DNA from: a virus
IMG/VR virus record: IMGVR_UViG_3300046028_004204
Span: 1 to 61,726 of that record
Reading direction: 5' to 3' (one strand)
Length of the DNA stretch: 61,726 nucleotides
Shown here: positions 1 to 61,726 of the stretch, piece after piece
Layout of the letters: each line of letters begins with the position of its first letter
How positions within the stretch are numbered: position 1 is the stretch's first letter
Notes under the pieces: generated by a model
Seen by the model: the letters and a program-made list of their open reading frames with translations, nothing else
Databases searched by the model: none
What the model was told of the DNA's origin: nothing
Translations under genes and position numbers: made by a program

Positions 1-641
1 AGATGATTGATTCGTTGGGTATGTTATTGACACCTACTGATGTTAATCAGTTCCAAGCAGGTGATATGAAAGGTGATATGGGTCGTAAGCCTAAAGCACT
101 AACAGCACTTGTTCGCAACTGTGTTAATATGTTTGGCGCCTACAACATTGGTATGGTATGTACCAATCACACATATGCAAGTCAAGATATGTTTGATCCA
201 GATGACAAAATCAGTGGTGGACAAGGTTTCATCTACGCAAGTTCGATCGTTGTTGCTATGCGTAAGTTGAAATTAAAACTGGATGCAGACGGCAATAAGA
301 CTACAACTGTACAAGGTATTCGTGCAGCCTGTAAGATCATGAAAACTCGTTATGCAAAGCCCTTTGAAAGTGTACAGGTTGAGATTCCTTATGAAACAGG
401 TATGAGTCCATATAGTGGATTAGTCGATCTGTTTGAAGCCAAAGGGTTACTCAAAAAAGAAGGTAACAGCCTTGTCTACACTACCAAAGACGGTGAGATC
501 ATCAAGCAGTTCCGCAAGGCCTGGGAAAAGAATGAGAAGAATGGTTTAGATATTGCTATGGAAGACATTTCAAAACATGGCGAAATTTCCGCTTCAGAGA
601 TAACTACTATTGTTGAACCTGAAACGGAGATTACTGAATGA
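1..641 (+). CDS. uvsX: UvsX RecA-like recombinase, C-terminal part (5' truncated by window)
   Basis: Only the C-terminal ~212 residues are present; the reading frame is open to the window edge, with bases 1-2 belonging to an upstream codon. UvsX catalyses strand exchange on gp32-coated single-stranded DNA in T4-like recombination-dependent replication. LTPTDVNQF and the MGRKPKALTALVRNCVNMFG stretch are hallmark T4/cyanophage UvsX sequences, followed by the L2-like region and an acidic tail. Its stop overlaps the next start as ATGA, and uvsY lies one gene downstream, the expected partner. The missing N-terminus would carry Walker A. Confidence 0.93.
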   Translation, partial: MIDSLGMLLTPTDVNQFQAGDMKGDMGRKPKALTALVRNCVNMFGAYNIGMVCTNHTYASQDMFDPDDKISGGQGFIYASSIVVAMRKLKLKLDADGNKTTTVQGIRAACKIMKTRYAKPFESVQVEIPYETGMSPYSGLVDLFEAKGLLKKEGNSLVYTTKDGEIIKQFRKAWEKNEKNGLDIAMEDISKHGEISASEITTIVEPETEITE

Positions 642-874
642 AAGAAGATTTAATTGCAGATATTTGGACCTTGGTCATAGAGCATATCCCAGAGAAGCAT
701 CGTAAAGATCTTGCTGCTGACTTTGTTAATACACTTTTAGATTATGGCATTAAAGAAAGTATTCTAAAAGATTTAACAGGCGTTGACAGTTATCTAGATG
801 ATGCGATCAACTATGCAATCGACGGTGAAGAGATTGACGACGAAGATCCAGAGTATTACGAAGATGAGGAATAA
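638..874 (+). CDS. small acidic hypothetical protein between uvsX and uvsY
   Basis: 78 residues, with a strongly acidic C-terminus (EEIDDEDPEYYEDEE). No domain is recognised. It starts at an ATG overlapping the uvsX stop (ATGA) and its TAA abuts the uvsY-like ATG, so it is translationally coupled inside the recombination operon. The acidic tail could mimic DNA or bind a basic partner, but that is only a guess. Confidence 0.75.
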   Translation: MKEDLIADIWTLVIEHIPEKHRKDLAADFVNTLLDYGIKESILKDLTGVDSYLDDAINYAIDGEEIDDEDPEYYEDEE

Positions 875-1330
875 ATGAATTGGTATGACAAGGTTAGTAG
901 AGATATAAGCAATATTCCAAATGCTGTGGCCTATTATGAAGCTGAGTTAATCGAAGCAAAACAAGATGTCCGCATAGCAGGAAACATCGAGAAGGCAAGT
1001 TCGCAAATGCCCGGCATCGTGGAAGAACGCTTTAATCAACTTCAAGAAATTGAAGGTATCCTTGAGTACTTAAACATTGAACTTCGCAGACTTCGTAGTC
1101 AACACTTTCGCAAATATCTCGAAAACTATCAACGAGCTTTATCTTCAAGGGACTGTGAAAAGTTTGTAGAAGGTGAAGCCGACGTTGTAGATTTTGAAAA
1201 AATTATCAACGACTTTGCCTTACTGCGTAACAAATGGTTAGGCATTATTAAAGCACTTGATCAGAAACAATGGCACCTTAGCAATATTGTTAAATTGCGG
1301 GTATCTGGACTAGAAGACGCCAGTCTTTAA
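875..1330 (+). CDS. uvsY: UvsY-like recombination mediator
   Basis: 151 residues, close to the T4 UvsY length (137). UvsY loads UvsX onto gp32-covered single-stranded DNA. The protein is predicted mostly helical and charged; its C-terminal half (lone Trp in RNKWLGIIKALDQKQWHL, then a basic helix) resembles marine T4-like UvsY proteins. Position directly after uvsX and a small gene supports the call. The identification rests on helical pattern and context rather than strong motifs. Confidence 0.68.
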   Translation: MNWYDKVSRDISNIPNAVAYYEAELIEAKQDVRIAGNIEKASSQMPGIVEERFNQLQEIEGILEYLNIELRRLRSQHFRKYLENYQRALSSRDCEKFVEGEADVVDFEKIINDFALLRNKWLGIIKALDQKQWHLSNIVKLRVSGLEDASL

Positions 1331-1349
1331 ATTCATTATAATATGCGCA

Positions 1350-1357
1350 GATAAATA
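1350..1357 (+). promoter_or_regulatory. T4-late-type promoter GATAAATA inside a perfect palindrome
   Basis: GATAAATA resembles the T4 late element TATAAATA. It sits in an exact inverted repeat (GCAGATA-AA-TATCTGC, 1347-1362) that ends immediately before the ATG at 1363. With T4 spacing (start about 6 nt after the element) the transcript would begin at that ATG, that is, leaderless. Confidence 0.55.
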
Positions 1358-1362
1358 TCTGC

Positions 1363-2130
1363 ATGAAACGCATTATACTAATCACAGGGGGTTTCGATCC
1401 CCTTCATTCTGGGCATATTGCCTATATCAAAGCAGCTAGAGAGCTCGGCGATTCGCTAATTGTTGGGGTTAACTCCGACGATTGGCTGCGTCGAAAGAAG
1501 GGGCAAGAATTTATGCCCTGGGAAGAACGAGCAACTATCATTGCAGCACTTCATAATGTCGACAGAGTTATCAACTTTGATGACAGCGATAATAGCGCCA
1601 AGGATGCTATTAGAAAAGTTAGAGAAATACACCCAACTGCGCAAATAATTTTTGCCAATGGAGGTGACCGTACTAAAGAAAATATTCCAGAAATGGGTCT
1701 ACTTGAGGAAATGCTTCACTTAGATTTTATATTTGGTGTCGGTGGCGAGGATAAAAAGAATTCTAGTTCGTGGATTCTACAAGAATGGAAAGCTCCAAAA
1801 ACAGAACGTCAATGGGGATACTATCGTGTGCTTCATGACGTTGTTGGTTGCAAAGTTAAAGAACTCACTGTTGAACCTGGCAAAAGTCTAAGTATGCAAC
1901 GACATCAGCTTAGATCAGAGTACTGGCTAGTAACACATGGAGAATGTATCGTTAACTCAATGATGCCTAACGGATACGCTTTGCCGTCTAAACATTTAGT
2001 TAAACATCAGGAATTTAAAATTCCAGTAACTGAATGGCATCAACTAACCAATCCGTTCGAAGTTCCTTGTAAAATTGTAGAGATACAATACGGAGAACAA
2101 TGTATTGAAGAGGACATCGAAAGAAAATGA
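1363..2130 (+). CDS. sugar nucleotidyltransferase fused to type II phosphomannose isomerase cupin
   Basis: 255 residues with two domains. Residues ~1-140 form a HIGH-family nucleotidyltransferase (GGFDPLHSGH, then VGVNSDDW and ANGGDR), as in HldE/TagD-type heptose-phosphate adenylyl- or glycerol-phosphate cytidylyltransferases. Residues ~150-255 match the cupin of ManC-type phosphomannose isomerases (WGYYRVL, VEPGKSLSMQRHQLRSEYW, IEIQYG-like end). It heads the glycan cassette and overlaps the next gene as ATGA. The cupin could feed mannose-6-phosphate to the GDP-mannose route (gmd at 15414). Substrate of the N-domain is unknown. Confidence 0.85.
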   Translation: MKRIILITGGFDPLHSGHIAYIKAARELGDSLIVGVNSDDWLRRKKGQEFMPWEERATIIAALHNVDRVINFDDSDNSAKDAIRKVREIHPTAQIIFANGGDRTKENIPEMGLLEEMLHLDFIFGVGGEDKKNSSSWILQEWKAPKTERQWGYYRVLHDVVGCKVKELTVEPGKSLSMQRHQLRSEYWLVTHGECIVNSMMPNGYALPSKHLVKHQEFKIPVTEWHQLTNPFEVPCKIVEIQYGEQCIEEDIERK

Positions 2131-2807
2131 TTCCAATCTTTATTGGTTATGATCCTCGCGAAGCTATTGCGTTTCACGTGTGTTCAAATAGCATTATTAG
2201 ACATTCCAGTCATCCAGTGAGTATCAATCCCTTGGCATTGAATATACTAAAAGACTACGAAGAAAAACACACTGACGGTAGTAATCATTTCATCTACAGT
2301 CGCTTCCTTGTTCCCCACCTAATGCAATACAAAGGTTGGGCAATATTTATAGACGGTGACATGTTGTTGCGTGACGATATTGAAAAGCTGTGGGCATTGC
2401 GAGACGAGTCAAAAGCAGTTATGGTTGTTAAACACAACTACAAAACTAAAATGACTGAAAAATATCTTGGTTCTAAAAACGAAGACTATCCTTGTAAAAA
2501 TTGGTCAAGTGTGATCCTCTGGAACTGTGGCCACCCCGCCAACGGTGTAGTTACACCGGAGTTTATACAAAATGCCACAGGAGCACAGGTACATAGATTT
2601 ACCTGGCTCTCTGATGAGTTGGTGGGCGAATTACCAGCAGAATGGAATTGGCTGGATATTGAATACCAGTGGAATCCTCAAGCAAAATTAGTTCACTATA
2701 CTTTAGGAACACCTTGCTTCCATGAATTTTCGAACCAAGGAGATTTTGCCAACGAGTGGCATAGAGAAAAAATTTATGTAGATTACTGTCTACAGCACGG
2801 TCTATGA
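2127..2807 (+). CDS. GT-A-type glycosyltransferase
   Basis: 226 residues. A DxD metal/nucleotide-sugar motif is present as FIDGDML (about residue 77), with a preceding YSRFLVPHL segment and a following NWSSVILWNCG block, the pattern of short GT8-like transferases. No signal peptide or membrane segment, so cytoplasmic. It overlaps its neighbours by ATGA junctions, placing it in the glycan operon. Donor and acceptor cannot be read from sequence. Confidence 0.8.
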   Translation: MIPIFIGYDPREAIAFHVCSNSIIRHSSHPVSINPLALNILKDYEEKHTDGSNHFIYSRFLVPHLMQYKGWAIFIDGDMLLRDDIEKLWALRDESKAVMVVKHNYKTKMTEKYLGSKNEDYPCKNWSSVILWNCGHPANGVVTPEFIQNATGAQVHRFTWLSDELVGELPAEWNWLDIEYQWNPQAKLVHYTLGTPCFHEFSNQGDFANEWHREKIYVDYCLQHGL

Positions 2808-3595
2808 TCTTTTTAAGTAAAGAGGGAGAAGATGATTTTATAAATCTTTTTGCAAGAGGATGCAATACCACGCCCATTTCCACAGACGACTTTGTCTACG
2901 AATCTTCAACTGATTCTATTGTACTTAGGGGTATACTTAAACATAAAATTATGAAAAGATGCTGGAAAGATAACAGAACATTTTATTATATGGACACCGG
3001 ATATTTTGGAAATGAGAGATCATCGGCAAACCCAAACGGATGGAAACACTGGCATCGAATAGTAAAAAATGATTTGCAACACAGCGAAATTGTTGCAAGA
3101 TCCGATGATCGATTTAAAAAATTTAATAAAAAATTTACTCCCTGGAAAACTAACGGAAGCAAAATCTTAGTGGCAGCACCTGATGAAAAACCCTGCAAAT
3201 TTTATGGGGTTGACAAAGACGAATGGATTAAACAAACCGTAGAAACTATCAAGAAATATACAGATAGGCCGGTTGAAGTTCGACAACGAGCACCAAAAAG
3301 AATTGACAGAATTGCCAACGACACACTACAACAAGCACTAGATCGAGATGTTTTTGCATTAGTTACTTTCAACAGTGTTGCGGCTATTGAAAGTATCTTC
3401 TATGGTATACCGGCATTTACCCTAGCCCCCAATGCTGCAAGTCCTGTGTCTTTACAAGACATATCTAAAATAAATGAACCGTACTATGCAGATAATGATA
3501 AATTATATGCATGGGCTTGTCATCTGGCCTACGGACAATTTCACACAAATGAATTGAAAAGTGGTCAAGCAATGGAGATGTTATTAAATGGATGA
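2804..3595 (+). CDS. GT-B/KpsC-like putative glycosyltransferase, paralogue A
   Basis: 263 residues. One of seven divergent copies in this window of a family defined here by FYYMDTGYFGN near the N-terminus, a central KxTDRPVEVR-type strand, the motif VTFNSVAAIESIFYGIPAF (nucleotide-sugar-site-like in KpsC-type capsule transferases) and a C-terminal AYGQF-x-x-x-EL-x-x-G box. Closest in the window to copy B, which it overlaps by 8 bp. Enzymatic activity is inferred from fold-level resemblance only. Confidence 0.7.
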   Translation: MIFLSKEGEDDFINLFARGCNTTPISTDDFVYESSTDSIVLRGILKHKIMKRCWKDNRTFYYMDTGYFGNERSSANPNGWKHWHRIVKNDLQHSEIVARSDDRFKKFNKKFTPWKTNGSKILVAAPDEKPCKFYGVDKDEWIKQTVETIKKYTDRPVEVRQRAPKRIDRIANDTLQQALDRDVFALVTFNSVAAIESIFYGIPAFTLAPNAASPVSLQDISKINEPYYADNDKLYAWACHLAYGQFHTNELKSGQAMEMLLNG

Positions 3596-4358
3596 AAGTT
3601 TAGAAGATTTCTTTAGACAAACTGTGCCTGGCATTGATGTTTACAGGGGAATAGTTAAAAGAAAACATATACTAAGACACTGGCAAGAGAAAACAGAGTT
3701 CTACTATATGGACACAGGATATTTTGGAAATTTTATAAGCCCCGGTAATCCTGGTGGTAAAAAACTATTTCATAGAATAGTTAAAAACGATGTCCAAAAA
3801 CATTGGGTAGAAAATCGTCCCGGCGATCGATGGCAAGAGATTTGTAAAATTGATCCCAGATATCAATGGAACGGATGGAAAATAGGTCGCCGTCGCAGCA
3901 ACAAAATTTTAATAATCGTGCCAAATAGAAAATCTTGCATTTTTTACGGATACGATACTAATCCGTATATTAACAATGAACGACCTTGGCTAACAGAAAC
4001 AATAGAAACTATAAAAAAACATACAGATATGGAAATTGTTATTAGAGAAAAAGGCAGTAGATCTGCACGACAACACAATTCAATATTTGATGCACTAGAT
4101 CAGGGAATATTTGCTACCGTAACATTCAACAGTATTGCCGCCATTGAATCTATTGCCTATGGGGTACCCGCGTTTGTAGCAGTACCGTGTGCTGCATCTC
4201 CGCTAGCGTCAACAGATTTAACAAAGATAGCAACACCATTCTATCCAGACGAAACAGTAGTGCAACAACACTGTGCTTCGTTGGCCTACGGTCAATTCAC
4301 TGCCGAAGAGATAATCAACGGAACTGCTCAGAAATTATTAACTAAAAACTTCAAATGA
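3588..4358 (+). CDS. GT-B/KpsC-like putative glycosyltransferase, paralogue B
   Basis: 256 residues. Shares FYYMDTGYFGN, VTFNSIAAIESIAYGVPAF and LAYGQFTAEEI with paralogue A, implying a tandem duplication. It overlaps A by 8 bp and C by 4 bp (ATGA). No signal peptide or transmembrane helix. Divergence in the N-terminal third suggests different acceptors or donors, which is an inference. Confidence 0.7.
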   Translation: MDESLEDFFRQTVPGIDVYRGIVKRKHILRHWQEKTEFYYMDTGYFGNFISPGNPGGKKLFHRIVKNDVQKHWVENRPGDRWQEICKIDPRYQWNGWKIGRRRSNKILIIVPNRKSCIFYGYDTNPYINNERPWLTETIETIKKHTDMEIVIREKGSRSARQHNSIFDALDQGIFATVTFNSIAAIESIAYGVPAFVAVPCAASPLASTDLTKIATPFYPDETVVQQHCASLAYGQFTAEEIINGTAQKLLTKNFK

Positions 4359-5455
4359 AATTACTGGTAAACGACAAAGAACTTGCAAACTATCTTTGTA
4401 TTCTAATTGATCTTGAAGATCAATGTAGACATATTAAGATAGACGAATCTAACAAATCTAATGTTTCTCAATCTATTGCATATGTTTTAGAAAAAAAGAA
4501 TCATGCTAAATTTAACATAGAAAAACACAGAGATAAATTTAAACAAAAAATTAGACAAGGAGTCACGAAAGATCTAGTGAATTGGCGTAGTCAAATCAAT
4601 GAAGTAGTAACTAGGTATAGAAAATATCATTTTCGTAACATTCATACACGGATAGATTATTTGTTGAACCGTCTTGACGAGCATCAAGTAATAGATCGTT
4701 ATCTCAAAAGTGATGTTGATTATTTTATAAAAACAGTAGGGCAACAAATAGATCCCACTGCCGAGATGATTCGACGCCAACATTTTGTAGATGCTAATGA
4801 AGATTGTTTGTTAAGAAATACTATAGGAAATGAAAATGTCATTGTTGACAAGATAGATAAAAACTTGCCGTTTTGGTTTATAGACAGCGGTTACACTAAT
4901 TTCATAGAACCTAATAAAAAATGGCATAGGTTAGTAAGAAATCATCTACACTTTAATCAAAGTTTTGTAGCCCCTGCAGATAGACTGGGCATATTTAGAA
5001 GTTTTCCTCAACCCTGGAGAAAAGATGGTTCTGCTATTTTAATTGTAGAGCCTGGCGAGTTTGCTGCCAACATTATGCATGTTGAAGCAAAATCTTGGAG
5101 TCAACAGGTAGCAACCGAACTTAGAAAATATACCGATAGGCCTATAGAATTTAGATCTAAAACAAATAAAAAAACACGAACTAGTCTTTATCAGCAATTG
5201 TGTCGAGGAGATTATTATTGTACTGTTAGCATTAATTCTAACAGTGCAGTTGAATCCGTTTGGGCTGGCGTTCCAGCTATAACCTTAAATAAACATGTTA
5301 GTAATATGGTAACTCGGAATCAGTTAAGTGATATAAATGATCTTTATTACGGATCATTAGGAGACTGGTTAGCATGGCTAAGTTATTGTCAATTTACTTT
5401 TGATGAGCTAATGGACGGTACCGCATTAAACATAATTAAAAAATATCATGTCTAA
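4355..5455 (+). CDS. GT-B/KpsC-like putative glycosyltransferase, paralogue C with extra N-terminal domain
   Basis: 366 residues, about 100 longer than its paralogues. Residues 1-150 are a lysine/arginine-rich, predicted helical extension with no counterpart in the other copies. Family features start near residue 170 (FWFIDSGYTNF), followed by KYTDRPIEFR, VSINSNSAVESVWAGVPAI and YCQFTFDEL. It overlaps the next gene by 8 bp. The extension might be an adaptor or a second catalytic domain; I cannot assign it. Confidence 0.65.
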   Translation: MKLLVNDKELANYLCILIDLEDQCRHIKIDESNKSNVSQSIAYVLEKKNHAKFNIEKHRDKFKQKIRQGVTKDLVNWRSQINEVVTRYRKYHFRNIHTRIDYLLNRLDEHQVIDRYLKSDVDYFIKTVGQQIDPTAEMIRRQHFVDANEDCLLRNTIGNENVIVDKIDKNLPFWFIDSGYTNFIEPNKKWHRLVRNHLHFNQSFVAPADRLGIFRSFPQPWRKDGSAILIVEPGEFAANIMHVEAKSWSQQVATELRKYTDRPIEFRSKTNKKTRTSLYQQLCRGDYYCTVSINSNSAVESVWAGVPAITLNKHVSNMVTRNQLSDINDLYYGSLGDWLAWLSYCQFTFDELMDGTALNIIKKYHV

Positions 5456-6371
5456 ATTAACAGCAGTTGCATATTATGGCGGGATTCCTCCTTATAATAA
5501 TAATTTAGAAAAACCGTTAATTTTAAATAATTTTATTAGCGGAGTTAATGCCGCGGGCGATTCGGGAATTAGTCATCGAGGAATGAACGCGATTCCATGC
5601 GATGTTGCCTTTATACAAGGGTTCGTGCATGATGACGGGAAAAATCTCCCACACTTAAAACTAAGAAAAGATGCAATCAATCTTCAAAAGAAAAATAAAA
5701 AAAGATCTTTAATTTGTGATAGTAATTTATTTTTATATGCTGATCCCGAAAATACAAAAACTTATCTAAGATATAGCTTTGATGGAGTATTTCCCACCAC
5801 AGGATTCTATTTTGATCAAGACATAGACCCAGCTAGGTGGAAAAAATTAAGTGCAAATTTAGGTATATCATTGAAACCTTATCGATCAACAGGTAATCAT
5901 ATTTTATTATGTCTACAAAGAAATGGTGGCTGGAGTATGCGAGGATTACCTGTAATGGATTGGCTTAATCAAACTATCTATGAAATTAGAAAATATAGTT
6001 CTAGACACATAATAGTAAGAGCACATCCTGGAGATAAAAAGGTAGAAAGTTATTTAAAAATTAATCACCCAAATACTTCACTAAGTCAAAATAAAAGATT
6101 AGTAGATGATTTTAAAAATGCTTGGGCTACAGTGGTATATAATAGTAGTCCTAGTGTTGCAAGTGCCATTGAAGGCATTCCAATATTTTTAACAGACTCT
6201 CATCCAGAGTATAGTCAGAGTCAAGATGTAGCAAATTTTGATTTATCAAAGATTGAAAATCCTAACATGCCGGATAGGCAAGCATGGATAGAACGATTAT
6301 CAATGTGTCATTGGAAATTTGATGAATTAAAATCCGGCGAAGCTTGGCAATTTTTTAAAAGGTATATATGA
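5448..6371 (+). CDS. GT-B/KpsC-like putative glycosyltransferase, paralogue D
   Basis: 307 residues. Belongs with copy F (9113) to a sub-branch carrying RHIIVRAHPGD (F: RRIVVRPHPR), then VVYNSSPSVASAIEGIPIF and a CHWKFDELKSGEAW end box. The family IES motif is altered to VAS. Very AT-rich coding sequence. It overlaps the FkbM methyltransferase gene by ATGA, so both are probably translated together. Confidence 0.68.
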   Translation: MSKLTAVAYYGGIPPYNNNLEKPLILNNFISGVNAAGDSGISHRGMNAIPCDVAFIQGFVHDDGKNLPHLKLRKDAINLQKKNKKRSLICDSNLFLYADPENTKTYLRYSFDGVFPTTGFYFDQDIDPARWKKLSANLGISLKPYRSTGNHILLCLQRNGGWSMRGLPVMDWLNQTIYEIRKYSSRHIIVRAHPGDKKVESYLKINHPNTSLSQNKRLVDDFKNAWATVVYNSSPSVASAIEGIPIFLTDSHPEYSQSQDVANFDLSKIENPNMPDRQAWIERLSMCHWKFDELKSGEAWQFFKRYI

Positions 6372-7075
6372 AATTAATGCACAACGGTTGGTATGTTCCC
6401 GACGATGATCAAAAAATAACCAGAGTTCTAGAGAACGACAGTGATAAATCCTTGCCGTCATATGAAGGAAGATATCGAGAACAAATTCTAGAACATTTAC
6501 CTAATAAACGAACTTTTGTTGATGTGGGAGCAAATGTGGGCATATGGAGTTTTTCTATGATTGGAAAATTTTCAAAGATCATCGGCTACGAGCCATCTAA
6601 ACAAAATATTGAATGTTTACAGGCCAATGTAAAAGATAGTATTGAAATTAGAACCAAAGCAGTGGCTGATTTTCAAGGTGAGGCTGATTTTCATCAGGCC
6701 GGCAAAAATTGTGGAGATGGCAAGCTATGTAGGCCAGGAATAAATTCCAGTTATACAGTCCCAGTGGTTAGACTAGATGACGAGCAGCTAACAGATGTTG
6801 ATCTCATAAAAATTGATGTTCAGGGATGGGAATTAGAAGTGTTGCGAGGTGCCGAACAAATTATCAAACAACAACAACCGTGGGTTATATTTGAAGTAAA
6901 TCAAGACATAGATGTCTGTTGCGAATTTATGCAGAATCTAAACTACGAAACCATTTATACCAAAAGCAAACGAGTATTTTTATGGGCTCCTAGATCTGGG
7001 TATAACATGCCCGCTGACGCCAACCAGTTTGGCAGATATCTAGGACCTGGACCGTATGCAGCACGATTTGGTTAA
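6368..7075 (+). CDS. FkbM-family SAM-dependent methyltransferase
   Basis: 235 residues. A class I methyltransferase with motif I FVDVGANVGIWSF, post-I GYEPSKQNIE, then the FkbM-type DLIKIDVQGWELEVLRGAE and a C-terminal IFEVN strand. FkbM enzymes O-methylate sugars or polyketides; in this cassette a glycan hydroxyl is the likely target. It ends three bases before the convergent stop of the minus-strand copy E. Confidence 0.88.
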   Translation: MKLMHNGWYVPDDDQKITRVLENDSDKSLPSYEGRYREQILEHLPNKRTFVDVGANVGIWSFSMIGKFSKIIGYEPSKQNIECLQANVKDSIEIRTKAVADFQGEADFHQAGKNCGDGKLCRPGINSSYTVPVVRLDDEQLTDVDLIKIDVQGWELEVLRGAEQIIKQQQPWVIFEVNQDIDVCCEFMQNLNYETIYTKSKRVFLWAPRSGYNMPADANQFGRYLGPGPYAARFG

Positions 7076-7077
7076 AA

Positions 7078-7851
7078 TCAATTAATCAGTTGCCATGCAA
7101 CTCCGGAAAGTAGTTCTTCTCTAGTAAATTGAGAATATGCTAAATGATTTAACCAAGCCTGTTTGTCACTAGGATAAGCAGGCTTTATTTTTTCAATATC
7201 TTGTAATTGATAGGTATATAGACTTTTTGTAGCAGAGTGCCCTAGAGATATCACAGGTATGTCATGCATAGCTGCTTCAACTAGTGCATTAGAAGAATAT
7301 CCTACTACACAGAAAGTATCGTCTTTAATAAAATCTTTAAAGGTGTTTGAAACTACTCTATCGGCTCTAGGTTCGGGTCGTTTTCTTATTTTAATTTCAC
7401 GATCTGTAAAATTTTTTATTTTAAGAACTGTTTCATTAATCCATTGATCCTCTGATCCTAGTCCAAGAGTGTGAACTATTTTTCTATCAGGAGGCACAAC
7501 AACAATTGCAGATCCTTGTTTAAATGAATGTTGATCTATATTAAGTTGTTCCCATCTATCTGCGGCCCTGTCTATGATAGGATTGACATTTTGAAAATTG
7601 TTAACGCTCAATCTAAAAATTGTTTTTCGTTTCTTATTGCCAAAATATCCACTGTCTAAATTATAAAATTTTAAATTGTACTCTTTACAAAGTTCTAACC
7701 ATTGAGGTTTGAAAAACCCTGCCCAACACATAGGTAATGTGGTATTTTGATACATTTCATCATAGCTGACAAATTTTCCACCACCACCGCGAGTAAATTC
7801 GTTAGCACCGTAATCTGTACCTTCTACACATATGAAATTTGTCATTGCCAA
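7078..7851 (-). CDS. GT-B/KpsC-like putative glycosyltransferase, paralogue E
   Basis: 257 residues on the minus strand. Family features: FYNLDSGYFGN, KNFTDREIKIR, VGYSSNALVEAAMHDIPVI and AYSQFTREELLSGVAW. It overlaps the upstream glycosyltransferase (7842-8675) by 10 bp, forming a minus-strand three-gene unit opposed to the surrounding plus-strand genes, which suggests modular acquisition. Confidence 0.68.
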   Translation of the reverse strand: MAMTNFICVEGTDYGANEFTRGGGGKFVSYDEMYQNTTLPMCWAGFFKPQWLELCKEYNLKFYNLDSGYFGNKKRKTIFRLSVNNFQNVNPIIDRAADRWEQLNIDQHSFKQGSAIVVVPPDRKIVHTLGLGSEDQWINETVLKIKNFTDREIKIRKRPEPRADRVVSNTFKDFIKDDTFCVVGYSSNALVEAAMHDIPVISLGHSATKSLYTYQLQDIEKIKPAYPSDKQAWLNHLAYSQFTREELLSGVAWQLIN

Positions 7852-8675
7852 TATGCTTCAGTTCTAATAACTTTTAAATCATCTTTTTTACTGCGACCAT
7901 CCTTCTTACGACTACCTTTAAGATGATCTAACCAAGCACCCCACTCACTATTAATTAATGGGTGACCTTCTCCCGAACTCATGCCCGGAACTGGTCGAAG
8001 ATCGTTTAGGTGTGCGGCCCAATCCAATTGCTGCATTTGTGGAAATTTACGACGAACAGCATCAAAAACAAAACTGTCGTGCCATTCTGCAAGTGTAAAA
8101 ATTCCTTGTTCTGCTTGGTCGTAGTATCTTTGAAATTCTTTTAAAAAAGCCTGAACATTGGCAGAACGCAGATTCATAGAATATAACCCGCATTCTGAAT
8201 ACTTACCTTTCCGTCCAAGATAACATAATTCAGAATTTGCAGGAATCATTCTTTCAAGATCCTGCATAGTTACAGGACTGTGACAAACAGTATCAGCATC
8301 CATCCATATTAATATATCTGCATCGGTAGTTTTTGCACAATCGAAAATAGCATAGACTTTGTGTGCAAATCTTACTGCGTGCCATTTAAATCCTTTCCCT
8401 GAGTCTTTTCTTTTACTTCTAACTGGGTCCTTAGTAACATCCCCGTTGGCCTTAGGAACATTTTTCCATTGTTCTTTAAACGCGGTTAATGCTGCTACAC
8501 TGTCGAGATCAGTTAATGTAACATGACTGTGATCTCGTATTGCGGGATTACATTTTTCTGGATAGATATGCAGGGTAACTTCTTTAGGCCATGTTGTACA
8601 AAAGCCATCAATCATTTTTTGTGCATATTTTTTAAGACCTTCTTCGTGAAATGTGGTAACAACGGCAATTTTCAT
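7842..8675 (-). CDS. DxD glycosyltransferase
   Basis: 277 residues from the ATG at 8675, which overlaps the upstream stop as ATGA; an in-frame TTG at 8693 is less likely. Begins MKIAVVTTFHEEGLKKYAQKM and carries the metal-binding DADTV after LIWM. Same architecture as 13503-14234 (DADTEL), so these two are paralogues. Cytoplasmic, donor unknown. Confidence 0.75.
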   Translation of the reverse strand: MKIAVVTTFHEEGLKKYAQKMIDGFCTTWPKEVTLHIYPEKCNPAIRDHSHVTLTDLDSVAALTAFKEQWKNVPKANGDVTKDPVRSKRKDSGKGFKWHAVRFAHKVYAIFDCAKTTDADILIWMDADTVCHSPVTMQDLERMIPANSELCYLGRKGKYSECGLYSMNLRSANVQAFLKEFQRYYDQAEQGIFTLAEWHDSFVFDAVRRKFPQMQQLDWAAHLNDLRPVPGMSSGEGHPLINSEWGAWLDHLKGSRKKDGRSKKDDLKVIRTEAYWQ

Positions 8676-9079
8676 TTTCTTATAATCTTCCAAATTTGGT
8701 AATCGTCTAAAATAGTAATTTGTTCGTATCTTATTCTTCTAAAGAAATCGATATACTCAGTACTTAGTACAAGGCTATTGTTTAAAAAAATAACAGGAGC
8801 ACACTTCCTTGTTAATTGAGGAATAAATTGAAAAATACCGTTATCGTAATTTGTATTGAGAAATACAATATCGATATTTTGCAATTCATTCAAAAAATTG
8901 TGATCTTGTATAGGTATAACATTTTTATATCTTGGTAGTTGGTGCTGATAACTGATACAGAATACTGTATTAAACCCGTTAATTATATATTCGATATTTT
9001 TTTGATCAGAACCTACCACAATGACATTGTCTATGGTTTTTTTAACAGTTTTTTGAATTCTTTTTATAAATTTAGACAT
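8672..9079 (-). CDS. hypothetical protein at head of minus-strand glycan unit
   Basis: 135 residues. A basic N-terminus is followed by alternating beta/alpha segments (NVIVVGSDQ, NIDIVFLNTN, APVIFLNNS) resembling a small Rossmann-like fold without a clear SAM or sugar-nucleotide motif. First gene of the minus unit, coupled to the following transferase by ATGA. Function not recognised. Confidence 0.6.
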   Translation of the reverse strand: MSKFIKRIQKTVKKTIDNVIVVGSDQKNIEYIINGFNTVFCISYQHQLPRYKNVIPIQDHNFLNELQNIDIVFLNTNYDNGIFQFIPQLTRKCAPVIFLNNSLVLSTEYIDFFRRIRYEQITILDDYQIWKIIRK

Positions 9080-9112
9080 GATATGGATTAAATACTCAGT
9101 TATTTATTTTAT

Positions 9113-9967
9113 ATGAAATTCAAACTTTATAAAAACTTCGGAGCACTAAACAGCGTTCCAGTGTTCAACGCCTTTGCTGACGGTGTTAGAGCGTGTGGTC
9201 ACGAAATTGTGGAAGACAGCGAAGATGTGGCGGTAATTTGGTCAGTTTTATGGAATGGTCGCATGGCCGGCAACCAACAAATTTACAATGCCTGCGTCAA
9301 ACAAAACAAACCCATTGTTGTCATCGAAGTTGGTAACTTAAAAAGAGGTCAGACATGGCGGATTTCTGAAGCCCATATCAATGGCCTTGGAATTTTTGGA
9401 AATATTGAAAATTTAGACCCCTTGAGACCACAAAAATTGGGTGTTGGTCTTCTCCCCGAAAAAACAAAGCGCCGTAATGAAATCCTAATTGCCACTCAAC
9501 ACAGCCGAAGTCTTCAATGGCAAGGCCAACCTAGTATGGAACAATGGATACGAGATACCATAGTAAAAATCAAACGCCACTCCAGTCGAAGAATCGTAGT
9601 TAGACCTCATCCTAGGTCACAAATTCGTGAAAAGTTTGCCGACGCAGTAATTGAGATTCCAAAGAAACTGGCCAACACCTACGACGAATACGACATCAAT
9701 TATGACTATCACTGTGTAATCAATTACAATGCCGGTCCAAGTGTTCAAGCAGTAATCAATGGCACGCCAACTATATGTGATAGTTCAAGTTTGGCGTTTC
9801 CGGTCAGTGAAAAATGGGAAAATTTAGAAAATCCACAATTGCCCAATCGTGAGGAATGGTTCTTAAAATTATGTTATACTGAATGGACGGTGGATGAAAT
9901 TAGTCAAGGCATTCCACTTAAACGCCTTGAAAGCTACCTTAAAGAAAAATTAAAAATTAGGCCTTGA
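9113..9967 (+). CDS. GT-B/KpsC-like putative glycosyltransferase, paralogue F
   Basis: 284 residues. Sister of copy D: RRIVVRPHPRS, VINYNAGPSVQAVINGTPTI (IES changed to VQA) and CYTEWTVDEISQG. The intergenic region upstream (9080-9112) has GATTAAATA-like AT-rich elements on both strands, so the divergent minus unit and this gene may share a bidirectional promoter. GC content is higher than in copies C-D. Confidence 0.68.
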   Translation: MKFKLYKNFGALNSVPVFNAFADGVRACGHEIVEDSEDVAVIWSVLWNGRMAGNQQIYNACVKQNKPIVVIEVGNLKRGQTWRISEAHINGLGIFGNIENLDPLRPQKLGVGLLPEKTKRRNEILIATQHSRSLQWQGQPSMEQWIRDTIVKIKRHSSRRIVVRPHPRSQIREKFADAVIEIPKKLANTYDEYDINYDYHCVINYNAGPSVQAVINGTPTICDSSSLAFPVSEKWENLENPQLPNREEWFLKLCYTEWTVDEISQGIPLKRLESYLKEKLKIRP

Positions 9968-9998
9968 TTTTCACAATTTTAGGTGCTATACTGTATAG

Positions 9999-11189
9999 AT
10001 GCTAAAATCATCATTTGTCGAAGACATTTTTCTTGAGTTCGTGGACCTCTGCGATAATAAAAATATTCAGCTCCAACATCAGGATCAATCAGCTGCCAAC
10101 AGTTTCTTTGTTGTACTTTCTACCGGCGGTCAGCTGACCAAAAATCAGGCAAATTTCATCATCAAAATTCTCCAAAAATACAAAATGTATGCAAAATTAG
10201 CAGGGCTTGATTATTCCTTGCTTTTAGAAAATCCCGAGTGGAGAGGAGATTTTAGAATTCTTGATATGGCAAGAAAAATATTTATAGAAAAAGATGAAGA
10301 TGGAGAAGTGTGGATTTGTGCCAAGTTTCCTTTTGCACTAAAAGAGGTATTTGACCGAGAAATTTCACCAATTACCAAAGACTTCGGAGTTAGCACTTGG
10401 GACCCCGAAAGAAAGATTCGTAAGATGAAATTTTATAATTTTAACCTTATCGAAGTCTACGAGTTTGCACATACCAACAATTTCGAGATTGACGATACCT
10501 TTATGGTAGCACTTGCAGATGTTGAAGAAATTTGGCAAAATAGTGAAACAATTACTCCCTACTGCGAACTGCACTTTGGCGCAACCGTTGACTTGATCAA
10601 TGCTCCGCAGGAAACTGTTGAATGGTTTGAACAGCATAGAACCTGTAATCAATCTAGCGATCTACTACTGGCCAAGAGCATGGGATACCTATTAAAAGAA
10701 TCTCCAAAAACACTGGCAGAAAAGATAGCTGCATCAGAACACAGACAATTTTGGATGAAGAGCTTAGATCAGTTTTTTGAGCTTTACAAAGACACCGACG
10801 GCATAACAGCAGTGATTTTAAACAAAGGTGACAACGCAGAAGAATGGGTCAAGTCGTTTACTATGTCGGCTATTTTACATGATGTTTCGCCAACAGATAT
10901 CCGTATTTGTTTCCGTCAAGACAAGGTTGAAGATCGAGGGTTTAATCAGTGGGTTAAAGACAACGGCTACGGTGGTAAGGTAGAAGGTGGTAAAATTTTT
11001 ATATTTCAAAACAAACCCCCCAAGTGGTTGTTTTCTGATGGAATAGATGTTAAAATTATTTTAACTAATAGCTTATATCCAGTGCCCAGTGCCACTACAC
11101 AGGCCTGGATGGAATCACACACCTGTGTATGCTTTGTAGGTGATATCAAGGCTGCGCACATTAAGGACAAGAAAATTGCCGAGTTGTAA
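9999..11189 (+). CDS. conserved phage protein preceding UvsW, function unknown
   Basis: 396 residues, soluble, no signal peptide. An N-terminal block around WRGDFRILDMARKIF and the WICAKFPFALKEVFDREI segment resembles substrate-recognition modules that accompany helicases, but no nucleotide-binding motif is present. Its 3' end overlaps the uvsW-like start by 14 bp, which argues for co-translation and a possible helicase partner role (inference). Confidence 0.6.
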   Translation: MLKSSFVEDIFLEFVDLCDNKNIQLQHQDQSAANSFFVVLSTGGQLTKNQANFIIKILQKYKMYAKLAGLDYSLLLENPEWRGDFRILDMARKIFIEKDEDGEVWICAKFPFALKEVFDREISPITKDFGVSTWDPERKIRKMKFYNFNLIEVYEFAHTNNFEIDDTFMVALADVEEIWQNSETITPYCELHFGATVDLINAPQETVEWFEQHRTCNQSSDLLLAKSMGYLLKESPKTLAEKIAASEHRQFWMKSLDQFFELYKDTDGITAVILNKGDNAEEWVKSFTMSAILHDVSPTDIRICFRQDKVEDRGFNQWVKDNGYGGKVEGGKIFIFQNKPPKWLFSDGIDVKIILTNSLYPVPSATTQAWMESHTCVCFVGDIKAAHIKDKKIAEL

Positions 11190-12630
11190 ACTAACAATTA
11201 AAGATGAAGTTAATATCAAGATCGACGGACTGGCTGTAGAGACACGGCGTAAAATTGTCAATAAATTAAAGTTTGATTTGCCCTATGCACGACACATGCC
11301 GGCATATAAACTGGGTCGTTGGGATGGAACTAAAACTTATTTTAGCATAGGTGGTACTGGTTATCTTGCACACTTAGATGTTATATTACCTATCATAGAA
11401 GACAGTGGTTATGAAATTGACATAGAAGATCTTAGACATCATAGCAAGATAGAATTTGCGCCTATCAATGAAAACTATTGGGCAGATCAAGGCAAGACCT
11501 GGCCTAAAGGACATCCGGAAGCAGGCACACCTATCGTACTGCGTGACTATCAGTATGATGTTGTTAACAAATTTTTAGAAAATCCACAGGCCCTGCAAGA
11601 AGTTGCCACAGGTGCTGGTAAAACAATTACCACAGCAACACTCAGTCATTTATGTGAACCGTATGGTCGCACAATGGTAGTTGTACCTAACAAAAGTTTA
11701 GTTGTACAAACTGAAGAAGATTATAAAAATCTAGGCCTTGATGTTGGTGTTTACTTCGGTGATAGAAAAGAACTAGGTAAGACACATACCATATGCACAT
11801 GGCAAAGTCTTAATGTCTTAGACAAGAAAAGTTACGATGACGAAACGTTGAGTCTGGCTGAATTTACCGCAGGCGTGGCAGCAATTATTGTTGACGAGGT
11901 ACATCAAGCTAAAGCCGAAGTACTAACAAAATTATTAACACAGAACTTTAATAACTGTGCAATTCGTTGGGGACTTACCGGAACAGTACCTAAAGAAGCA
12001 TTTGAATTTCAAGGAATTCTTGCTAGCATTGGACCTGTTATTAATCAAGTATCTGCACACGATCTACAAGAAAAAGGTGTGTTGGCTAATTTACAAATCA
12101 ATGTATTACAGACTACAGATGTGCAGGTGTTTCGTAGTTTTCAAGAAGAATACAGTTTCTTAGTCACTGATCCTATAAGATTAACCTGGATGGCAAATAA
12201 GATCAAAGAATTATCTTTGAGCGGAAATACTCTTGTATTGATCAATAGAATCGACACAGGAAACAAATTAATTGAATTGATTCCCAATGCAGTGTTTGTC
12301 AGTGGCGGTATGAAACTAGACGACAGGAAAGAAGAATATGACGAAATTAAAACTAGTAATGGCAAGGTTATTGTGGCGACTTACGGTGTGGCCGCTGTGG
12401 GTATTAATATCCCCCGTATTTTTAATCTGGTTCTTATTGAGCCCGGAAAGAGCTTTGTTCGCGTTATACAAAGCATTGGACGGGGTATACGGAAAGCCCA
12501 AGACAAAGACCACGTTGAGATCTGGGATTTCACATCTACCTGCAAATACGCCAAGCGCCATCTTACGGAGCGAAAGAAATACTACAAAGAGGCCAAATAC
12601 CCCTTTACAATAACTAAGGTAAACCTATGA
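11176..12630 (+). CDS. uvsW: UvsW-like superfamily 2 DNA/RNA helicase
   Basis: 484 residues. UvsW unwinds branched DNA and R-loops and shuts off origin-dependent replication in T4. The N-terminal domain has the UvsW-type RHMPAYKLGRWDGTK strand; helicase motifs follow: Q-like RDYQYDVVNKF, Walker A ATGAGKT, Walker B VDEVHQ, motif III GLTGT, and motif VI QSIGRGIRK; it ends with the T4-like KVNL. I chose the TTG at 11176 because AAGGA at 11163-11167 lies 8 nt upstream; GTG 11140 is an alternative. Confidence 0.9.
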   Translation: MPSCKLTIKDEVNIKIDGLAVETRRKIVNKLKFDLPYARHMPAYKLGRWDGTKTYFSIGGTGYLAHLDVILPIIEDSGYEIDIEDLRHHSKIEFAPINENYWADQGKTWPKGHPEAGTPIVLRDYQYDVVNKFLENPQALQEVATGAGKTITTATLSHLCEPYGRTMVVVPNKSLVVQTEEDYKNLGLDVGVYFGDRKELGKTHTICTWQSLNVLDKKSYDDETLSLAEFTAGVAAIIVDEVHQAKAEVLTKLLTQNFNNCAIRWGLTGTVPKEAFEFQGILASIGPVINQVSAHDLQEKGVLANLQINVLQTTDVQVFRSFQEEYSFLVTDPIRLTWMANKIKELSLSGNTLVLINRIDTGNKLIELIPNAVFVSGGMKLDDRKEEYDEIKTSNGKVIVATYGVAAVGINIPRIFNLVLIEPGKSFVRVIQSIGRGIRKAQDKDHVEIWDFTSTCKYAKRHLTERKKYYKEAKYPFTITKVNL

Positions 12631-13133
12631 AAATTTTAACACTTAACAACAGGTCATTTGATCTAAACGATTTACCAGACGAGATAGAGGACGATGTGCG
12701 ATACAGTGTGTTAGACAATAGCAACGCCAACGAACCTGACTTTTTCTTTATGCCCTTGATATTTTTAGAATCGTTTAACAGTCCTGCAATATTATTAAAC
12801 ATCGGCGGACATCAAGTACAAATGCCACTAGATTGGTGTATGATAGTTGGCGACAAAGACTGCGGCATGGATCCAGAAGTCTTACCGTTGACCAGTTTAA
12901 ATGAACGAGGATTTGATGCATTTATTTTTAATCCTATTAAAGGATTTAAATGTGATTACCTTCCAATAGAAATTGTCAACATTTATCAAGATGTTAAATG
13001 GTATTTTCCAAAGATGAAAAACGGACAGTTACTAACTGTTCCATTGCATGATGGGCCAAATCCGCCGTGTGCATATTTTGTCAAAGAAGTTAGCCGTCAG
13101 AGTGAAATTTTACAGCTAGATAAAGTATTGTAA
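12627..13133 (+). CDS. conserved T4-like phage protein downstream of uvsW
   Basis: 168 residues. Contains MPLDWCMIVGDKDCG, EVLPLTSLNERGFDAFIFNP and VKWYFPKMKNGQLLTVPL, a sequence type I recognise from marine T4-like myoviruses without an assigned function. ATGA overlap with uvsW. No membrane segments or catalytic motif identified. Confidence 0.7.
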   Translation: MKILTLNNRSFDLNDLPDEIEDDVRYSVLDNSNANEPDFFFMPLIFLESFNSPAILLNIGGHQVQMPLDWCMIVGDKDCGMDPEVLPLTSLNERGFDAFIFNPIKGFKCDYLPIEIVNIYQDVKWYFPKMKNGQLLTVPLHDGPNPPCAYFVKEVSRQSEILQLDKVL

Positions 13134-13161
13134 TAAGTAATATGTTATTAAAGGAGTTATT

Positions 13162-13506
13162 ATGAAAGCAGGTAAAGTGTGGGGACAAACAGAATTGTTA
13201 GAAGCCAATGGTGTATTAGAATTTCACCGTATTGAAGCCAAAGCCGGTGGCGTTTGCTCTAAGCACAAACACAAATTTAAATGGAATGGTTTCTTTGTCG
13301 AACAAGGTGAGATGATTATTCGTGTTTGGAAAAACAATTATGATCTAGTTGACGAAACCTTACTCAAGGCTGGACAATATACAAAAGTTGCTCCTGGAGA
13401 ATATCATCAATTTGAAGCAGTCACTGACTGTATTGCCTTTGAATTATATTGGGCAGAATTTGATCATAACGACATTGAACGAGAATCAGTAGGATTTTCA
13501 AAATGA
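13162..13506 (+). CDS. single-domain cupin protein
   Basis: 114 residues with a cupin pattern: a metal-site-like KHKHKFKWNGFFVEQGE block and a second motif GEYHQFEA. A strong ribosome-binding site AAAGGAG lies just upstream (13149-13156). Such cupins act as sugar isomerases/epimerases or bind glycan precursors. Its stop overlaps the downstream glycosyltransferase by ATGA, placing it at the head of the dideoxysugar sub-operon. Confidence 0.75.
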   Translation: MKAGKVWGQTELLEANGVLEFHRIEAKAGGVCSKHKHKFKWNGFFVEQGEMIIRVWKNNYDLVDETLLKAGQYTKVAPGEYHQFEAVTDCIAFELYWAEFDHNDIERESVGFSK

Positions 13507-14234
13507 GCGTAGCAATAGTTTCAACTTTTAGTCAACAAAATTATAACGAATATGCAAAATATTTTGTTGACAGTCTTGTAAAATACTTAGATCCCAATGT
13601 ACAGGTATTTTTGTACCTCGACGATATAAAATTAAAACTACCTGCTAATATCCATACTATTAATTTTAGTAAAACTGTGCCTAATCTAGGTGCTTTTAGA
13701 GAAAGAAATAAACATCGAACATTTAAAGATTTCTCTACAGATGCATGCCGTTTTAGTTTTAAAAGTTATGCATGGTGTCATGCGGGTCTAACTAAGCCAG
13801 CAGATAAACTTATTTGGTTAGATGCCGATACTGAATTATACAATCCGGTATCTGAAGCATATCTAGAATCAACTTTGCCAACCGGGTATTACACAAGTCA
13901 TTTATGGCGTCCAAACTACGGATATACCGAAACTGGATATTTAGGATGGGATTTAACTCATCCTCATTCAGACGAATTCTTCAATAGATATCAAAACTAT
14001 TATGATACTGATTCTATCTATACATTGCCTGCATATACAGATTGTCATGTATATGATGCGGTAAGAGCTCAGATGGAGTCTGAAGGAACTATTAAATCTC
14101 ACAATTTATCCCCGCCTAATATTAGTAAAGATCACTTTACAATAGCATTTAAAAATTATATTATGCATTATAAAGGCGACAGAATTACTAGAAGAAATAA
14201 AACTTTATCAAAATTAAAAGGAACTAAGGTATGA
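13503..14234 (+). CDS. DxD glycosyltransferase, paralogue of 7842-8675
   Basis: 243 residues. Same N-terminal motif VSTFSQQNYNEYAKYFVDSL, DxD as LIWLDADTEL, and the conserved TLPAYTDCHVYDAVR segment (TLAEWHDSFVFDAVR in the paralogue). Overlaps both neighbours by ATGA. Probably transfers a sugar during synthesis of the glycan whose precursor is made by the next two genes. Confidence 0.78.
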   Translation: MSVAIVSTFSQQNYNEYAKYFVDSLVKYLDPNVQVFLYLDDIKLKLPANIHTINFSKTVPNLGAFRERNKHRTFKDFSTDACRFSFKSYAWCHAGLTKPADKLIWLDADTELYNPVSEAYLESTLPTGYYTSHLWRPNYGYTETGYLGWDLTHPHSDEFFNRYQNYYDTDSIYTLPAYTDCHVYDAVRAQMESEGTIKSHNLSPPNISKDHFTIAFKNYIMHYKGDRITRRNKTLSKLKGTKV

Positions 14235-15412
14235 TATATCCATTAGCTTATGATAGTTGGGGTGATCAAGAAAGACAAGCCCTTCAAAAAGTTATTGATA
14301 GTGGTCGATACACAATGGGGAACGAAGTAGCAGAATTTGAAAAACAATTTGCAGAACACTACGGTTCTAAATATGCTGTAATGGCAAACAGTGGAAGCAG
14401 TGCTAATCTATTAATGTTAACTGCATTGCGATATGACGATCGATATAATTTAGAACCAGACGACGAAGTCATTGTACCCGCAGTTAGTTGGAGTACAACA
14501 TTTTTTCCAGTGCATCAAAATAATTTTAAATTGGTATTTGTTGACATTGATAGAAAAACATTAAATCTTAAAATTAGTTCAGTTATTGATGCCATAACAG
14601 ATAAAACTAAAATTATTTTTGTAGTTAATTTATTAGGAAATCCTGCCGAACTAGATAAGTTAGTTGAAATTTGCAATCAAAAAAATATTACCTTGATTGA
14701 AGATAATTGCGAAAGTTTAGGTGCAAAATTAGACAACAGATATTGTGGAACTTGGGGAGTAATGGGATCATTTAGTTTTTTCTTTAGTCATCATATGCAA
14801 ACCATGGAAGGCGGTATGGTATTAACTGACGATTTAAAACTATATCAAATGATGAAAAGCATTAGAGCGCATGGTTGGTTAAGAGACCTCCCCGCAGAAA
14901 ATCTAGTGTGCAATAAACTTAATGATCCGTTTAGAGATAGTTTTAGATTTGCATTACCTGGATACTGTCTAAGACCTTTAGAAATGAGTGGTGCTGTTGG
15001 ACAAGTACAATTAAAGAAAGTTGGTAATCAAATTGATCAAAGAAGAAAAAATGCAGTAGAATTTAAAAAATTATTTGATGATGTTGATTATATTGTTACA
15101 CAGATAGAATATGGATATAGCAGTTGGTTTGGCTTTTCTATTCTTCTACAGGGCGTATTAGAAGGAAAACGAGATATTGTAATTAAAGCACTAACGGCCG
15201 CAGGAGTAGAAACACGACCGATTGTTGCTGGAAATTTTGTTAATAATCCTGCCTGTAAATTCATAAATCATCGAACTAGTGGATCACTTGAAAATGCAGA
15301 ATATGTCGATGCAAACGGATTTTTTATTGGAAATGATTCTAGAGATTTAACTGACCCACTGTCTTTAGTAAAATCAGTGATAACAGAAATTTATGACAAA
15401 CAAAAAAATTAA
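14231..15412 (+). CDS. colD: ColD-type GDP-4-keto-6-deoxymannose 3-dehydratase
   Basis: 393 residues, PLP-dependent DegT/DnrJ/EryC1 fold: NSGSSANLL, DEVIVPAVSWSTT, EDNCESLG and SHHMQTMEGGM. The usual catalytic lysine is replaced by His at residue 188, the signature of 3-dehydratases such as E. coli ColD (His188) and RfbH-type enzymes, not of aminotransferases. The enzyme removes the C3 hydroxyl of GDP-4-keto-6-deoxymannose in colitose synthesis. gmd directly downstream makes that substrate, a strong contextual match. Confidence 0.88.
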   Translation: MIYPLAYDSWGDQERQALQKVIDSGRYTMGNEVAEFEKQFAEHYGSKYAVMANSGSSANLLMLTALRYDDRYNLEPDDEVIVPAVSWSTTFFPVHQNNFKLVFVDIDRKTLNLKISSVIDAITDKTKIIFVVNLLGNPAELDKLVEICNQKNITLIEDNCESLGAKLDNRYCGTWGVMGSFSFFFSHHMQTMEGGMVLTDDLKLYQMMKSIRAHGWLRDLPAENLVCNKLNDPFRDSFRFALPGYCLRPLEMSGAVGQVQLKKVGNQIDQRRKNAVEFKKLFDDVDYIVTQIEYGYSSWFGFSILLQGVLEGKRDIVIKALTAAGVETRPIVAGNFVNNPACKFINHRTSGSLENAEYVDANGFFIGNDSRDLTDPLSLVKSVITEIYDKQKN

Positions 15413-15413
15413 T

Positions 15414-16385
15414 ATGAAAAAAGCAATCATTACTGGAATAACCGGACAAGACGGTGGATATTTGGCTAAACTTTTATTATCTAAAAATTATAAAGTATAC
15501 GGCCTAATGAAAAGATACACCGCTCCAAACTGGGAAAATTTAGATTTTTTAGGTATTAAAGATCAGATTGAATTTATCAATGGTGATTTAACAGACATTG
15601 GTTCATTAATGCCTCATGTTAGGAATATTCAACCAGATGAATTTTATAATTTAGGTGCACAGAGTTTTGTAGGTGAAAGCTGGAATCAAGCACATCTAAC
15701 TACAGAAGTGAATGCGGTTGGGGTTTTAAATTGTTTAACAGCAATTAAAGAATTTAGCCCGACTACTAGATTTTATCAAGCCAGTACCAGTGAAATGTTT
15801 GGTAACAGTGATTCTCAAGGAATACAAACAGAAGAAACTCCGTTTATTCCTCGTAGTCCGTATGGTGTTGCAAAATTATATGCGCATCACATTACACAAA
15901 ATTATCGTGAAAGTTACGGCATGTTTGCTTGCAGTGGAATATTATTCAACCACGAAAGTCCTATTAGAGGAATTGAATTTGTAACTAGAAAAATTACAGA
16001 CGGTGTTGCACAAATTGTTACAGGCAAGAAAAAAGAATTAATATTAGGTAATCTTGATGCCAAACGAGATTGGGGATTTGCTGGAGATTTTGTTGAAGCC
16101 ATGTGGTTAATGCTACAACAAGAACAACCAGAAGACTATATTATCAGTACCGGAAATCAGCACACAGTTCGTGATGTGTTAGATATTGCATTTAAAAGAG
16201 CAGGTGTTAGCGATTGGTCATCATATGTAAGATCTGACCAGCAATATATGCGACCCGCAGAACTTAACGCATTATTAGGCTCTAGCGACAAAGCCAAACA
16301 TCAGTTAGGATGGGTTTCAAAAATGTCTTTTAAAGAATTAATTGAAACAATGACCGATGAAGATTTAAAAAGGCATGCTCTGTGA
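15414..16385 (+). CDS. gmd: GDP-mannose 4,6-dehydratase
   Basis: 323 residues from the ATG one base after the preceding stop; an upstream ATG at 15393 would add seven residues. Extended SDR with GITGQDGGYLAK (NADP site), LGAQSFVGESW, TSEMFG and catalytic SPYGVAKLYAH, then FNHESPIRG. Converts GDP-mannose to GDP-4-keto-6-deoxymannose, the substrate of the adjacent ColD. Somewhat shorter than cellular Gmd. Confidence 0.93.
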   Translation: MKKAIITGITGQDGGYLAKLLLSKNYKVYGLMKRYTAPNWENLDFLGIKDQIEFINGDLTDIGSLMPHVRNIQPDEFYNLGAQSFVGESWNQAHLTTEVNAVGVLNCLTAIKEFSPTTRFYQASTSEMFGNSDSQGIQTEETPFIPRSPYGVAKLYAHHITQNYRESYGMFACSGILFNHESPIRGIEFVTRKITDGVAQIVTGKKKELILGNLDAKRDWGFAGDFVEAMWLMLQQEQPEDYIISTGNQHTVRDVLDIAFKRAGVSDWSSYVRSDQQYMRPAELNALLGSSDKAKHQLGWVSKMSFKELIETMTDEDLKRHAL

Positions 16386-16900
16386 AAATAGCAATTACTG
16401 GGCATACATCAGGATTAGGGCAAGCTCTGTTTAATCATTGGAGTAGTACTAGTTATAATCTTATCGGTTTTAGTCTAAGCAACGGTTTTAATATAGATAC
16501 CGATATAGAAAAAATATCTGATGTTGAGTTTGATATTTTCATTAATAATGCGTATTCTAAGTACCAACAAGTTGAATTATTATATAAACTATATGAAAAA
16601 AACAAAGACAGAAAATGCACAATAATTAATATTGGCAGCGCAAGCTCGGACGGCAATGTTGATAGAATTAAACCTTATGCTATTGAAAAATTAGCATTAG
16701 AAAAAGCCTGTCTGCAATTGCAATTTAACACAAGTGTTTGTAAAGTATTATTAATCAAGCCTGGAAGAATGGAAACTCCTATGGTAGCACATACTAACTC
16801 AAAAAAAATAGATTTATCTTATATGGTATCAACTATTGATTGGTTAATTGCCCAACCAGAAAATATAGCTATTAGATCTATTACTATTGACAGTTTTTAA
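16382..16900 (+). CDS. short-chain dehydrogenase/reductase (short form)
   Basis: 172 residues from a GTG overlapping the gmd stop (GTGA). Classical SDR motifs: TGHTSGLGQALF cofactor loop, a strand ending in NNAYS, INIGSASSDG with the catalytic serine, and YAIEKLALEKA (Y-x3-K). About 70 residues shorter than typical SDRs. Could be the 4-keto reductase of the dideoxyhexose pathway. AT-rich like its neighbours. Confidence 0.75.
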   Translation: MKIAITGHTSGLGQALFNHWSSTSYNLIGFSLSNGFNIDTDIEKISDVEFDIFINNAYSKYQQVELLYKLYEKNKDRKCTIINIGSASSDGNVDRIKPYAIEKLALEKACLQLQFNTSVCKVLLIKPGRMETPMVAHTNSKKIDLSYMVSTIDWLIAQPENIAIRSITIDSF

Positions 16901-16914
16901 AAACAAAATTTAAG

Positions 16915-17706
16915 TTAGGTAATCTGATATTGTTCAACCAAATCTGCTACTAGTGTTCCTTTAAAAAACTCCTCCGGAGAAAATTGACTCCATGCAATGT
17001 GTTCTACCCAATCAGTTCTATCAGGAAATACAGGATTATTAATTGCATTAAGATCTGTCCCCATAAGAATACTAACCGCAGAAAAATCAGTAGTGTACGC
17101 AGGATGTCCTAACATCACAGCTTCTACGCAGGCCATTGTTCTTTCTCCTACTACTGCATGACACCCTGTTAGATCATTTAAAAATCCAGGCCATCTCCTG
17201 GGGTCTTTACCCCCAACTTTGCGCCGCCATTTTACTGGGCCGTCCCAATATTGTTTTAAATTTAATAAAAATTCAGTTTGCCAAACATTAAATGTTTTGC
17301 CTGTTCGTTGTAGTAACATGTTAGGTTGAGGTTCGATTAATAAAAGGTAATCTCCTCGATCTGTTTTTTTCCAGTCTTCTATTTTAGGATTTAAGGTGTC
17401 TAGACGAGAATACGGAACTTTGTTAAATTTAAGATTGTGACTACCATTGTATGTAACTCTCCTTGTATTCCTTCTAGGATTATTTACGCCCCAATAGCCG
17501 TAGTCTATTTCTATATGGTTGTTGCCTTTAACAATCCATTCTTTATAAGGACTCCACCACGGAGGAACATGACAAGATATTAATATGTAATCGTTGGGTA
17601 TTTCGTCGACTGTATTGAATATTTTGGCTCCTTTCTTGACCCAAGGTTCAAAAAGCCATGCATCTCGAGATGCGACTGTAACTTGTGGACATATTGCATA
17701 TTTCAT
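16915..17706 (-). CDS. GT-B/KpsC-like putative glycosyltransferase, paralogue G
   Basis: 263 residues from the ATG at 17706 (an in-frame TTG at 17712 is less likely). Most divergent copy: IDYGYWGVNN replaces the DTGYFGN motif; VGERTMACVEAVMLGHPAY and AWSQFSPEEFFKG align to the family boxes, while PVKWRRKVG replaces the TDRPVEVR strand. It is a single minus-strand gene between convergent and divergent neighbours. Confidence 0.62.
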   Translation of the reverse strand: MKYAICPQVTVASRDAWLFEPWVKKGAKIFNTVDEIPNDYILISCHVPPWWSPYKEWIVKGNNHIEIDYGYWGVNNPRRNTRRVTYNGSHNLKFNKVPYSRLDTLNPKIEDWKKTDRGDYLLLIEPQPNMLLQRTGKTFNVWQTEFLLNLKQYWDGPVKWRRKVGGKDPRRWPGFLNDLTGCHAVVGERTMACVEAVMLGHPAYTTDFSAVSILMGTDLNAINNPVFPDRTDWVEHIAWSQFSPEEFFKGTLVADLVEQYQIT

Positions 17707-17722
17707 AGTCAACTATTTAACT

Positions 17723-17730
17723 AATAAATA
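17723..17730 (+). promoter_or_regulatory. possible late-type promoter AATAAATA
   Basis: AATAAATA lies 35 bp before the ATG at 17765. The complementary strand has TTAAATAG close to the start of copy G, so the 58-bp gap may be bidirectional. Weaker match than the GATAAATA sites. Confidence 0.3.
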
Positions 17731-17764
17731 GTTTGCTAATTAAAAACATGCAGGATTATAAATT

Positions 17765-18340
17765 ATGGGATATTTTAGTCAAACGGTAACTGTAGATTCG
17801 TCCTCTCAAGATCTTTCTAGACTAGATTTTTTAACACCGTTGGTAACAGATCTCAAAGTTCTGCATGTTGGATTTGTAGATTACCCAATTACAAAACCTA
17901 AAAAAAATCTACATTTAAGAATAGCACCTGTATGTAAGAGAATAGACGGTATAGATCCTAATGCTACAGATGAAATAAAATTAGTATTGTCTGTACCTAA
18001 CGGTAATATATACGATTCCTGGAATGATGTACCTAACGACTATGATGTAATAATTGTACCAGAAGTTATTGAGCATGTTGACAATGTTGCATTGTTTTTG
18101 CAACAGTTGGATCAAGTAAAGGGAAAATTAATAATCACAGCCCCATGTGCTTATAAACTTAGTAATAATTTTAGAGAAGAAAACGGGGTGTACATTGAAA
18201 CAGTGCATCCTGATCATAATTGCTGGTATTCTCCGTATACATTAAAAAATGTCATAAACAAGTATAGTAAAACTCGACAGGTAACATCAATGCATTGGGC
18301 AGTTGGATCAATTGTAGCTGTGTGTGGTATGAATGAATAA
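17765..18340 (+). CDS. class I SAM methyltransferase-like protein
   Basis: 191 residues. Has VLHVGFVDYP in place of the usual glycine loop, then IIVPEVIEHVDNVALFL and KLIITAPCAY, the core of Methyltransf_11/23-type enzymes. The degenerate motif I leaves SAM binding uncertain. Stop overlaps the next transferase start. Confidence 0.65.
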   Translation: MGYFSQTVTVDSSSQDLSRLDFLTPLVTDLKVLHVGFVDYPITKPKKNLHLRIAPVCKRIDGIDPNATDEIKLVLSVPNGNIYDSWNDVPNDYDVIIVPEVIEHVDNVALFLQQLDQVKGKLIITAPCAYKLSNNFREENGVYIETVHPDHNCWYSPYTLKNVINKYSKTRQVTSMHWAVGSIVAVCGMNE

Positions 18341-19007
18341 AATAATTTATATATTTTGGACTGAGGCGAATGAGCTTACACCTCGTAGAAAAAATAATCT
18401 ACAGATTATAAAAGATCGATGTGGTGTGGAATTAAAGTTTTTAAATCATGATGATATTCCTAAGTACGAACTTGCAGATCATAAATTTCACGAAACTTAT
18501 CAATATCTTTCAGCCACTGCTAAATCAGACTATCTTAGAAGTTATTTTATGAATTTTTATGGTGGTGCCTACTGCGATATAAAAAGGGCCGAATGGGATT
18601 GGAATCCTTACTTTGATCAACTAGACCAGTCTGAGAATTGGATAATAGGATATCCGCTGCCGCAAGGAAATTTTATAACAGATCCTCAAGATCTAGATCG
18701 TGATGTAATGTCACAACATTGGAATCAGCTAATCGGTGCAGGAGCAATGATTTGTAAATCAAGAACTCCGTTAACTGAACATTGGTTTAAATCTATGACT
18801 GACATTTTAGATAGAAAGCACGAGCAATTAAAAAATAATCCAGCAGCACATGTAAGAGACAGATTAAATTGGAAAGGGACCACCTCAAATTATCCGTTAA
18901 GATGGGCTGAGATTGGTCCAGAAACATTTATTAAAAGTTGTTATCTGCATAAACAATATATCAGTCAACAGTTACCGAGTCCTGTATTAAATGAGAAATA
19001 TAGATAA
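18333..19007 (+). CDS. GT32-like DXD-type glycosyltransferase
   Basis: 224 residues. IYIFWTEANELTP start and TAKSDYLRSYFMNFYGGAYCDI core match the sugar-binding DXD region of capsule/Och1-type transferases (usually R-x6-GG-x-Y-x-D-x-D). Here the second acidic residue is lysine (YCDIK), an unusual substitution that may weaken metal binding. Adjacent genes abut or overlap by one to eight bases. Confidence 0.72.
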   Translation: MNKIIYIFWTEANELTPRRKNNLQIIKDRCGVELKFLNHDDIPKYELADHKFHETYQYLSATAKSDYLRSYFMNFYGGAYCDIKRAEWDWNPYFDQLDQSENWIIGYPLPQGNFITDPQDLDRDVMSQHWNQLIGAGAMICKSRTPLTEHWFKSMTDILDRKHEQLKNNPAAHVRDRLNWKGTTSNYPLRWAEIGPETFIKSCYLHKQYISQQLPSPVLNEKYR

Positions 19008-19648
19008 TGAAAAATATAATAGTACAGATTTACATCAGTTTAGATAAATCTTCAGATACTGCTCCTATTCTTCCAGCCTTCGATGAATTAAGCAAAGTAT
19101 CAATTAGTCTTGCAAAAAAATATTGTAACAAGATAGGAGCAGAGCATGTATTAATAACCGAACCGTTTATTAATTTCATCCATCCTACTTATGAACGATT
19201 TAGATTGTTTGAAGATCCGTATTGGACTGACAACTATGACAATGTTTTATATATTGATTCTGATGTGTTTATATTCAACGATGCTCCAAATATATTTGAG
19301 TGCTATCCAGATACTACAACATTTAAAGTTTGTCGACACTATCAAGAATTTTTACGGGGTGGGCCACCACAAGGGTTTAATGCAGGAGTCTTTATGTTAA
19401 ATAAAATCTCAAGAGACATAATGCTACCCCATCTAAACTACAGAGTTTCCCCGCCATTCAGTTCACACGATAATACAGCATTAGTTAATTGTGTCAACGA
19501 CTCGGGAGTAGATGTCACCGTTATGGATGCAAGATTTAATGCAAAAAATGCCACTGATTGTTATTTCAGTCATACTTGGGGATCAGGCAAAAGAAAAAAA
19601 CCAAATATGGAATGTATACTCAAAGCTAAAGAACAGGTAAATTTATGA
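19007..19648 (+). CDS. GT8-like glycosyltransferase
   Basis: 213 residues. LYIDSDVFIF supplies the DxD motif near residue 82, and GFNAGVFMLNK is the nucleotide-sugar contact block typical of GT8/glycogenin-like enzymes; a final HTWGSGK contributes a metal-ligand-like histidine. Coupled upstream (shared A of stop and start) and downstream (ATGA). Confidence 0.8.
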   Translation: MKNIIVQIYISLDKSSDTAPILPAFDELSKVSISLAKKYCNKIGAEHVLITEPFINFIHPTYERFRLFEDPYWTDNYDNVLYIDSDVFIFNDAPNIFECYPDTTTFKVCRHYQEFLRGGPPQGFNAGVFMLNKISRDIMLPHLNYRVSPPFSSHDNTALVNCVNDSGVDVTVMDARFNAKNATDCYFSHTWGSGKRKKPNMECILKAKEQVNL

Positions 19649-20178
19649 TAATTGAAGAAATTTTTAACAGTTTTAAAAACAAAACTAGAGAGGGTGTGAA
19701 GTGGAAAATGGTAGGTGATATGTATCGTAGAATGGATTACATACAACAAACATTTCAAGGTGTAGAAACTATTACAGAATTTGGGCCATTCCAGGGATGT
19801 TCAACATCTGCCTGGCTTATGTTAAAACCAAAAAAATTCGTAACAGTTGATCAAGGCCCAACATTAGACAAAGAGTTGTTTCGAAGAGCAGCAGAAGAAG
19901 CTGGCGTCGAATTTCAATTTGTGTTAGGTAATGATTTAGAAATAGAAATAGAACCTTGCGAGTTATTGTTTATAGACACCATGCATACTGAAGAACACAC
20001 TTATAATGAACTAAGATTACATGCAGACAAAGTTTCAAAATATTTGGTATTTCATGATGTGGCAGAACCTAGATTTGGAACTTATGCAGGTATAAGAAAA
20101 TGGTGGACAAATAATCCTCAGTGGCGTATAAAATATCATGACAATGATGACTGCGGATTTTTAGTTTTAGAAAAATGA
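19645..20178 (+). CDS. SAM methyltransferase, Methyltransf_24/CmcI-like
   Basis: 177 residues. TEFGPFQGCSTSAWLML is motif I, FVTVDQGP motif II, and LLFIDTMHTEEHTYNELRLHADKVSKYLVFHDV the characteristic metal-site region of CmcI/TylF-like O-methyltransferases. Likely methylates a sugar hydroxyl. Overlaps the epimerase gene by ATGA. Confidence 0.8.
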   Translation: MIIEEIFNSFKNKTREGVKWKMVGDMYRRMDYIQQTFQGVETITEFGPFQGCSTSAWLMLKPKKFVTVDQGPTLDKELFRRAAEEAGVEFQFVLGNDLEIEIEPCELLFIDTMHTEEHTYNELRLHADKVSKYLVFHDVAEPRFGTYAGIRKWWTNNPQWRIKYHDNDDCGFLVLEK

Positions 20179-21008
20179 AAATTTTAATAACAGGTAATGC
20201 CGGATACGTCGGTTCACATCTGACTCAATTACTGAGTAAAAGAACTGATTTAGAACTTTACGGCCTAGATAGGAATAAGCCACAGTTGCCTGTTAAAGAG
20301 CAGTCTTGGAACAATATAACAATGCCTGGATATTTTCTATGGACAAAAGATTTTGAATTTGATTGTGTAATTCATTTGGCAGCTGAAGTGGCTGTAGGTC
20401 GCAGTGTAATAAACCCCATAGTGTATTATCAAACAAACACCTTAGGCACATTACGAGTCCTCCAAGATTTAAAATGTAAACGATTTATACATGCCAGTAC
20501 GGGTTCGGCAGGACCAATGAACAATCCCTACGGTATTAGCAAACGAGCCTCTGAAGAAATTGTAGACCAATATTGCAAAGAACGAAGTATACCGTTTACT
20601 ACTTTTAGATTTTATAATGTAACAGGATCCGATGGTATAAAGCCTACCAATCCAGATGGACTTATGTGGAATTTAATGAATGCACAAAAGACTGGGGTGT
20701 TTAACTTGTTCGGCGACGATTACAATACTCTAGACGGATCTGCTGTGCGCGACTATACTCATGTTAATGAAATTTGTCATGCTCTAGAACAAGCAATTGA
20801 TCGTTCAACAAATCAAATAGAAAATCTAGGTCACGGAGTTGGAACATCAGTTAAACAAATGATCGACCTATATAAGAAAGTTAATAACTGTGAATTTGAA
20901 GTTCAAGTATGCCCAAGAAGAGCAGGCGATCTTGAGCGAAGTGTACTTGACAACCCTTCTACTTTTATGCAACAATTGTATACAATGGAAGATTTATTAA
21001 AGGTTTAA
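20175..21008 (+). CDS. NAD-dependent epimerase/dehydratase (extended SDR), possible ColC-like enzyme
   Basis: 277 residues. GNAGYVGSHLTQLL binds NAD(P), CVIHLAAEVAVG follows, STGSAGPMNNPYGISKRASEE holds the Y-x3-K pair, and YTHVNEICHAL the C-terminal domain. The family includes UDP-glucose 4-epimerases and GDP-L-colitose/fucose synthases. With gmd and colD in the same cassette, it is a candidate for the final epimerase/reductase step, though the sequence alone does not prove it. Confidence 0.82.
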   Translation: MKILITGNAGYVGSHLTQLLSKRTDLELYGLDRNKPQLPVKEQSWNNITMPGYFLWTKDFEFDCVIHLAAEVAVGRSVINPIVYYQTNTLGTLRVLQDLKCKRFIHASTGSAGPMNNPYGISKRASEEIVDQYCKERSIPFTTFRFYNVTGSDGIKPTNPDGLMWNLMNAQKTGVFNLFGDDYNTLDGSAVRDYTHVNEICHALEQAIDRSTNQIENLGHGVGTSVKQMIDLYKKVNNCEFEVQVCPRRAGDLERSVLDNPSTFMQQLYTMEDLLKV

Positions 21009-21009
21009 C

Positions 21010-21561
21010 ATGTCTTATTCTGATTCATATAAAGAAACACTTAAAGAACTTCACAAAAGCAAAGCATTTGGTAATAAATCTAGTATTCCTCAAGAAGTAG
21101 TTGAATGTATAGAAAAATATCAAGTAACCTCTATTTTAGATTTTGGTTGCGGTAAGGGTAATTTTTTGACCGCTCTTAAAGAGCAGTATCCGGATATGGA
21201 GATATTTGGATTTGATCCTGGAAATGAAATGTTCTCTGTATTGCCAGATAAGGTTGATATGATTTACTCATCTGATGTGTTAGAACATATAGAACCAGAT
21301 CATTTAATAGATACATTAGTAGATCTAAAGAATAGATGTTCAAAAGTTATGTATCATTTAATTGCCTGTCACCCTGCCAAACGGGGGATGAGTGACGGGA
21401 GGAACGCACATTTGATAATAGAAAATCCGGACTGGTGGCGATCAAAATTACAAAGTATAAATTATCAAATACTAAGTGAAAAAATTACACAATATCAAGC
21501 AGCACCTAAAAAAGGTCCAACTATTGATGTAATAAAATATATTATAACTGTAGAGATTTAA
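21010..21561 (+). CDS. class I SAM methyltransferase
   Basis: 183 residues. SILDFGCGKGNFLTAL is a canonical motif I; FGFDPGNEMF motif II; DMIYSSDVLEHIEPDHLIDTL motif IV. Last gene of the glycan cassette; the gap to the next gene is one base. Probable small-molecule or sugar methyltransferase. Confidence 0.82.
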   Translation: MSYSDSYKETLKELHKSKAFGNKSSIPQEVVECIEKYQVTSILDFGCGKGNFLTALKEQYPDMEIFGFDPGNEMFSVLPDKVDMIYSSDVLEHIEPDHLIDTLVDLKNRCSKVMYHLIACHPAKRGMSDGRNAHLIIENPDWWRSKLQSINYQILSEKITQYQAAPKKGPTIDVIKYIITVEI

Positions 21562-21562
21562 T

Positions 21563-21811
21563 ATGGGTGCCTTAACACCAGGTGCAAAATATATCTACGA
21601 AAAAGCCGACGGCATAACCTATGCTAGAGAGTTTGGTGCTCTACACAATGAACGATTCGAAATTGGTAGAGATTACGAACGATTCTTAAAAGATGAACTT
21701 CAACTTTGGGAAGATATAGTTCGAGAGGGTCGGACAAATAAGGCCTTGCAAGATGCCCTCGATCGTGCTAAAATAGTGTATCATCTAAGCAAAGACCATG
21801 GCAAAAAATAA
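21563..21811 (+). CDS. small conserved phage protein
   Basis: 82 residues, predicted helical (FLKDELQLWEDIVREGRTNKALQDALDRAK). No domain recognised. Overlaps the following clamp-loader-like gene by 14 bp and marks the return from glycan to replication genes. Confidence 0.6.
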   Translation: MGALTPGAKYIYEKADGITYAREFGALHNERFEIGRDYERFLKDELQLWEDIVREGRTNKALQDALDRAKIVYHLSKDHGKK

Positions 21812-22277
21812 ACACGTAGATCTTTTTAAAGACATGATTCCCGCAGTGGATATGGGAATTAAAGAATTATGGGATGCAGTTACAGACGAAGGCCGCAAAG
21901 AAATCAAAGGCGACTTTTGGAATCTTACCCGCTATATTAGTAACGTTAAAAGTTCCAATAGAGAACTTCAAGAGCACTTTATTCTAACAGTCAACGAATA
22001 CTACAACAAGAATTGGAATGACATCCAACAACATCCTAAACTGGTTTGGCAGACACTTTGTCTATGCAGTCACGAAAGTAAGAAAACACAATTTCACGAA
22101 TGGATTCCCCTAAAGAAAGAAGCAAACAAAAAAGAAAAGTTCCTAGCAGAATTATTTCCAAATATGAAGTTTAGTGACATTGAGACACTTGCAATAATAA
22201 CCACAGACAAAGAGATTAAAGAATATGCTAAGGGCCTTGGTTGGGACAAAAAGCAAATTGCAGACATTAAATTATAA
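21798..22277 (+). CDS. probable clamp-loader small subunit, gp62-like
   Basis: 159 residues, predicted helical. The order FWNLTRYISN (fixed-position aromatic/NR-like block), a central W-rich helix pair, and a C-terminal IKEYAKGLGWDKKQIADI resembles the small, poorly conserved gp62 subunits of marine T4-like phages, which with gp44 load the gp45 clamp. gp44 and gp45 are not in this window, so this remains a pattern-based assignment. Confidence 0.45.
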   Translation: MAKNKHVDLFKDMIPAVDMGIKELWDAVTDEGRKEIKGDFWNLTRYISNVKSSNRELQEHFILTVNEYYNKNWNDIQQHPKLVWQTLCLCSHESKKTQFHEWIPLKKEANKKEKFLAELFPNMKFSDIETLAIITTDKEIKEYAKGLGWDKKQIADIKL

Positions 22278-22944
22278 GTGCGAACATTGCGGTAAACTGT
22301 TTGCTAAAGAAAAGACTTTAGTGGTACATATCTGCGAACAAAAGCGCAGACATATGAGCAAAGACGAACGACATGTTAAACTGGGTCTAATGACCTATCA
22401 GCGTTTCTATGAATTAACACAGAAGGCCAAACAGCCTAAAACATTTGATGAGTTTGCATCCAGTCCATACTACACTGCCTTTATAAAGTTTGGCAGTTTT
22501 ATGTCAAATACAAATCCTATCTATCCAGAACGATTTGTAGACTATGTGGTTAAAAGCGGTATTAAATTAGACCACTGGTGTCGAGACGAGCTCTACGATT
22601 CATACATCAGTGAGCTTATAAAAATTGAACCAGCAGATGGTGCAATACAACGCACTATACAAACCATGATGGACTGGGCAGATAAAAATTCTGCACCTTG
22701 GGAACACTACTTTGCCTTTGTAAATTTAAACAGAGCCACACACGATATTAAAGAAGGCTTGATCTCGCCTTGGATCTTGTTAAATAGCAAGTCAGGTAAA
22801 GACATGATTAGACGCATGAATCAAGAACAATTAGAAATAGTTGGACCTGTAGTAGACCCTGGGTTCTGGATGCGTAGATTCAAATCAACACCTGCCGATC
22901 ACGAGTTAGTTAAAGACGTCATCAAGGAGGCGAAGATTTTATGA
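22225..22944 (+). CDS. C2H2-like zinc-finger protein of T4-like phages
   Basis: Up to 239 residues. An N-terminal zinc finger reads YKCEHCGKLF-x7-VVHICEQKRRH (C-x2-C...H-x-C or H). The rest is helical with conserved SPYYTAFIKFGSF and KLDHW blocks. The start is uncertain: ATG 22225 gives a 53-bp overlap with the upstream gene, TTG 22258 a 20-bp overlap and a finger at the extreme N-terminus. Nucleic-acid binding is likely; role unknown. Confidence 0.65.
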   Translation: MLRALVGTKSKLQTLNYKCEHCGKLFAKEKTLVVHICEQKRRHMSKDERHVKLGLMTYQRFYELTQKAKQPKTFDEFASSPYYTAFIKFGSFMSNTNPIYPERFVDYVVKSGIKLDHWCRDELYDSYISELIKIEPADGAIQRTIQTMMDWADKNSAPWEHYFAFVNLNRATHDIKEGLISPWILLNSKSGKDMIRRMNQEQLEIVGPVVDPGFWMRRFKSTPADHELVKDVIKEAKIL

Positions 22945-23177
22945 TTTTTAAAAAACGACGAGAAGAAGTCGAAGAACCGATTGAAGAAGAGTTGGCCTAC
23001 AATGAAGAACATATCTCTAGAGATGACATTGATATAGAAGTAGTAATTGGGGAGGATACCCCCGATGTATATGTTAAATTTTCGGGTTTCGAAGATAGTG
23101 AAGATGCCGAAGAGTACGCACAGTTCTTAGCAGAAACACTACCATTACTTTTATTTGAAAGCACACGGTTACAATAA
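22941..23177 (+). CDS. small acidic phage protein
   Basis: 78 residues. Basic first ten residues (FKKRREEVEE), then very acidic, with a hydrophobic C-terminal ETLPLLLFESTRLQ that could be a clamp- or polymerase-docking tail like those of T4 late-transcription factors; this last point is speculation. ATGA overlap upstream, TAATG junction downstream. Confidence 0.6.
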   Translation: MIFKKRREEVEEPIEEELAYNEEHISRDDIDIEVVIGEDTPDVYVKFSGFEDSEDAEEYAQFLAETLPLLLFESTRLQ

Positions 23178-23755
23178 TGCCAGATATCGACATAGACTTT
23201 ATAGATCGCGAACAGGCGCTGAAACTGTTTAAACATACAGTTGCCAGTAGAAATGATAACGGCCGATTGGTCAAACATAATACAGGTGTGTACCTTCATG
23301 AGGTTCCGGTTGACGCTGTTACGAGTCTATGCAGTGTGCCTTATGAGCAGGCAGAAGAACAAGAGTTTTTTAAAATAGATTTTCTCAATGTTGGGTTATA
23401 CAACGGTGTTCGAAACGAAGAACATCTCTTACAACTTATGGAGACCGAGCCGCTATGGGATCTACTTTTACAAGACGAGTTCAACAATCTATTATTTCAC
23501 GTCAACGGACATGGTTCTATTCTAAGAGAAATGCAGCCGACCTCGATCGAACAGTTGGCAGCAGTACTAGCAATGATCCGCCCTGCCAAGAGACATCTAA
23601 TCGGCAAGGACTGGTCAGTAGTGATGAAAGAAGTCTGGACAAAACCAGAGACCAATGATTATTATTTCAAGAAGAGTCACGCCACTGCCTATGCCGTTGC
23701 CATTGTAGTGCAGATGAATTTAATTTGTGAATCGATAAGTTATGGATATTCGTGA
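23177..23755 (+). CDS. miniature DnaE-like protein (DNA polymerase III alpha active-site motifs)
   Basis: 192 residues against more than 1,000 for DnaE. It begins exactly at MPDIDIDF, equivalent to the palm MPDxDxDF with two catalytic aspartates. KIDFL at residues 66-70 matches the third-Asp KxDFLGL motif; SILREMQPTSIEQLAAVLAMIRP matches LRxLKPxxFEDIxAxxALYRPGP; and FKKSHATAYAVA matches FNKSHAxAYAxx. PHP, most of the fingers, and the clamp- and OB-domains are missing. Overlaps the methyltransferase gene by 14 bp. Function unknown. Confidence 0.75.
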   Translation: MPDIDIDFIDREQALKLFKHTVASRNDNGRLVKHNTGVYLHEVPVDAVTSLCSVPYEQAEEQEFFKIDFLNVGLYNGVRNEEHLLQLMETEPLWDLLLQDEFNNLLFHVNGHGSILREMQPTSIEQLAAVLAMIRPAKRHLIGKDWSVVMKEVWTKPETNDYYFKKSHATAYAVAIVVQMNLICESISYGYS

Positions 23756-24305
23756 TAGCTTTAGTGCTGCTCAGATGCAGAGCAAACAATGGCTCGTACA
23801 AAGATTAGAAAATGTTCTACTAGAAGAGCGCCCAATTGAGGACGGATATCGCATCTGGATATTGGCAGGATGGCACGGTCTAACTAATCTGTTACTACGA
23901 ACACGTAATCAAATTCCTGTATTAGAAGTTAGAAGTTTTGACATTGATCCTAGTTGTGAAGCCATTGCTGATGCAGTGAATAATCTGTGGGTATGGAAGG
24001 CTTGGGAGTTTAAAGCACACACTGCCGACATTAATCAACTAGAATACGACCCACAACCCGATGTTGTTATTAACTCTAGTGTTGAGCACATGACTAGTAA
24101 TCTTTGGTGGACGAATATCCCCAAAGGTACAATTGTTTGCTTACAAGTCAGTGATATGGAAGATGAAGATCATGTCAACAAGTTTAGCACTGCGCATGAT
24201 CTGTTTAAAGCATATCCTGTCGAAGAGCTGATCTACGAAGGTGTTAAACGATTTGAATTTAACGACAAGGCCTTTTATAGGTCTATGATTATTGGCATTA
24301 AGTAA
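23742..24305 (+). CDS. SAM methyltransferase-like protein
   Basis: 187 residues. Class I-like layout with a degenerate glycine loop (WILAGWHGLTNLLL), SFDIDPSCEAIADAVN (motif II acidic residue) and PDVVINSSVEHM (motif IV). The pattern is conserved enough to expect SAM binding, but the substrate is unknown. Coupled to the mini-DnaE gene. Confidence 0.65.
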   Translation: MDIRDSFSAAQMQSKQWLVQRLENVLLEERPIEDGYRIWILAGWHGLTNLLLRTRNQIPVLEVRSFDIDPSCEAIADAVNNLWVWKAWEFKAHTADINQLEYDPQPDVVINSSVEHMTSNLWWTNIPKGTIVCLQVSDMEDEDHVNKFSTAHDLFKAYPVEELIYEGVKRFEFNDKAFYRSMIIGIK

Positions 24306-24669
24306 TTTTTCTAACCAACGTTATACTTCTACGCTTGATTCTCTTAACAATAATATCGTTTAGGCTGGTACACGGTCCTAGAAGTATCTTTGTGTCTTTT
24401 GTTGAAAAGTTTCTAATTGCATATCTAAAGCCGTAGATTTCTCTCAATAGAAAAATATTGATAGGAATTTGACGATTTGACTCCCACCACCAAATTTCTC
24501 CTAATTCTAAGAACTTGGCTTTTTCTCCGTCAGTTTTGATCAGAGTATAGTCATACATGCTAGTGACCTGAGCATCTTGATTGATCACAACACCCACATA
24601 TTCGTGGTTGACATGATTTACCACACTTATGAATGGAAAGTTTTCTTGTAAGTTTTCTGTTATTCTCAT
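24298..24669 (-). CDS. hypothetical minus-strand protein
   Basis: 123 residues from the ATG at 24669 (a TTG at 24684 is less likely). Tryptophan-rich centre (LGEIWWWESN) and basic C-terminus. Convergent with the methyltransferase gene (8-bp overlap) and divergent from the next gene. No domain recognised. Confidence 0.55.
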   Translation of the reverse strand: MRITENLQENFPFISVVNHVNHEYVGVVINQDAQVTSMYDYTLIKTDGEKAKFLELGEIWWWESNRQIPINIFLLREIYGFRYAIRNFSTKDTKILLGPCTSLNDIIVKRIKRRSITLVRKIT

Positions 24670-24670
24670 A

Positions 24671-24678
24671 GATAAATA
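24671..24678 (+). promoter_or_regulatory. late-type promoter GATAAATA
   Basis: Exact GATAAATA 20 bp before the virion-like gene at 24699, with AAAGGA (24683-24688) as ribosome-binding site right at the predicted transcript start. Spacing fits the T4 late promoter pattern. Confidence 0.65.
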
Positions 24679-24698
24679 CTGCAAAGGATCCGTTTAGT

Positions 24699-25520
24699 AT
24701 GCAATTAATTTCAGTTTATTTATATCCAAATAAAATAGATGTGTTTACTAATGCGTCAGCGGCCTGGCAAACAAAGAGGTATCGTAGAGTGTACAATCGC
24801 AACATAAAAATCTATCGCGGAGTAGATAATCGTATTGATTTACAGGTACGAAACTCTGATGAAAAAGCCGCTGACATTACAGGTTCAACGTTGGTATTTA
24901 ATTTGGTTGAACGAGAGACCCAGTCATTAGTGGCTAAAAAAGACTGTGTGACAGTTGCTGCCAGCACCGGCAAGTATTATGTCACTCTAACTGAAAGTGA
25001 ATTACTTGATATTGAAACAGGTTTCTATCAATACAGCGTCTACAACGAAACAAGGACACTCAACGGAGACGGAACGCACCTAGTCTCTAGCAGAACTCCG
25101 TTGTACATCGACAGTCAATATGACGCATTGGCCAACATCGAAGTACTAGACAGTGGAGAAGGTGAAGTATCTGCTAGCACCAAAGTTAGTGAATTCAGCT
25201 TGCACAAGAGCTTTGGTGAACCATTTGATGACTACTATATCAGCAGTATCATTGATGCAAGGCCACAGGTTACTACTCCACAGAGTCTACACACATTCCA
25301 ATTGTTCTGTACTAATTATACTGGTTCTGTAATCATCCAAGGTAGTATAAGTGAAGGCGGCAATCCAGGAGTTTGGGTTGATGTAGAAACATTGGTACTT
25401 ACTGCTGAAACACTAACCTATCAAAATATCACTGGCAAATACAATTGGTTTCGAGTAAAGCATACCCCCAATAAACTCATTACCAACAACGGAACCGTTG
25501 ACAAAGTATTATACAGATAG
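24699..25520 (+). CDS. virion structural protein, baseplate/fibre-like
   Basis: 273 residues, beta-rich. Residues ~35-120 (IYRGVDNRIDLQVRNSDEKAADITGSTLVFNLV) resemble the N-terminal beta domain of baseplate upper proteins (BppU-like). The C-terminal part is a jelly-roll-like strand series. Preceded by a GATAAATA late promoter, consistent with a structural role, although flanked by replication genes. Confidence 0.6.
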   Translation: MQLISVYLYPNKIDVFTNASAAWQTKRYRRVYNRNIKIYRGVDNRIDLQVRNSDEKAADITGSTLVFNLVERETQSLVAKKDCVTVAASTGKYYVTLTESELLDIETGFYQYSVYNETRTLNGDGTHLVSSRTPLYIDSQYDALANIEVLDSGEGEVSASTKVSEFSLHKSFGEPFDDYYISSIIDARPQVTTPQSLHTFQLFCTNYTGSVIIQGSISEGGNPGVWVDVETLVLTAETLTYQNITGKYNWFRVKHTPNKLITNNGTVDKVLYR

Positions 25521-25532
25521 TATACTAAGTCT

Positions 25533-26546
25533 ATGACTCTCGTCTTAGACAAATTTCGTTCATTACTACCAAAGACTAAGTCCAGCCCAAGCGGCTGGAT
25601 CAGTTTCAATGCGCCTTGTTGTCATCATAGAGGTCATGCTAGAGATACTCGAAAACGAGCAGGTGTTATGTTCAGTGAAGGGGTGATTTACAACTGCTTC
25701 AATTGCAAATACACTGCCAGTTGGCAACCTGGAAGAAACATCTCCGAAAAGTTTAAGAGCTTGTGTCGTTGGCTAGGTGCTAACGATGATCAAATTAAAG
25801 AATTAGTGTTTGAAGCACTTAAAACAGAATCAACAGACTACGAACCCGATCACTTCGTTGAAAAGGTCAAGTTCACGGAAAAAGAATTACCCGAAGGCGC
25901 AATGTCTATTAATGAGTGGGTTAATTCAGCATATCTTCCAGACATATCTGCAGACATCGGCCCAGTAATAGATTATATTTATAGTCGAGGATTTGATGCG
26001 TTGAGTGAACATTTCTATTGGAGTCCAGCACCCGGATACATAGATCGAGTTCTCCTGCCCTATTATTACGAAGGTAAAATTGTAGGCAGCACCGCAAGAA
26101 AAGTTCGAGAAGGCAAGCCTAAGTACTTGTCGGATCAGCATCCTTTCTTTGTGTTTAACGTAGACGAGCAAGATCCAAAAAACAAATATGTATTTGTAGT
26201 AGAAGGCCAGTTTGATGCCTATTCAATAGGTGGTGTTGGATTGTTAACCAACGAGATAGCACAGCAACAAGCTCACATCATCAACCAATTAGGCAAAGAA
26301 GTAATTGTAATACCAGATCAAGATAAGGCTGGTTTGATGCTGATCAAGCAGGCCATAGACTACGGATGGAGTGTAGCGTTCCCTACATGGGATAATAATG
26401 TAAAAGATGTTGCAGATGCTGTGCAAAAATATGGTCGATTGTTTGTAACAGTTGATGCCATTAAAACTGCCCAACAGGGCGAAATTAAAATCAGTGTAGC
26501 AAGGAACAACCTCGAAACACGCCTTGCATTACATGAAGAAAGATAA
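25533..26546 (+). CDS. DnaG-type primase, gp61-like
   Basis: 337 residues, like T4 gp61 (342). N-terminal zinc-binding module CCHHRGHARDT...YNCFNCKYTA; TOPRIM core with YVFVVEGQFDAYSI (catalytic Glu) and VIVIPDQDKAG (DxD). Synthesises RNA primers with the gp41 helicase encoded next. Starts at ATG 25533, 12 bp after the preceding stop. Confidence 0.9.
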   Translation: MTLVLDKFRSLLPKTKSSPSGWISFNAPCCHHRGHARDTRKRAGVMFSEGVIYNCFNCKYTASWQPGRNISEKFKSLCRWLGANDDQIKELVFEALKTESTDYEPDHFVEKVKFTEKELPEGAMSINEWVNSAYLPDISADIGPVIDYIYSRGFDALSEHFYWSPAPGYIDRVLLPYYYEGKIVGSTARKVREGKPKYLSDQHPFFVFNVDEQDPKNKYVFVVEGQFDAYSIGGVGLLTNEIAQQQAHIINQLGKEVIVIPDQDKAGLMLIKQAIDYGWSVAFPTWDNNVKDVADAVQKYGRLFVTVDAIKTAQQGEIKISVARNNLETRLALHEER

Positions 26547-26558
26547 TATAATATAACT

Positions 26559-27992
26559 ATGATAAAAGATTACGGAATTGAAGTACAGAAGCTATATCTT
26601 GAATTGATGCTGGCAGATGCAGAAGTGTTTGTACGCTGTCAAGGTATTTTTGATCACACACTATTTGATCGCAAACTACAAGATGCGGCAGAATTCATTA
26701 ATGAATATGCCAAACAGTATAGTGTGCTGCCGGACTATGAAATGGTCAATGCATCGTGTAGAACTGATATGAAGCGGCCCGAAGCAGTCAAAGACGGACA
26801 TATGGAATGGTTGATGGACGAGTTTGAATCGTTCACTAGACATAAAGCCATTGAGCGAGCAATTATCGCCAGTGCTGACTTGTTAGAGCAACACAACTAC
26901 GGTGAAGTTGAGACCTTGATTAAAGAAGCAGTTCAAATTGGTCTTGCTCGCGACATGGGCACAGACTACTTTGCTGATCCTCGTGGGCGACTAATGGGCC
27001 TCAAAGACAAGAACGGTCAGATCTCAACAGGTTGGCCTTGTATGGACCGTAAGCTGTTTGGTGGAATGAATCGTGGAGAGCTAAACATCTTTGCAGGTGG
27101 ATCAGGTGCAGGTAAAAGTTTGTTCCTGGCTAATCTAGGAGTGAACTGGGCATTGATGGGTCTTAATGTTGTTTATCTAACACTAGAACTTTCAGAAGCA
27201 CTGGTATCTATGCGTATTGACAGTATGGTTACAGGTGTTGGTACTAAAGAGATTTTTAAAGATCTTGATGATGTTGAAATGAAAGTCAAGATGATCGGCA
27301 AGAAAGCGGGTATGCTACAGATCAAGTACATGCCTAGTGGCAAGACTGTTAATGATATCCGTGCTTACATCAAAGAATATGAAATCCGTGTGGGCAAGAA
27401 AGTAGATGTGTTGTTGGTAGATTATCTAGACTTGTTGATGCCCATAGGTAAAAAGATTTCAGCAGAAAACTTGTTTGTCAAAGACAAGTATGTATCAGAA
27501 GAACTGCGTAATCTAGCAATGGAAAAAAAGATTCTGTTGGTAACTGCCGCCCAGTTGAATCGTGGTGCTGTAGAAGAAGTTGAGTTTGATCACAGTCACA
27601 TCTCAGGTGGATTGAGTAAGATTCAAACTGCTGACAATGTGTTTGGTATCTTTACATCGAGAGCAATGCGTGAACGAGGTCGTTATCAGATACAGCTAAT
27701 GAAGACTCGTTCATCAAGCGGTGTAGGACAAAAGGTTGATCTAGAATTTAACATCGAAAGCCTAAAAATTAGTGATCTTCCAGAAGAAGAACAAGAAAGC
27801 AACGGAGCCAGCAGTCGTGGATCTAGCAGTCTAATCGAAAGCATTAAAAATCGCTCAACTGTTAAAATAGACAGCGACGGTGTAATCCATGATGACCCCA
27901 CACAGGGAGCCAGCATTGGTAAAGTACGAGCCAATGTAGAATCCAGCAAATTGTTGGAGTTGTTGAACAAGATGCACGATGAAGACGAATAA
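26559..27992 (+). CDS. replicative DnaB-type helicase, gp41-like
   Basis: 477 residues. RecA-fold helicase with Walker A GGSGAGKS, VVYLTLELSE, Walker B VDVLLVDYLDLL, TAAQLNR (motif H3) and the KTRSSSGVGQ DNA-binding loop. Hexameric unwinding enzyme of the T4-type fork; forms the primosome with the upstream primase. C-terminal ~60 residues are Ser-rich and flexible. Overlaps the next gene by 14 bp. Confidence 0.93.
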   Translation: MIKDYGIEVQKLYLELMLADAEVFVRCQGIFDHTLFDRKLQDAAEFINEYAKQYSVLPDYEMVNASCRTDMKRPEAVKDGHMEWLMDEFESFTRHKAIERAIIASADLLEQHNYGEVETLIKEAVQIGLARDMGTDYFADPRGRLMGLKDKNGQISTGWPCMDRKLFGGMNRGELNIFAGGSGAGKSLFLANLGVNWALMGLNVVYLTLELSEALVSMRIDSMVTGVGTKEIFKDLDDVEMKVKMIGKKAGMLQIKYMPSGKTVNDIRAYIKEYEIRVGKKVDVLLVDYLDLLMPIGKKISAENLFVKDKYVSEELRNLAMEKKILLVTAAQLNRGAVEEVEFDHSHISGGLSKIQTADNVFGIFTSRAMRERGRYQIQLMKTRSSSGVGQKVDLEFNIESLKISDLPEEEQESNGASSRGSSSLIESIKNRSTVKIDSDGVIHDDPTQGASIGKVRANVESSKLLELLNKMHDEDE

Positions 27993-28215
27993 AGTAGAAT
28001 TGTACAAGTGGTTAGATCTCGAGGGCGAAAACATTGAAATTGATTGGCCCAAGGTGCATAAAACCATAGGCCTAGATCATACCAATTGGTTGTTACGGCA
28101 ACCCGAAGATCAATGCCAAATAATACTAGAACGCAAGGACATGTATTGTCGTTTGATAGCTGAATTTTACAATCAACAGACTTTGACACATTACCACTTA
28201 ATGTGGGCTAAATAA
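27979..28215 (+). CDS. small hypothetical protein downstream of gp41
   Basis: 78 residues, Trp- and His-containing (VELYKWLDLEGENIEIDWPK). No recognised domain. Overlaps the helicase gene by 14 bp, so expressed with it. Confidence 0.6.
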   Translation: MKTNKVELYKWLDLEGENIEIDWPKVHKTIGLDHTNWLLRQPEDQCQIILERKDMYCRLIAEFYNQQTLTHYHLMWAK

Positions 28216-28218
28216 TGG

Positions 28219-28590
28219 ATGCGAGCAAAAGAGTTTATTCCCGAAGGTAAAGAAAGAAAAGCACTGCGTAAAGGTGTGGCTCAGAGTATGAGCAATCTCA
28301 CCGTCTACGACCAATTAGACAACAACAACAATCCCTATCTAGCCTATAGATTTGGTATTGCACTTGCAGGCAGTCCTAACGAAGACATGGACAAGCGAGG
28401 TGCAATAGGCAGCGATTTTGTCATGGCCGACTATACTGATGCGGATACTGCAATTCGCAAGGGCGCAGAGCGAATCATGGGTGTTCACAGTACTAAATCA
28501 ACGGGCAAGGGCAGTCTAGAGCTAGATGGCTCAATCATCAACAAAGTCAGTCCAACTGCTGCTGCCAAACGCAATCGTTACGGAGTTTAA
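28219..28590 (+). CDS. conserved phage protein with capsid-targeting-like N-terminus
   Basis: 123 residues. Begins MRAKEFIPEGK, very like the T4 internal-protein capsid targeting sequence (MKTYQEFIAEA), and FIPE fits the I-x-E cleavage pattern of the gp21 prohead protease. Body contains AYRFGIALAGSP and GAIGSDFVMADYTDADTAIRKGAERIMG, a type common in marine myoviruses. Candidate head-internal or head-associated protein (inference). Confidence 0.6.
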   Translation: MRAKEFIPEGKERKALRKGVAQSMSNLTVYDQLDNNNNPYLAYRFGIALAGSPNEDMDKRGAIGSDFVMADYTDADTAIRKGAERIMGVHSTKSTGKGSLELDGSIINKVSPTAAAKRNRYGV

Positions 28591-28591
28591 C

Positions 28592-29299
28592 ATGTGGTTG
28601 AGAGAATTTACAGCCAGCGAATTTGTCACAGTCAATAAACGACTGAATCCCAAGATATGGCAGGATGGTGAACTAGACCCTGCTGTAGCAGATAAATTAA
28701 AAGAAATTGCCATGGCCTTCAAAGAGTTTGTGGGCATTGAACTAGAAGTAATAGATTACACAATCACAGGCAGTAATGCTAATTACACCTGGACTGACTA
28801 CAGTGACCTTGATCTTCACCTCGTTATTCCCGGAGAACCCAACGACGAACAGCGCGAGCTATTCAATGCCAAAAAGGCACTCTGGGCCGAACAACATTCG
28901 ATCACAATCAAAGGCCTGCCAGTAGAATGTTATGTGCAGGGCAATGATGAAGAACACCACTCAACAGGCGTTTACAGTCTATTACACAAGACTTGGTTGA
29001 TCGAGCCCAAGAAGGTCAAACCCACAATAGACGACAAGGCAGTAGACGCCAAGAAAGATGCGGTAGAACACGAGATAGAGCGAGCTCTACTCAGCAAGGA
29101 TCTAGAACAGCTACGCTCAGTGAAAGAGCGCATTACCAAGATGCGCAAAGCAGGGTTGGCTCGTGCAGGAGAGTGGAGTGTAGAGAACCTTGTGTTTAAG
29201 GTTCTGCGCAATCTGGGTCTAATTGATCAGATCACGGAAAAAATACAGGAACTAGAAGACCAACAACTGAGCCTAGAACAGACTCAGATATTGGACTAA
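28592..29299 (+). CDS. nucleotidyltransferase-fold protein with targeting-like N-terminus
   Basis: 235 residues from ATG 28592, chosen because GGAG at 28582-28585 precedes it and the preceding gene ends at 28590; an upstream in-frame start at 28526 lies inside that gene. The N-terminus MWLREFTASEF recalls the tag of the upstream protein. YTITGSNANYTWTDYSDLDLHLVI is the NTase G-S...D-x-D signature. C-terminal half is helical coiled-coil-like. Possible packaged effector. Confidence 0.68.
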   Translation: MWLREFTASEFVTVNKRLNPKIWQDGELDPAVADKLKEIAMAFKEFVGIELEVIDYTITGSNANYTWTDYSDLDLHLVIPGEPNDEQRELFNAKKALWAEQHSITIKGLPVECYVQGNDEEHHSTGVYSLLHKTWLIEPKKVKPTIDDKAVDAKKDAVEHEIERALLSKDLEQLRSVKERITKMRKAGLARAGEWSVENLVFKVLRNLGLIDQITEKIQELEDQQLSLEQTQILD

Positions 29300-29433
29300 T
29301 CTTTGATTAGATAGCAGTCGTGTACATTACAACAGCGAATTTCATAAACCATAAATCTAGTGGCCTCAGTTAGACTCACAAAGGTCTTGGCTGTGAATGT
29401 TCCGCCTGTTAGATAATAACTCACTCTCCACAT
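29296..29433 (-). CDS. 45-residue hypothetical protein
   Basis: A short gene starting MWRVSYYLTGGTFTAKTF, with an ATGA overlap to the stop of the upstream BI-1-like gene. It has a Cys-rich C-terminus (CCNVHDCYLI). Its 3' end overlaps the convergent nucleotidyltransferase gene by 4 bp. The coupling supports translation; function unknown. Confidence 0.5.
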   Translation of the reverse strand: MWRVSYYLTGGTFTAKTFVSLTEATRFMVYEIRCCNVHDCYLIKD

Positions 29434-30128
29434 CAGTCTTTCTTGATGCCAAACAACTGTAGCAAATTGATGAACAAGTTGATAAAGTCCATATAGAGTG
29501 TAAGTGCTCCGATGACTTCTTCACGACCAGTGTCACCGTCTACTGACACAGCTTCACGAATCTTCTGTGTGTCATAGGCAGTGAGGCCCAAGAAGATGAT
29601 GATGGCCAAAGCACTAATAACCATCTGCATGACTGTGCTGCCAATAAAGATATTCACAACACTGGCAATGATGATGGCGATCAAGCCAACAAACATAAAC
29701 CGGCCAACACTATCTAGACTACGTTTGGTAAAGTAACCATAAAAGCTCATGACCGCAAACAGTATGGCCGCACCCATAAAGGCGCTCACAATCGAGCCCA
29801 TGGTGAATACAGCAAAGATAGTGGCCATGCTCAGACCCATTAGGGCCGCAAAACCATGCAAGAATAACTGTAGTTGACTTTTGTTGAAGCGGTCACTGGC
29901 AAATGCAAATGCCAGTATGGCCACTAGGGGTGCAAAGATCACAATCCATTTTGTCATGCCCGTAAAGAAGAATGCCAACAGTTCGGGCGATGAACCCACG
30001 AAGTAACTGACAATCATTGATACCAAGACAGCCAGGCTCATGTGAGCATACACTCGTCCCATGGCTGAATTTATTTCATCTGCTGAGCGGTAATCTGAAA
30101 TGCCGCTGGTGTAATTTGTTCCAAACAT
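29433..30128 (-). CDS. BI-1/YccA-family integral membrane protein
   Basis: 231 residues with seven predicted hydrophobic helices. Family features: INSAMGRVYAHMSLAVLVS start, FASDRFN, FLGLTAYDTQKIRE and the C-terminal ALTLYMDFINLFINLLQLFG. Bacterial relatives (YccA, YbhL) sit in the inner membrane; E. coli YccA is a modulator of the FtsH protease. It has its own consensus promoter at 30157-30185. Phage copies are uncommon, suggesting capture of a host gene. Confidence 0.9.
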   Translation of the reverse strand: MFGTNYTSGISDYRSADEINSAMGRVYAHMSLAVLVSMIVSYFVGSSPELLAFFFTGMTKWIVIFAPLVAILAFAFASDRFNKSQLQLFLHGFAALMGLSMATIFAVFTMGSIVSAFMGAAILFAVMSFYGYFTKRSLDSVGRFMFVGLIAIIIASVVNIFIGSTVMQMVISALAIIIFLGLTAYDTQKIREAVSVDGDTGREEVIGALTLYMDFINLFINLLQLFGIKKD

Positions 30129-30156
30129 AATGATCTCCTAGAAGTTAATGTATTTT

Positions 30157-30185
30157 ATTATACAGTGAGTTGATCTTGATGTCAA
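30157..30185 (-). promoter_or_regulatory. sigma70 promoter for BI-1-like gene
   Basis: TTGACA-17-TATAAT, perfect consensus on the minus strand, 29 bp upstream of the ATG. GGAG (in CTAGGAGATC) precedes the start. Confidence 0.85.
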
Positions 30186-30193
30186 CAATTATT

Positions 30194-30394
30194 TCAAACT
30201 CTAGAACTGTAGACTTCTACAAATCCACGCCAAACTGTTCCAGTACTGCGTGTCATCTTGGCGGCCAATTGATCAGCTTGATCTTCTGCTAGAGATCGCT
30301 GTCGTAGCTCGAGTCGTGAGCCTGTGAGGTCCTGACTCATCACTGTCTGTCCAGTGAGAATGTTTCGTGCTTTGGCAATGAGGTATTGTTTCAT
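30194..30394 (-). CDS. small hypothetical protein
   Basis: 66 residues from ATG 30394 (a longer frame to 30442 overlaps the upstream gene too far). Begins MKQYLIAKARNILTGQ, mixed charge, with QADQLAAKMTRSTGTVW. Follows 30396-30578 with a one-base gap. No domain recognised. Confidence 0.5.
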   Translation of the reverse strand: MKQYLIAKARNILTGQTVMSQDLTGSRLELRQRSLAEDQADQLAAKMTRSTGTVWRGFVEVYSSRV

Positions 30395-30395
30395 A

Positions 30396-30578
30396 TTATA
30401 GTCCGAATTCCTGGGCAAAGGCTTCAGCTTGATCCTGATCAAAGAACTCCAAGGATAGCTGTTGGTTTTTGTAAATGACCTGATAGTCTAGATGCTCAAT
30501 GGCATTAATAGCCAGCCACGAATGCCAAGAGTCCTCTTCAACTAGATCGGCAATGGTCCAAGGTTTAGTGTATTTCAT
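30396..30578 (-). CDS. small acidic hypothetical protein
   Basis: 60 residues (MKYTKPWTIADLVEED start; ends DQDQAEAFAQEFGL). An AATAAATAC late-like element lies just upstream of its ATG on the minus strand, hinting at late expression. Function unknown. Confidence 0.5.
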   Translation of the reverse strand: MKYTKPWTIADLVEEDSWHSWLAINAIEHLDYQVIYKNQQLSLEFFDQDQAEAFAQEFGL

Positions 30579-30586
30579 AAGTGTAT

Positions 30587-30817
30587 TTATTCATCAAACA
30601 GTGTTCTAATGACCCTAGTTTGCTCGGGATACTGTAACAGCCATAAACTGGCAAACTGTGCCTGGCTAAACAACATCCACCAATCTGTTACTATAGCGTA
30701 ATCATATTGAAAGTCTGTAACATGACTTCTAGGCCAAAAAGTAACCACACGCGGAGTCCACTGTTCAAGTAACAGTCTCTGATGATCCACAAAAGGTTCT
30801 AGATAGACTAACAGCAT
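30587..30817 (-). CDS. hypothetical protein, Trp-rich
   Basis: 76 residues (WWMLFSQAQFASLWLLQYPEQ). Upstream GATTAAATAC lies inside an inverted repeat (CTACGA...TCGTAG) just before the ATG, a possible late promoter. No recognised domain. Confidence 0.5.
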   Translation of the reverse strand: MLLVYLEPFVDHQRLLLEQWTPRVVTFWPRSHVTDFQYDYAIVTDWWMLFSQAQFASLWLLQYPEQTRVIRTLFDE

Positions 30818-30860
30818 ACTACGAGTATTTAATCGTAGGAGCCCAATTTAGGCCCAGTTC

Positions 30861-30897
30861 TTTAGAGCGCGAAGCGCCAAGCGGTAGCGCAGAAAAT
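30861..30897. repeat. GC-rich hairpin element, copy 1
   Basis: An AGAGCGCGAAGCG-type sequence with several short GCGC inverted repeats. It reappears in inverted, diverged form at 49641-49675. The gap 30818-30991 holds no gene that I can support. Confidence 0.45.
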
Positions 30898-30991
30898 TTG
30901 CAAGAAATTTTTGAAATGAGTTATCAGAGTAGTTAATGCTTGCCCAGCGATCCTAGATCTACTGTGCTTCAACTGTGGTCTGCGGGAATCT

Positions 30992-31165
30992 TTACTTGTT
31001 GGATCTAAATATGCGATACAGTGCATAAGCTACTAGAACAGCAAATATGACTATAACTGTGATCTCTACTGTGGTAAGAGTGGGCAAGGGCTCTGGCTCA
31101 ACACGCTGAGGTCTGGGAACAACGGGCTGTGAGGCTAGATACTGTTCGCGGGCTTTGTTATCCAT
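30992..31165 (-). CDS. 57-residue single-pass membrane protein
   Basis: A short gene: a proline-rich N-terminal segment (SQPVVPRPQRVEPEPLP) precedes one hydrophobic helix (VEITVIVIFAVLVAYALY) and a basic tail RIFRSNK. AGTAAATAA-like late element lies just before the ATG. Topology and size resemble small phage lysis or inner-membrane proteins, but no family is recognised. Confidence 0.55.
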   Translation of the reverse strand: MDNKAREQYLASQPVVPRPQRVEPEPLPTLTTVEITVIVIFAVLVAYALYRIFRSNK

Positions 31166-31176
31166 ACTGTTATTTA

Positions 31177-31446
31177 CTATACAGCGCCTCTAAGTATGCT
31201 CATGGTGATTTCTTGATCCGCTATACGATAGACATTGTAGCACTCTCTGCGGATCTTCTTTTGGCTGGGTTTGCTTCTACGATTACCCGCTGATGAGTTC
31301 AATGGCTGTAACTGTACTTGATTTGAATTCTCATATAGTTGAATCACCCGGGCTAGTATGATTCTATTGTGTTCAGTGACTATGCAATGATCTCCTTCTT
31401 GAAGAGGAGCACCTGCGATATCACGATGTTGTAGAGTGTAGTTCAT
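31177..31446 (-). CDS. hypothetical basic protein
   Basis: 89 residues. Beta-rich N-terminal half (EGDHCIVTEHNRIILARVIQLYE) looks like a small SH3-like barrel, followed by a Lys/Arg-rich stretch (RRSKPSQKKIRREC). Could bind nucleic acid. The 177-bp gap upstream (31447-31623) has a TATAAT-like box at 31567-31572 but no proper -35. Confidence 0.5.
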   Translation of the reverse strand: MNYTLQHRDIAGAPLQEGDHCIVTEHNRIILARVIQLYENSNQVQLQPLNSSAGNRRSKPSQKKIRRECYNVYRIADQEITMSILRGAV

Positions 31447-31623
31447 AGTGTGTATTGTTAGTTACTGTAGAAAAAGGTTATTGAGGGGTAAAAAAATTGG
31501 TCGCGTAAAAAATTAGGGTGGAGTACTTACGCTTTTGAGGTGGTGATTTGCTACCATACTGTTGTTATTATACAACACTATGTATGTATACCGGCCACCC
31601 CCCACCATAGCCCCACCATGACC

Positions 31624-31836
31624 TCATTGGTGCCTCGGTCTCATCTTCCTGGGACAATCTCTATCCATCTGAGGTCGGCAAGGTTGATGATCCCAATTGG
31701 GCAAGACATCGATTAGACTACGATGGCCTACGGGGTCCCACGGTGCGTCACGCCTGTCGTGTGTGGCGCAGCCTGTAACAGCTAACAAGCTGCTAGCGGC
31801 TAGCAATACGCTGCAAATACGCTGTGAGTTCTTCAT
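31624..31836 (-). CDS. small lipoprotein
   Basis: 70 residues. Signal peptide MKNSQRICSVLLAASSLLAV ends in lipobox VTGC (Cys ~23), then a short Pro/Arg/Asp-rich periplasmic peptide. Size and type fit outer-membrane spanin-like lysis lipoproteins, though no inner-membrane partner is obvious; the 57-residue protein nearby might be considered. Overlaps the upstream gene by 44 bp. Confidence 0.65.
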   Translation of the reverse strand: MKNSQRICSVLLAASSLLAVTGCATHDRRDAPWDPVGHRSLIDVLPNWDHQPCRPQMDRDCPRKMRPRHQ

Positions 31837-32017
31837 GTACTGTGTCCACTGTGTCTAGTTGTGCTGCTGTCATAAGCTCGCGTAACACTTGAGCTCTACG
31901 CTTATACGCAGGCGGCATAGCCTTAACCATAGCATCTACTGCGTCTAGTGTATCACAGTTCCACAGTAGGTTACATATCTCTATGTCCTTCTTTGACAGT
32001 CCTTCAAGTGTGATCAT
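31793..32017 (-). CDS. hypothetical helical protein
   Basis: 74 residues (MITLEGLSKKDIEICNLLWN). AAGGAG lies 7-8 bases before the ATG. The start overlaps the upstream gene's stop (32014-32017). Predicted all-helical; function unknown. Confidence 0.55.
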   Translation of the reverse strand: MITLEGLSKKDIEICNLLWNCDTLDAVDAMVKAMPPAYKRRAQVLRELMTAAQLDTVDTVHEELTAYLQRIASR

Positions 32018-32205
32018 TCCCGTGCTCCTTCTACTGCATATGAAGCGCCTACTGCCATAAGCGCAATGCCTATGAGTGCGAATGTGCCTAAGTATATGCC
32101 ATCATATGTAGCCAAGTCCGGGCTAGTCTCAATGCCGCCTACAGTGCCTAACAACATAACAAGTCCTGTGTATAAGCAGAACAGGGCCTTTTGTCTTGTA
32201 GTCAT
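32014..32205 (-). CDS. two-helix membrane protein
   Basis: 63 residues with hydrophobic helices at ~7-24 and ~38-57 separated by a short acidic loop. AAAGGAAAC ribosome-binding site. Driven by the promoter at 32232-32260 and coupled to 31793-32017. Function unknown. Confidence 0.6.
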   Translation of the reverse strand: MTTRQKALFCLYTGLVMLLGTVGGIETSPDLATYDGIYLGTFALIGIALMAVGASYAVEGARE

Positions 32206-32231
32206 CTTGTTTCCTTTGTGTGTATGTACGT

Positions 32232-32260
32232 AGTATAACAGTGTTTAGCCAAACTGTCAA
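32232..32260 (-). promoter_or_regulatory. early sigma70 promoter
   Basis: TTGACA-17-TATACT before the 32205 start. The TGA stop of the upstream 35-residue gene lies inside the -35 hexamer. Confidence 0.85.
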
Positions 32261-32364
32261 CCAAAAATGATAGTGCCTAGACCTGCAATAGCCAACAGCA
32301 GAGCTTGTGCAATACCAAAGTGGAACAAGAACCATACAACTGCAATTCCAACGATCCATTTCAT
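32257..32364 (-). CDS. 35-residue membrane miniprotein
   Basis: A very short gene with AAAGGAGCTGAT directly before ATG and its own promoter (32391-32419). The protein MKWIVGIAVVWFLFHFG... is almost wholly hydrophobic, one transmembrane helix. Placement between a dedicated promoter and the next promoter, plus a strong Shine-Dalgarno, argues that it is real. Possible inhibitor or accessory of a host membrane protein. Confidence 0.6.
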   Translation of the reverse strand: MKWIVGIAVVWFLFHFGIAQALLLAIAGLGTIIFG

Positions 32365-32390
32365 ATCAGCTCCTTTGTTGCTATGTGTCT

Positions 32391-32419
32391 AGTATACTGC
32401 CAAAAAGCCTCTGTGTCAA
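32391..32419 (-). promoter_or_regulatory. early sigma70 promoter for 35-residue gene
   Basis: TTGACA-17-TATACT, followed by the shared leader GACACATAGCAACAAAGGAG. Confidence 0.85.
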
Positions 32420-32478
32420 CCTACGAAGTGCCCAGGCGTGTTGCAGGGTCTAGTGGTAGGCTGACACGTTGGCAATCT

Positions 32479-32865
32479 TTAGACCCAACCCTCTACCACC
32501 ATAACGGGCTTCTTAAGCACACGCTTGACAAAGGATTCTGGGTCGTCATCTACACGGGTCAACATATAGCCCATTGCCTCGCCCAAGTCTGCACTCTTAA
32601 TCTCTAGCTCTAGGCCGGCTGCTTCGAACGCTGCCTGCATACGTGTTAATGTATAACGGACACCTGCGTCGAATGCCTCGTACTCTGCTTGTCCGATCTC
32701 GTCACCGTCAAAGCCTGCATCCTCTAGCACTACGGCTGTCTCTGCGCCGTCAGCCACTACAAATTTGCCGATTTTCTTCCAGTTGCTCTGCTTCTCGCTG
32801 TCAAAGTGGTCACAGCATTCGTTGAGGTCAAAGCTGTTGAAGTTGTCATAATTTACTGTAGTCAT
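32479..32865 (-). CDS. acidic hypothetical early protein
   Basis: 128 residues, strongly acidic (pI clearly low), including DGAETAVVLEDAGFDGDEIGQAEYEAF. No domain recognised. Own promoter at 32894-32922. Acidic early phage proteins often bind host factors, but nothing specific can be said. Confidence 0.6.
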   Translation of the reverse strand: MTTVNYDNFNSFDLNECCDHFDSEKQSNWKKIGKFVVADGAETAVVLEDAGFDGDEIGQAEYEAFDAGVRYTLTRMQAAFEAAGLELEIKSADLGEAMGYMLTRVDDDPESFVKRVLKKPVMVVEGWV

Positions 32866-32893
32866 TTGGTTCGCTCCTTGTTACTATGTGTCT

Positions 32894-32922
32894 ATTATAC
32901 AACTAATTTGGCCAGTTGTCAA
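32894..32922 (-). promoter_or_regulatory. early sigma70 promoter
   Basis: TTGACA-17-TATAAT perfect consensus before 32865. Confidence 0.88.
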
Positions 32923-32954
32923 CCTTTCTACAAAAGCCCTTGAGCTTTGTAGGG

Positions 32955-33152
32955 TCAATAGCTTTGGTGGCTATGACCAATGCGGTACATCACAGTGGGC
33001 ACAATCTCTTCTGTGTCCGGTGTGTACGGCTCTGGCAACATGATGGTTGCGAACTCGCCATAGCAGTAATAACCGCTTTCGGTCACTACCAACTCTGCGT
33101 CCTGAGGCAATGCCTCTAATGCCCGGATCATTTCTGCTACTGTTATTGTCAT
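32955..33152 (-). CDS. small hypothetical early protein
   Basis: 65 residues: MTITVAEMIRALEALPQDAELVV, a short helix-strand module common in phage early genes, followed by a Pro/Glu loop. Own promoter at 33186-33214. A hairpin with a short T-run (ACCCTACAAAGCTCAAGGGC) follows the gene. Confidence 0.6.
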   Translation of the reverse strand: MTITVAEMIRALEALPQDAELVVTESGYYCYGEFATIMLPEPYTPDTEEIVPTVMYRIGHSHQSY

Positions 33153-33185
33153 CTTGTTCTCCTACTTGTTTGTTGCTATGTGTCT

Positions 33186-33214
33186 ATTATACAACCAAAA
33201 TGCCAAAGTGTCAA
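33186..33214 (-). promoter_or_regulatory. early sigma70 promoter
   Basis: TTGACA-17-TATAAT perfect consensus before 33152. Confidence 0.88.
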
Positions 33215-33242
33215 CCAATTTTGTGTTGTATTATTGCAACAG

Positions 33243-33953
33243 TTAGAACTTCAACGATTCGTACTTGGTCAAGTCGTACTTGGATAGATCTGTGATGAAC
33301 GGTGTGCCCACAGTTACATCCAAGAAGAACAGCTCGTGGAATCTAGCCTTGATGTCTACTTGACCTTCCACTAGACTGCCTTTGTGTTGTATCCCCATTG
33401 GAATCTTGCCTTGTTCTACATGATCCTTACCAGGTGTGCGGCTCAACAGATGATATGGAACCCAGTAGTGGACGGCACCATTGCCGTAGAGCGCAGAGAA
33501 CAGGCCGTAGTTGGCACAGTCTGGTTTGACCTGTTGCCAAGTTCCTTTTTTAGAAGGCTGCACTTTAGAATCTAGCATGGGAATGCGGGTTGCACGTTCG
33601 GCCCATGTTAACGCATATCCGCGTTTATCGATTTGTTTTTTGCTGTCAGGAGTCATTACAGTAAAGAATTTAATCTCTACCAAGTCTCCTGTTAGATGTT
33701 GCGCTATCGACTGATCCAAGACAGCATCATGGTTGCCATTACGCTTGTCTAACAGTTGAGGGCATCCAGCTTTGAACTCGTTCTCCCAAGCATCACCGCG
33801 ATGCTTGGAAATACCCTCTTTAAACCATTTCTGCATGTCTGCAGGAAAACCGTAGGTATTAGTCCATCGAGTCATGTCTACCTCATCCTGGAACTCACGG
33901 AATGCCTTGGTATCCATTCCTACTACGTCTGCCATTGTGAAAGTTTTGGCCAT
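33243..33953 (-). CDS. hypothetical protein, possible PD-(D/E)xK nuclease-like
   Basis: 236 residues. DAVLDQSIAQHLTGDLVEIKFFTVM places an acidic residue before a D...E-x-K pair on a predicted strand, as in restriction-endonuclease-like folds, but the full fold is not evident. Basic patches elsewhere (KSKKQIDKRGYALTW-type). Transcribed with 33962-34219. Treat the nuclease suggestion as tentative. Confidence 0.5.
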   Translation of the reverse strand: MAKTFTMADVVGMDTKAFREFQDEVDMTRWTNTYGFPADMQKWFKEGISKHRGDAWENEFKAGCPQLLDKRNGNHDAVLDQSIAQHLTGDLVEIKFFTVMTPDSKKQIDKRGYALTWAERATRIPMLDSKVQPSKKGTWQQVKPDCANYGLFSALYGNGAVHYWVPYHLLSRTPGKDHVEQGKIPMGIQHKGSLVEGQVDIKARFHELFFLDVTVGTPFITDLSKYDLTKYESLKF

Positions 33954-33961
33954 GTTAGTCC

Positions 33962-34219
33962 TTAGCTGGCGTTACGGAAGAAGTCTGCTGGCATTTCAAA
34001 GTAACCAGTCCACAGCAGACCAAAGATGTATATGGCTAACAGGACACCGTTAACGATGACCAAGTTCCATTCGCGAATCCTGATGCTCCAGATCAAGTAC
34101 AGAGCTGCACCTAGGTTCAGGAAGTAGATGTTCAAGGGATCGATGCGCAGGCTTGTGAAAGCTGCCCCAAGGACCACTGCCAAGCAGCCGGTCCATTTAA
34201 GTATGTTGTTTAAGTTCAT
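33962..34219 (-). CDS. three-helix membrane protein
   Basis: 85 residues, three hydrophobic helices (~8-24, ~31-46, ~52-71) with conserved-looking DPLNIYFLNLGAALYLIWSIRI. A small uncharacterised membrane family seen in marine phages and bacteria. First gene after the promoter at 34226-34254. Confidence 0.65.
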   Translation of the reverse strand: MNLNNILKWTGCLAVVLGAAFTSLRIDPLNIYFLNLGAALYLIWSIRIREWNLVIVNGVLLAIYIFGLLWTGYFEMPADFFRNAS

Positions 34220-34225
34220 GTGTTA

Positions 34226-34254
34226 ATTATATGCTCGTTTTGCCAAACTGTCAA
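34226..34254 (-). promoter_or_regulatory. early sigma70 promoter
   Basis: TTGACA-17-TATAAT perfect consensus. The ATG at 34219 is only 7 bp after the -10 box, so the transcript from this site would be nearly leaderless. Confidence 0.82.
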
Positions 34255-34284
34255 CCGACCCTAGACCCCGTAGGGTCTTTGTTG

Positions 34285-34428
34285 TTATGCTATAATTGTG
34301 TCGTCTAGCGCACAAGCTAACGCATTAAATGCGTTTTGTATTGCAACATGTTCGTCTAGTTCTGCTTCTTCTAGCACTGCTTGTAACTGCAACATTAAAC
34401 TGTCTAATTTGCTTTTTGTATTTTGCAT
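34285..34428 (-). CDS. 47-residue helical hypothetical protein
   Basis: A short gene (MQNTKSKLDSLMLQLQAVLE start) predicted as two amphipathic helices, acidic. Own promoter at 34452-34480. Part of a cluster (34285-35534) with unusual codon choice rich in GCA/TGT/TTT triplets relative to neighbours. Confidence 0.55.
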   Translation of the reverse strand: MQNTKSKLDSLMLQLQAVLEEAELDEHVAIQNAFNALACALDDTIIA

Positions 34429-34451
34429 TGTTTGCTTTCTGTTAAAAAACA

Positions 34452-34480
34452 ATTATAGCACACTTACATCCAAAATGCAA
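34452..34480 (-). promoter_or_regulatory. early promoter overlapping an inverted repeat
   Basis: TTGCAT-17-TATAAT. The spacer and -35 lie in a 13-bp inverted repeat with one mismatch (34457-34469 with 34475-34487), a possible operator or a hairpin terminating upstream transcription. Confidence 0.75.
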
Positions 34481-34499
34481 GTGTGCTACATAATAACCC

Positions 34500-34775
34500 T
34501 TACGCTGCCAGTGCTTTTACACGCACATACACAATTCCGCCATCCCTGCCGTGTACTGCACTTTTTGTAACTTTTACACTGTTTGCAAAGCCTGCTAAAA
34601 ATACAGCGTCTGCTACACGCTTTTGCAATGCTTGCATGTATGCTGTGTCTTGTCCGTAATTTACTGCACACGCAAGCAAACGCATGTTTTCGTCTGCACA
34701 CTTGTCCGTGTAAATTTTATTTACATTAAGTGTACTGCGCAAAATTGTACGCATTTGTAATGTAGTTGCTAACAT
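34500..34775 (-). CDS. hypothetical early protein
   Basis: 91 residues (starts MLATTLQMRTILRSTLNVNK). Contains a central Cys/Ala-rich helix and GRDGGIVYVRVKALAA end. No domain recognised. Own promoter at 34802-34830. Confidence 0.58.
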   Translation of the reverse strand: MLATTLQMRTILRSTLNVNKIYTDKCADENMRLLACAVNYGQDTAYMQALQKRVADAVFLAGFANSVKVTKSAVHGRDGGIVYVRVKALAA

Positions 34776-34801
34776 GTCTGCTCCTTTGTTGCTAAGTGTT
34801 A

Positions 34802-34830
34802 ATTATAGCGCAAACAAGCCAAACTGTCAA
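34802..34830 (-). promoter_or_regulatory. early sigma70 promoter
   Basis: TTGACA-17-TATAAT perfect consensus before 34775; a TTGCAT-TTTGG sequence sits immediately upstream of the -35. Confidence 0.88.
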
Positions 34831-34838
34831 CCAAAATG

Positions 34839-34860
34839 CAAAAAGCCCTTACGGGCCTTA
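34839..34860 (-). terminator. intrinsic terminator after 34864-35202
   Basis: On the minus strand AAGGCCC-GTAA-GGGCTTT pairs as a 7-bp stem (one G-T) followed by a T-run, just after the stop. Confidence 0.75.
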
Positions 34861-34863
34861 GGG

Positions 34864-35202
34864 TTATGCGTTCTGCATAAATGTGTTTATAAAGCACTCT
34901 CCCACATCGCACGACACATAAGTGTCCCCCTGCATCCCTTGCTCGCTGTAGCTTACATCGCTAGCGTCAAAGCCCAGCTGTGTAAGCAAAGCGCAAAGCT
35001 CTGCTTCAAACAAGCTGTCTGTGTATATGAGACCGTCTTTGTTGACATCCCATGTGTTTGTGTTAAAATACACGCGGAGCTCTCCGAAGTCCAGCTCGTC
35101 GTTAGTGTACGCTAACACAAGTCTAGTGACCTCAACGGCCGTTTGCTTGCGGCTCCAGTAGCCGTCGCCTGCTGTGTGTAGCGTTGCATTTACTTTGTAC
35201 AT
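34864..35202 (-). CDS. hypothetical early protein
   Basis: 112 residues (MYKVNATLHTAGDGYWSRKQ start). Mixed alpha/beta, acidic second half (DASDVSYSEQGMQGDTYVSCDVGECF). No domain recognised. Own hairpin-promoter at 35229-35257 and terminator at 34839-34860, so an independent transcription unit. Confidence 0.58.
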   Translation of the reverse strand: MYKVNATLHTAGDGYWSRKQTAVEVTRLVLAYTNDELDFGELRVYFNTNTWDVNKDGLIYTDSLFEAELCALLTQLGFDASDVSYSEQGMQGDTYVSCDVGECFINTFMQNA

Positions 35203-35228
35203 GAGTTCTCCTTTGTTGCTATGTGTTT

Positions 35229-35257
35229 ATTATAGCACACACTTGTCCAAAATGCAA
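35229..35257 (-). promoter_or_regulatory. early promoter embedded in an 11-bp perfect inverted repeat
   Basis: TTGCAT-17-TATAAT. GCACACACTTG (35235-35245) and CAAGTGTGTGC (35255-35265) are exact inverted copies spanning the spacer and -35. Confidence 0.78.
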
Positions 35258-35282
35258 GTGTGTGCGTTAATAACCCTACAGT

Positions 35283-35534
35283 TTACTCTACAAATACAAT
35301 TTGTGTTGTACGCAAGTTTTGTTGTGCAATAGCCACAGTGCGTTGCACTTCGTTTTGCAAATCTTCTGCAAGTAAGTCCCCGCTAACATAGTTGCATTTT
35401 GCTTGTACAGGAAACTTATATTTGTAGTTAGTGCCTACTAACTCTTTGTGTACGTTAAATGCAATTTGCACTTTGTATGCGTTAATTTTTTTGTTGTAAA
35501 CTAGCTTTGCGTATGCTATGCACTGTGTAAACAT
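35283..35534 (-). CDS. hypothetical early protein
   Basis: 83 residues from ATG 35534, preceded by AAAGGAGCTAAA; the upstream in-frame extension runs into the promoter. MFTQCIAYAKLVYNKKINAY start; basic. Own promoter at 35562-35590. Unknown function. Confidence 0.58.
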   Translation of the reverse strand: MFTQCIAYAKLVYNKKINAYKVQIAFNVHKELVGTNYKYKFPVQAKCNYVSGDLLAEDLQNEVQRTVAIAQQNLRTTQIVFVE

Positions 35535-35561
35535 TTTAGCTCCTTTTGTGTGTATGTGTTT

Positions 35562-35590
35562 ATTATAACGCATACCGTCCAAAATGTCAA
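35562..35590 (-). promoter_or_regulatory. early sigma70 promoter
   Basis: TTGACA-17-TATAAT perfect consensus before 35534. Confidence 0.88.
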
Positions 35591-35609
35591 CCAAAATGCA
35601 AGAGACCCT

Positions 35610-36002
35610 TTATGTTGTAGGGTTTTCCTTGATTAGCATGGCGCCATCAGCTTCTGCTATCACCAGTGTGACATTGGCTACCTTTTGGCTGATCATTGCG
35701 ATCAACTCGTCTCTGGTCTTGCCCTGTGCTAGGAACAGGCCACTGTCTTTACGATAGGCAAACATGAATTCACCGTGTTGTTCAACCTTGATCTCAAGTT
35801 TGGGGAACTCATCGGCGCGGCCTTCTTCTAGATCGATCTCCTTCTGGAGGTCCTTCATGACTGCTTCCAGCTTCTCGGGAGTGACTCCGGCCCTGCGAAA
35901 GATATCAGGGATCAAGGTCTTGTGCAGGGCATCAGCAACCTTATAGCCCACAATCGCACCCAGGATGCAGCCTAACACAAAGGCCAGTAGATCAAATTCC
36001 AT
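35610..36002 (-). CDS. membrane-anchored hypothetical protein
   Basis: 130 residues. One N-terminal glycine-zipper-like helix (LLAFVLGCILGAIVGYKVAD) then a soluble domain with GVTPEKLEAVMKDLQKEIDL and a beta-rich C-terminus (FMFAYRKDSGLFLAQG). Coupled to 36002-36229 by a TAATG junction. Confidence 0.6.
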   Translation of the reverse strand: MEFDLLAFVLGCILGAIVGYKVADALHKTLIPDIFRRAGVTPEKLEAVMKDLQKEIDLEEGRADEFPKLEIKVEQHGEFMFAYRKDSGLFLAQGKTRDELIAMISQKVANVTLVIAEADGAMLIKENPTT

Positions 36003-36229
36003 TATTTCTTCCTTCTGCGAGAGACTTGAAACTCTCGATCGATATAGTACTGAATCAGGCTGCGTTGCATCAAGGTAACCAGATCACCATTGTCTTCTGG
36101 CACTATGAATCGTACAGGACAGGTGCCCCAGGTATGATTCATTTGGAACTCAGCAAAGAATCGACGATGATCCTTGTTGGTTGGATCGAAGGCCACCAAA
36201 GGCCTGCAATAGTATTCTAGTCTGCTCAT
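36002..36229 (-). CDS. hypothetical early protein
   Basis: 75 residues from ATG 36229 (MSRLEYYCRPLVAFDPTNKD start), with a very basic tail (VSRRRKK). A longer frame to 36292 lacks a good start. Unknown function; a GTAAATAA-like element lies upstream. Confidence 0.55.
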   Translation of the reverse strand: MSRLEYYCRPLVAFDPTNKDHRRFFAEFQMNHTWGTCPVRFIVPEDNGDLVTLMQRSLIQYYIDREFQVSRRRKK

Positions 36230-36237
36230 ATGTTTAT

Positions 36238-36528
36238 TTACGCGAATTCCGGTTCGTTGATCTTGGTCAGCATGTTGGCCGGCACTCGCCATGCACCCTG
36301 TATGGTCTTGACTGTGACATACTTGATGGCGATCTTAGTGACTACACCTGTCACATTGCGGCCAGTCTTGCTGGATGTAAAGTTGACATTATCTCCGATG
36401 GTCAAGCTTCGTTTGGTCTGTTGAACCAGTTGGGCTCGGTTCCACTTGACTGCATCGATCATGCTACGAAGTTCGATGTCTGTCCAAGCACCGAACATGA
36501 TTGCTGAGTTGACTTGTTTGATATCCAT
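36238..36528 (-). CDS. conserved phage protein with KOW/SH3-like domain
   Basis: 96 residues from ATG 36528 (AAGGAG just upstream). An N-terminal helical hairpin is followed by a small beta barrel pattern SLTIGDNVNFTSSKTGRNVTGVVTKIAIKYVTV, resembling KOW or SH3-like nucleic-acid or ribosome-binding modules. Seen widely in marine myoviruses as I recall; role unknown. Confidence 0.62.
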   Translation of the reverse strand: MDIKQVNSAIMFGAWTDIELRSMIDAVKWNRAQLVQQTKRSLTIGDNVNFTSSKTGRNVTGVVTKIAIKYVTVKTIQGAWRVPANMLTKINEPEFA

Positions 36529-36553
36529 GGAGTTCTCCTTAGTTGATGTATGT

Positions 36554-36582
36554 ATTATAGCACCGATCGCCAACCTTGTCAA
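36554..36582 (-). promoter_or_regulatory. early sigma70 promoter
   Basis: TTGACA-17-TATAAT perfect consensus, directly after the terminator of the upstream gene. Confidence 0.88.
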
Positions 36583-36613
36583 CCAAAAAAAACCCTAGTA
36601 CCGATGTACTAGG
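36583..36613 (-). terminator. strong intrinsic terminator after 36648-36950
   Basis: CCCTAGTAC-atcg-GTACTAGGG (9-bp stem) followed by eight T on the minus strand. Confidence 0.88.
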
Positions 36614-36630
36614 GTGTTAAAGTTACCGTA

Positions 36631-36645
36631 CCGGGAGCGAATCGG
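36631..36645. repeat. 15-bp 3'-UTR repeat CCGGGAGCGAATCGG, copy 1
   Basis: Lies just after the stop of 36648-36950 and is identical to 43819-43833 after the stop of 43855-44133. In copy 1 it is the loop region of a GTTACCG/CGGTAAC hairpin. Confidence 0.7.
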
Positions 36646-36647
36646 AT

Positions 36648-36950
36648 TTACGCGGTAACTGTCTCTGCCTTCTTGGCAGTAGCTTTAACAGCCTGGGGGG
36701 CTGGATTTTTCTTTTCAGCGTAGGCAATGGCAGCTTCGATAGCAGCATCACCTTGACCGAATCCAACACTCTTGAGATGTTGAACCGCTTCGGCCTTGGT
36801 CATTTCAACTGGTAGTTCAACCAGCTCGACTCCGGTGTGGCCATTCTTGGCCAGGATCTTGATACGCATGGTATCGTTAGCGAAACGAAGCTTGGTCTTG
36901 CCTTCGAGGGTTGATACGCCTGCAACCGCAAATTTCTTATCTGTACTCAT
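36648..36950 (-). CDS. conserved T4-like marine phage protein, Ala-rich tail
   Basis: 100 residues from ATG 36950 (MSTDKKFAVAGVSTLEGKTK start). I recognise the N-terminal half as a common uncharacterised marine-myovirus protein; the tail (VKATAKKAETVTA) is Lys/Ala-rich. Leader contains a 6-bp hairpin (ATGCTG/CAGCAT), ribosome-binding site AAGGAAACTTTAAA, and the 3' UTR carries the 15-bp repeat plus a strong terminator. Probably abundant. Confidence 0.68.
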   Translation of the reverse strand: MSTDKKFAVAGVSTLEGKTKLRFANDTMRIKILAKNGHTGVELVELPVEMTKAEAVQHLKSVGFGQGDAAIEAAIAYAEKKNPAPQAVKATAKKAETVTA

Positions 36951-37007
36951 TTTAAAGTTTCCTTCTGTGTGTGTTTGAAAATTTATGCTGTTCTTCAGCA
37001 TGTTATT

Positions 37008-37036
37008 AGTGTAACATCGTTTTGGAATGGAGTCAA
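37008..37036 (-). promoter_or_regulatory. early promoter with long structured leader
   Basis: TTGACT-17-TACACT, weaker than its neighbours; ~58-nt leader with an ATGCTG/CAGCAT hairpin before 36950. Confidence 0.72.
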
Positions 37037-37040
37037 CCAT

Positions 37041-37220
37041 TCATTTTACCAAATTGACCTGGATAGTCACTGCCTCCTTTTCATCAAGAGCTGCCACGAA
37101 GTCTTCACCCATCAAGAGCTCTTGCAGAGTCAAATCGATCATGTTCTCGGCTGCAACCAAGTCGGGTGTACCTTCTCCGGCACACTCTACAGTGAACATA
37201 AAGGTGTAGATGCGGCTCAT
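37041..37220 (-). CDS. 59-residue hypothetical protein
   Basis: A short gene starting MSRIYTFMFTVECAGEGTPD, coupled to the upstream YubB-like gene by ATGA and ending in VTIQVNLVK. Alpha/beta pattern with acidic centre. Third gene of the operon from the promoter at 38099-38127. Confidence 0.6.
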   Translation of the reverse strand: MSRIYTFMFTVECAGEGTPDLVAAENMIDLTLQELLMGEDFVAALDEKEAVTIQVNLVK

Positions 37221-37846
37221 AATGCAATCAAAGCCTTCTTCTGCTCAGCACCGTCCTTGATCCATTCGGTGAGTTCTTCCTCTTCGTTCTCTGCTTCGTA
37301 TTCAGCCATTGATTCTGAGATACCAAACATGTCGTCCAGCTCATCACCGATAGCGGCTCGAATGGTATTGGAGTTCTCACCACTGTATTCGTAGTAGTCA
37401 TCACAGCCATTCTCCCACTTGCCCACAAAGCCCATACCGGGTTCGTAGTAGTAAAGGGTCACTTCGAAGCCTTGCTCAACCAAAGCCTCGCAGACTTGAG
37501 TAGGTGGGCTCCAGGCACTTTCAAACGGTGCGGAGAAGCTCAAGCCATCCTCTTCGATCTCTGCGGTATCGCCGTTGCCGCCGATCTCCCACTTGGTGCC
37601 CCAATTGGCCACATTGAAGTCATACCAGTTGGCATAACCATACTTCTCTAGATTGGCCGCACTCTTGGCCTCTAGTTCAGCCTGCTCTGCGCCGTCACCC
37701 AGGCGTCCTGAAGTGATGTTGAGTTCTTCTGGCATAGGCACTACCGTACCGCAGAACTCACCGTTGTCGAATGCATCAGCCAATCGCTTGATTGCCACAG
37801 GGTCGGTGCCACGCACCGTGATATGATTTGAACACCAATTAGGCAT
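37217..37846 (-). CDS. YubB ferredoxin-like (Api92/DUF1281-type) protein
   Basis: 209 residues. Starts MPNWCSNHITVRG, the hallmark of the Api92/YubB family found on phages and plasmids; NWYDFNVANWGTKWE, FESAWSPPTQ and YYEPGMGFVGKWENG complete the pattern. C-terminus acidic. Biochemical role unknown. Coupled to the downstream 59-residue gene. Confidence 0.82.
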   Translation of the reverse strand: MPNWCSNHITVRGTDPVAIKRLADAFDNGEFCGTVVPMPEELNITSGRLGDGAEQAELEAKSAANLEKYGYANWYDFNVANWGTKWEIGGNGDTAEIEEDGLSFSAPFESAWSPPTQVCEALVEQGFEVTLYYYEPGMGFVGKWENGCDDYYEYSGENSNTIRAAIGDELDDMFGISESMAEYEAENEEEELTEWIKDGAEQKKALIAL

Positions 37847-37858
37847 AATTGCTCCTTG

Positions 37859-38068
37859 TTAGTCTGTAAAAAAGCGGTTCATCAACGATTGATTGATCAT
37901 GTCCATTTCGGACTGCTCAACATAGAAGTCTGTCTTGGGATCCCAGTACTGACCTTCTTTGTTGCAATAATACAACACCCTACCTGAGAAGTTGAACGGA
38001 CCTTCTAGTCCTTTTCGGGGACCATACTTCTCACGCATGTTATCGAATTCAAATGTCTTGTAGCCCAT
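37859..38068 (-). CDS. small hypothetical early protein
   Basis: 69 residues (MGYKTFEFDNMREKYGPRKG start). Aromatic-rich. First gene after the promoter at 38099-38127. Unknown function. Confidence 0.58.
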   Translation of the reverse strand: MGYKTFEFDNMREKYGPRKGLEGPFNFSGRVLYYCNKEGQYWDPKTDFYVEQSEMDMINQSLMNRFFTD

Positions 38069-38098
38069 CGCTCGCTCCTTGTTGCTGTCTATGTGTTT

Positions 38099-38127
38099 AT
38101 TATAGCACCAATCTGCCTACCTGTCAA
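38099..38127 (-). promoter_or_regulatory. early sigma70 promoter
   Basis: TTGACA-17-TATAAT perfect consensus. The TGA stop of gene 38124-38321 lies in the -35 hexamer. Confidence 0.88.
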
Positions 38128-38321
38128 CCAAAAGCGAACTCTTTGACCCAATCAAATTTAGTGCTTGCTGGAACCCACTTGAACTCAGACTTCTTGCGAT
38201 CAGTCTTTTCAAAGTCCATGCACACCATGACCCAACCACGCTCAGAGCTGAAGCCCACGGTGTCAGCGACCCGAACCACTTCAACTACCCTGCCGTCTGT
38301 CATCTTTGCTACTTTGATCAT
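38124..38321 (-). CDS. small hypothetical early protein
   Basis: 65 residues, beta-rich start (MIKVAKMTDGRVVEVVRVAD) suggesting a small barrel. Own promoter at 38345-38373; its stop codon is part of the next promoter. Unknown function. Confidence 0.58.
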   Translation of the reverse strand: MIKVAKMTDGRVVEVVRVADTVGFSSERGWVMVCMDFEKTDRKKSEFKWVPASTKFDWVKEFAFG

Positions 38322-38344
38322 CTTGTGCTCCTTACTATAACTCT

Positions 38345-38373
38345 AGTATAGCACCGATCATCCAAATGGTCAA
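38345..38373 (-). promoter_or_regulatory. early sigma70 promoter
   Basis: TTGACC-17-TATACT before 38321; the -35 overlaps the 3' end of the upstream gene (38370). Confidence 0.8.
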
Positions 38374-38606
38374 CCAATTTGTGTGTTGCAGAACTGCCAC
38401 ATCTTGTAGGCATCCCCTTTAAGACCCATCAAGATCCCTTCGTAGTCTCTGTAGGAACAGCAGGCCCATGTGCTTTGAGGACGATAAACCCAACCATCGT
38501 GTTCCCGCTCGGTGTTGTGTTGAGTAACAATGCGGCGAGCAGTTGCTGCCTTCTTGTAATACTTCTCCATCCACCCGCTCTTGGTGTCGTAGACTACCCA
38601 TCCCAT
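38370..38606 (-). CDS. small hypothetical early protein
   Basis: 78 residues: MGWVVYDTKSGWMEKYYKKA, with ATARRIVTQHN, resembling N-terminal modules of small phage proteins acting on uncharacterised targets; two adjacent cysteines (WACCSYRDYEG). Its ATG abuts a TAA reached by the alternative frame of the SWIM gene. Confidence 0.58.
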   Translation of the reverse strand: MGWVVYDTKSGWMEKYYKKAATARRIVTQHNTEREHDGWVYRPQSTWACCSYRDYEGILMGLKGDAYKMWQFCNTQIG

Positions 38607-38628
38607 TTACTTCCCCGATATCATTCGT

Positions 38629-38949
38629 TCAACCATGTTGGCCCACGTGTTTGCAGGCACCTCGGAAAGTGAACCCTGGACAGGTACAGGTTTTTTCTTC
38701 TGGGTCGATTGTGTATTCATTTCCGTTACTTCCTTTTACCTTGATTAGATTAGATTGCGCCTTGACCTTAAACGGATTAGGAGTTACAGTTGCGAACTTC
38801 CTGCCTCGCTTGTCAAACCCTTTAATAGGATTCTTAAAATAGAATGGTTCAGTTTCTCCACTCTTTATATACGATACCAGTTTGTTTCCATCCAGTAGGT
38901 ATATGTGCGGGGGGAACTGCCCCCCAGTTGTTTCCTGGAGGGCTTCCAT
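38629..38949 (-). CDS. SWIM zinc-finger protein, probably frameshifted at its end
   Basis: 106 residues from ATG 38949 (ATGA overlap upstream). The C-terminal SWIM finger reads KTCTCPGFTFRGACKHV (C-x-C-x8-C-x-H), a DNA- or protein-binding module. In frame zero it ends GQHG soon after. Removing one G of the GGG after CAC-GTG gives ANMVERMISGK and a TAA (38607-38609) abutting the next ATG, a more natural end. Either an indel or a programmed shift. Confidence 0.7.
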   Translation of the reverse strand: MEALQETTGGQFPPHIYLLDGNKLVSYIKSGETEPFYFKNPIKGFDKRGRKFATVTPNPFKVKAQSNLIKVKGSNGNEYTIDPEEKTCTCPGFTFRGACKHVGQHG

Positions 38950-39302
38950 CAATCCAACCTGCTTCCTGCGTAGACCTTGTCCAAGCCCAACTTGGTCTTG
39001 ATCACTTCTGCGTAGGCCTCAGCACCTGCTTCCAGAACGCTGACACTCTGCACACCTGCTTGGCTTGGATTCCAAAGTTGGAGACTGCCTGTGTAGGATT
39101 TGCGGAAGCCAGCGGCCTGCAACCACTTGCCCAACTTGCTGTTCGAGCGCACACCGTAGACATCCACCCAAGCAAAGCCACAAGCATCACGATCGCCATG
39201 CTTCTGCAGGAATGCCTTAGCGGCTGTACGGGCCTGCATGCCAGCTTCGTTGGTTGCGTCCTGTACTGCCTGCTCTGTGATTACCGTTGCGATTGCATTC
39301 AT
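38949..39302 (-). CDS. hypothetical early protein
   Basis: 117 residues from ATG 39302 with CAGGAG upstream. Helical N-terminus (MNAIATVITEQAVQDATNEA), KHGDRDACGFAWVDVYGVRSNSKLG core. This type is common in phages and annotated hypothetical. Coupled to the SWIM gene. Confidence 0.62.
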   Translation of the reverse strand: MNAIATVITEQAVQDATNEAGMQARTAAKAFLQKHGDRDACGFAWVDVYGVRSNSKLGKWLQAAGFRKSYTGSLQLWNPSQAGVQSVSVLEAGAEAYAEVIKTKLGLDKVYAGSRLD

Positions 39303-39333
39303 TTTCAGCTCCTGTTTGCGTTGTTGATGTCTA

Positions 39334-39362
39334 ATTATAACCCCAAACTGCCAAAGTGTCAA
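39334..39362 (-). promoter_or_regulatory. early sigma70 promoter
   Basis: TTGACA-17-TATAAT perfect consensus before 39302. Confidence 0.88.
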
Positions 39363-39381
39363 CCGAATGGATAAAGACCCT

Positions 39382-39561
39382 TCAACTGTTCAGGGTATTG
39401 TAGGGATCGTACTCTTGTGGCGCATCTGCCACACCCATTTCCTCTAGTGCGCCTAGCACCAACTCGATAGGGCACTCCAGCATGATTGCGATCACCTTGG
39501 CGCTGTGGCCTTCGATGTACAGTTGCTCGATGTCGTATGATAGTTCTGCCATTTTGCTCAT
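39382..39561 (-). CDS. 59-residue conserved phage protein
   Basis: A short gene (MSKMAELSYDIEQLYIEGHS start) with a helix-turn-helix-like run AKVIAIMLECPIELVLGALEEMG. Such short proteins recur in T4-like marine phages. Coupled to 39558-39782 by ATGA; the stop codon lies in the loop of an ACCCT...AGGGT hairpin. Confidence 0.62.
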   Translation of the reverse strand: MSKMAELSYDIEQLYIEGHSAKVIAIMLECPIELVLGALEEMGVADAPQEYDPYNTLNS

Positions 39562-39782
39562 TGTGTTTCCTTTTGTGTGTGTTGTTTAATCATCAAGTAT
39601 AAGGGATCTATAATCTCTTCGTGCTCTAGTTCAAAGTCTCTTGTGGCCCAGTCCACCCACTCTTCGGTGAACACTTCCACTTCACTGTTCTGTAGCATCT
39701 CACGAGCCTTCTCTTCACTCTCGCACTCTACCACATAGACTTCTGCGACAATAGCATTGCGCCAGAAGGTGAACCTTTTCAT
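39558..39782 (-). CDS. small hypothetical early protein
   Basis: 74 residues, acidic, alpha/beta (VYVVECESEEKAREMLQNSE). TAATG junction with the upstream gene and ATGA with the downstream one. Unknown function. Confidence 0.6.
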   Translation of the reverse strand: MKRFTFWRNAIVAEVYVVECESEEKAREMLQNSEVEVFTEEWVDWATRDFELEHEEIIDPLYLMIKQHTQKETQ

Positions 39783-40075
39783 TATACTACATCAACAAAG
39801 ATGTTACGACCGTAGACATTGTCTACTACGAATCCTGGACTGCAAGGGCAAGAGCAACCTGCAAATTGGCTCCACTTGGCACGAGGCATGATCTTGCCAT
39901 CGTTCCAGCCCAGTTGCTCGAACAGCTTAGGAAGCATCTTGCGATATTCGTTATAAGGACGGCTCTTGCGATTCATTAGGTTCTCCATCACTGTCTCGCT
40001 GGACGGATGGAAGTAGATACGAGTCTTAACATAACGACCGTGTTGCTCGCCTACTGTGACTTTAGAAATTTCCAT
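39782..40075 (-). CDS. hypothetical early protein
   Basis: 97 residues. Contains CSCPCSPGFVV, a compact cysteine cluster that might bind metal, and basic central region (NRKSRPYNEYRKMLPKLFEQ). First gene of the operon from promoter 40105-40133. Confidence 0.6.
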   Translation of the reverse strand: MEISKVTVGEQHGRYVKTRIYFHPSSETVMENLMNRKSRPYNEYRKMLPKLFEQLGWNDGKIMPRAKWSQFAGCSCPCSPGFVVDNVYGRNIFVDVV

Positions 40076-40104
40076 ATCGCGCTCCTTTTTGTGTCTGTGT
40101 ACGT

Positions 40105-40133
40105 ATTATAGCAGCTTATACCCAATCTGTCAA
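40105..40133 (-). promoter_or_regulatory. early sigma70 promoter overlapping a coding 3' end
   Basis: TTGACA-17-TATAAT perfect consensus; the -35 is formed by the Leu-Thr codons (TTG ACA) near the end of gene 40116-40370. Confidence 0.88.
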
Positions 40134-40370
40134 CTGGTAGTCTGCAATAACCCTATTCTCTGTGTGGTCATATGTTAGGAACACTTTGGTGCTGTCAGTG
40201 CCGCCCTTGACCTGGAACACAACCGTATAGGCAAACTGTCCGCCATTGGTGATGCCCAAGAAGCGCGAGCTAGTGAACTCCGGACCCGTGTAGCCTGCAT
40301 CCATAGCCGCACGAGTTAGAGCAGGCGCTGTGAATGTAGTGAGGATTTTGAGTGTGTCTGCTGTGATCAT
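40116..40370 (-). CDS. small hypothetical early protein
   Basis: 84 residues from ATG 40370 (better Shine-Dalgarno spacing than ATG 40373). Beta-rich (GGQFAYTVVFQVKGGTDSTKVFLTYDHT). The last codons encode the next promoter. Unknown function. Confidence 0.6.
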   Translation of the reverse strand: MITADTLKILTTFTAPALTRAAMDAGYTGPEFTSSRFLGITNGGQFAYTVVFQVKGGTDSTKVFLTYDHTENRVIADYQLTDWV

Positions 40371-40392
40371 CATTGCTCCTTAGTATGTGTCT

Positions 40393-40421
40393 ATTATACA
40401 ACAGATCGGACGACCTGTCAA
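40393..40421 (-). promoter_or_regulatory. early sigma70 promoter
   Basis: TTGACA-17-TATAAT perfect consensus, immediately after the terminator at 40424-40457. Confidence 0.88.
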
Positions 40422-40423
40422 CC

Positions 40424-40457
40424 AAAAAAAAGTAACCCTAGGGCAAGTAGGGTTACT
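40424..40457 (-). terminator. strong intrinsic terminator after VWA gene
   Basis: AGTAACCCTA (40431-40440) and TAGGGTTACT (40448-40457) form a perfect 10-bp stem, followed by a T-run on the minus strand. Confidence 0.9.
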
Positions 40458-40471
40458 ATGTACGCACGTAA

Positions 40472-40483
40472 GCAGCGGGGCCT
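40472..40483 (+). repeat. GCAGCGGGGCCT repeat, copy 1
   Basis: Lies in the 3' UTR of the VWA gene; identical 12-mers occur at 48717, 49039 and 49254, all in the same orientation. Confidence 0.6.
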
Positions 40484-40516
40484 GTTGCTAAAAAGCCACA
40501 GCCCCTGGCACTTCCG

Positions 40517-41740
40517 TTATGCCGCTTCTTTCTCGTAGATCACAGTCTGACCAAAGGGTGCTTCTGCTTCTGTATTGCCTTTGACAATAAAGATTGTGTC
40601 GCAGTAGTCCTCATCGCCCCAACCACCACAGGGGTAGCCGTCTGTGAACATGATGAACTTCTTGGGCTGGATGCCCTGTTCCTTCATGAACTCCCAGTTG
40701 GCTTCAAAGTCAGTACCGCCACCACCTTCGGGCTCATACTCAAACAGCTCTTCCGAATTGTCTTGTGTGAACTCTTGGTGATTGTAAATTGCAGTATCAA
40801 AGCACCACAGATTGATCTTGAAGTCCTCGTACTGATCAACAATGCCTTTGACTTCGCTAAGGAATACAGTTGCATCCTCTTGTCCAATGCTTCCGCTCAT
40901 GTCAATGCTAATACCAATGTCAATGGTAGTTGCTTCTTTCATGCCCGGCAGGATTGCACCTGAGTGCATACTCTTACGGTTAGGACGAGTGAACGAATAG
41001 TCGTTGCGGATGATGCTTTGGATCTCTTGACGCACAAGGTCACGCCAGCTAATCTTAGGCTCAGTCATGTCCTTGATCATACGCTGGATGCCTGCGGGCA
41101 CCTTACCAGCACCTGCCGCCGCGGCACTCTGGATCATAGCCTCTTTGATCTCATCACGGATCTGTTGGGCTTCTTCTTTAGTCATGCCAGGCATACCCTT
41201 GCCCTGCTTGTCACCGCCTTCACCCTCTTTGCCAGGACCTGAACCATCTTCGTTGATGTGCTCGTCCAACAAGTCGCCCAATTGCTTGAGCAAGTCTGGC
41301 ATTGAAATCTTCTCAGCCTTTTCGTACAAGAGATCATAGATCTCTTCCCAAGCCAAGCCGCGATACTTTGGATCATAGCAGATCTTAACTTCAGTGATCT
41401 TCTCACCAATGCGTTCGTCTACAAGGATCTGATTGACAGCGTAGTCTTGTGCAATGTTAGACAGCTGACGATCGCGTGAACCTACGCGACCAAAGTGATC
41501 AAACACGCAATGGCAAATCTCGTGTCCAAAGAGGAACTCCAGCTTCTTGACACTGAGCTTCTGCACGAACTTGGTATTGTAGTAGAAATTGCGACCGTTA
41601 GTTGCGGCAGTCGGGCACCACTCGTCTGCTTCAATCAGTTGCATACGGGTTGCCATGTTGCCGAAGAAAGGTGCTTTGAGCAACAGGCCTACACGGGCTG
41701 TTGTCAGTTTGTCGATGATTGCTGGATCTGTCTTTGCCAT
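40517..41740 (-). CDS. VWA-domain/metallopeptidase-like protein (MoxR partner)
   Basis: 407 residues. N-terminal part contains LEFLFGHEICHCVFDH, an HExxH-type site as in DUF2201 proteins; a Gly/Lys/Glu-rich linker follows; C-terminal VWA domain has the MIDAS motif GISIDMSGSIG (D-x-S-x-S) and later FTDGYPC. VWA proteins work with MoxR AAA+ ATPases, one of which is encoded next upstream (41889). Own promoter and terminator. Confidence 0.85.
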   Translation of the reverse strand: MAKTDPAIIDKLTTARVGLLLKAPFFGNMATRMQLIEADEWCPTAATNGRNFYYNTKFVQKLSVKKLEFLFGHEICHCVFDHFGRVGSRDRQLSNIAQDYAVNQILVDERIGEKITEVKICYDPKYRGLAWEEIYDLLYEKAEKISMPDLLKQLGDLLDEHINEDGSGPGKEGEGGDKQGKGMPGMTKEEAQQIRDEIKEAMIQSAAAAGAGKVPAGIQRMIKDMTEPKISWRDLVRQEIQSIIRNDYSFTRPNRKSMHSGAILPGMKEATTIDIGISIDMSGSIGQEDATVFLSEVKGIVDQYEDFKINLWCFDTAIYNHQEFTQDNSEELFEYEPEGGGGTDFEANWEFMKEQGIQPKKFIMFTDGYPCGGWGDEDYCDTIFIVKGNTEAEAPFGQTVIYEKEAA

Positions 41741-41765
41741 TACTCGCTCTCCTTAGTATGTGTTT

Positions 41766-41794
41766 ATTATAGCACCAATCCGGGGTCTTGTCAA
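41766..41794 (-). promoter_or_regulatory. early sigma70 promoter for VWA gene
   Basis: TTGACA-17-TATAAT perfect consensus before 41740. Confidence 0.88.
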
Positions 41795-41798
41795 CCGA

Positions 41799-41828
41799 CC
41801 GGGATGTTGTATTTAAACAACACCCCGG
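41799..41828 (-). terminator. hairpin after MoxR gene
   Basis: 12-bp inverted repeat (41799-41810 with 41817-41828; one G-U) in the MoxR 3' UTR; a second GGGCGGG/CCCGCCC hairpin lies at about 41841-41872. No T-run, so it may protect the mRNA end or terminate weakly. Confidence 0.55.
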
Positions 41829-41888
41829 CACCCTGTAGGTGGGCGGGCAAGCCCTGAGAAGCCTCCCGCCCTTGCAATGGGCGAGGTC

Positions 41889-42974
41889 TTAATTCTCCAT
41901 TGCACTCAAAACATACTTACCGAACCGCTTGTGGAACTCGTCGAAGCTCTTCATCTTCGTTGCGTCAAAGGGCAGGTTGTAGTTTGTCAAGCCTGTCTTT
42001 GCACCCATCACCACCAACTCAGTTGGGAAATTGTCCATCATGTAGCGGAAGAAGCAGTCAGCCTGGGCATCAAAGTCCTTGGCCTTCTTCTCTGCTTGAT
42101 CCTTCAACTCGTAGCACAGGCTAACGGTCAAAGAATACATGGCACTCACTTCTTTAATCTGCAAGTCCTTGACCTTGCCTTTAAGGATGTCTTCTGCCTT
42201 AGGCAAGCGACCTGCAATCTTGCGGTGAGCCATAAACTTCACAGCCAAGCCGTCACCGACCGCACCTGCGATCAGGTTGTGCAAGGTGTCAATGTCGCAG
42301 TCGTCGTCTTTCAACAAGTCTGACACAAAGACCCACGAGCGTGGAGTAGCAAAGGCCTTGCTTGGGCTCTTAGGATCAAAGTCGTACAAGTCCTGCTTGG
42401 CGAAGCCAACATAACCTACAACCTCTGGATGCACATTGTTCATCACAGCCCATTCCTGGAAGTCATCGAAGTCAATCTTCATTTCCAAGTGAATGAAACG
42501 ATTAGCCAACGGAGCAGGCATTCTGTAAGTAACACCGCGGTCGCCTTCTCTGTTACCAGCGGCAACCACATCAACACCCTTAGGCAATTCATATGTACCT
42601 ACACGACGATTCAAAATCAATTGGTAGGCAGCGGCCTGTACCGCAGGAGGAGCGGAGTTCAGCTCGTCCAAGAAGATAACTGCGGTGGACTCTGGGTCCG
42701 TAGGAAGCTCACTAGGAGGAGCCCAAACCATCTTGCCTTGATCTGCATTGTAATAAGGGATACCTTTGATGTCGGTAGGTTCCCAAAGTGCAAGGCGCAC
42801 ATCAACTACCTCACGACCTGCGTCCTCGCCAATCTGCTTGACGATGTCGGACTTACCAATTCCTGGGGGACCCCACAGGAACACAGGGCGGCGGGTTTGA
42901 ATCGCCTTACGGATGGAACGCTTCGCTGACTTAGGGCCAACTTGACGAACGCTAATATCTGTGGACTTTGCCAT
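41889..42974 (-). CDS. MoxR-family AAA+ ATPase
   Basis: 361 residues. Walker A LWGPPGIGKSD, Walker B VIFLDELNSAP, sensor-1 VVAAGNREGD, arginine-finger region MPAPLANRFIHLEM. MoxR ATPases remodel or activate targets together with VWA proteins; the VWA gene is directly downstream under its own promoter. The promoter at 43032-43060 yields a ~50-nt leader. Conserved in marine T4-like phages. Confidence 0.88.
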   Translation of the reverse strand: MAKSTDISVRQVGPKSAKRSIRKAIQTRRPVFLWGPPGIGKSDIVKQIGEDAGREVVDVRLALWEPTDIKGIPYYNADQGKMVWAPPSELPTDPESTAVIFLDELNSAPPAVQAAAYQLILNRRVGTYELPKGVDVVAAGNREGDRGVTYRMPAPLANRFIHLEMKIDFDDFQEWAVMNNVHPEVVGYVGFAKQDLYDFDPKSPSKAFATPRSWVFVSDLLKDDDCDIDTLHNLIAGAVGDGLAVKFMAHRKIAGRLPKAEDILKGKVKDLQIKEVSAMYSLTVSLCYELKDQAEKKAKDFDAQADCFFRYMMDNFPTELVVMGAKTGLTNYNLPFDATKMKSFDEFHKRFGKYVLSAMEN

Positions 42975-43031
42975 TTTAAGACCTCTTTCTTTTCTCAGGA
43001 TTAAACAAACTATCGCTTTCTCAGTGTTATT

Positions 43032-43060
43032 AGTATAACACCAAACATCTCAGTTGTCAA
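43032..43060 (-). promoter_or_regulatory. early sigma70 promoter for MoxR gene
   Basis: TTGACA-17-TATACT. The TGA stop of gene 43057-43692 is inside the -35. Confidence 0.86.
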
Positions 43061-43692
43061 GCTCTTTTTACGAAATTTAATTGTGTTGTATTATCGCCAC
43101 GAACACTTTTAATCTTTGCTTTGATGCTCAACTTCTGCCCTGCTTCCAAGTTACTATTATACCAGAAATCCACGAAGCTGTCAACCAGTTTAGCGGTAAC
43201 CCTGAACTTGTCATAGTCTTTGCTGTAATAGCACTTGACAACCTCGATCTCGCCCTGGATCTTGTCGCCTACAGCGCCCTGCAATTGAGTAGAAGCACGA
43301 ACTTCACGGGCCAACTCGTTGCGGCTTTGATCACGGATCATAACGCTAGGCAAGCAGGAAACGATAGCGAACTCCAGCATATGACGGCCAGTGAACTCGT
43401 CCATCTGTGCGATGCGGAGGGCCTGCTGTTCGAACTCGTTGATCTTACCGCTGATCTGTTTCAGCAAGAAGCCGTTGAAGTAGCTACGGATCTCGCGGCC
43501 CTTCTCAATGTCCTCTTCTGTTGCTTCGGTAAGGGCGCCTGTACGGAGCCACTCTTTGACCATCATCTTGTTGGCCTGTGTGGTGCGCTTGCGGCATTCA
43601 CCTTCGTAGACATAAACATCTTCCTTGAAGTAGCCACCGTTGATACGATCTGCGGCCACTGCCAAACCCCAAACTTGATCTGATGTAAACAT
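43057..43692 (-). CDS. conserved early phage protein, unknown function
   Basis: 211 residues from ATG 43692 (GGAGCG upstream; the longer frame runs through the promoter). Helical N-terminal two thirds (LLKQISGKINEFEQQALRIA), then an OB-like beta pattern (IQGEIEVVKCYYSKDYDKFRVTAKL...KLSIKAKIKSV). Nucleic-acid binding is possible. Its stop codon forms part of the MoxR promoter. Confidence 0.65.
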   Translation of the reverse strand: MFTSDQVWGLAVAADRINGGYFKEDVYVYEGECRKRTTQANKMMVKEWLRTGALTEATEEDIEKGREIRSYFNGFLLKQISGKINEFEQQALRIAQMDEFTGRHMLEFAIVSCLPSVMIRDQSRNELAREVRASTQLQGAVGDKIQGEIEVVKCYYSKDYDKFRVTAKLVDSFVDFWYNSNLEAGQKLSIKAKIKSVRGDNTTQLNFVKRA

Positions 43693-43722
43693 CGTTCGCT
43701 CCGTTTTGTTGTCTATGTCGTT

Positions 43723-43751
43723 ATTATATAGCCAATCGTGGATGCTGTCAA
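43723..43751 (-). promoter_or_regulatory. early sigma70 promoter
   Basis: TTGACA-17-TATAAT perfect consensus before 43692. Confidence 0.88.
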
Positions 43752-43771
43752 CCGAAATGATTGGAGTGCCG

Positions 43772-43805
43772 GAAAAGAGAAAAGGTGTTGTATTTCTACA
43801 ACACC
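43772..43805 (-). terminator. intrinsic terminator after 43855-44133
   Basis: GGTGTTGTA/TACAACACC perfect 9-bp stem with TTTC-type tetraloop, followed by TTTTCTCTTTT on the minus strand. Confidence 0.85.
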
Positions 43806-43818
43806 CCAAACTAGCGCC

Positions 43819-43833
43819 CCGGGAGCGAATCGG
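43819..43833. repeat. 15-bp 3'-UTR repeat CCGGGAGCGAATCGG, copy 2
   Basis: Identical to 36631-36645 and equally placed between a stop codon and a strong terminator. Confidence 0.7.
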
Positions 43834-43854
43834 CTTGCCTGTTTGAAACCTTAC

Positions 43855-44133
43855 TTAGGCTGTCAGGGTAAGACCTAGGCTCTTGGCCATGTAGCCAAGT
43901 GCAACGATCTCACGGCTTGGGCGACCCAATTCGTACTCAGTTACCTGAACACCATTACCAGCTTTGCGGCTGTTGGCATACACGGCATAACCTGCTTGGC
44001 GGATGCGTGAAGCTTCTGCTGATAGGTTCTTAACACCGAAACGCTTTGCGGCGTCGGAGGCTGTCAACTTCTCACCCTTTTGTAGGGCGGCAAAGATCTT
44101 GCCTGTTTTGGTTTCTAAATTAATTCTCTTCAT
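43855..44133 (-). CDS. helix-turn-helix-like DNA-binding protein
   Basis: 92 residues. TGKIFAALQKGEKLTASDAAKRFGVKNLSAEASRIRQAGYAV is a winged-helix/HTH pattern, followed by a wing-like YELGRPSREIVALGYM. Leader has a GCTGTG/CACAGC hairpin, ribosome-binding site AGGAAACTTAAA, and the 3' UTR has the 15-bp repeat plus terminator: the same 5'/3' organisation as 36648-36950. Candidate early regulator. Confidence 0.72.
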   Translation of the reverse strand: MKRINLETKTGKIFAALQKGEKLTASDAAKRFGVKNLSAEASRIRQAGYAVYANSRKAGNGVQVTEYELGRPSREIVALGYMAKSLGLTLTA

Positions 44134-44175
44134 TTTAAGTTTCCTCTGTATAGCTGTGTCTCACAGCGTTCTACT

Positions 44176-44204
44176 AGTATATAGAACCTGTGGGCACAAT
44201 GCAA
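44176..44204 (-). promoter_or_regulatory. early promoter with palindromic -10 region
   Basis: TTGCAT-17-TATACT. GTTCTA/TAGAAC inverted repeat surrounds the -10 box, a possible operator for the HTH product (inference). Confidence 0.72.
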
Positions 44205-44206
44205 CC

Positions 44207-44398
44207 TCAATCTTTCCGTTTAACGGTGACATTTGCCCGAAGGAAGGCACCAATCAAAACGGTAGCACACCATGTCTCCAAATTGTAAGGAATCATGAGA
44301 GCTGCTCCGAACAAGACATTCCACGACCACAGAACCAGGAACGGTCCTATGGCCAATAGGAATATAATGAACACTACAGCCAATGCAATTTTAATCAT
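44207..44398 (-). CDS. two-helix membrane protein
   Basis: 63 residues; hydrophobic helices ~3-25 and ~30-52, basic C-terminus (VTVKRKD). Overlaps the upstream gene by 8 bp; last gene of the AAA+ operon. Unknown function. Confidence 0.6.
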   Translation of the reverse strand: MIKIALAVVFIIFLLAIGPFLVLWSWNVLFGAALMIPYNLETWCATVLIGAFLRANVTVKRKD

Positions 44399-44612
44399 TT
44401 AGGATCTCCTCGACCTCTTCAATCAGTTTGATCTCAGCCAGCTCTTTCTCGATGGCCGCGATCTTTCGTTTGTTACCTGAGCTGGTACCTTTCTTGTACA
44501 CTGTCCAGATATGCTCTTCACAGTATACACGACCCGGGAAGGGTTTGCAACCACACATCTTGAACGGGTGGTTTACCTGCTCCGGGCCAATGTATTGGCA
44601 CCCTTCCATCAT
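44391..44612 (-). CDS. GcrA-like zinc-binding small protein
   Basis: 73 residues. MCGCKPFPGRVYCEEHIWTVYKKG recalls the C-terminal C...C-x-x-P...YC-x2-H-x3-Y motif of GcrA-type regulators of alphaproteobacteria, followed by a coiled-coil-like tail. Without the GcrA N-terminal HTH it may be only a zinc knuckle. Coupled to the AAA+ gene by ATGA. Confidence 0.55.
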   Translation of the reverse strand: MMEGCQYIGPEQVNHPFKMCGCKPFPGRVYCEEHIWTVYKKGTSSGNKRKIAAIEKELAEIKLIEEVEEILND

Positions 44613-45661
44613 GCACCTCGCTTCATAACAGTCACTTCTGCCATTGCTTCCCAGTTGCTGGCAAATGCCTTACGCAATTGTGCAACCTTCAGCACCGTAC
44701 GCAGGCTCAGCTCGCGTAGTTTAGCACGGTTGTTAGACACAAAGTCCACAACATCAATCTTAGCCACATCGCTGAGCTCGTACTCGTCAAGCATGCCGTC
44801 TGCAACGATCTGCTTGATACGCAGGACCTTCTCACGGTCTGTGTCCATCTGCAGATCAATGTAGTGGCAACGGCTCTCAAGAGCGGCAAGGTGGTCCTGT
44901 AGCTTCTTAGAGCGTACATTCTCAAACTTGATGTTAGTGATAAAGATAGCACCAGCCTTGAACTCGAAGCGATCTGGGATGCCTTCGCTTCGCAGGATAC
45001 GGCTGTCAGTGTTCCAAGAGATAGTACGCTTCTTGGAACTGTCCAAAGCCGCCTTCAAGATGTTCAAGCTCAAGTCGTCCAGCAACACACTGTCGCAGTC
45101 ATCAAACACAATAACATTCTTCTCGCTTGAGAACTCGTAGAGCTTGCTATACAAGCCAATGGCACTCATAGCACCTTTCACAATCTCATAGCGTGGCTTG
45201 CGCTCGCCTAGCGTATTGAACAAGTCGTCCTTAGTGAGCACTTCTTCTACACCAAAGCTCTTGCCAACACCTGGAGGGCCTGTCACAATCATTGCACGAA
45301 CATCGCCTGCTTTCACAGCCTTGGTCATGTCTGTAAGTACTTGGAAGCGAGCACGAGTCTTCTCAATGAGATCCTCATCGCTGATATGTGCTACAGCCGT
45401 ATCGGCTACCTTTAACTGTACCAAACTGTTCTCTCCTACAGGGGCTTCGTCAATGTGCGACACCACGCGATATGCAGTAATGCCCTCGACCTTGACGCGA
45501 ATCTTCTTGTAGGGATTGCGTCCGTTTTCAATCTCTTCACCAGCCAAGCAGGTAATTGCCTCGCCGTCAAAGTCCTTGACCATCTGCAGGCGCATGCCTG
45601 GGTAGATCATGTTCTTGCGGGCACCGTATGAACCCTCAACAATCTCAACTAGTGTAGCCAT
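44609..45661 (-). CDS. AAA+ ATPase of marine T4-like phages
   Basis: 350 residues from ATG 45661 (AAGGAGCGAGAA upstream). Beta-rich N-domain (~1-90), then Walker A TGPPGVGKS, Walker B VIVFDDCDS, sensor ITNIKF and a C-terminal helical lid. The DDCD Walker B is unusual (DE expected). Different from the MoxR enzyme; role unknown. Promoter 45692-45720. Confidence 0.82.
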   Translation of the reverse strand: MATLVEIVEGSYGARKNMIYPGMRLQMVKDFDGEAITCLAGEEIENGRNPYKKIRVKVEGITAYRVVSHIDEAPVGENSLVQLKVADTAVAHISDEDLIEKTRARFQVLTDMTKAVKAGDVRAMIVTGPPGVGKSFGVEEVLTKDDLFNTLGERKPRYEIVKGAMSAIGLYSKLYEFSSEKNVIVFDDCDSVLLDDLSLNILKAALDSSKKRTISWNTDSRILRSEGIPDRFEFKAGAIFITNIKFENVRSKKLQDHLAALESRCHYIDLQMDTDREKVLRIKQIVADGMLDEYELSDVAKIDVVDFVSNNRAKLRELSLRTVLKVAQLRKAFASNWEAMAEVTVMKRGA

Positions 45662-45691
45662 TTCTCGCTCCTTCTGTGTGTGTAAGTCTCT

Positions 45692-45720
45692 ATTATATGA
45701 CAAATAGGGGCTGTTGTCAA
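45692..45720 (-). promoter_or_regulatory. early sigma70 promoter with inverted repeat across -35
   Basis: TTGACA-17-TATAAT; ATAGGGG/CCCCTAT (7-bp arms) brackets the -35, a possible repressor site. Confidence 0.86.
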
Positions 45721-45739
45721 CCCCTATCAATCATAACCC

Positions 45740-46222
45740 TTATGCTGCTAGGGTTTCTTCTTCAGCTTTCTCACGCAGGTACTCTGCCAAAGCGTCTGCC
45801 AGTAGCACATAGGTGTCGCTGTGATCTGCTACATACCAAAAGCCGTCCTTGCGCAGAATGTACTCGTATTCCTCGTATTGGTGGCAACGAACATAATTCT
45901 CGAAGTCTGCAAACATCCTCTGGCTAACGCCTGTCTCACCGCGATCGCGTCCGTAGAATGTAGTAGCACCCTGTGCCTGTGCTAGATCGTAGGCCAGCCT
46001 GGAACCCTCGTCAAAGTGCGGACTGAAGGGATGCTGTTCGCCAATGTTCTTGCCCAGTGAGCTAATGTCTCCCAAGTCCAACAACTCGCGTGTCTTAAAG
46101 GGATCCACATAGTGTTTATAGAGGATCATGCCGTTGTTTTCCAAGTAGCCGTCCCAGTGGCAATATACTTGCCCAACGGTACCGTCTGCGTACTCTAACG
46201 CAATAGTGCTTCGTGTTCCCAT
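45740..46222 (-). CDS. conserved phage protein (MGTRSTIALE family)
   Basis: 160 residues. MGTRSTIALEYADGTVGQVY then CHWDGYLENNGMIL and HY: a family very common in large phages and plasmids, function unknown. C-terminus helical. Stop codon lies in the loop of an AACCCT/AGGGTT hairpin. Promoter 46252-46280. Confidence 0.75.
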   Translation of the reverse strand: MGTRSTIALEYADGTVGQVYCHWDGYLENNGMILYKHYVDPFKTRELLDLGDISSLGKNIGEQHPFSPHFDEGSRLAYDLAQAQGATTFYGRDRGETGVSQRMFADFENYVRCHQYEEYEYILRKDGFWYVADHSDTYVLLADALAEYLREKAEEETLAA

Positions 46223-46251
46223 CTCGCGCTCCTTTGTGTGTGTAAGTCTCT

Positions 46252-46280
46252 ATTATACGGTCAAACAGCTTCCCTGTCAA
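46252..46280 (-). promoter_or_regulatory. early sigma70 promoter inside a coding 3' end
   Basis: TTGACA-17-TATAAT; the -35 is formed by the Val-Asp codons near the end of gene 46261-46632. Confidence 0.88.
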
Positions 46281-46632
46281 CCGCTTCTGATAACCCGCCA
46301 AATACTCGGGACAATCTGTAGACCTTGCTCTTGGCTTCTACCATCGCTTCAGCAATGAAGTCCTCGGCAGTCCCGTCAGTAAGGATCTCTTTGGGGTCTT
46401 CGTATAAGCATCCGCCCAAGTAGGCACTGCCAAGCTCGAGTCCTTCAACCATAACGCGGACACGGAGCATAAACCAATCGAGGTTCCCGTGTTCGATGTT
46501 ATGATTGATCTCTGCAATGTCGAATTGGGTGTCGTCGAAGCAATCCCGGGGATTGAGTTCTTCATAGGTCTTGTCCACGATGATGTCATAGCCGTCCCTT
46601 TCAAACTCTGCTAGCGTGTCGTAATAGCGCAT
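46261..46632 (-). CDS. hypothetical acidic early protein
   Basis: 123 residues (MRYYDTLAEFERDGYDIIVD start), acidic, helical C-terminus. Second gene after promoter 46928-46956; its last codons carry the next promoter's -35. No domain recognised. Confidence 0.62.
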   Translation of the reverse strand: MRYYDTLAEFERDGYDIIVDKTYEELNPRDCFDDTQFDIAEINHNIEHGNLDWFMLRVRVMVEGLELGSAYLGGCLYEDPKEILTDGTAEDFIAEAMVEAKSKVYRLSRVFGGLSEAVDREAV

Positions 46633-46633
46633 G

Positions 46634-46900
46634 TTAGATCTCCGTTTCGTATTCGTAGAACTTAACTAGTGGATCGTACTTCTTGAGCTGACGAGCCGCT
46701 GTCATCAACTCTTTGTAGCGACGGTTGACTTCTGCACGGGGCAGTTCACCATCGCAGGTCAAGTTCTCTGGGCTCAGGGCCGCATCAATCATGTCTGCAA
46801 CCTTTTGGCGCTCTGCGGCACTGTTGAGGCTGTACTGGGTACCGTTGAAGAATGAGTTCCAGTGATTCTTCTGCTTGAGGAAGTTTTCTAATGCTTTCAT
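46634..46900 (-). CDS. hypothetical early protein
   Basis: 88 residues from ATG 46900 (AAAGGAGCGAACG upstream). Helical; FLKQKNHWNSFFNGTQYSLN followed by Arg-rich helices. Unknown function. Confidence 0.6.
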   Translation of the reverse strand: MKALENFLKQKNHWNSFFNGTQYSLNSAAERQKVADMIDAALSPENLTCDGELPRAEVNRRYKELMTAARQLKKYDPLVKFYEYETEI

Positions 46901-46927
46901 CGTTCGCTCCTTTGTTAACATGTCTCT

Positions 46928-46956
46928 ATTATAAGGCCAAAACAGCAGCCTGTCAA
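46928..46956 (-). promoter_or_regulatory. early sigma70 promoter
   Basis: TTGACA-17-TATAAT perfect consensus before 46900, preceded by an ACCCTA/TAGGGT hairpin (46963-46981). Confidence 0.88.
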
Positions 46957-46980
46957 CCAAAGACCCTACAGGGCCTAGGG

Positions 46981-47262
46981 TTACATAGTCCAGTAAAGTT
47001 CTGAACTTGGATCACAGCTTCTAGGCGTGTCGTGTGCTATCTGAATGTCCTTGCCCGTCATCAAGTTGCGCACAGTCTTCATTGTGGGCACACACTCAAA
47101 GCGCCAGCCCTTGGTTGCAGGGTACAAGTCGTAGAGTTCGTTGCACTCCCGCTTCATGCCCTCAGCATCCCTGTCTGCCCAAACTGTAGTAGAGAACAGA
47201 CGCTCGCCCGTTTTGGTGCGCTTGTCTGCTTTGTAGATGTATACAGTGTAATTCTGTTTCAT
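46981..47262 (-). CDS. hypothetical early protein
   Basis: 93 residues from ATG 47262 (MKQNYTVYIYKADKRTKTGE start). Alpha/beta; no recognised domain. Follows the GIY-YIG gene with a one-base gap and ends at an ACCCTA/TAGGGT hairpin. Confidence 0.6.
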   Translation of the reverse strand: MKQNYTVYIYKADKRTKTGERLFSTTVWADRDAEGMKRECNELYDLYPATKGWRFECVPTMKTVRNLMTGKDIQIAHDTPRSCDPSSELYWTM

Positions 47263-47263
47263 A

Positions 47264-47602
47264 TCAATCTCCTCTTGTGTCAGTGTTAAGAATGGGTTGC
47301 AACTCACGGCGGATTTCTACTTCACGCTTGTGAGCAGCCGCCTTGCCGCGGATGACTTCGTGTACAAGTACTTCGATCTCGCTCTTGTCGTTGAGGCCTC
47401 GTAGTGCTTCACAAAGCAGCCAGTTCTTGCCTTCTGTTTTGGCACGATAGAAGTGCTTGGCGGCACGTGCCAACACACTCTTGTTAATAGTAGTCTCTGT
47501 CTTAGCAGTGACGCCAATGTAGTTCAAGCCGTTGATTCGCAGTTCATATATGATATGATTGCGATCGGTACGCTTTTTACGAGTGGTGTTTGTCTGTGTC
47601 AT
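47264..47602 (-). CDS. small GIY-YIG nuclease-like protein
   Basis: 112 residues. HIIYELRINGLNYIGVTAK fits the GIY-YIG core (IIY-x9-YIG), followed by RAAKHFYRAK (catalytic Arg region) and VEIRREL (Glu). Such stand-alone domains occur in T4-like phages. The -10 box ends 6 bp before the ATG, so its mRNA is predicted leaderless with no ribosome-binding site. Confidence 0.72.
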   Translation of the reverse strand: MTQTNTTRKKRTDRNHIIYELRINGLNYIGVTAKTETTINKSVLARAAKHFYRAKTEGKNWLLCEALRGLNDKSEIEVLVHEVIRGKAAAHKREVEIRRELQPILNTDTRGD

Positions 47603-47608
47603 GTATCA

Positions 47609-47637
47609 ATTATAACGCCTTTTGGCTGAGATGTCAA
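47609..47637 (-). promoter_or_regulatory. early sigma70 promoter giving a leaderless mRNA
   Basis: TTGACA-17-TATAAT; the A of the ATG is the seventh base after the -10, the expected transcription start. Confidence 0.85.
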
Positions 47638-47785
47638 CCAAACGGATTTGACCCTACAGTGCATAGGGTTTCTCGTTCTAGATACATGCGATTGCGAGCT
47701 GCCCAAAACGTGTCCAAAATGCCACACTTTGGGCTACGCTGCGGCACTCTCCTTCTCCGCTGCGGGCTGCTGTTGCTGCTGCTGT

Positions 47786-47873
47786 TGGTGCCCGGAGCCG
47801 GAATCGAACCGGCACGCTCTGTTCGAGCGAGAGATTTTAAGTCTCTTGTGTCTACCTATTTCACCATCCGGGC
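47786..47873 (-). tRNA. tRNA-Leu (anticodon TAA)
   Basis: Cloverleaf on the minus strand: acceptor GCCCGGA pairs with TCCGGGC, TPsiC loop GGTTCGATTCC, long variable arm typical of class II Leu tRNA, anticodon loop CTTAAAA, genome-encoded CCA. Decodes TTA, which is frequent in the AT-rich phage genes. Confidence 0.93.
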
Positions 47874-47924
47874 TCGTGTTACGCTGCGCACTGCTGCTGT
47901 TTCTCTAGTTGCTGCTATTAATAG

Positions 47925-48001
47925 TGGCCAGTCCTACTGGATTCGAACCAGTGACCTACAGCTTAGAAGGCTGTTGCTCTATCCAACTGAGCTAAGGACT
48001 G
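47925..48001 (-). tRNA. tRNA-Arg (anticodon TCT)
   Basis: Acceptor CAGTCCT pairs with AGGACTG, D stem GCTC/GAGC, anticodon loop CTTCTAA, T loop TTCGAAT, encoded CCA. Decodes AGA, the favoured Arg codon of the glycan cassette. Confidence 0.93.
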
Positions 48002-48018
48002 CTTGTATGCTGCTGTTG

Positions 48019-48096
<78 letters not shown>

Positions 48097-48106
48097 GTAT
48101 ACGCTG

Positions 48107-48355
48107 CTATGTTTGTTGATCCTGTTCGTGCTGCTTGACCATACGATATAAGGGTTCCATGCGTTCTTGAAATACTTGGGGAGCTTCTCTAGCTGCTGTC
48201 TGCATTTCCCAATCACTAGGATAGTGTCGCAGCATGTCTCGTGCCGTTTGTCTAACAAGTTTGGGTACTCTAGGTGTATGCTGTGAGTTACAAAGATCCA
48301 ATAAGAATCTCCGGGTCTGCACTACAGCACGGTATCTTTCATCTGGTAATGTCAT
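48107..48355 (-). CDS. BPSL0761-family protein
   Basis: 82 residues from ATG 48355 (AAGGAG 10 bases upstream); a start at 48394 would add 13 residues. MTLPDERYRAVVQTRRFLLD, PRVPKLVRQTARDMLRHYPSDW and ERMEPLYRMV match a small uncharacterised family known from Burkholderia/Pseudomonas genomes and mobile elements. Leads the tRNA operon. A hint of a beta- or gammaproteobacterial host. Confidence 0.8.
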   Translation of the reverse strand: MTLPDERYRAVVQTRRFLLDLCNSQHTPRVPKLVRQTARDMLRHYPSDWEMQTAAREAPQVFQERMEPLYRMVKQHEQDQQT

Positions 48356-48400
48356 AGATTCTCTGCTCCTTGATAACGCTCGTTTCTTAAGCATACACGT

Positions 48401-48429
48401 AGTATAACACTATTTGCGGTGCATGTCAA
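48401..48429 (-). promoter_or_regulatory. early sigma70 promoter for BPSL0761/tRNA operon
   Basis: TTGACA-17-TATACT, overlapping the 3' end of gene 48410-48637. Confidence 0.86.
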
Positions 48430-48637
48430 CCTTTCGACCTCTGGTATTGGCTATTTGATTACAGTGTTCTAGGAACTCTCTATACAGTATAGGATCCTGC
48501 TCAAAGATTGAGGCCAGGTGACCCAAGATGAATCCCTGTGTGTACAGCCGTGAATGTCTGGGATCATCGTGAACATTTAGTGCATCCACAGTGGTGCGTA
48601 TGTGTTCTGCTATTGATTCAACTCGTTTACTGCTCAA
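48410..48637 (-). CDS. hypothetical protein with TTG start
   Basis: 75 residues, helical (SSKRVESIAEHIRTTVDALN). The TTG start is supported by AGGAG five bases upstream. A TATACT box lies near 48651 and a TAAATAGC late-like element beside it. First minus-strand gene after the divergence region. Confidence 0.6.
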   Translation of the reverse strand: MSSKRVESIAEHIRTTVDALNVHDDPRHSRLYTQGFILGHLASIFEQDPILYREFLEHCNQIANTRGRKVDMHRK

Positions 48638-48716
48638 GGTCGCTCCTAGTATAGCTATTTACTAGATACTCACGTATATACACATACACATACACATAGC
48701 GTATAGTCACTATACA

Positions 48717-48728
48717 GCAGCGGGGCCT
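48717..48728 (+). repeat. GCAGCGGGGCCT repeat, copy 2
   Basis: GC-rich 12-mer in an AT-rich context, flanked by TATA-containing sequence. Confidence 0.65.
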
Positions 48729-48800
48729 ATTGTGTATATACAGTAGACTACGGTTACATATAGTCTAAGGTCGCTGCTATACCACCGTGGATTTAGTGTG

Positions 48801-48808
48801 GATAAATA
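48801..48808 (+). promoter_or_regulatory. GATAAATA late-type element without a close gene
   Basis: Exact match, but the next plus-strand start is 550 bp away. Could drive a long leader or a non-coding RNA across the iterons. Confidence 0.4.
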
Positions 48809-48957
48809 CTGGCAGCACCGTTAGACCATGCTGTAAACTAGGCCGTTTGAGTCATTTGAAGGCTAGAATCACACAATTTTGCACTTTATTGCACTTTGAT
48901 GAACCGTGGCATGTGAGGTATAGTTAAAATGGTTTCTGCTTCTCCCACCGTATCCCT

Positions 48958-49007
48958 ACTATAATCAACTATAGAAAACTATAGAACACTATAATTCACT
49001 ATATACG
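48958..49007. repeat. five phased 10-bp iterons ACTATANNNN
   Basis: ACTATA occurs at 48958, 48968, 48978, 48988 and 48998, exactly one helical turn apart, with variable last four bases. The pattern suits cooperative binding of an initiator or regulator to one DNA face. Confidence 0.85.
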
Positions 49008-49038
49008 CATGACCCAGGAGCTCGCTTGCGCTCCCTAT

Positions 49039-49050
49039 GCAGCGGGGCCT
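49039..49050 (+). repeat. GCAGCGGGGCCT repeat, copy 3
   Basis: Followed by AGCT as in copy 4; directly after a GGAGC/GCTCC hairpin. Confidence 0.65.
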
Positions 49051-49253
49051 AGCTGTAAAACACCTTTTGAACTCCCCACCCCCTAGCGTACTCCTACAGC
49101 CCTTGACTGCCCCTACACGCTAGACTAACTCTGTGCATATACGTATATATGTACTTGAGTTGTCACTAGTCAATATGTACTCTGTGTATAGTGTGTTCAT
49201 TGTGTGCTCTGTGTATATGCGTATGCTAGATCAGTCTTTGCACACGATCATAC

Positions 49254-49265
49254 GCAGCGGGGCCT
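49254..49265 (+). repeat. GCAGCGGGGCCT repeat, copy 4
   Basis: Shares the extended context CGCAGCGGGGCCTAGCT-like with copy 3. Confidence 0.65.
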
Positions 49266-49357
49266 AGCTACAGTTTGGGTTTTTGATCTGATATATATAT
49301 GTATATGCACTGGCGAACTCTAATACTTAATCATTGGCTGTATATAGCCCTATTGTT

Positions 49358-49633
49358 ATGGACATCGTTGTGTGCGTTTGGTGCGGGCTTGGTCATAGGC
49401 TCGATTTGGATTCTTTTTATATGAGCGATCCAGACTTATACTGTTACAGTTTGTTTTATTTTATACCATATGATCCCGAGGACATCTGGAGTCTAGTACA
49501 GCGTCATCAGGGCAATATCGCTCCACAGGTAGGAGGTCACTATGACTTTTACATACACAGGGACTATGCTAGTATTTTAGTATTAGCTTTTCCTTTATTA
49601 AAGCGGCAACGTCAGAAAGATTTGTACATCTAA
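49358..49633 (+). CDS. hypothetical protein at start of late region
   Basis: 91 residues from ATG 49358 (in-frame TTG at 49334 also possible). Hydrophobic and aromatic (MDIVVCVWCGLGHRLDLDSF start; YDFYIHRDYASILVLAFPLL). No good ribosome-binding site, so moderately uncertain. Confidence 0.45.
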   Translation: MDIVVCVWCGLGHRLDLDSFYMSDPDLYCYSLFYFIPYDPEDIWSLVQRHQGNIAPQVGGHYDFYIHRDYASILVLAFPLLKRQRQKDLYI

Positions 49634-49640
49634 TCCAGCT

Positions 49641-49675
49641 AATTTTTGCTTCGCGCACCGCTTCGCGGCTCTAGA
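49641..49675. repeat. GC-rich hairpin element, copy 2 (inverted)
   Basis: Reverse complement resembles 30861-30897 (AGAGC-x-GCGAAGCG...GCGC...AAAATT). Lies between 49633 and the late promoter at 49690. Confidence 0.45.
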
Positions 49676-49689
49676 TCAAGCAGGCTCAC

Positions 49690-49697
49690 GATAAATA
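49690..49697 (+). promoter_or_regulatory. late-type promoter GATAAATA
   Basis: Exact match 16 bp before the structural-gene ATG at 49714, with AAAAGGAT as ribosome-binding site between. Confidence 0.7.
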
Positions 49698-49713
49698 TCT
49701 AAAAGGATATCCC

Positions 49714-50694
49714 ATGGCTCAGTTACCCATTCGCAGTCTTAGACTACGCAGTTATGCCACTCAAGATCTAGATAGACTCACCGGAGACAAGGGTGAGATA
49801 TTCTATGACAGTCAACTACAGACGCTGAAAATCTACAATGGCGCAGGCTCAGCTGCCAGCACAGTCAAGGTGGGTGAGATCACGGTGGATAGACTGGTCA
49901 ACGGCTCACGAAGTCTTGTACTGGCTGCAAATGGCGCACTGACAATATCGGGTGATATCCGCAGCGAAAACAACATCAACATTGAAATCAATCTAGCAGA
50001 TTCCACGCTGCAAAGATGGCAGTTTGGGGAAGACGGCAGCTTGACATTCCCCGATGGCACTAGTCAAACCACTGCTTGGTTGGGTGCGGGCACACCCGTC
50101 TACACCAGTCTAATTGACAGCCTAGACAGCTCGGCAATCACTGTGACTCCTGCTGTGATATTCTCCAGTGATGTCGCCATAGAGAACGATCTCACTCTAA
50201 ATACCGGCACAATCAACAGCGCAGAGGCCACATGGCGATTACAGGGCATTGACCTAACTCTGCCCGAATACGGCACTGTTACTGCCAAAACAGCCATAAC
50301 CCTACAGGCCGAACAGGTTGCAGGGCCCGATGTTGCTGCTGCCAGCGGCCTGTATGCTGAAGTGTTTGCCCTGCTCTTTTCCTACTCTGATGTGGTAATT
50401 CGAGCCAACAACAACGGAGTGATCAAAGATTGGACCTTTGGTGCAAATGGCACACTGACTGCTCCGGGTAGTGTCAATGCACCCAATATCTTTACCAATC
50501 TAATTGACAGCGCAGACTCTAGTGCTATCACCGTGACTCCCAGTGTGTTATTCTCCAGCGATGTTACTGTAGAGCATGATCTAAGAGCCAACGGCAGCAG
50601 GGTGGTCACCATAGGCAGTCTGCAGTCTCTACTAGCAGACAGCCCGGACTTTGCTGATTTTAAATCTAGAGTGGCAGCTCTACTAAATAATTAA
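49714..50694 (+). CDS. virion structural/fibre-like protein with internal repeat
   Basis: 326 residues. N-terminus (YATQDLDRLTGDKGEIFYDSQLQTLKIYNGA) is the GEI-x-YD...LK-x-YNG module common in tail-fibre and neck-like proteins of marine myoviruses. Two long repeats (LIDSLDSSAITVTPAVIFSS and LIDSADSSAITVTPSVLFSS) with DxTFPDG-type beta turns suggest a trimeric beta fibre. Late promoter directly upstream. Confidence 0.75.
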   Translation: MAQLPIRSLRLRSYATQDLDRLTGDKGEIFYDSQLQTLKIYNGAGSAASTVKVGEITVDRLVNGSRSLVLAANGALTISGDIRSENNINIEINLADSTLQRWQFGEDGSLTFPDGTSQTTAWLGAGTPVYTSLIDSLDSSAITVTPAVIFSSDVAIENDLTLNTGTINSAEATWRLQGIDLTLPEYGTVTAKTAITLQAEQVAGPDVAAASGLYAEVFALLFSYSDVVIRANNNGVIKDWTFGANGTLTAPGSVNAPNIFTNLIDSADSSAITVTPSVLFSSDVTVEHDLRANGSRVVTIGSLQSLLADSPDFADFKSRVAALLNN

Positions 50695-50696
50695 CT

Positions 50697-51092
50697 ATGA
50701 AAAAACTATTGCTCGTTTTCGCCCTTGTGTTACTACAGGGCTGTGCAGGCCTAACAGGATTGATCCCCAGCTTTTGGGATGACAATCAAAGTGCAAGAAT
50801 TGTGTCAGTAAGATTGGATATAGAACGCTTGGACTGCAAGACTGCTCAACGGCCGCAAGTCGCCAAGATCCGTGATGATCTAGAGTGGTTTAGACTCTAC
50901 TCAGAAAGCAAAGGTGGGCGTCAAGCTGATGTTATTGCACTAACCAAGCCCATGTCAGAGACAGTGGAAGATTGGTACAAGCGAGTTAGTCTAGAAGGGC
51001 ACAAAGACAACCCAATCTATTGCGATCTTAAAAAGCGAGTATTAACAGAACAAAGCACCAGAGCCGCCAAGGCCGTACTAGGGAGATTCTGA
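50697..51092 (+). CDS. lipoprotein, possibly lysis-related
   Basis: 131 residues. Signal peptide MKKLLLVFALVLLQGCAG with lipobox LLQGC (Cys 16). The mature part is helical with RLDIERLDCKTA and charged repeats. An outer-membrane spanin role is conceivable because of position in the late operon, but no partner was found. TGATG junction with the next gene. Confidence 0.65.
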   Translation: MKKLLLVFALVLLQGCAGLTGLIPSFWDDNQSARIVSVRLDIERLDCKTAQRPQVAKIRDDLEWFRLYSESKGGRQADVIALTKPMSETVEDWYKRVSLEGHKDNPIYCDLKKRVLTEQSTRAAKAVLGRF

Positions 51093-51925
51093 TGCTGTAC
51101 AGGGTACATTTTGAAAATGCTGAGCAAGGCCCAGTAAATCTAGACTTTGAATTGGACAACAATGCCTTAGTTGATGTGTGGTTAGACTGTGTGCGAACAC
51201 AGTTGGCAGCGCCTTGGAAAGTCAATCATTTACAGTGGCGCAGATGTTGGACCACAGACGAAACTCTAGCGGCAGCAAGAACAGATCTTGTAGCCAGCTG
51301 CGAGGAACTAGGCCTCGACCCTGCACTAGATATCAATGGCCTACATGCCCTGTTCACCAGCTACTATGAAAACGGTGGAGCACCCAATGAAGCATGGGAT
51401 GGGCTCAATAGGCATGTTCACAAGATAGAAGAACAAGAGCGCAGTCTTGGTAACCCATTGTCCCAACGCACAGGTTTTGGCATGGTAATATCAGAACAAG
51501 ACAGCCCTAGGGTAGAACAAAGACCTATACCCGAAGAACTTAGACATTATTGGGGTCATGTGCCCCGTAGCGGAGAGCTACTGTTAGGCTACTACACCCT
51601 GGGCAAGACCATAGCAGACTGTGTCAGAGACAATGATGTAGAATGTGTACGCTCCGGTGGAGTTAGACCACAAGAACAGATCAGCACAGAAACCATGTGT
51701 CTATGGAGCCCAACACCGTCATTTATCAAACAAGTATTGACTCTAGCACAGGTAACTCAGTGGGTCAAATACCACAATCTAGAACAGTATATAGATCTAA
51801 GTCTAACCAAGAATCGATATTTTGGTTCACCTAGACTGGGCAAATACATAGGCTCCTATATGCCAAATGATATCAACCAATATCTTGCTGGTGCAAACAT
51901 AGTATCTGCAGAGCTAATCGATTAA
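51092..51925 (+). CDS. unidentified 277-residue late protein
   Basis: Soluble, Trp-rich, no signal peptide. Segments such as HLQWRRCWTTDETLAAARTDL, LHALFTSYYENGGAPNEAWD and a C-terminal SLTKNRYFGSPRLGKYIG look well structured, but no family is recognised. Translationally coupled to the upstream lipoprotein gene and followed by the 79-residue pair, AlgH-like and radical SAM genes. Confidence 0.6.
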   Translation: MLYRVHFENAEQGPVNLDFELDNNALVDVWLDCVRTQLAAPWKVNHLQWRRCWTTDETLAAARTDLVASCEELGLDPALDINGLHALFTSYYENGGAPNEAWDGLNRHVHKIEEQERSLGNPLSQRTGFGMVISEQDSPRVEQRPIPEELRHYWGHVPRSGELLLGYYTLGKTIADCVRDNDVECVRSGGVRPQEQISTETMCLWSPTPSFIKQVLTLAQVTQWVKYHNLEQYIDLSLTKNRYFGSPRLGKYIGSYMPNDINQYLAGANIVSAELID

Positions 51926-51945
51926 ATATACAATAGGATAAAACT

Positions 51946-52185
51946 ATGTCACTACAAACACTTTATGAAATAGCAGGTCGTGATGATGCGCCCTGGGCTG
52001 CTACCCGTGCAGCCATGGTGATAGCCATCACAGAGCAGTATCAGGGTGGTGGGCTTGATCGTTCAGAGTACTTAGAAATGATGCAGGATCTAGTGAGAAT
52101 GGATGCCCTAGATGCAGAAGCAAGTGATATCGAACTAAAGACCATGCTGGTGTCAGCGGTCTATGCAGTGACACAGGTGGTATAA
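51946..52185 (+). CDS. small helical hypothetical protein
   Basis: 79 residues (MSLQTLYEIAGRDDAPWAAT start), predicted helical and acidic. AATAGGATAA ribosome-binding site and GATTAAATA late-like element (51920s) upstream. Unknown function. Confidence 0.6.
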   Translation: MSLQTLYEIAGRDDAPWAATRAAMVIAITEQYQGGGLDRSEYLEMMQDLVRMDALDAEASDIELKTMLVSAVYAVTQVV

Positions 52186-52187
52186 CA

Positions 52188-52427
52188 ATGCGTATTAGTG
52201 AAGTAGTTGATCGTGTAGTAGATGAAGAGCCCGCAAGCCGCGCTCTATGTACATCAGGTAAGCCAGACTCGGCTCTGGGTGCTAGTCAACTTAGCAGTTG
52301 CAAGAGTCAGGGCTATCGTAGTCGTGACGGGGGCAAGAGCCACAAGATTGGTGGCGAACGTCAAAAGGTCAGAGGCAAAAAGATCAAGGGCAAGAAATAC
52401 GGCGGCCCTTTACCAGACTGGAGCTAA
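52188..52427 (+). CDS. basic conserved phage protein with targeting-like N-terminus
   Basis: 79 residues. MRISEVVDRVVDEE is an amphipathic tag similar in style to other capsid-targeting-like N-termini in this window; then GKPDSALGASQLSSCKSQGY and a very basic GGERQKVRGKKIKGKKYGG tail. I recall this basic module from marine T4-like phages. Possibly packaged with DNA (inference). Confidence 0.62.
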   Translation: MRISEVVDRVVDEEPASRALCTSGKPDSALGASQLSSCKSQGYRSRDGGKSHKIGGERQKVRGKKIKGKKYGGPLPDWS

Positions 52428-52430
52428 AGG

Positions 52431-52997
52431 GTGTTGTCAACAAATGACAAGATCAACCCCGGGGATGCCATAATTGCACCCCCTAGAATGCAGGGCAGTA
52501 ACTTTGCCAAGAGTGTAATTCTAATAACAACACAGCGCGGTGGAGGTCATTTTGGTCTTTGCCTTAACAAACCAAGCAATCATAGGCTCAGCGATCTATC
52601 ACTAGAACTGGACTGTGATCTACCCGAAGACTACTCTTTATATTGGGGCGGCCCCGTAGGCACCCAGACCATATGGATGTTGCACAGCTCAGAGTGGAGC
52701 ATAGACGCTACTCAAGAGATCAATACTCATTGGAGCATGACCAGTCACAAGAGCATGTTTCATCACCTAGCAGATAGAGACTGCCCCAATAATTTTATCA
52801 TGACCTTTGGCTTCAGTGGTTGGGCCAAGGGTCAACTAGAACAAGAACTACTGGGACTACCCCCATACACAGTGGATTCAAGTTGGCTGACATGGCTCCA
52901 GCCCGACCAACACATACTAGAAGTTGCTTCAGACGAACTATGGCGTGTGAGCTGTGAACAAAGCAGCCATCAAGCAGTTAACACCTGGATGACCTAA
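52431..52997 (+). CDS. AlgH/YqgE (UPF0301) family protein
   Basis: 188 residues from GTG 52431 (GGAG upstream; TTG 52434 also possible). Family motifs: DAIIAPPRMQGSNFAKSVIL, GHFGLCLNKPS, YWGGPVGTQTIWMLHS and MTFGFSGWAKGQLEQEL. Cellular AlgH is linked to exopolysaccharide/transcription regulation without a defined mechanism. Phage copies are rare in my knowledge. Confidence 0.85.
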   Translation: MLSTNDKINPGDAIIAPPRMQGSNFAKSVILITTQRGGGHFGLCLNKPSNHRLSDLSLELDCDLPEDYSLYWGGPVGTQTIWMLHSSEWSIDATQEINTHWSMTSHKSMFHHLADRDCPNNFIMTFGFSGWAKGQLEQELLGLPPYTVDSSWLTWLQPDQHILEVASDELWRVSCEQSSHQAVNTWMT

Positions 52998-53887
52998 TGC
53001 GAGTAGAGGCCACTAGGCCCCAGGGTTGGCTCTGGGTTGATTGGTGGTTGCACAATCACTGTAGCTGGCAGTGTAGCTATTGTCCAGAACTGCTACGTAC
53101 AGGCAGCATACCCTTGCCCTCCCTAACAGACTGTCAACGATTTGTAGACGAGCTAGTGGCTCGTGCTCAAAGCCTAGGTGTTAGGCCCCGTATCAAATTT
53201 ACAGGGGGTGAACCTACAGAGTGGACCAGCCTAGATGACCTCGTGAGCTACGCACATGACCAAGGGGTAACCATAGGCCTTCGTACTAACGCCAATGTGG
53301 ACAGAGATCGTTGGCAAGCACTTTGTCCTAGTCTAACAGATCTAGAACTAAATTATCACCCTGAACATGCCCATGCCAGCGTTTACATGTTAAACCTTGC
53401 TAGAGCCTTAGAACATGAGATCAATGTACGCTGTGTGTTCAATATGTTACCCACTCGCTTTGAAGAAACAGAAGAGCTACTGACCCGTATACGAAGCAAG
53501 TACCCTAGTGTCAGCATAGAGCGTAGAATGCTGTTTGAAGATCCTGCGGTCAATCATGCACCCATGCAGTACACAGAAAGCCAGCAGGTCAAGCTGGTTA
53601 GACAAAGCGGCGATATACGCATCACAGATAACTCGACGATTAGCTACACAGACTACCCTACTATGATCGCAGATAAATCTAATCGGTTCGAAGGCTTTCA
53701 GTGTAGCTCAGGGCAGGAGCAGTTTATAGTAGATGCCTGGGGTAGAGTGGCTCGTGGACACTGTCGTCAGGGTGGGCATTTAGGTAGTATAGGCGGCTCA
53801 ATCAAATGGCCCACCGAATCTATAACATGCCGTAAACCCAGCTGTGACAATGCCTTTGATATACTGGCTACAAAGATCAGCGGGTGA
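52997..53887 (+). CDS. radical SAM protein with SPASM-like cysteine cluster
   Basis: 296 residues. CSWQCSYCPE gives the C-x3-C-x2-C [4Fe-4S] site; FTGGEPTEW is the GGE SAM-binding motif. The C-terminal region FQCSSGQ...GHCRQGG...ITCRKPSCDN has four cysteines arranged like an auxiliary cluster. TAATG junction with the AlgH-like gene. Could modify a peptide, tRNA or sugar; substrate unknown. Ends convergently over the peptidase gene by 11 bp. Confidence 0.86.
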   Translation: MRVEATRPQGWLWVDWWLHNHCSWQCSYCPELLRTGSIPLPSLTDCQRFVDELVARAQSLGVRPRIKFTGGEPTEWTSLDDLVSYAHDQGVTIGLRTNANVDRDRWQALCPSLTDLELNYHPEHAHASVYMLNLARALEHEINVRCVFNMLPTRFEETEELLTRIRSKYPSVSIERRMLFEDPAVNHAPMQYTESQQVKLVRQSGDIRITDNSTISYTDYPTMIADKSNRFEGFQCSSGQEQFIVDAWGRVARGHCRQGGHLGSIGGSIKWPTESITCRKPSCDNAFDILATKISG

Positions 53888-54635
53888 AGTTATTAAACGA
53901 ACGCTCTACCATCTTGGTGCGTTCAGCCTTGTTCTTAGCACCTAACACCACAATAATATACTGTTGACCCTCCTGTTCTAGGGCCATTGCCACACACCAT
54001 CCGGCCTTGCTGGTTAGGCCTGTCTTGCTGAGTACAGCGTTATCATAGGCACCTAATAAGGGACTGTTGGTATTGTTGATCTGTATTTTAACAGGCCGTT
54101 TCTTACCAGGCACTTCAATCTCTGTATGCTTGATCACAGTGGTCCTACGCATATAGTCCTGCTTGAGAGCTTCGGTGACTAGAATAGCAATGTCGTGAGC
54201 TGAACTTATATTGTTGGGGCTAAGACCACTTGCATCTTCAAACTGTGTGCTCAACATGCCCATTCTACGAGCCCGTTCGTTCATTTCACGAATAAACTCT
54301 TCACGACCCCCGGGGTAGTCTCCTGCTAGTGTTTCTGCCGCTGAGTTGTCACTGCGAACTAGCATAGCAGTCATTAGTTCTCCACGAGTGTAACTGCGAG
54401 CAGGCAACACAGTTGACCAGCGTCGATTTAAGGGAACAGGACGCTCTAAAGCAAAGCCTGTGTCAAGAGCAACAAGGGCAGTCATTAGTTTGGTAATGCT
54501 GGCTAGGGCTCGTTGTTCTTGTGTGTTCTGTGAGATCAGGGCGTGGCCTGTAGTTGTGTTTAACAATAAGAGACTGGGCTCATTTCGAGCCCAGGCTGTG
54601 TTCACAACTAATAGAAGTGCTATTAGTATTTTCAT
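53877..54635 (-). CDS. D-Ala-D-Ala carboxypeptidase/endopeptidase (peptidase S11, PBP7-like)
   Basis: 252 residues from ATG 54635 (ATGA overlap upstream). Signal peptide MKILIALLLVVNTAWA, then the three penicillin-binding motifs: SITK (S-x-x-K), SDN (S-x-N) and KTG in VLSKTGLTSKAGWC. Cleaves peptidoglycan stem peptides in the periplasm. No C-terminal membrane anchor, as in PBP7/PbpG. In a phage it may support lysis or cell-wall remodelling. Confidence 0.88.
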   Translation of the reverse strand: MKILIALLLVVNTAWARNEPSLLLLNTTTGHALISQNTQEQRALASITKLMTALVALDTGFALERPVPLNRRWSTVLPARSYTRGELMTAMLVRSDNSAAETLAGDYPGGREEFIREMNERARRMGMLSTQFEDASGLSPNNISSAHDIAILVTEALKQDYMRRTTVIKHTEIEVPGKKRPVKIQINNTNSPLLGAYDNAVLSKTGLTSKAGWCVAMALEQEGQQYIIVVLGAKNKAERTKMVERSFNNFTR

Positions 54636-55177
54636 CAATTATTTAATGATAATTCCTCAAACTCTCGACGCAGTTCTTCTTCTTGAAGTACACGGCGCAG
54701 GAGTTGTTCTACAAACTCGTTCAAGGTAAGATCCTGTTCGTGTGCCATTTTCATAAGTTCAAACATTTCGTCATTTTCTAGTTCTAATGGTACACTGACA
54801 CGAGTATCGTAGTCCTCGCCCGCCTTGATAGCTAGACACTTTTGAATAAAGTCGTCGTCTGTTTCGAGATCAACATAGTCAACATCGTCCCAGGCCATAT
54901 CTTTATTGACATCACGCTTGCGAGCTTCCTTCTTGGCTTTCTTTTGAAAGTCAGGATTGATCATGCGATAGGCGCGATTGTGAACATAGTCATGTGCCTG
55001 TACTTCATAGACAGTCTGAGTCTTGGTATCGAAGATCACAGTAAAGCTATGGCCATCCTGCTCACCGTTCCATGAGTCCAACATGTGAACATCTTTGCCG
55101 TAGCAATTCCAACCAAAGTCACTGCCCTCAGTAATCTTATAGTCTACAATTTCCATCCATTCTTTTAGGGTAATCAT
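54635..55177 (-). CDS. conserved phage protein with RHH-like C-terminus
   Basis: 180 residues. N-terminal MITLKEWMEIVDYKITEGSD and YGKDVHMLDSWNGEQDGHSF are recurrent in large phages. Residues ~130-170 (VPLELENDEMFELMKMAHEQ then DLTLNEFVEQLLRRVL) match a ribbon-helix-helix pattern, so DNA binding is possible. Coupled on both sides by ATGA. Confidence 0.68.
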   Translation of the reverse strand: MITLKEWMEIVDYKITEGSDFGWNCYGKDVHMLDSWNGEQDGHSFTVIFDTKTQTVYEVQAHDYVHNRAYRMINPDFQKKAKKEARKRDVNKDMAWDDVDYVDLETDDDFIQKCLAIKAGEDYDTRVSVPLELENDEMFELMKMAHEQDLTLNEFVEQLLRRVLQEEELRREFEELSLNN

Positions 55178-55401
55178 TTTGTTTCCTTTTCAAGTTTAGG
55201 TGCAATTTTTGCAAGTTCATCATCTGTGGCATAACGAACAGGAGGATTCAAATTCCAACTATCTGCAGAGAATATTCTAACAGGTTTCCAGTACTTGGAT
55301 ATGATATTGTTGACTGCAACAATGGCCGCAACAACAACTATAAAGCCTAGGGCTGTTAGAATACTTCCGGCCAAAAATACAGCCGCTTGATCCATGTCCA
55401 T
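55174..55401 (-). CDS. single-pass membrane protein
   Basis: 75 residues: one hydrophobic helix (~8-34, with IVVVAAIVAVNNII) then a soluble charged tail. Adjacent to the SPFH lipoprotein gene (one-base gap), so the two may act together at the membrane. Confidence 0.6.
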   Translation of the reverse strand: MDMDQAAVFLAGSILTALGFIVVVAAIVAVNNIISKYWKPVRIFSADSWNLNPPVRYATDDELAKIAPKLEKETK

Positions 55402-55402
55402 A

Positions 55403-56197
55403 TTATTTGTTCATCATCAAGGCATTGAAGTTGCTAGGCACCACAATGGTCTGTACCCGGCCGTTCTTGATGCCTTCACTGATGTTCAACATGGCCTGTG
55501 CCTGCATAAATGCAATTGAGCTAGAGCTGTTGTTAGCCAATGCTGCCATACGACGGCTTTCGGCTTCGGCAGTCTTGACTTCAACTTCCTTCTGTTTCAA
55601 TTCATTCTTGCTTCGAACCAATGCGTTAGCTGATTCAACGACTGAGTCTGCTGGCACAACATTACGAATCAACACTTGACTAATCATAATAGTACCGTCC
55701 AACTTTTCTTCTGCCAAGTTGCGAACGATTTCGTCCTGGATGAACTTTTCCATTTCACTACGCTTGTCAGCCATATCCAGTGCTTCGTACTTGCGAGCAG
55801 CCTTGTAGATAGCGTTGCGAGCATTTTGAACAATGTAGTTGTACATCACATAGGTATCACCTTTGAAGTCAGCGTGGAAGGCCTTGTTCTTAGTTGAATA
55901 CAGTTCCGCCACCTGTTGTGGATTGATGTTATAGACAACCACAGCATCAAAGTCTTTCATTGTGCTATTGTCAGCGGCCACTGGAGTCATATCGTTCAGG
56001 GGAACATTGACATCCTTGATAGGAAATGTAAGCACATCACCGATTAGGGTTTGATTGAATGAGCCAGGCAAGAGTTCACCTGACTGAACCTGCTTGTCAA
56101 AACCAACTCGCACACCGACTTCGCCGGTTTCAATACGAGTACAACCTGTTGCCAACACGGCAGCAGCCAAAATAGAGAGAGTGAAAATACGCTTCAT
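55403..56197 (-). CDS. SPFH/prohibitin-like (Band 7) lipoprotein
   Basis: 264 residues. Signal peptide with lipobox LATGC (Cys 19), then TGEVGVRVGFDKQVQSGELLPG and a typical Band 7 domain (DAVVVYNINPQQVAELY) and a long C-terminal helix rich in Ala/Glu (KQKEVEVKTAEAESRRMAAL). Cellular relatives HflK/HflC and prohibitins scaffold membranes and modulate FtsH, but are anchored by a transmembrane helix, not a lipid. Confidence 0.86.
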   Translation of the reverse strand: MKRIFTLSILAAAVLATGCTRIETGEVGVRVGFDKQVQSGELLPGSFNQTLIGDVLTFPIKDVNVPLNDMTPVAADNSTMKDFDAVVVYNINPQQVAELYSTKNKAFHADFKGDTYVMYNYIVQNARNAIYKAARKYEALDMADKRSEMEKFIQDEIVRNLAEEKLDGTIMISQVLIRNVVPADSVVESANALVRSKNELKQKEVEVKTAEAESRRMAALANNSSSSIAFMQAQAMLNISEGIKNGRVQTIVVPSNFNALMMNK

Positions 56198-56206
56198 TGT
56201 GTGCCT

Positions 56207-56383
56207 TTAAAATAAAATAACGATAATGGTCATTACTAGAACAGCTAGTAATGCAACAAGTATACTATAGAACGCTGTCTTTGTCAATGACCACTGTTCT
56301 TTTCTTTCCATCTTTCGCCAAACAGTAATGCCAAAGTGAATCAGGATGGCAAAGATGGCAAATGCTAACCAAAGTCTAATCAT
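56207..56383 (-). CDS. two-helix membrane protein
   Basis: 58 residues from ATG 56383 (ATGA overlap). Helices ~3-20 and ~35-57 separated by a basic loop (RKMERKEQWSLTK). Unknown function. Confidence 0.6.
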   Translation of the reverse strand: MIRLWLAFAIFAILIHFGITVWRKMERKEQWSLTKTAFYSILVALLAVLVMTIIVILF

Positions 56384-56616
56384 AATTTCTCTCCGCAATG
56401 TGGACACAGTTTGGTATTGGCATTACGCATTTCTTTCAGTGTGCGGTTTAGTTTACGAGCATCAGCAGTAATCCTGCGTATAGATTTACGATCTCTATCG
56501 TGTTTGGCTTTGCCCAGCTCTTCTTTAAGGTGTATCTTCATTTTATTCAAACGACCTTCAAAGATTTCAATAAAGCCCGTTATGCCCGGGCTTTTGTCTA
56601 AGGGTGTACCACTCAT
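56380..56616 (-). CDS. small basic protein with C-terminal zinc knuckle
   Basis: 78 residues from ATG 56616 (ATGA overlap). Basic coiled-coil-like helices, ending KLCPHCGEKL (C-x2-C, possibly a half site that dimerises). Unknown function. Confidence 0.6.
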   Translation of the reverse strand: MSGTPLDKSPGITGFIEIFEGRLNKMKIHLKEELGKAKHDRDRKSIRRITADARKLNRTLKEMRNANTKLCPHCGEKL

Positions 56617-56834
56617 ATTACTTTGCCCAATCCTAACCAAATTAACTGTTCAAGTTCTGTTTGGTAGTCCCTGCCTTGTCGACGCTTGAGCCAAATGGTT
56701 TCTAGAATCTCTTTGCCATCGCCGTAGTCTGTGGCACCCGCTCCACGGCTTTCCAATTCTTCAATGAGGTCATCAGTTTCGAAGTCTGACAGATCAACAT
56801 CAACTTCAACTTCTGTGTAAATTGTCTTAAACAT
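56613..56834 (-). CDS. small acidic hypothetical protein
   Basis: 73 residues from ATG 56834, which has better spacing to AAAGGAA than ATG 56837. MFKTIYTEVEVDVDLSDFET: a beta strand then acidic helices (TDDLIEELESRG), a type frequent in phages. Unknown function. Confidence 0.62.
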   Translation of the reverse strand: MFKTIYTEVEVDVDLSDFETDDLIEELESRGAGATDYGDGKEILETIWLKRRQGRDYQTELEQLIWLGLGKVI

Positions 56835-57213
56835 CATGTTCCTTTCGTGCTTTACTATAATTAAACCAACCCAACACTTCTGCCGCAGGTCGCTTGGGTT
56901 CTTGAATAACCTTTGTGAGGTGCTCTTTCATAATGCGTTTGAGATAGGGATACACCGGGCCATCGCAGACCTTTAGATCCCATGCTCTAGTGTTAAACGC
57001 ATTACTATAATACAGTCTAGCATAGTCTTGTTCAAGAGCTGTTTTCATCTCAGGCGTAGGATAAATGCCCGAAGCATACTCCATTGCCATGCACAGAGCC
57101 ATCTTGTGTGGTATCACAACACCATTCCAATAGACAAGATACTCATCACACTTTTCAATATACAGTATGACTGGTTTAGGATCCAATAGGCTCCACGATT
57201 GTTCTGCTCTCAT
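56827..57213 (-). CDS. hypothetical protein
   Basis: 128 residues from ATG 57213 (ATGA overlap). Contains YLVYWNGVVIPHKMALCMAM and PVYPYLKRIMKEHL; alpha/beta. No domain recognised. Confidence 0.6.
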   Translation of the reverse strand: MRAEQSWSLLDPKPVILYIEKCDEYLVYWNGVVIPHKMALCMAMEYASGIYPTPEMKTALEQDYARLYYSNAFNTRAWDLKVCDGPVYPYLKRIMKEHLTKVIQEPKRPAAEVLGWFNYSKARKEHDV

Positions 57214-57530
57214 CAATAACTCCTAACTCGTTCTGGATGGTCGTGAATAAAACTGCTGTGCATATTATGAAATTGATCAAAGGTCTTGAGCCGGTCAGGA
57301 TCAAAAGGCAATTGATAAGTGCTCAACCAAGTTTTGATTATGCTAATGCTTTGCTCAATGTTAAAGACCTGCATGACTGTTTCAAAGTGCTGATCTGCAA
57401 CTTTAAACATGGCCTTGTAGCGTAGTCTTTTACCACTGTTGAGAACTGTCAACATCTCTTGGCCTGCACGATGAGCATAGTCTTCTGGACCTTTAAGCAA
57501 CAACATAAGTCGCTGTTCTTCAGAAAGCAT
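57213..57530 (-). CDS. hypothetical helical protein
   Basis: 105 residues from ATG 57530 (ATG 57545 would add five residues). Overlaps the nucleotidyltransferase gene by 11 bp. Helical with MFKVADQHFETVMQVFNIEQ. Unknown function. Confidence 0.58.
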   Translation of the reverse strand: MLSEEQRLMLLLKGPEDYAHRAGQEMLTVLNSGKRLRYKAMFKVADQHFETVMQVFNIEQSISIIKTWLSTYQLPFDPDRLKTFDQFHNMHSSFIHDHPERVRSY

Positions 57531-58194
57531 TGTTGTAGTCCTCATCTAGGGCGAACTCCCATTTGGCTACGGGATTGTTCTGCACAGCTTCTAGCAGGCC
57601 TCCCACAGGACGATAGCCGTAGGTCCAATACTTGACCACACGCTTGAGAGCATCTGGAGTCAAGGGCAGTTTCATACGCAGATTTCGTTCGCGGATGTCT
57701 CGGGCAGTTTGTTTGCCTAGTACCCAATTGTTGCCACAGGTGCCAATCTCACAGACTGTCATATCAAAGTTACTGATAACATCTTCTAGGCTAGTAAAGT
57801 ATCTACGCTTGATCACCTGTATGGTCCAGGTCTTAGAGCTGTCGTTCTTACTCCAATAACTGAGTGTAGTTGCGTTCTCGCTTTCATATCTGCGAGACCA
57901 ACGGCCAAACTCTTTGATGCGTTCAATAACAACTTCAGCCTGCGCCTGATTGGCACAGAACACATCGATGTCACTTTCACCCACAGGCTGACCCTGCCAC
58001 CATCGCAAGGGCGCACCTCCAGCAATCCACGGACCTCGTTCAATGTCAGGCCAGATCAATGTAATAGGTTCGCTGTCTGCACGATGTACCGTGGGAAAGT
58101 CCACAACATCCACAGGCTGGTCATAGTTCGCAGTCTTTGTTTGAACAGTAAACTCTCCAAACAGTTCTTCAAGGGTGCTGAGTACATTAGGCAT
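57520..58194 (-). CDS. nucleotidyltransferase-like protein
   Basis: 224 residues. PWIAGGAPLRWWQGQPVGESDIDVF is a G-G...D-x-D NTase core as in poly(A)/CCA-adding enzymes and phage relatives; the region SSKTWTIQVIKRRYFTSLEDVISNFDMTVCEIG adds the third acidic residue. No RNA-binding tail. Could modify RNA or a small molecule. Confidence 0.72.
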   Translation of the reverse strand: MPNVLSTLEELFGEFTVQTKTANYDQPVDVVDFPTVHRADSEPITLIWPDIERGPWIAGGAPLRWWQGQPVGESDIDVFCANQAQAEVVIERIKEFGRWSRRYESENATTLSYWSKNDSSKTWTIQVIKRRYFTSLEDVISNFDMTVCEIGTCGNNWVLGKQTARDIRERNLRMKLPLTPDALKRVVKYWTYGYRPVGGLLEAVQNNPVAKWEFALDEDYNNAF

Positions 58195-58643
58195 TAGCTG
58201 ATCCTTCCATTTTTAATTGCTTTAAGTAGAGCATAAAGTTCTTTACTGTTCTCGGGGCAGATACGAGCAGTGATACCCCAATCGATATGCACTGCGACAT
58301 CTTGCAGTGTCTTGGCCTTGAATCTTTTGTCCTTGCCAGAGATAGCAACATCCCAGGCAAACACCTGTCGATCCCAATAGCTTTGATGCCGCTTGCCTGG
58401 TTTGGCTTTACGGCATTCATAGACTCGGCCTGAGCTGTCAATGATGCGCCAACCCTTGTCCACCTTGGTCCAAGTCTTGTCGGCGGTAGCTTCTGCAATG
58501 TCAGACTTAAACTCGCGTTCCTTTTCCAAGGCCACAAGTCGGTTAGAGATCTGGGTCATGTCACGGGTAGTAAGACCCATAAGTTGACATTGTACAAGAA
58601 TTCGTTCTTGTTTGTCGGATAGTTTTGCTCGTTCTCTTGCCAT
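58194..58643 (-). CDS. hypothetical basic protein
   Basis: 149 residues from ATG 58643 (a TTG at 58655 overlaps the upstream gene). N-terminal HTH-like LSDKQERILVQCQLMGLTTRDMTQI, then a beta-rich basic domain (RVYECRKAKPGKRHQSYWDR). DNA or RNA binding is possible. Confidence 0.6.
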   Translation of the reverse strand: MARERAKLSDKQERILVQCQLMGLTTRDMTQISNRLVALEKEREFKSDIAEATADKTWTKVDKGWRIIDSSGRVYECRKAKPGKRHQSYWDRQVFAWDVAISGKDKRFKAKTLQDVAVHIDWGITARICPENSKELYALLKAIKNGRIS

Positions 58644-58651
58644 AGTACTTC

Positions 58652-59047
58652 TCAATATAACATAGGTTCTGCGGTGGATTGACCTTGTAAGGCCAGCATA
58701 ATTTCTTGTTGTTCAGAATAGACTAGATTGTAGTCTTCCAATATGGTTCTACGAACATCCGCAGGCAGACTGCACCAAACTTCAACATTGTTATAGCTAC
58801 CGTGACTTTCACGAGGAGCATGATCTAGTATCCATCCGCCTAGACTCTTACAGGCATTGATGGTATTACTAGGATGACTGCGGGCGATTGCGCTGTGAAA
58901 GTCGTTGGCTAACACAGAGGTAAAGAAGCTGCCGGGATTGAATCCGTGTACCAAATAGTTGTACATGGGATCAGCAAAGTCTTTGGGCACATCCCATTTA
59001 GCAAATGTGGCCAGCAATAGATTACGGCTGTAGTCGGTCAGTTTCAT
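58652..59047 (-). CDS. hypothetical protein
   Basis: 131 residues (MKLTDYSRNLLLATFAKWDV start). FADPMYNYLVHGFNPGSFFTSVLANDF is a pattern common in large phages and annotated hypothetical. Overlaps the MNERI gene by 26 bp. Confidence 0.65.
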   Translation of the reverse strand: MKLTDYSRNLLLATFAKWDVPKDFADPMYNYLVHGFNPGSFFTSVLANDFHSAIARSHPSNTINACKSLGGWILDHAPRESHGSYNNVEVWCSLPADVRRTILEDYNLVYSEQQEIMLALQGQSTAEPMLY

Positions 59048-59330
59048 TGTTCTTTCTTTCTGCTAATTCTCTTTTACATTGATCAATGGCCCTGTCAAGC
59101 ATAAGCATTGAAATTTCTTTTGGATCAATGCCAAAGTGTTGTAGAATTATTTCACGACCTTGTCCACGACTGATCATATCACGCAACATAGGATTTAATG
59201 CTATACAACATTCTCGAATAACGGCCTCAGCAAATCTTTGTTCAAACTCTTCGTCTGAAGCATAGCGTGTGGTGTTGTCAACTGTGATTAATCTAGCTTC
59301 TTCGACAAGCATTTTAATTCGTTCGTTCAT
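59022..59330 (-). CDS. MNERI-family protein, copy 1
   Basis: 102 residues. MNERIKMLVEEARL start and EQRFAEAVIRECC...IILQHFGID core define a small family repeated downstream-to-upstream at 59560 and 59972, with related ends at 59327. Copy 1 carries an extra C-terminal helix. Conserved in large myoviruses; function unknown. Confidence 0.68.
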   Translation of the reverse strand: MNERIKMLVEEARLITVDNTTRYASDEEFEQRFAEAVIRECCIALNPMLRDMISRGQGREIILQHFGIDPKEISMLMLDRAIDQCKRELAERKNNETDRLQP

Positions 59331-59563
59331 TCTTCAACTCCGAAATATCTATTAACGCTATCTTGTATCTGTTTTGCTATTTGTTTCCACCCATCTTTAG
59401 CATTCTGAGCAATCCAATACTGTCTCCAATCATTGGTTAACTCATGAGCATAGCCTCTAGCCATACTTGAACCTTCCGGCGGAGTCCATGTCCCACTCCA
59501 CATAGGAATGGCGCGATCTGCCTTCCATAGAAATTCGTGTGAGTTACAATCAGTCGTCATCAT
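59327..59563 (-). CDS. hypothetical protein related at its C-terminus to the MNERI array
   Basis: 78 residues. Trp-rich N-terminus (MWSGTWTPPEGSSMARGYAH) but the end IQDSVNRYFGVEE matches the FGVE end of the MNERI proteins, suggesting a hybrid or diverged member. ATGA overlaps on both sides. Confidence 0.58.
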   Translation of the reverse strand: MMTTDCNSHEFLWKADRAIPMWSGTWTPPEGSSMARGYAHELTNDWRQYWIAQNAKDGWKQIAKQIQDSVNRYFGVEE

Positions 59564-59769
59564 TCAACTCCGAAATATTTTTTGATAGCATTCATATGAT
59601 AGTCTTCGTTGTAGCCACCGACATTTTTTACGGCCTGGATACATTCCTTAACAATCAACTCAGCGAACTTTTCAGGATCATCAATGGTATACTCGGGCCA
59701 AGTGTGCTGATTGCCGCTATTGTATTGACCTCCAGCCTGTGTCCAAAGTTGTCGAATTCGTTCGTTCAT
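59560..59769 (-). CDS. MNERI-family protein, copy 2
   Basis: 69 residues: MNERIRQLWTQAGG, KFAELIVKECIQAV, AIKKYFGVE. The aligned core F-AELIV-EC with C-terminal YFGVE is shared with copies 1 and 3. Confidence 0.68.
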   Translation of the reverse strand: MNERIRQLWTQAGGQYNSGNQHTWPEYTIDDPEKFAELIVKECIQAVKNVGGYNEDYHMNAIKKYFGVE

Positions 59770-59975
59770 ACCAGATCCTTTAACACTTGTGCAAATGAGT
59801 ATGCTCGACCTGTAGTATAGACAATGTTAAAACTATCATTCTCAATGTAATACTTGTTCCGGTTGCAATTTACATACTCGCCTTTATCGTCGGTATATAC
59901 TTGTCGCATCTGTGTAAAGGTACTATCCACAACACCGTCAAGCATAACTCGGGTGGTAATTTTACGCTTGTTCAT
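59766..59975 (-). CDS. hypothetical protein between MNERI copies
   Basis: 69 residues, basic N-terminus (MNKRKITTRVMLDGVVDSTF), beta-rich. ATGA overlaps at both ends. Unknown function. Confidence 0.58.
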   Translation of the reverse strand: MNKRKITTRVMLDGVVDSTFTQMRQVYTDDKGEYVNCNRNKYYIENDSFNIVYTTGRAYSFAQVLKDLV

Positions 59976-60172
59976 TCTTCAACTCCGAAATGTTGTTTAA
60001 TCTGTTCACCAATCATACGACCAGTCCAAGCAGGATGTTCTTCACAAGTCACTAACATTTCCCTAACAATCAACTGGGCGAACTTTTTGCAAAATTCATC
60101 AGGAATGTTCCAAGGACCAGAGGGCATGTCTTCAACAGCCTTATCAGCAAGTTCTAGAATTCGTTCGTTCAT
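59972..60172 (-). CDS. MNERI-family protein, copy 3
   Basis: 66 residues: MNERILELADKAVEDMPSG, KFAQLIVREMLVTC, IKQHFGVEE. Third full member of the array. Confidence 0.68.
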   Translation of the reverse strand: MNERILELADKAVEDMPSGPWNIPDEFCKKFAQLIVREMLVTCEEHPAWTGRMIGEQIKQHFGVEE

Positions 60173-60519
60173 ACAATTACTGGCCTTTCAGTTGCACGGT
60201 CGTCGTGAACTTTGTAGCTGTGATTTTTGCGAACCCAATCAGCAAACGATTGTGGATGTTCAGTGAACCAGGATTTGATATCTTTTTTGGTAATATCTTC
60301 TTCGCTGGTAAACACATAGATTTCGTAATGCCGATGGGCATTGAATTGAGCACGAAGCTTCAGTGATTGGATACTAAAGCTCATAGGTTTTTCAACCTTC
60401 TTGCTTTGTTTGATAGAATCAAATAAATGGCCTTTGGCCCAATTGTCAGGATGGTGTTCTGTGATTTCTTCAAAGAACTCTACACCATTCATGTCCCAAC
60501 TTACGATGTAATAACGCAT
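60169..60519 (-). CDS. hypothetical early protein
   Basis: 116 residues (MRYYIVSWDMNGVEFFEEIT start), alpha/beta, basic C-terminus. First gene after promoter 60549-60577, and head of the MNERI operon. Confidence 0.62.
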   Translation of the reverse strand: MRYYIVSWDMNGVEFFEEITEHHPDNWAKGHLFDSIKQSKKVEKPMSFSIQSLKLRAQFNAHRHYEIYVFTSEEDITKKDIKSWFTEHPQSFADWVRKNHSYKVHDDRATERPVIV

Positions 60520-60548
60520 GTCTGCTCCTAGTGTGTCTGTGTACTACA

Positions 60549-60577
60549 ATTATAACACCGAATTAGCAAAAGGTCAA
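60549..60577 (-). promoter_or_regulatory. early sigma70 promoter for MNERI operon
   Basis: TTGACC-17-TATAAT. The TGA stop of gene 60574-60822 is inside the -35 hexamer. Confidence 0.84.
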
Positions 60578-60822
60578 GTCTCTGCGTGTTCTTCCGGCTC
60601 TTTGGCTGCTTCCAATATACGGATCAATTGATCCACTCCACCGTTGGTCATGGTCAATGTGGTGTAACCCATACGGAGAGTAATCATCCCGTCCTCTGTC
60701 TTGCCAATTTGGTAGACAGGAGCCTTTTCCATTGTGCTAGGAATTGGTGCTACATATCGTTCTTCAGCTGTTTGCATAAGTTCCTTGGCTGTGCGTCGAC
60801 GAAAAAAATCAAAATCAAACAT
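60574..60822 (-). CDS. small hypothetical protein
   Basis: 82 residues (MFDFDFFRRRTAKELMQTAE start). Beta-rich middle (GMITLRMGYTTLTMTNGG) like the 60824 gene product's TMITGGTEM segment. Its stop is part of the next promoter. Confidence 0.6.
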   Translation of the reverse strand: MFDFDFFRRRTAKELMQTAEERYVAPIPSTMEKAPVYQIGKTEDGMITLRMGYTTLTMTNGGVDQLIRILEAAKEPEEHAET

Positions 60823-60823
60823 G

Positions 60824-61087
60824 TTATTCCCTACTCAATCTAGACCAAACTAAAAACTCTTTGAAAGCATTGTAGACTGTGGCAGCTTCCTTGTCATCTA
60901 CAGGAATCTTTTCGCCTCGAACATAGAAGCCATCTTCGGCAACACGAAGCATCTCTGTGCCGCCGGTGATCATTGTGATGTTGTTTGGCTCGGCACCAAC
61001 ATCAAAGGTAAAGTTTGGCTCATCTGGTAGTTCAACTGCCCACCGATTCATTACATCCTGCAAGGGTTGAAAGTTATAACTACTCAT
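60824..61087 (-). CDS. hypothetical protein
   Basis: 87 residues from ATG 61087 (ATGA overlap; longer frame rejected). MSSYNFQPLQDVMNRWAVEL then a beta region with FYVRGEKIPVDDKEAATVYNAF, a type common in phages near T4-like ligase or tail genes. Unknown function. Confidence 0.6.
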   Translation of the reverse strand: MSSYNFQPLQDVMNRWAVELPDEPNFTFDVGAEPNNITMITGGTEMLRVAEDGFYVRGEKIPVDDKEAATVYNAFKEFLVWSRLSRE

Positions 61088-61311
61088 TGTGCTAATCCTG
61101 AAATAAGAACTTCTCGTTCGTGCATGTAAGCCACGGGCTTGAGCCAACCATTGTTGATACATTCTGCAATGACCTGTTTGTATTGTGCGGGACATTGATT
61201 GCCAACCTCAAAACCTGCTCTAGGAGTAGACATAAAGCCGTCAATGATATGGAACCCTGGATGGTCTTGTTTGATAGTCTTGACTCGACTGTTGTGCATC
61301 TCTAACATCAT
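61084..61311 (-). CDS. hypothetical protein
   Basis: 75 residues; CPAQYKQVIAECINNGWLKPVAYMHEREVL suggests a small winged or helical domain conserved among phages. ATGA overlap with the membrane protein gene upstream. Confidence 0.6.
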   Translation of the reverse strand: MMLEMHNSRVKTIKQDHPGFHIIDGFMSTPRAGFEVGNQCPAQYKQVIAECINNGWLKPVAYMHEREVLISGLAQ

Positions 61312-61571
61312 TTGTGACTGTCCTTGATATTGGTAAAGAGTTCTTGTTTTTCCGTTTTGTATTTGGTCCAGCTGGCTTTAACTTGATCCCAAACACACCA
61401 TTTGCCACACCAGATGAACAGCGCAATCATAGGGATAGCAACTAGATATGCGTCATAGGGGTTGGGTGCAAACACACCAGCACCTGCAAAGAACGCACCT
61501 ATGATGAAACCTTTTTGCCAGATTTCCCATTTGCGCCATTGCCAAACAATAAAGTTCACAACTTCTTTCAC
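61308..61571 (-). CDS. membrane protein with GTG start
   Basis: 87 residues from GTG 61571, supported by GAGGAG upstream and a GTGA overlap with the ligase stop. Two hydrophobic helices (GFIIGAFFAGAGVFA and YLVAIPMIALFIWCGKW) with aromatic flanks. Unknown function. Confidence 0.65.
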   Translation of the reverse strand: MKEVVNFIVWQWRKWEIWQKGFIIGAFFAGAGVFAPNPYDAYLVAIPMIALFIWCGKWCVWDQVKASWTKYKTEKQELFTNIKDSHK

Positions 61572-61726
61572 AGTTTCTCTCCTCGAGCAAAGCCACGGAA
61601 GTTTTTGAATCGTGGAAAGCGCAATGACCAAACATCGTCGCTGTCTTGACTCTTGGTTGCCGCATCAGCACGGACTTCGATAACTTGTCCAATCATGGAT
61701 TCTTTGTCTACCCAAAACTCGCCTCG
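61568..61726 (-). CDS. ATP-dependent DNA ligase, C-terminal end (truncated by window)
   Basis: The minus frame is open from the window edge to a TGA at 61568-61570. It encodes GEFWVDKESMIGQVIEV...VWSLRFPRFKNFRG, the OB-fold end of NTP-dependent ligases, in which LRFPRF is motif VI-like. T4-type gp30 equivalent is likely. The catalytic KxDG part lies outside the window. Confidence 0.72.
   Translation of the reverse strand, partial: RGEFWVDKESMIGQVIEVRADAATKSQDSDDVWSLRFPRFKNFRGFARGEKL

Follow-up and report, generated by a model that had tools for sequence, protein, structure and literature searches.

The window, that is, the whole 61,726 nt stretch of viral DNA under analysis (IMG/VR record IMGVR_UViG_3300046028_004204), encodes a 192-residue protein whose ORF runs from an ATG at 23177 to a stop codon ending at 23755 and begins with MPDIDIDF, exactly as the initial annotation had placed it (Table 1). 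The counterparts of the DnaE motifs KxDFL, LRxxxPTxxExxAxxxAxxRP and KKSHAxAYA that had been read in it do follow one another along the chain, as KIDFL (residues 66-70), LREMQPTSIEQLAAVLAMIRPAK (116-138) and FKKSHATAYA (164-173), and all three palm catalytic aspartates of a family C polymerase are kept (D3, D5 and D68). The GS nucleotide-binding motif is not in this chain, which begins after it; in relatives, a separate protein carries that motif. The ORF is real and is a relative of DnaE, the alpha subunit of DNA polymerase III, but it corresponds only to the C-terminal half of a minimal form of that enzyme split over two genes. Hereafter we refer to the two proteins as the C half and the N half.

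Table 1. The C-half gene, its catalytic codons and the neighbouring genes in the window.
Feature	Coordinates	Strand	Remarks
239-aa ORF, C2H2-like zinc-binding N-terminus (phrog_11058)	22225..22944	+	neighbour in 83/85 loci
78-aa upstream ORF	22941..23177	+	stop overlaps the C-half ATG (TAATG); in 43/90 loci
C half of split minimal Pol III alpha	23177..23755	+	192 aa; MPDIDIDF and KIDFL strands, shortened fingers (RPAK, KKSHA)
Codons 3-7 (DIDID)	23183..23197	+	invariant in 131 distinct homologues
Codon 68 (KIDFL Asp), E. coli D555 counterpart	23378..23380	+	invariant in 131 homologues; predicted strand 67-71
187-aa ORF between C half and convergent gene	23742-24305	+	same place in only 5/88 testable relatives
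Convergent 128-aa ORF (phrog_11637, unknown function)	24298..24684	-	neighbour in 84/87 loci
Toprim-type DNA primase	25533..26546	+	neighbour in 71/74 loci
DnaB-like replicative helicase	26559..27992	+	neighbour in 40/41 loci

Counted over non-redundant loci, the C half keeps largely the same company, with a primase and a replicative helicase a short distance downstream. The overlap between the stop codon of the 78-aa ORF and the C-half start codon suggests coupled translation of the two. Given how few relatives share the 187-aa ORF, it is probably a recent insertion. In relatives the minus-strand phrog_11637 ORF often overlaps the C half at its 3′ end; the cluster is otherwise on the plus strand. 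Elsewhere in the window, long blocks of ORFs judged by reading to be sugar-nucleotide, glycosyltransferase-like and methyltransferase-like (1363-10000 and 13500-21560) flank a UvsW-type helicase (11140-12630); reference phages have a compact replication module in this place.

Searches with the single ORF sequence were weak, both in the PDB and in the Pfam scan, where the DnaE finger domain was the only match and fell below threshold, so the case is built on family profiles and on the Z-scores of the structural aligner. Among PHROG families the ORF matches phrog_11778, labelled 'DNA polymerase', over nearly its full length (E=4e-65), and a C-half profile searched against solved structures ranks DnaE chains at the top, if weakly (best E=0.0012), both in line with the relationship to DnaE proposed at the outset. 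Taken with the wide distribution and the purifying selection described below, the identification stands well beyond chance. A tRNA hydroxylase (8fhc) also matched the C profile (E=0.034) and was set aside, since it ranks below DnaE and is missing from the structure comparison.

The C-half structure was predicted from a 65-sequence alignment (nine rows from annotated records were left out of the prediction alignments) with a mean pLDDT of 89.8. The model aligns to the palm and fingers of DnaE over 188 of its 192 residues, which bears out the palm resemblance expected by the initial annotation; the matched regions, in alignments of 176-190 residues, are Taq DnaE 461-841, E. coli 400-781, PolC 971-1299 and Mtb from 419. 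The best DnaE/PolC rows reach Z-scores of 9.0-9.7, against at most 3.4 for unrelated chains. Foldseek places DnaE first for the C-half and N-half models alike, yet with E-values above 0.001. The first residues of the ORF are those of the catalytic strand, at Taq 461 and E. coli 400, and D3 and D5 align with the catalytic D401 and D403 of E. coli, going by this alignment start and the established numbering. Going by the alignment of the model to DnaE, the catalytic residues of the C half would lie adjacent to one another.

Sixty-three residues separate D5 from D68, modelled mainly as strands plus two short helices, compared with about 150 residues between the equivalent D403 and D555 in E. coli (established numbering). 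No thumb helices stand between the two palm aspartate strands of the model, and a spacing this short and mainly of strands indicates that the helical thumb is absent. Thumb loss had gone unmentioned in the initial annotation, which was right that the PHP domain and the clamp- and tau-binding parts are gone and that the fingers are reduced. Its description of the ORF as a catalytic core is correct for the palm aspartate strands and overstated for the whole, because another gene supplies the GRGS half of the palm.

That other gene was located in nine complete phage genomes, each of which has one DNA_pol3_alpha Pfam match, in a second small ORF far from the C half. The N half is about 172 aa long (~169-182) and its C-terminus reads ...GxGRGSSxxSYxLxLIGxHxVDSxxYxLDxxEFLK-stop, and the distance from where the GxGRGS motif begins to the end of the protein is exactly 35 residues in 61 of 87 non-redundant N halves and 35-44 residues in all of them. 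By sequence profile it matches residues 319-392 of E. coli DnaE and 336-406 of Mtb DnaE. Since in Mtb coordinates the N-half profile ends at 406 and the C-half profile begins at 413, about six residues apart, the gene break lies in the loop just ahead of the catalytic MPDIDIDF strand. An N-half model (mean pLDDT 93.1) was obtained from a 53-sequence alignment for the protein of relative G013; the C halves of G013 and the window share 70% identity. Residues 73-168 of the N-half model align structurally with E. coli 280-393, Mtb 305-413 and Taq 295-455, as well as with the equivalent palm segment of PolC, with Z-scores of up to 12.2 for DnaE/PolC and 2.6 for the next unrelated chain. Comparison of the N and C profiles returned no relation, hence no sign of a duplicate origin.

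Residues 1-72 of the N half (L125) occupy the place of PHP, are poorly conserved in sequence and have no structural match among the rows returned. Other phage families with proteins of 461-782 aa (phrog_13169, phrog_11165 and phrog_7513) also match the N half; the phrog_13169 match stops near the C-terminus, which hints at further split or truncated Pol III versions.

A tblastn search of INPHARED gave 63 records for the N half and 63 for the C half, in lists that overlap almost fully. The C-half matches each cover at least 80% of the query and include the phages RaK2, 121Q, GAP32, PA5oct, Atu_ph07, SCTP-2 and XacN1, while the split family also reaches Alishewanella Slicko01, a 141 kb phage under jumbo size. 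In IMG/VR, more than 550 C-half matches are spread over hundreds of contigs; most of the records searched with both profiles have both halves and the rest have one, where any record may be a fragment. Profile searches recovered both halves in 10/10 reference phage genomes (nine plus Stenotrophomonas RAS14). Neither a fused N+C ORF nor both halves in one locus turned up among 208 loci (6-10 kb flanks). The N half was not found in the 61.7 kb window, an absence to be expected of a virus fragment of this size given that it lies more than 160 kb from the C half, in linear contig coordinates, in four close relatives (G008, G013, G016 and G020). Judging from these relatives, the phage sampled by the window probably encodes an N half as well.

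The N half has replication neighbours of its own, as a gp44-type clamp-loader ATPase lies downstream of it in 33/33 loci with 5 kb of downstream sequence. In most N-half loci a GroES/Cpn10-like gene and a phrog_14844 gene sit between the two (e.g., L115 8242-8592). As to other polymerase components, a family B polymerase is present in 9/9 reference genomes tested, family A polymerase was found in 0/9, and PHP, fragments included, in 0/10. A DnaQ-like exonuclease was considered as a constant partner and rejected, being present in 7/10 genomes only. The family B polymerase match spans two open frames in OQ508956 (3529-5033), NC_042013 (212336-213688) and OR805295 (88906-92683), where PolB itself may be split or interrupted.

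Conservation follows the active site in both proteins. Across 131 distinct C halves, residues D3, D5, D7, H34, P44, K66, D68, R135, P136, K138, H168 and Y172 are invariant, so that the retention of the palm aspartates noted in the window extends to the family. The 86 distinct N halves compared all share R102, E106 and GxGRGS. This pattern argues for a live active site built from two chains. Comparison of the C-half gene with its nearest relative (L001) gives dN 0.076 and dS 1.04 (dN/dS ~0.07), evidence of strong purifying selection, and lengths and ends are nearly constant across hundreds of relatives. In Atu_ph07, the annotated start of gp074 at 9073 (L083 8992-9567) leaves out the catalytic DIDID strand; a start at 8992 in the same frame yields MKNIPDIDIDF.

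We consider it likely that the C half is the metal-binding, template-side half of a two-subunit family C palm, free of thumb and PHP, that joins the separate N half as a fork polymerase. The N half (~172 aa) would supply the helical half of the palm and the GRGS loop, which in DnaE binds the incoming triphosphate, and the C half the metal-binding strands and finger elements, the two assembling into one DnaE-type active site. Such a complex could extend primed DNA by nucleotide addition at the fork of the phage, acting as a short-range helper of the phage family B polymerase in primer extension, gap filling or repair; lacking a thumb, it would likely be distributive unless partners hold it in place. 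A self-contained minimal polymerase, one of the roles first suggested for the ORF, finds no support, since the nucleotide-binding half is a separate protein. Two observations count against a fork polymerase: with the thumb lost, the complex has no obvious means of holding duplex DNA, and phages that already have a family B polymerase (9/9 genomes) may well manage without a second one. The broadest form of the proposal, a natural two-subunit polymerase with its active site across two genes and neither thumb nor PHP, whose halves meet at the fork and which would be both the smallest family C polymerase and the second polymerase in a family B replisome, seems to us about evenly poised between right and wrong.

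The same two observations, loss of the thumb along with most of DnaE and a family B polymerase in every genome tested, would suit a complex that no longer polymerises and has a structural or regulatory part in the replisome, such as sensing nucleotides or primer ends. We hold this to be unlikely, as metal-binding aspartates invariant in 131 sequences and a GRGS loop invariant in 86 would be unusual in a dead enzyme. An active nucleotidyltransferase other than a templated DNA polymerase, adding nucleotides to an end, to RNA or to protein, is a shade more doubtful again: the thumb is missing and the DnaE palm has a Pol beta-like nucleotidyltransferase fold (PMC7824862, and established knowledge), whereas the DnaE-type finger elements RPxK and KKSHAxAY are retained and the neighbours are replication genes.

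Of the remaining roles raised in the initial annotation, a tRNA/RNA-binding derivative finds no footing, since no active-site position has been lost and the two genes belong to phage replication clusters. These facts tell equally against a mimic of host DnaE that would act as a decoy or inhibitor, hijacking or blocking the host replisome. A fragment of a host-type protein within a phage would fit such a role; the PHP, clamp-binding and tau-binding parts touched by host factors are nevertheless all absent, and the N half and replication genes accompany the C half in the genomes tested. With the C half beside the primosome and the N half beside the clamp loader, a replisome function is favoured, and the evidence points to a replisome enzyme and not a host decoy, which we regard as very improbable. 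A decaying remnant of full-length DnaE, brought to mind by the short length of the C half relative to DnaE and by earlier annotators having called the N half truncated (PMC5259590), is refuted by purifying selection and conserved length, and we give it practically no weight.

A split enzyme of this kind was already predicted in 2021, and the present gene adds another member of this kind, apparently untried in experiments so far. Through comparative genomics, Iyer et al. 2021 (PMC7824862) described a phage-specific minimal Pol III alpha made up of two proteins, an N-terminal one that binds NTP and a C-terminal one that binds Mg2+ and template, whose genes lie far apart in the jumbo phages of group 2.2 that have a family B polymerase. 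They proposed that it synthesises one of the strands or serves in repair, and that it is of ancient origin. The ORF agrees with their C half in its palm aspartate strands, finger motifs and size (~190-210 aa), and the PHROG counterparts of the pair are phrog_11778 (C half) and phrog_11127 (N half). The separate, far-apart N and C genes of its close relatives and of the reference phages, and the family B polymerase of the nine reference genomes tested, match group 2.2; in the clade of the window the C half differs in opening at MPDIDIDF, without an N-terminal extension. The CBB paper (PMC5259590) had recorded the N half as a 172-aa 'truncated' alpha. Our literature search, with subscription papers and preprints outside its scope, found no experimental follow-up of the split enzyme.

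Like bacterial DnaE/PolC, the C half has the palm catalytic strands and the KxDFL, RP and KSHAxAY finger motifs, with GRGS in the partner protein; unlike them, the split enzyme is without PHP, thumb, beta-binding, OB and tau-binding parts and has its palm cut into two polypeptides. The full-length DnaE of group 3.2 phages (e.g., phage G) is likewise a phage-encoded family C polymerase, but is a single chain with PHP and thought to be host-derived (PMC7824862).

What the present analysis adds is exactly where one half stops and the other begins, a predicted structure for each, the residues that stay invariant across large sets of both, the replication genes to which each is linked, and the spread of the family to a phage of 141 kb and to metagenomic contigs by the hundred. 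Should the halves polymerise together, they would amount to a minimal parts list for a bacterial replicative polymerase and would directly test the proposal of Iyer et al. (PMC7824862) that family C enzymes could have been built up from small pieces that were once separate. It would also raise the question of why many large phages keep another polymerase in addition to their family B enzyme. The linkage of the N half to the clamp loader, and of the C half to primase and helicase, shows where a search could begin.
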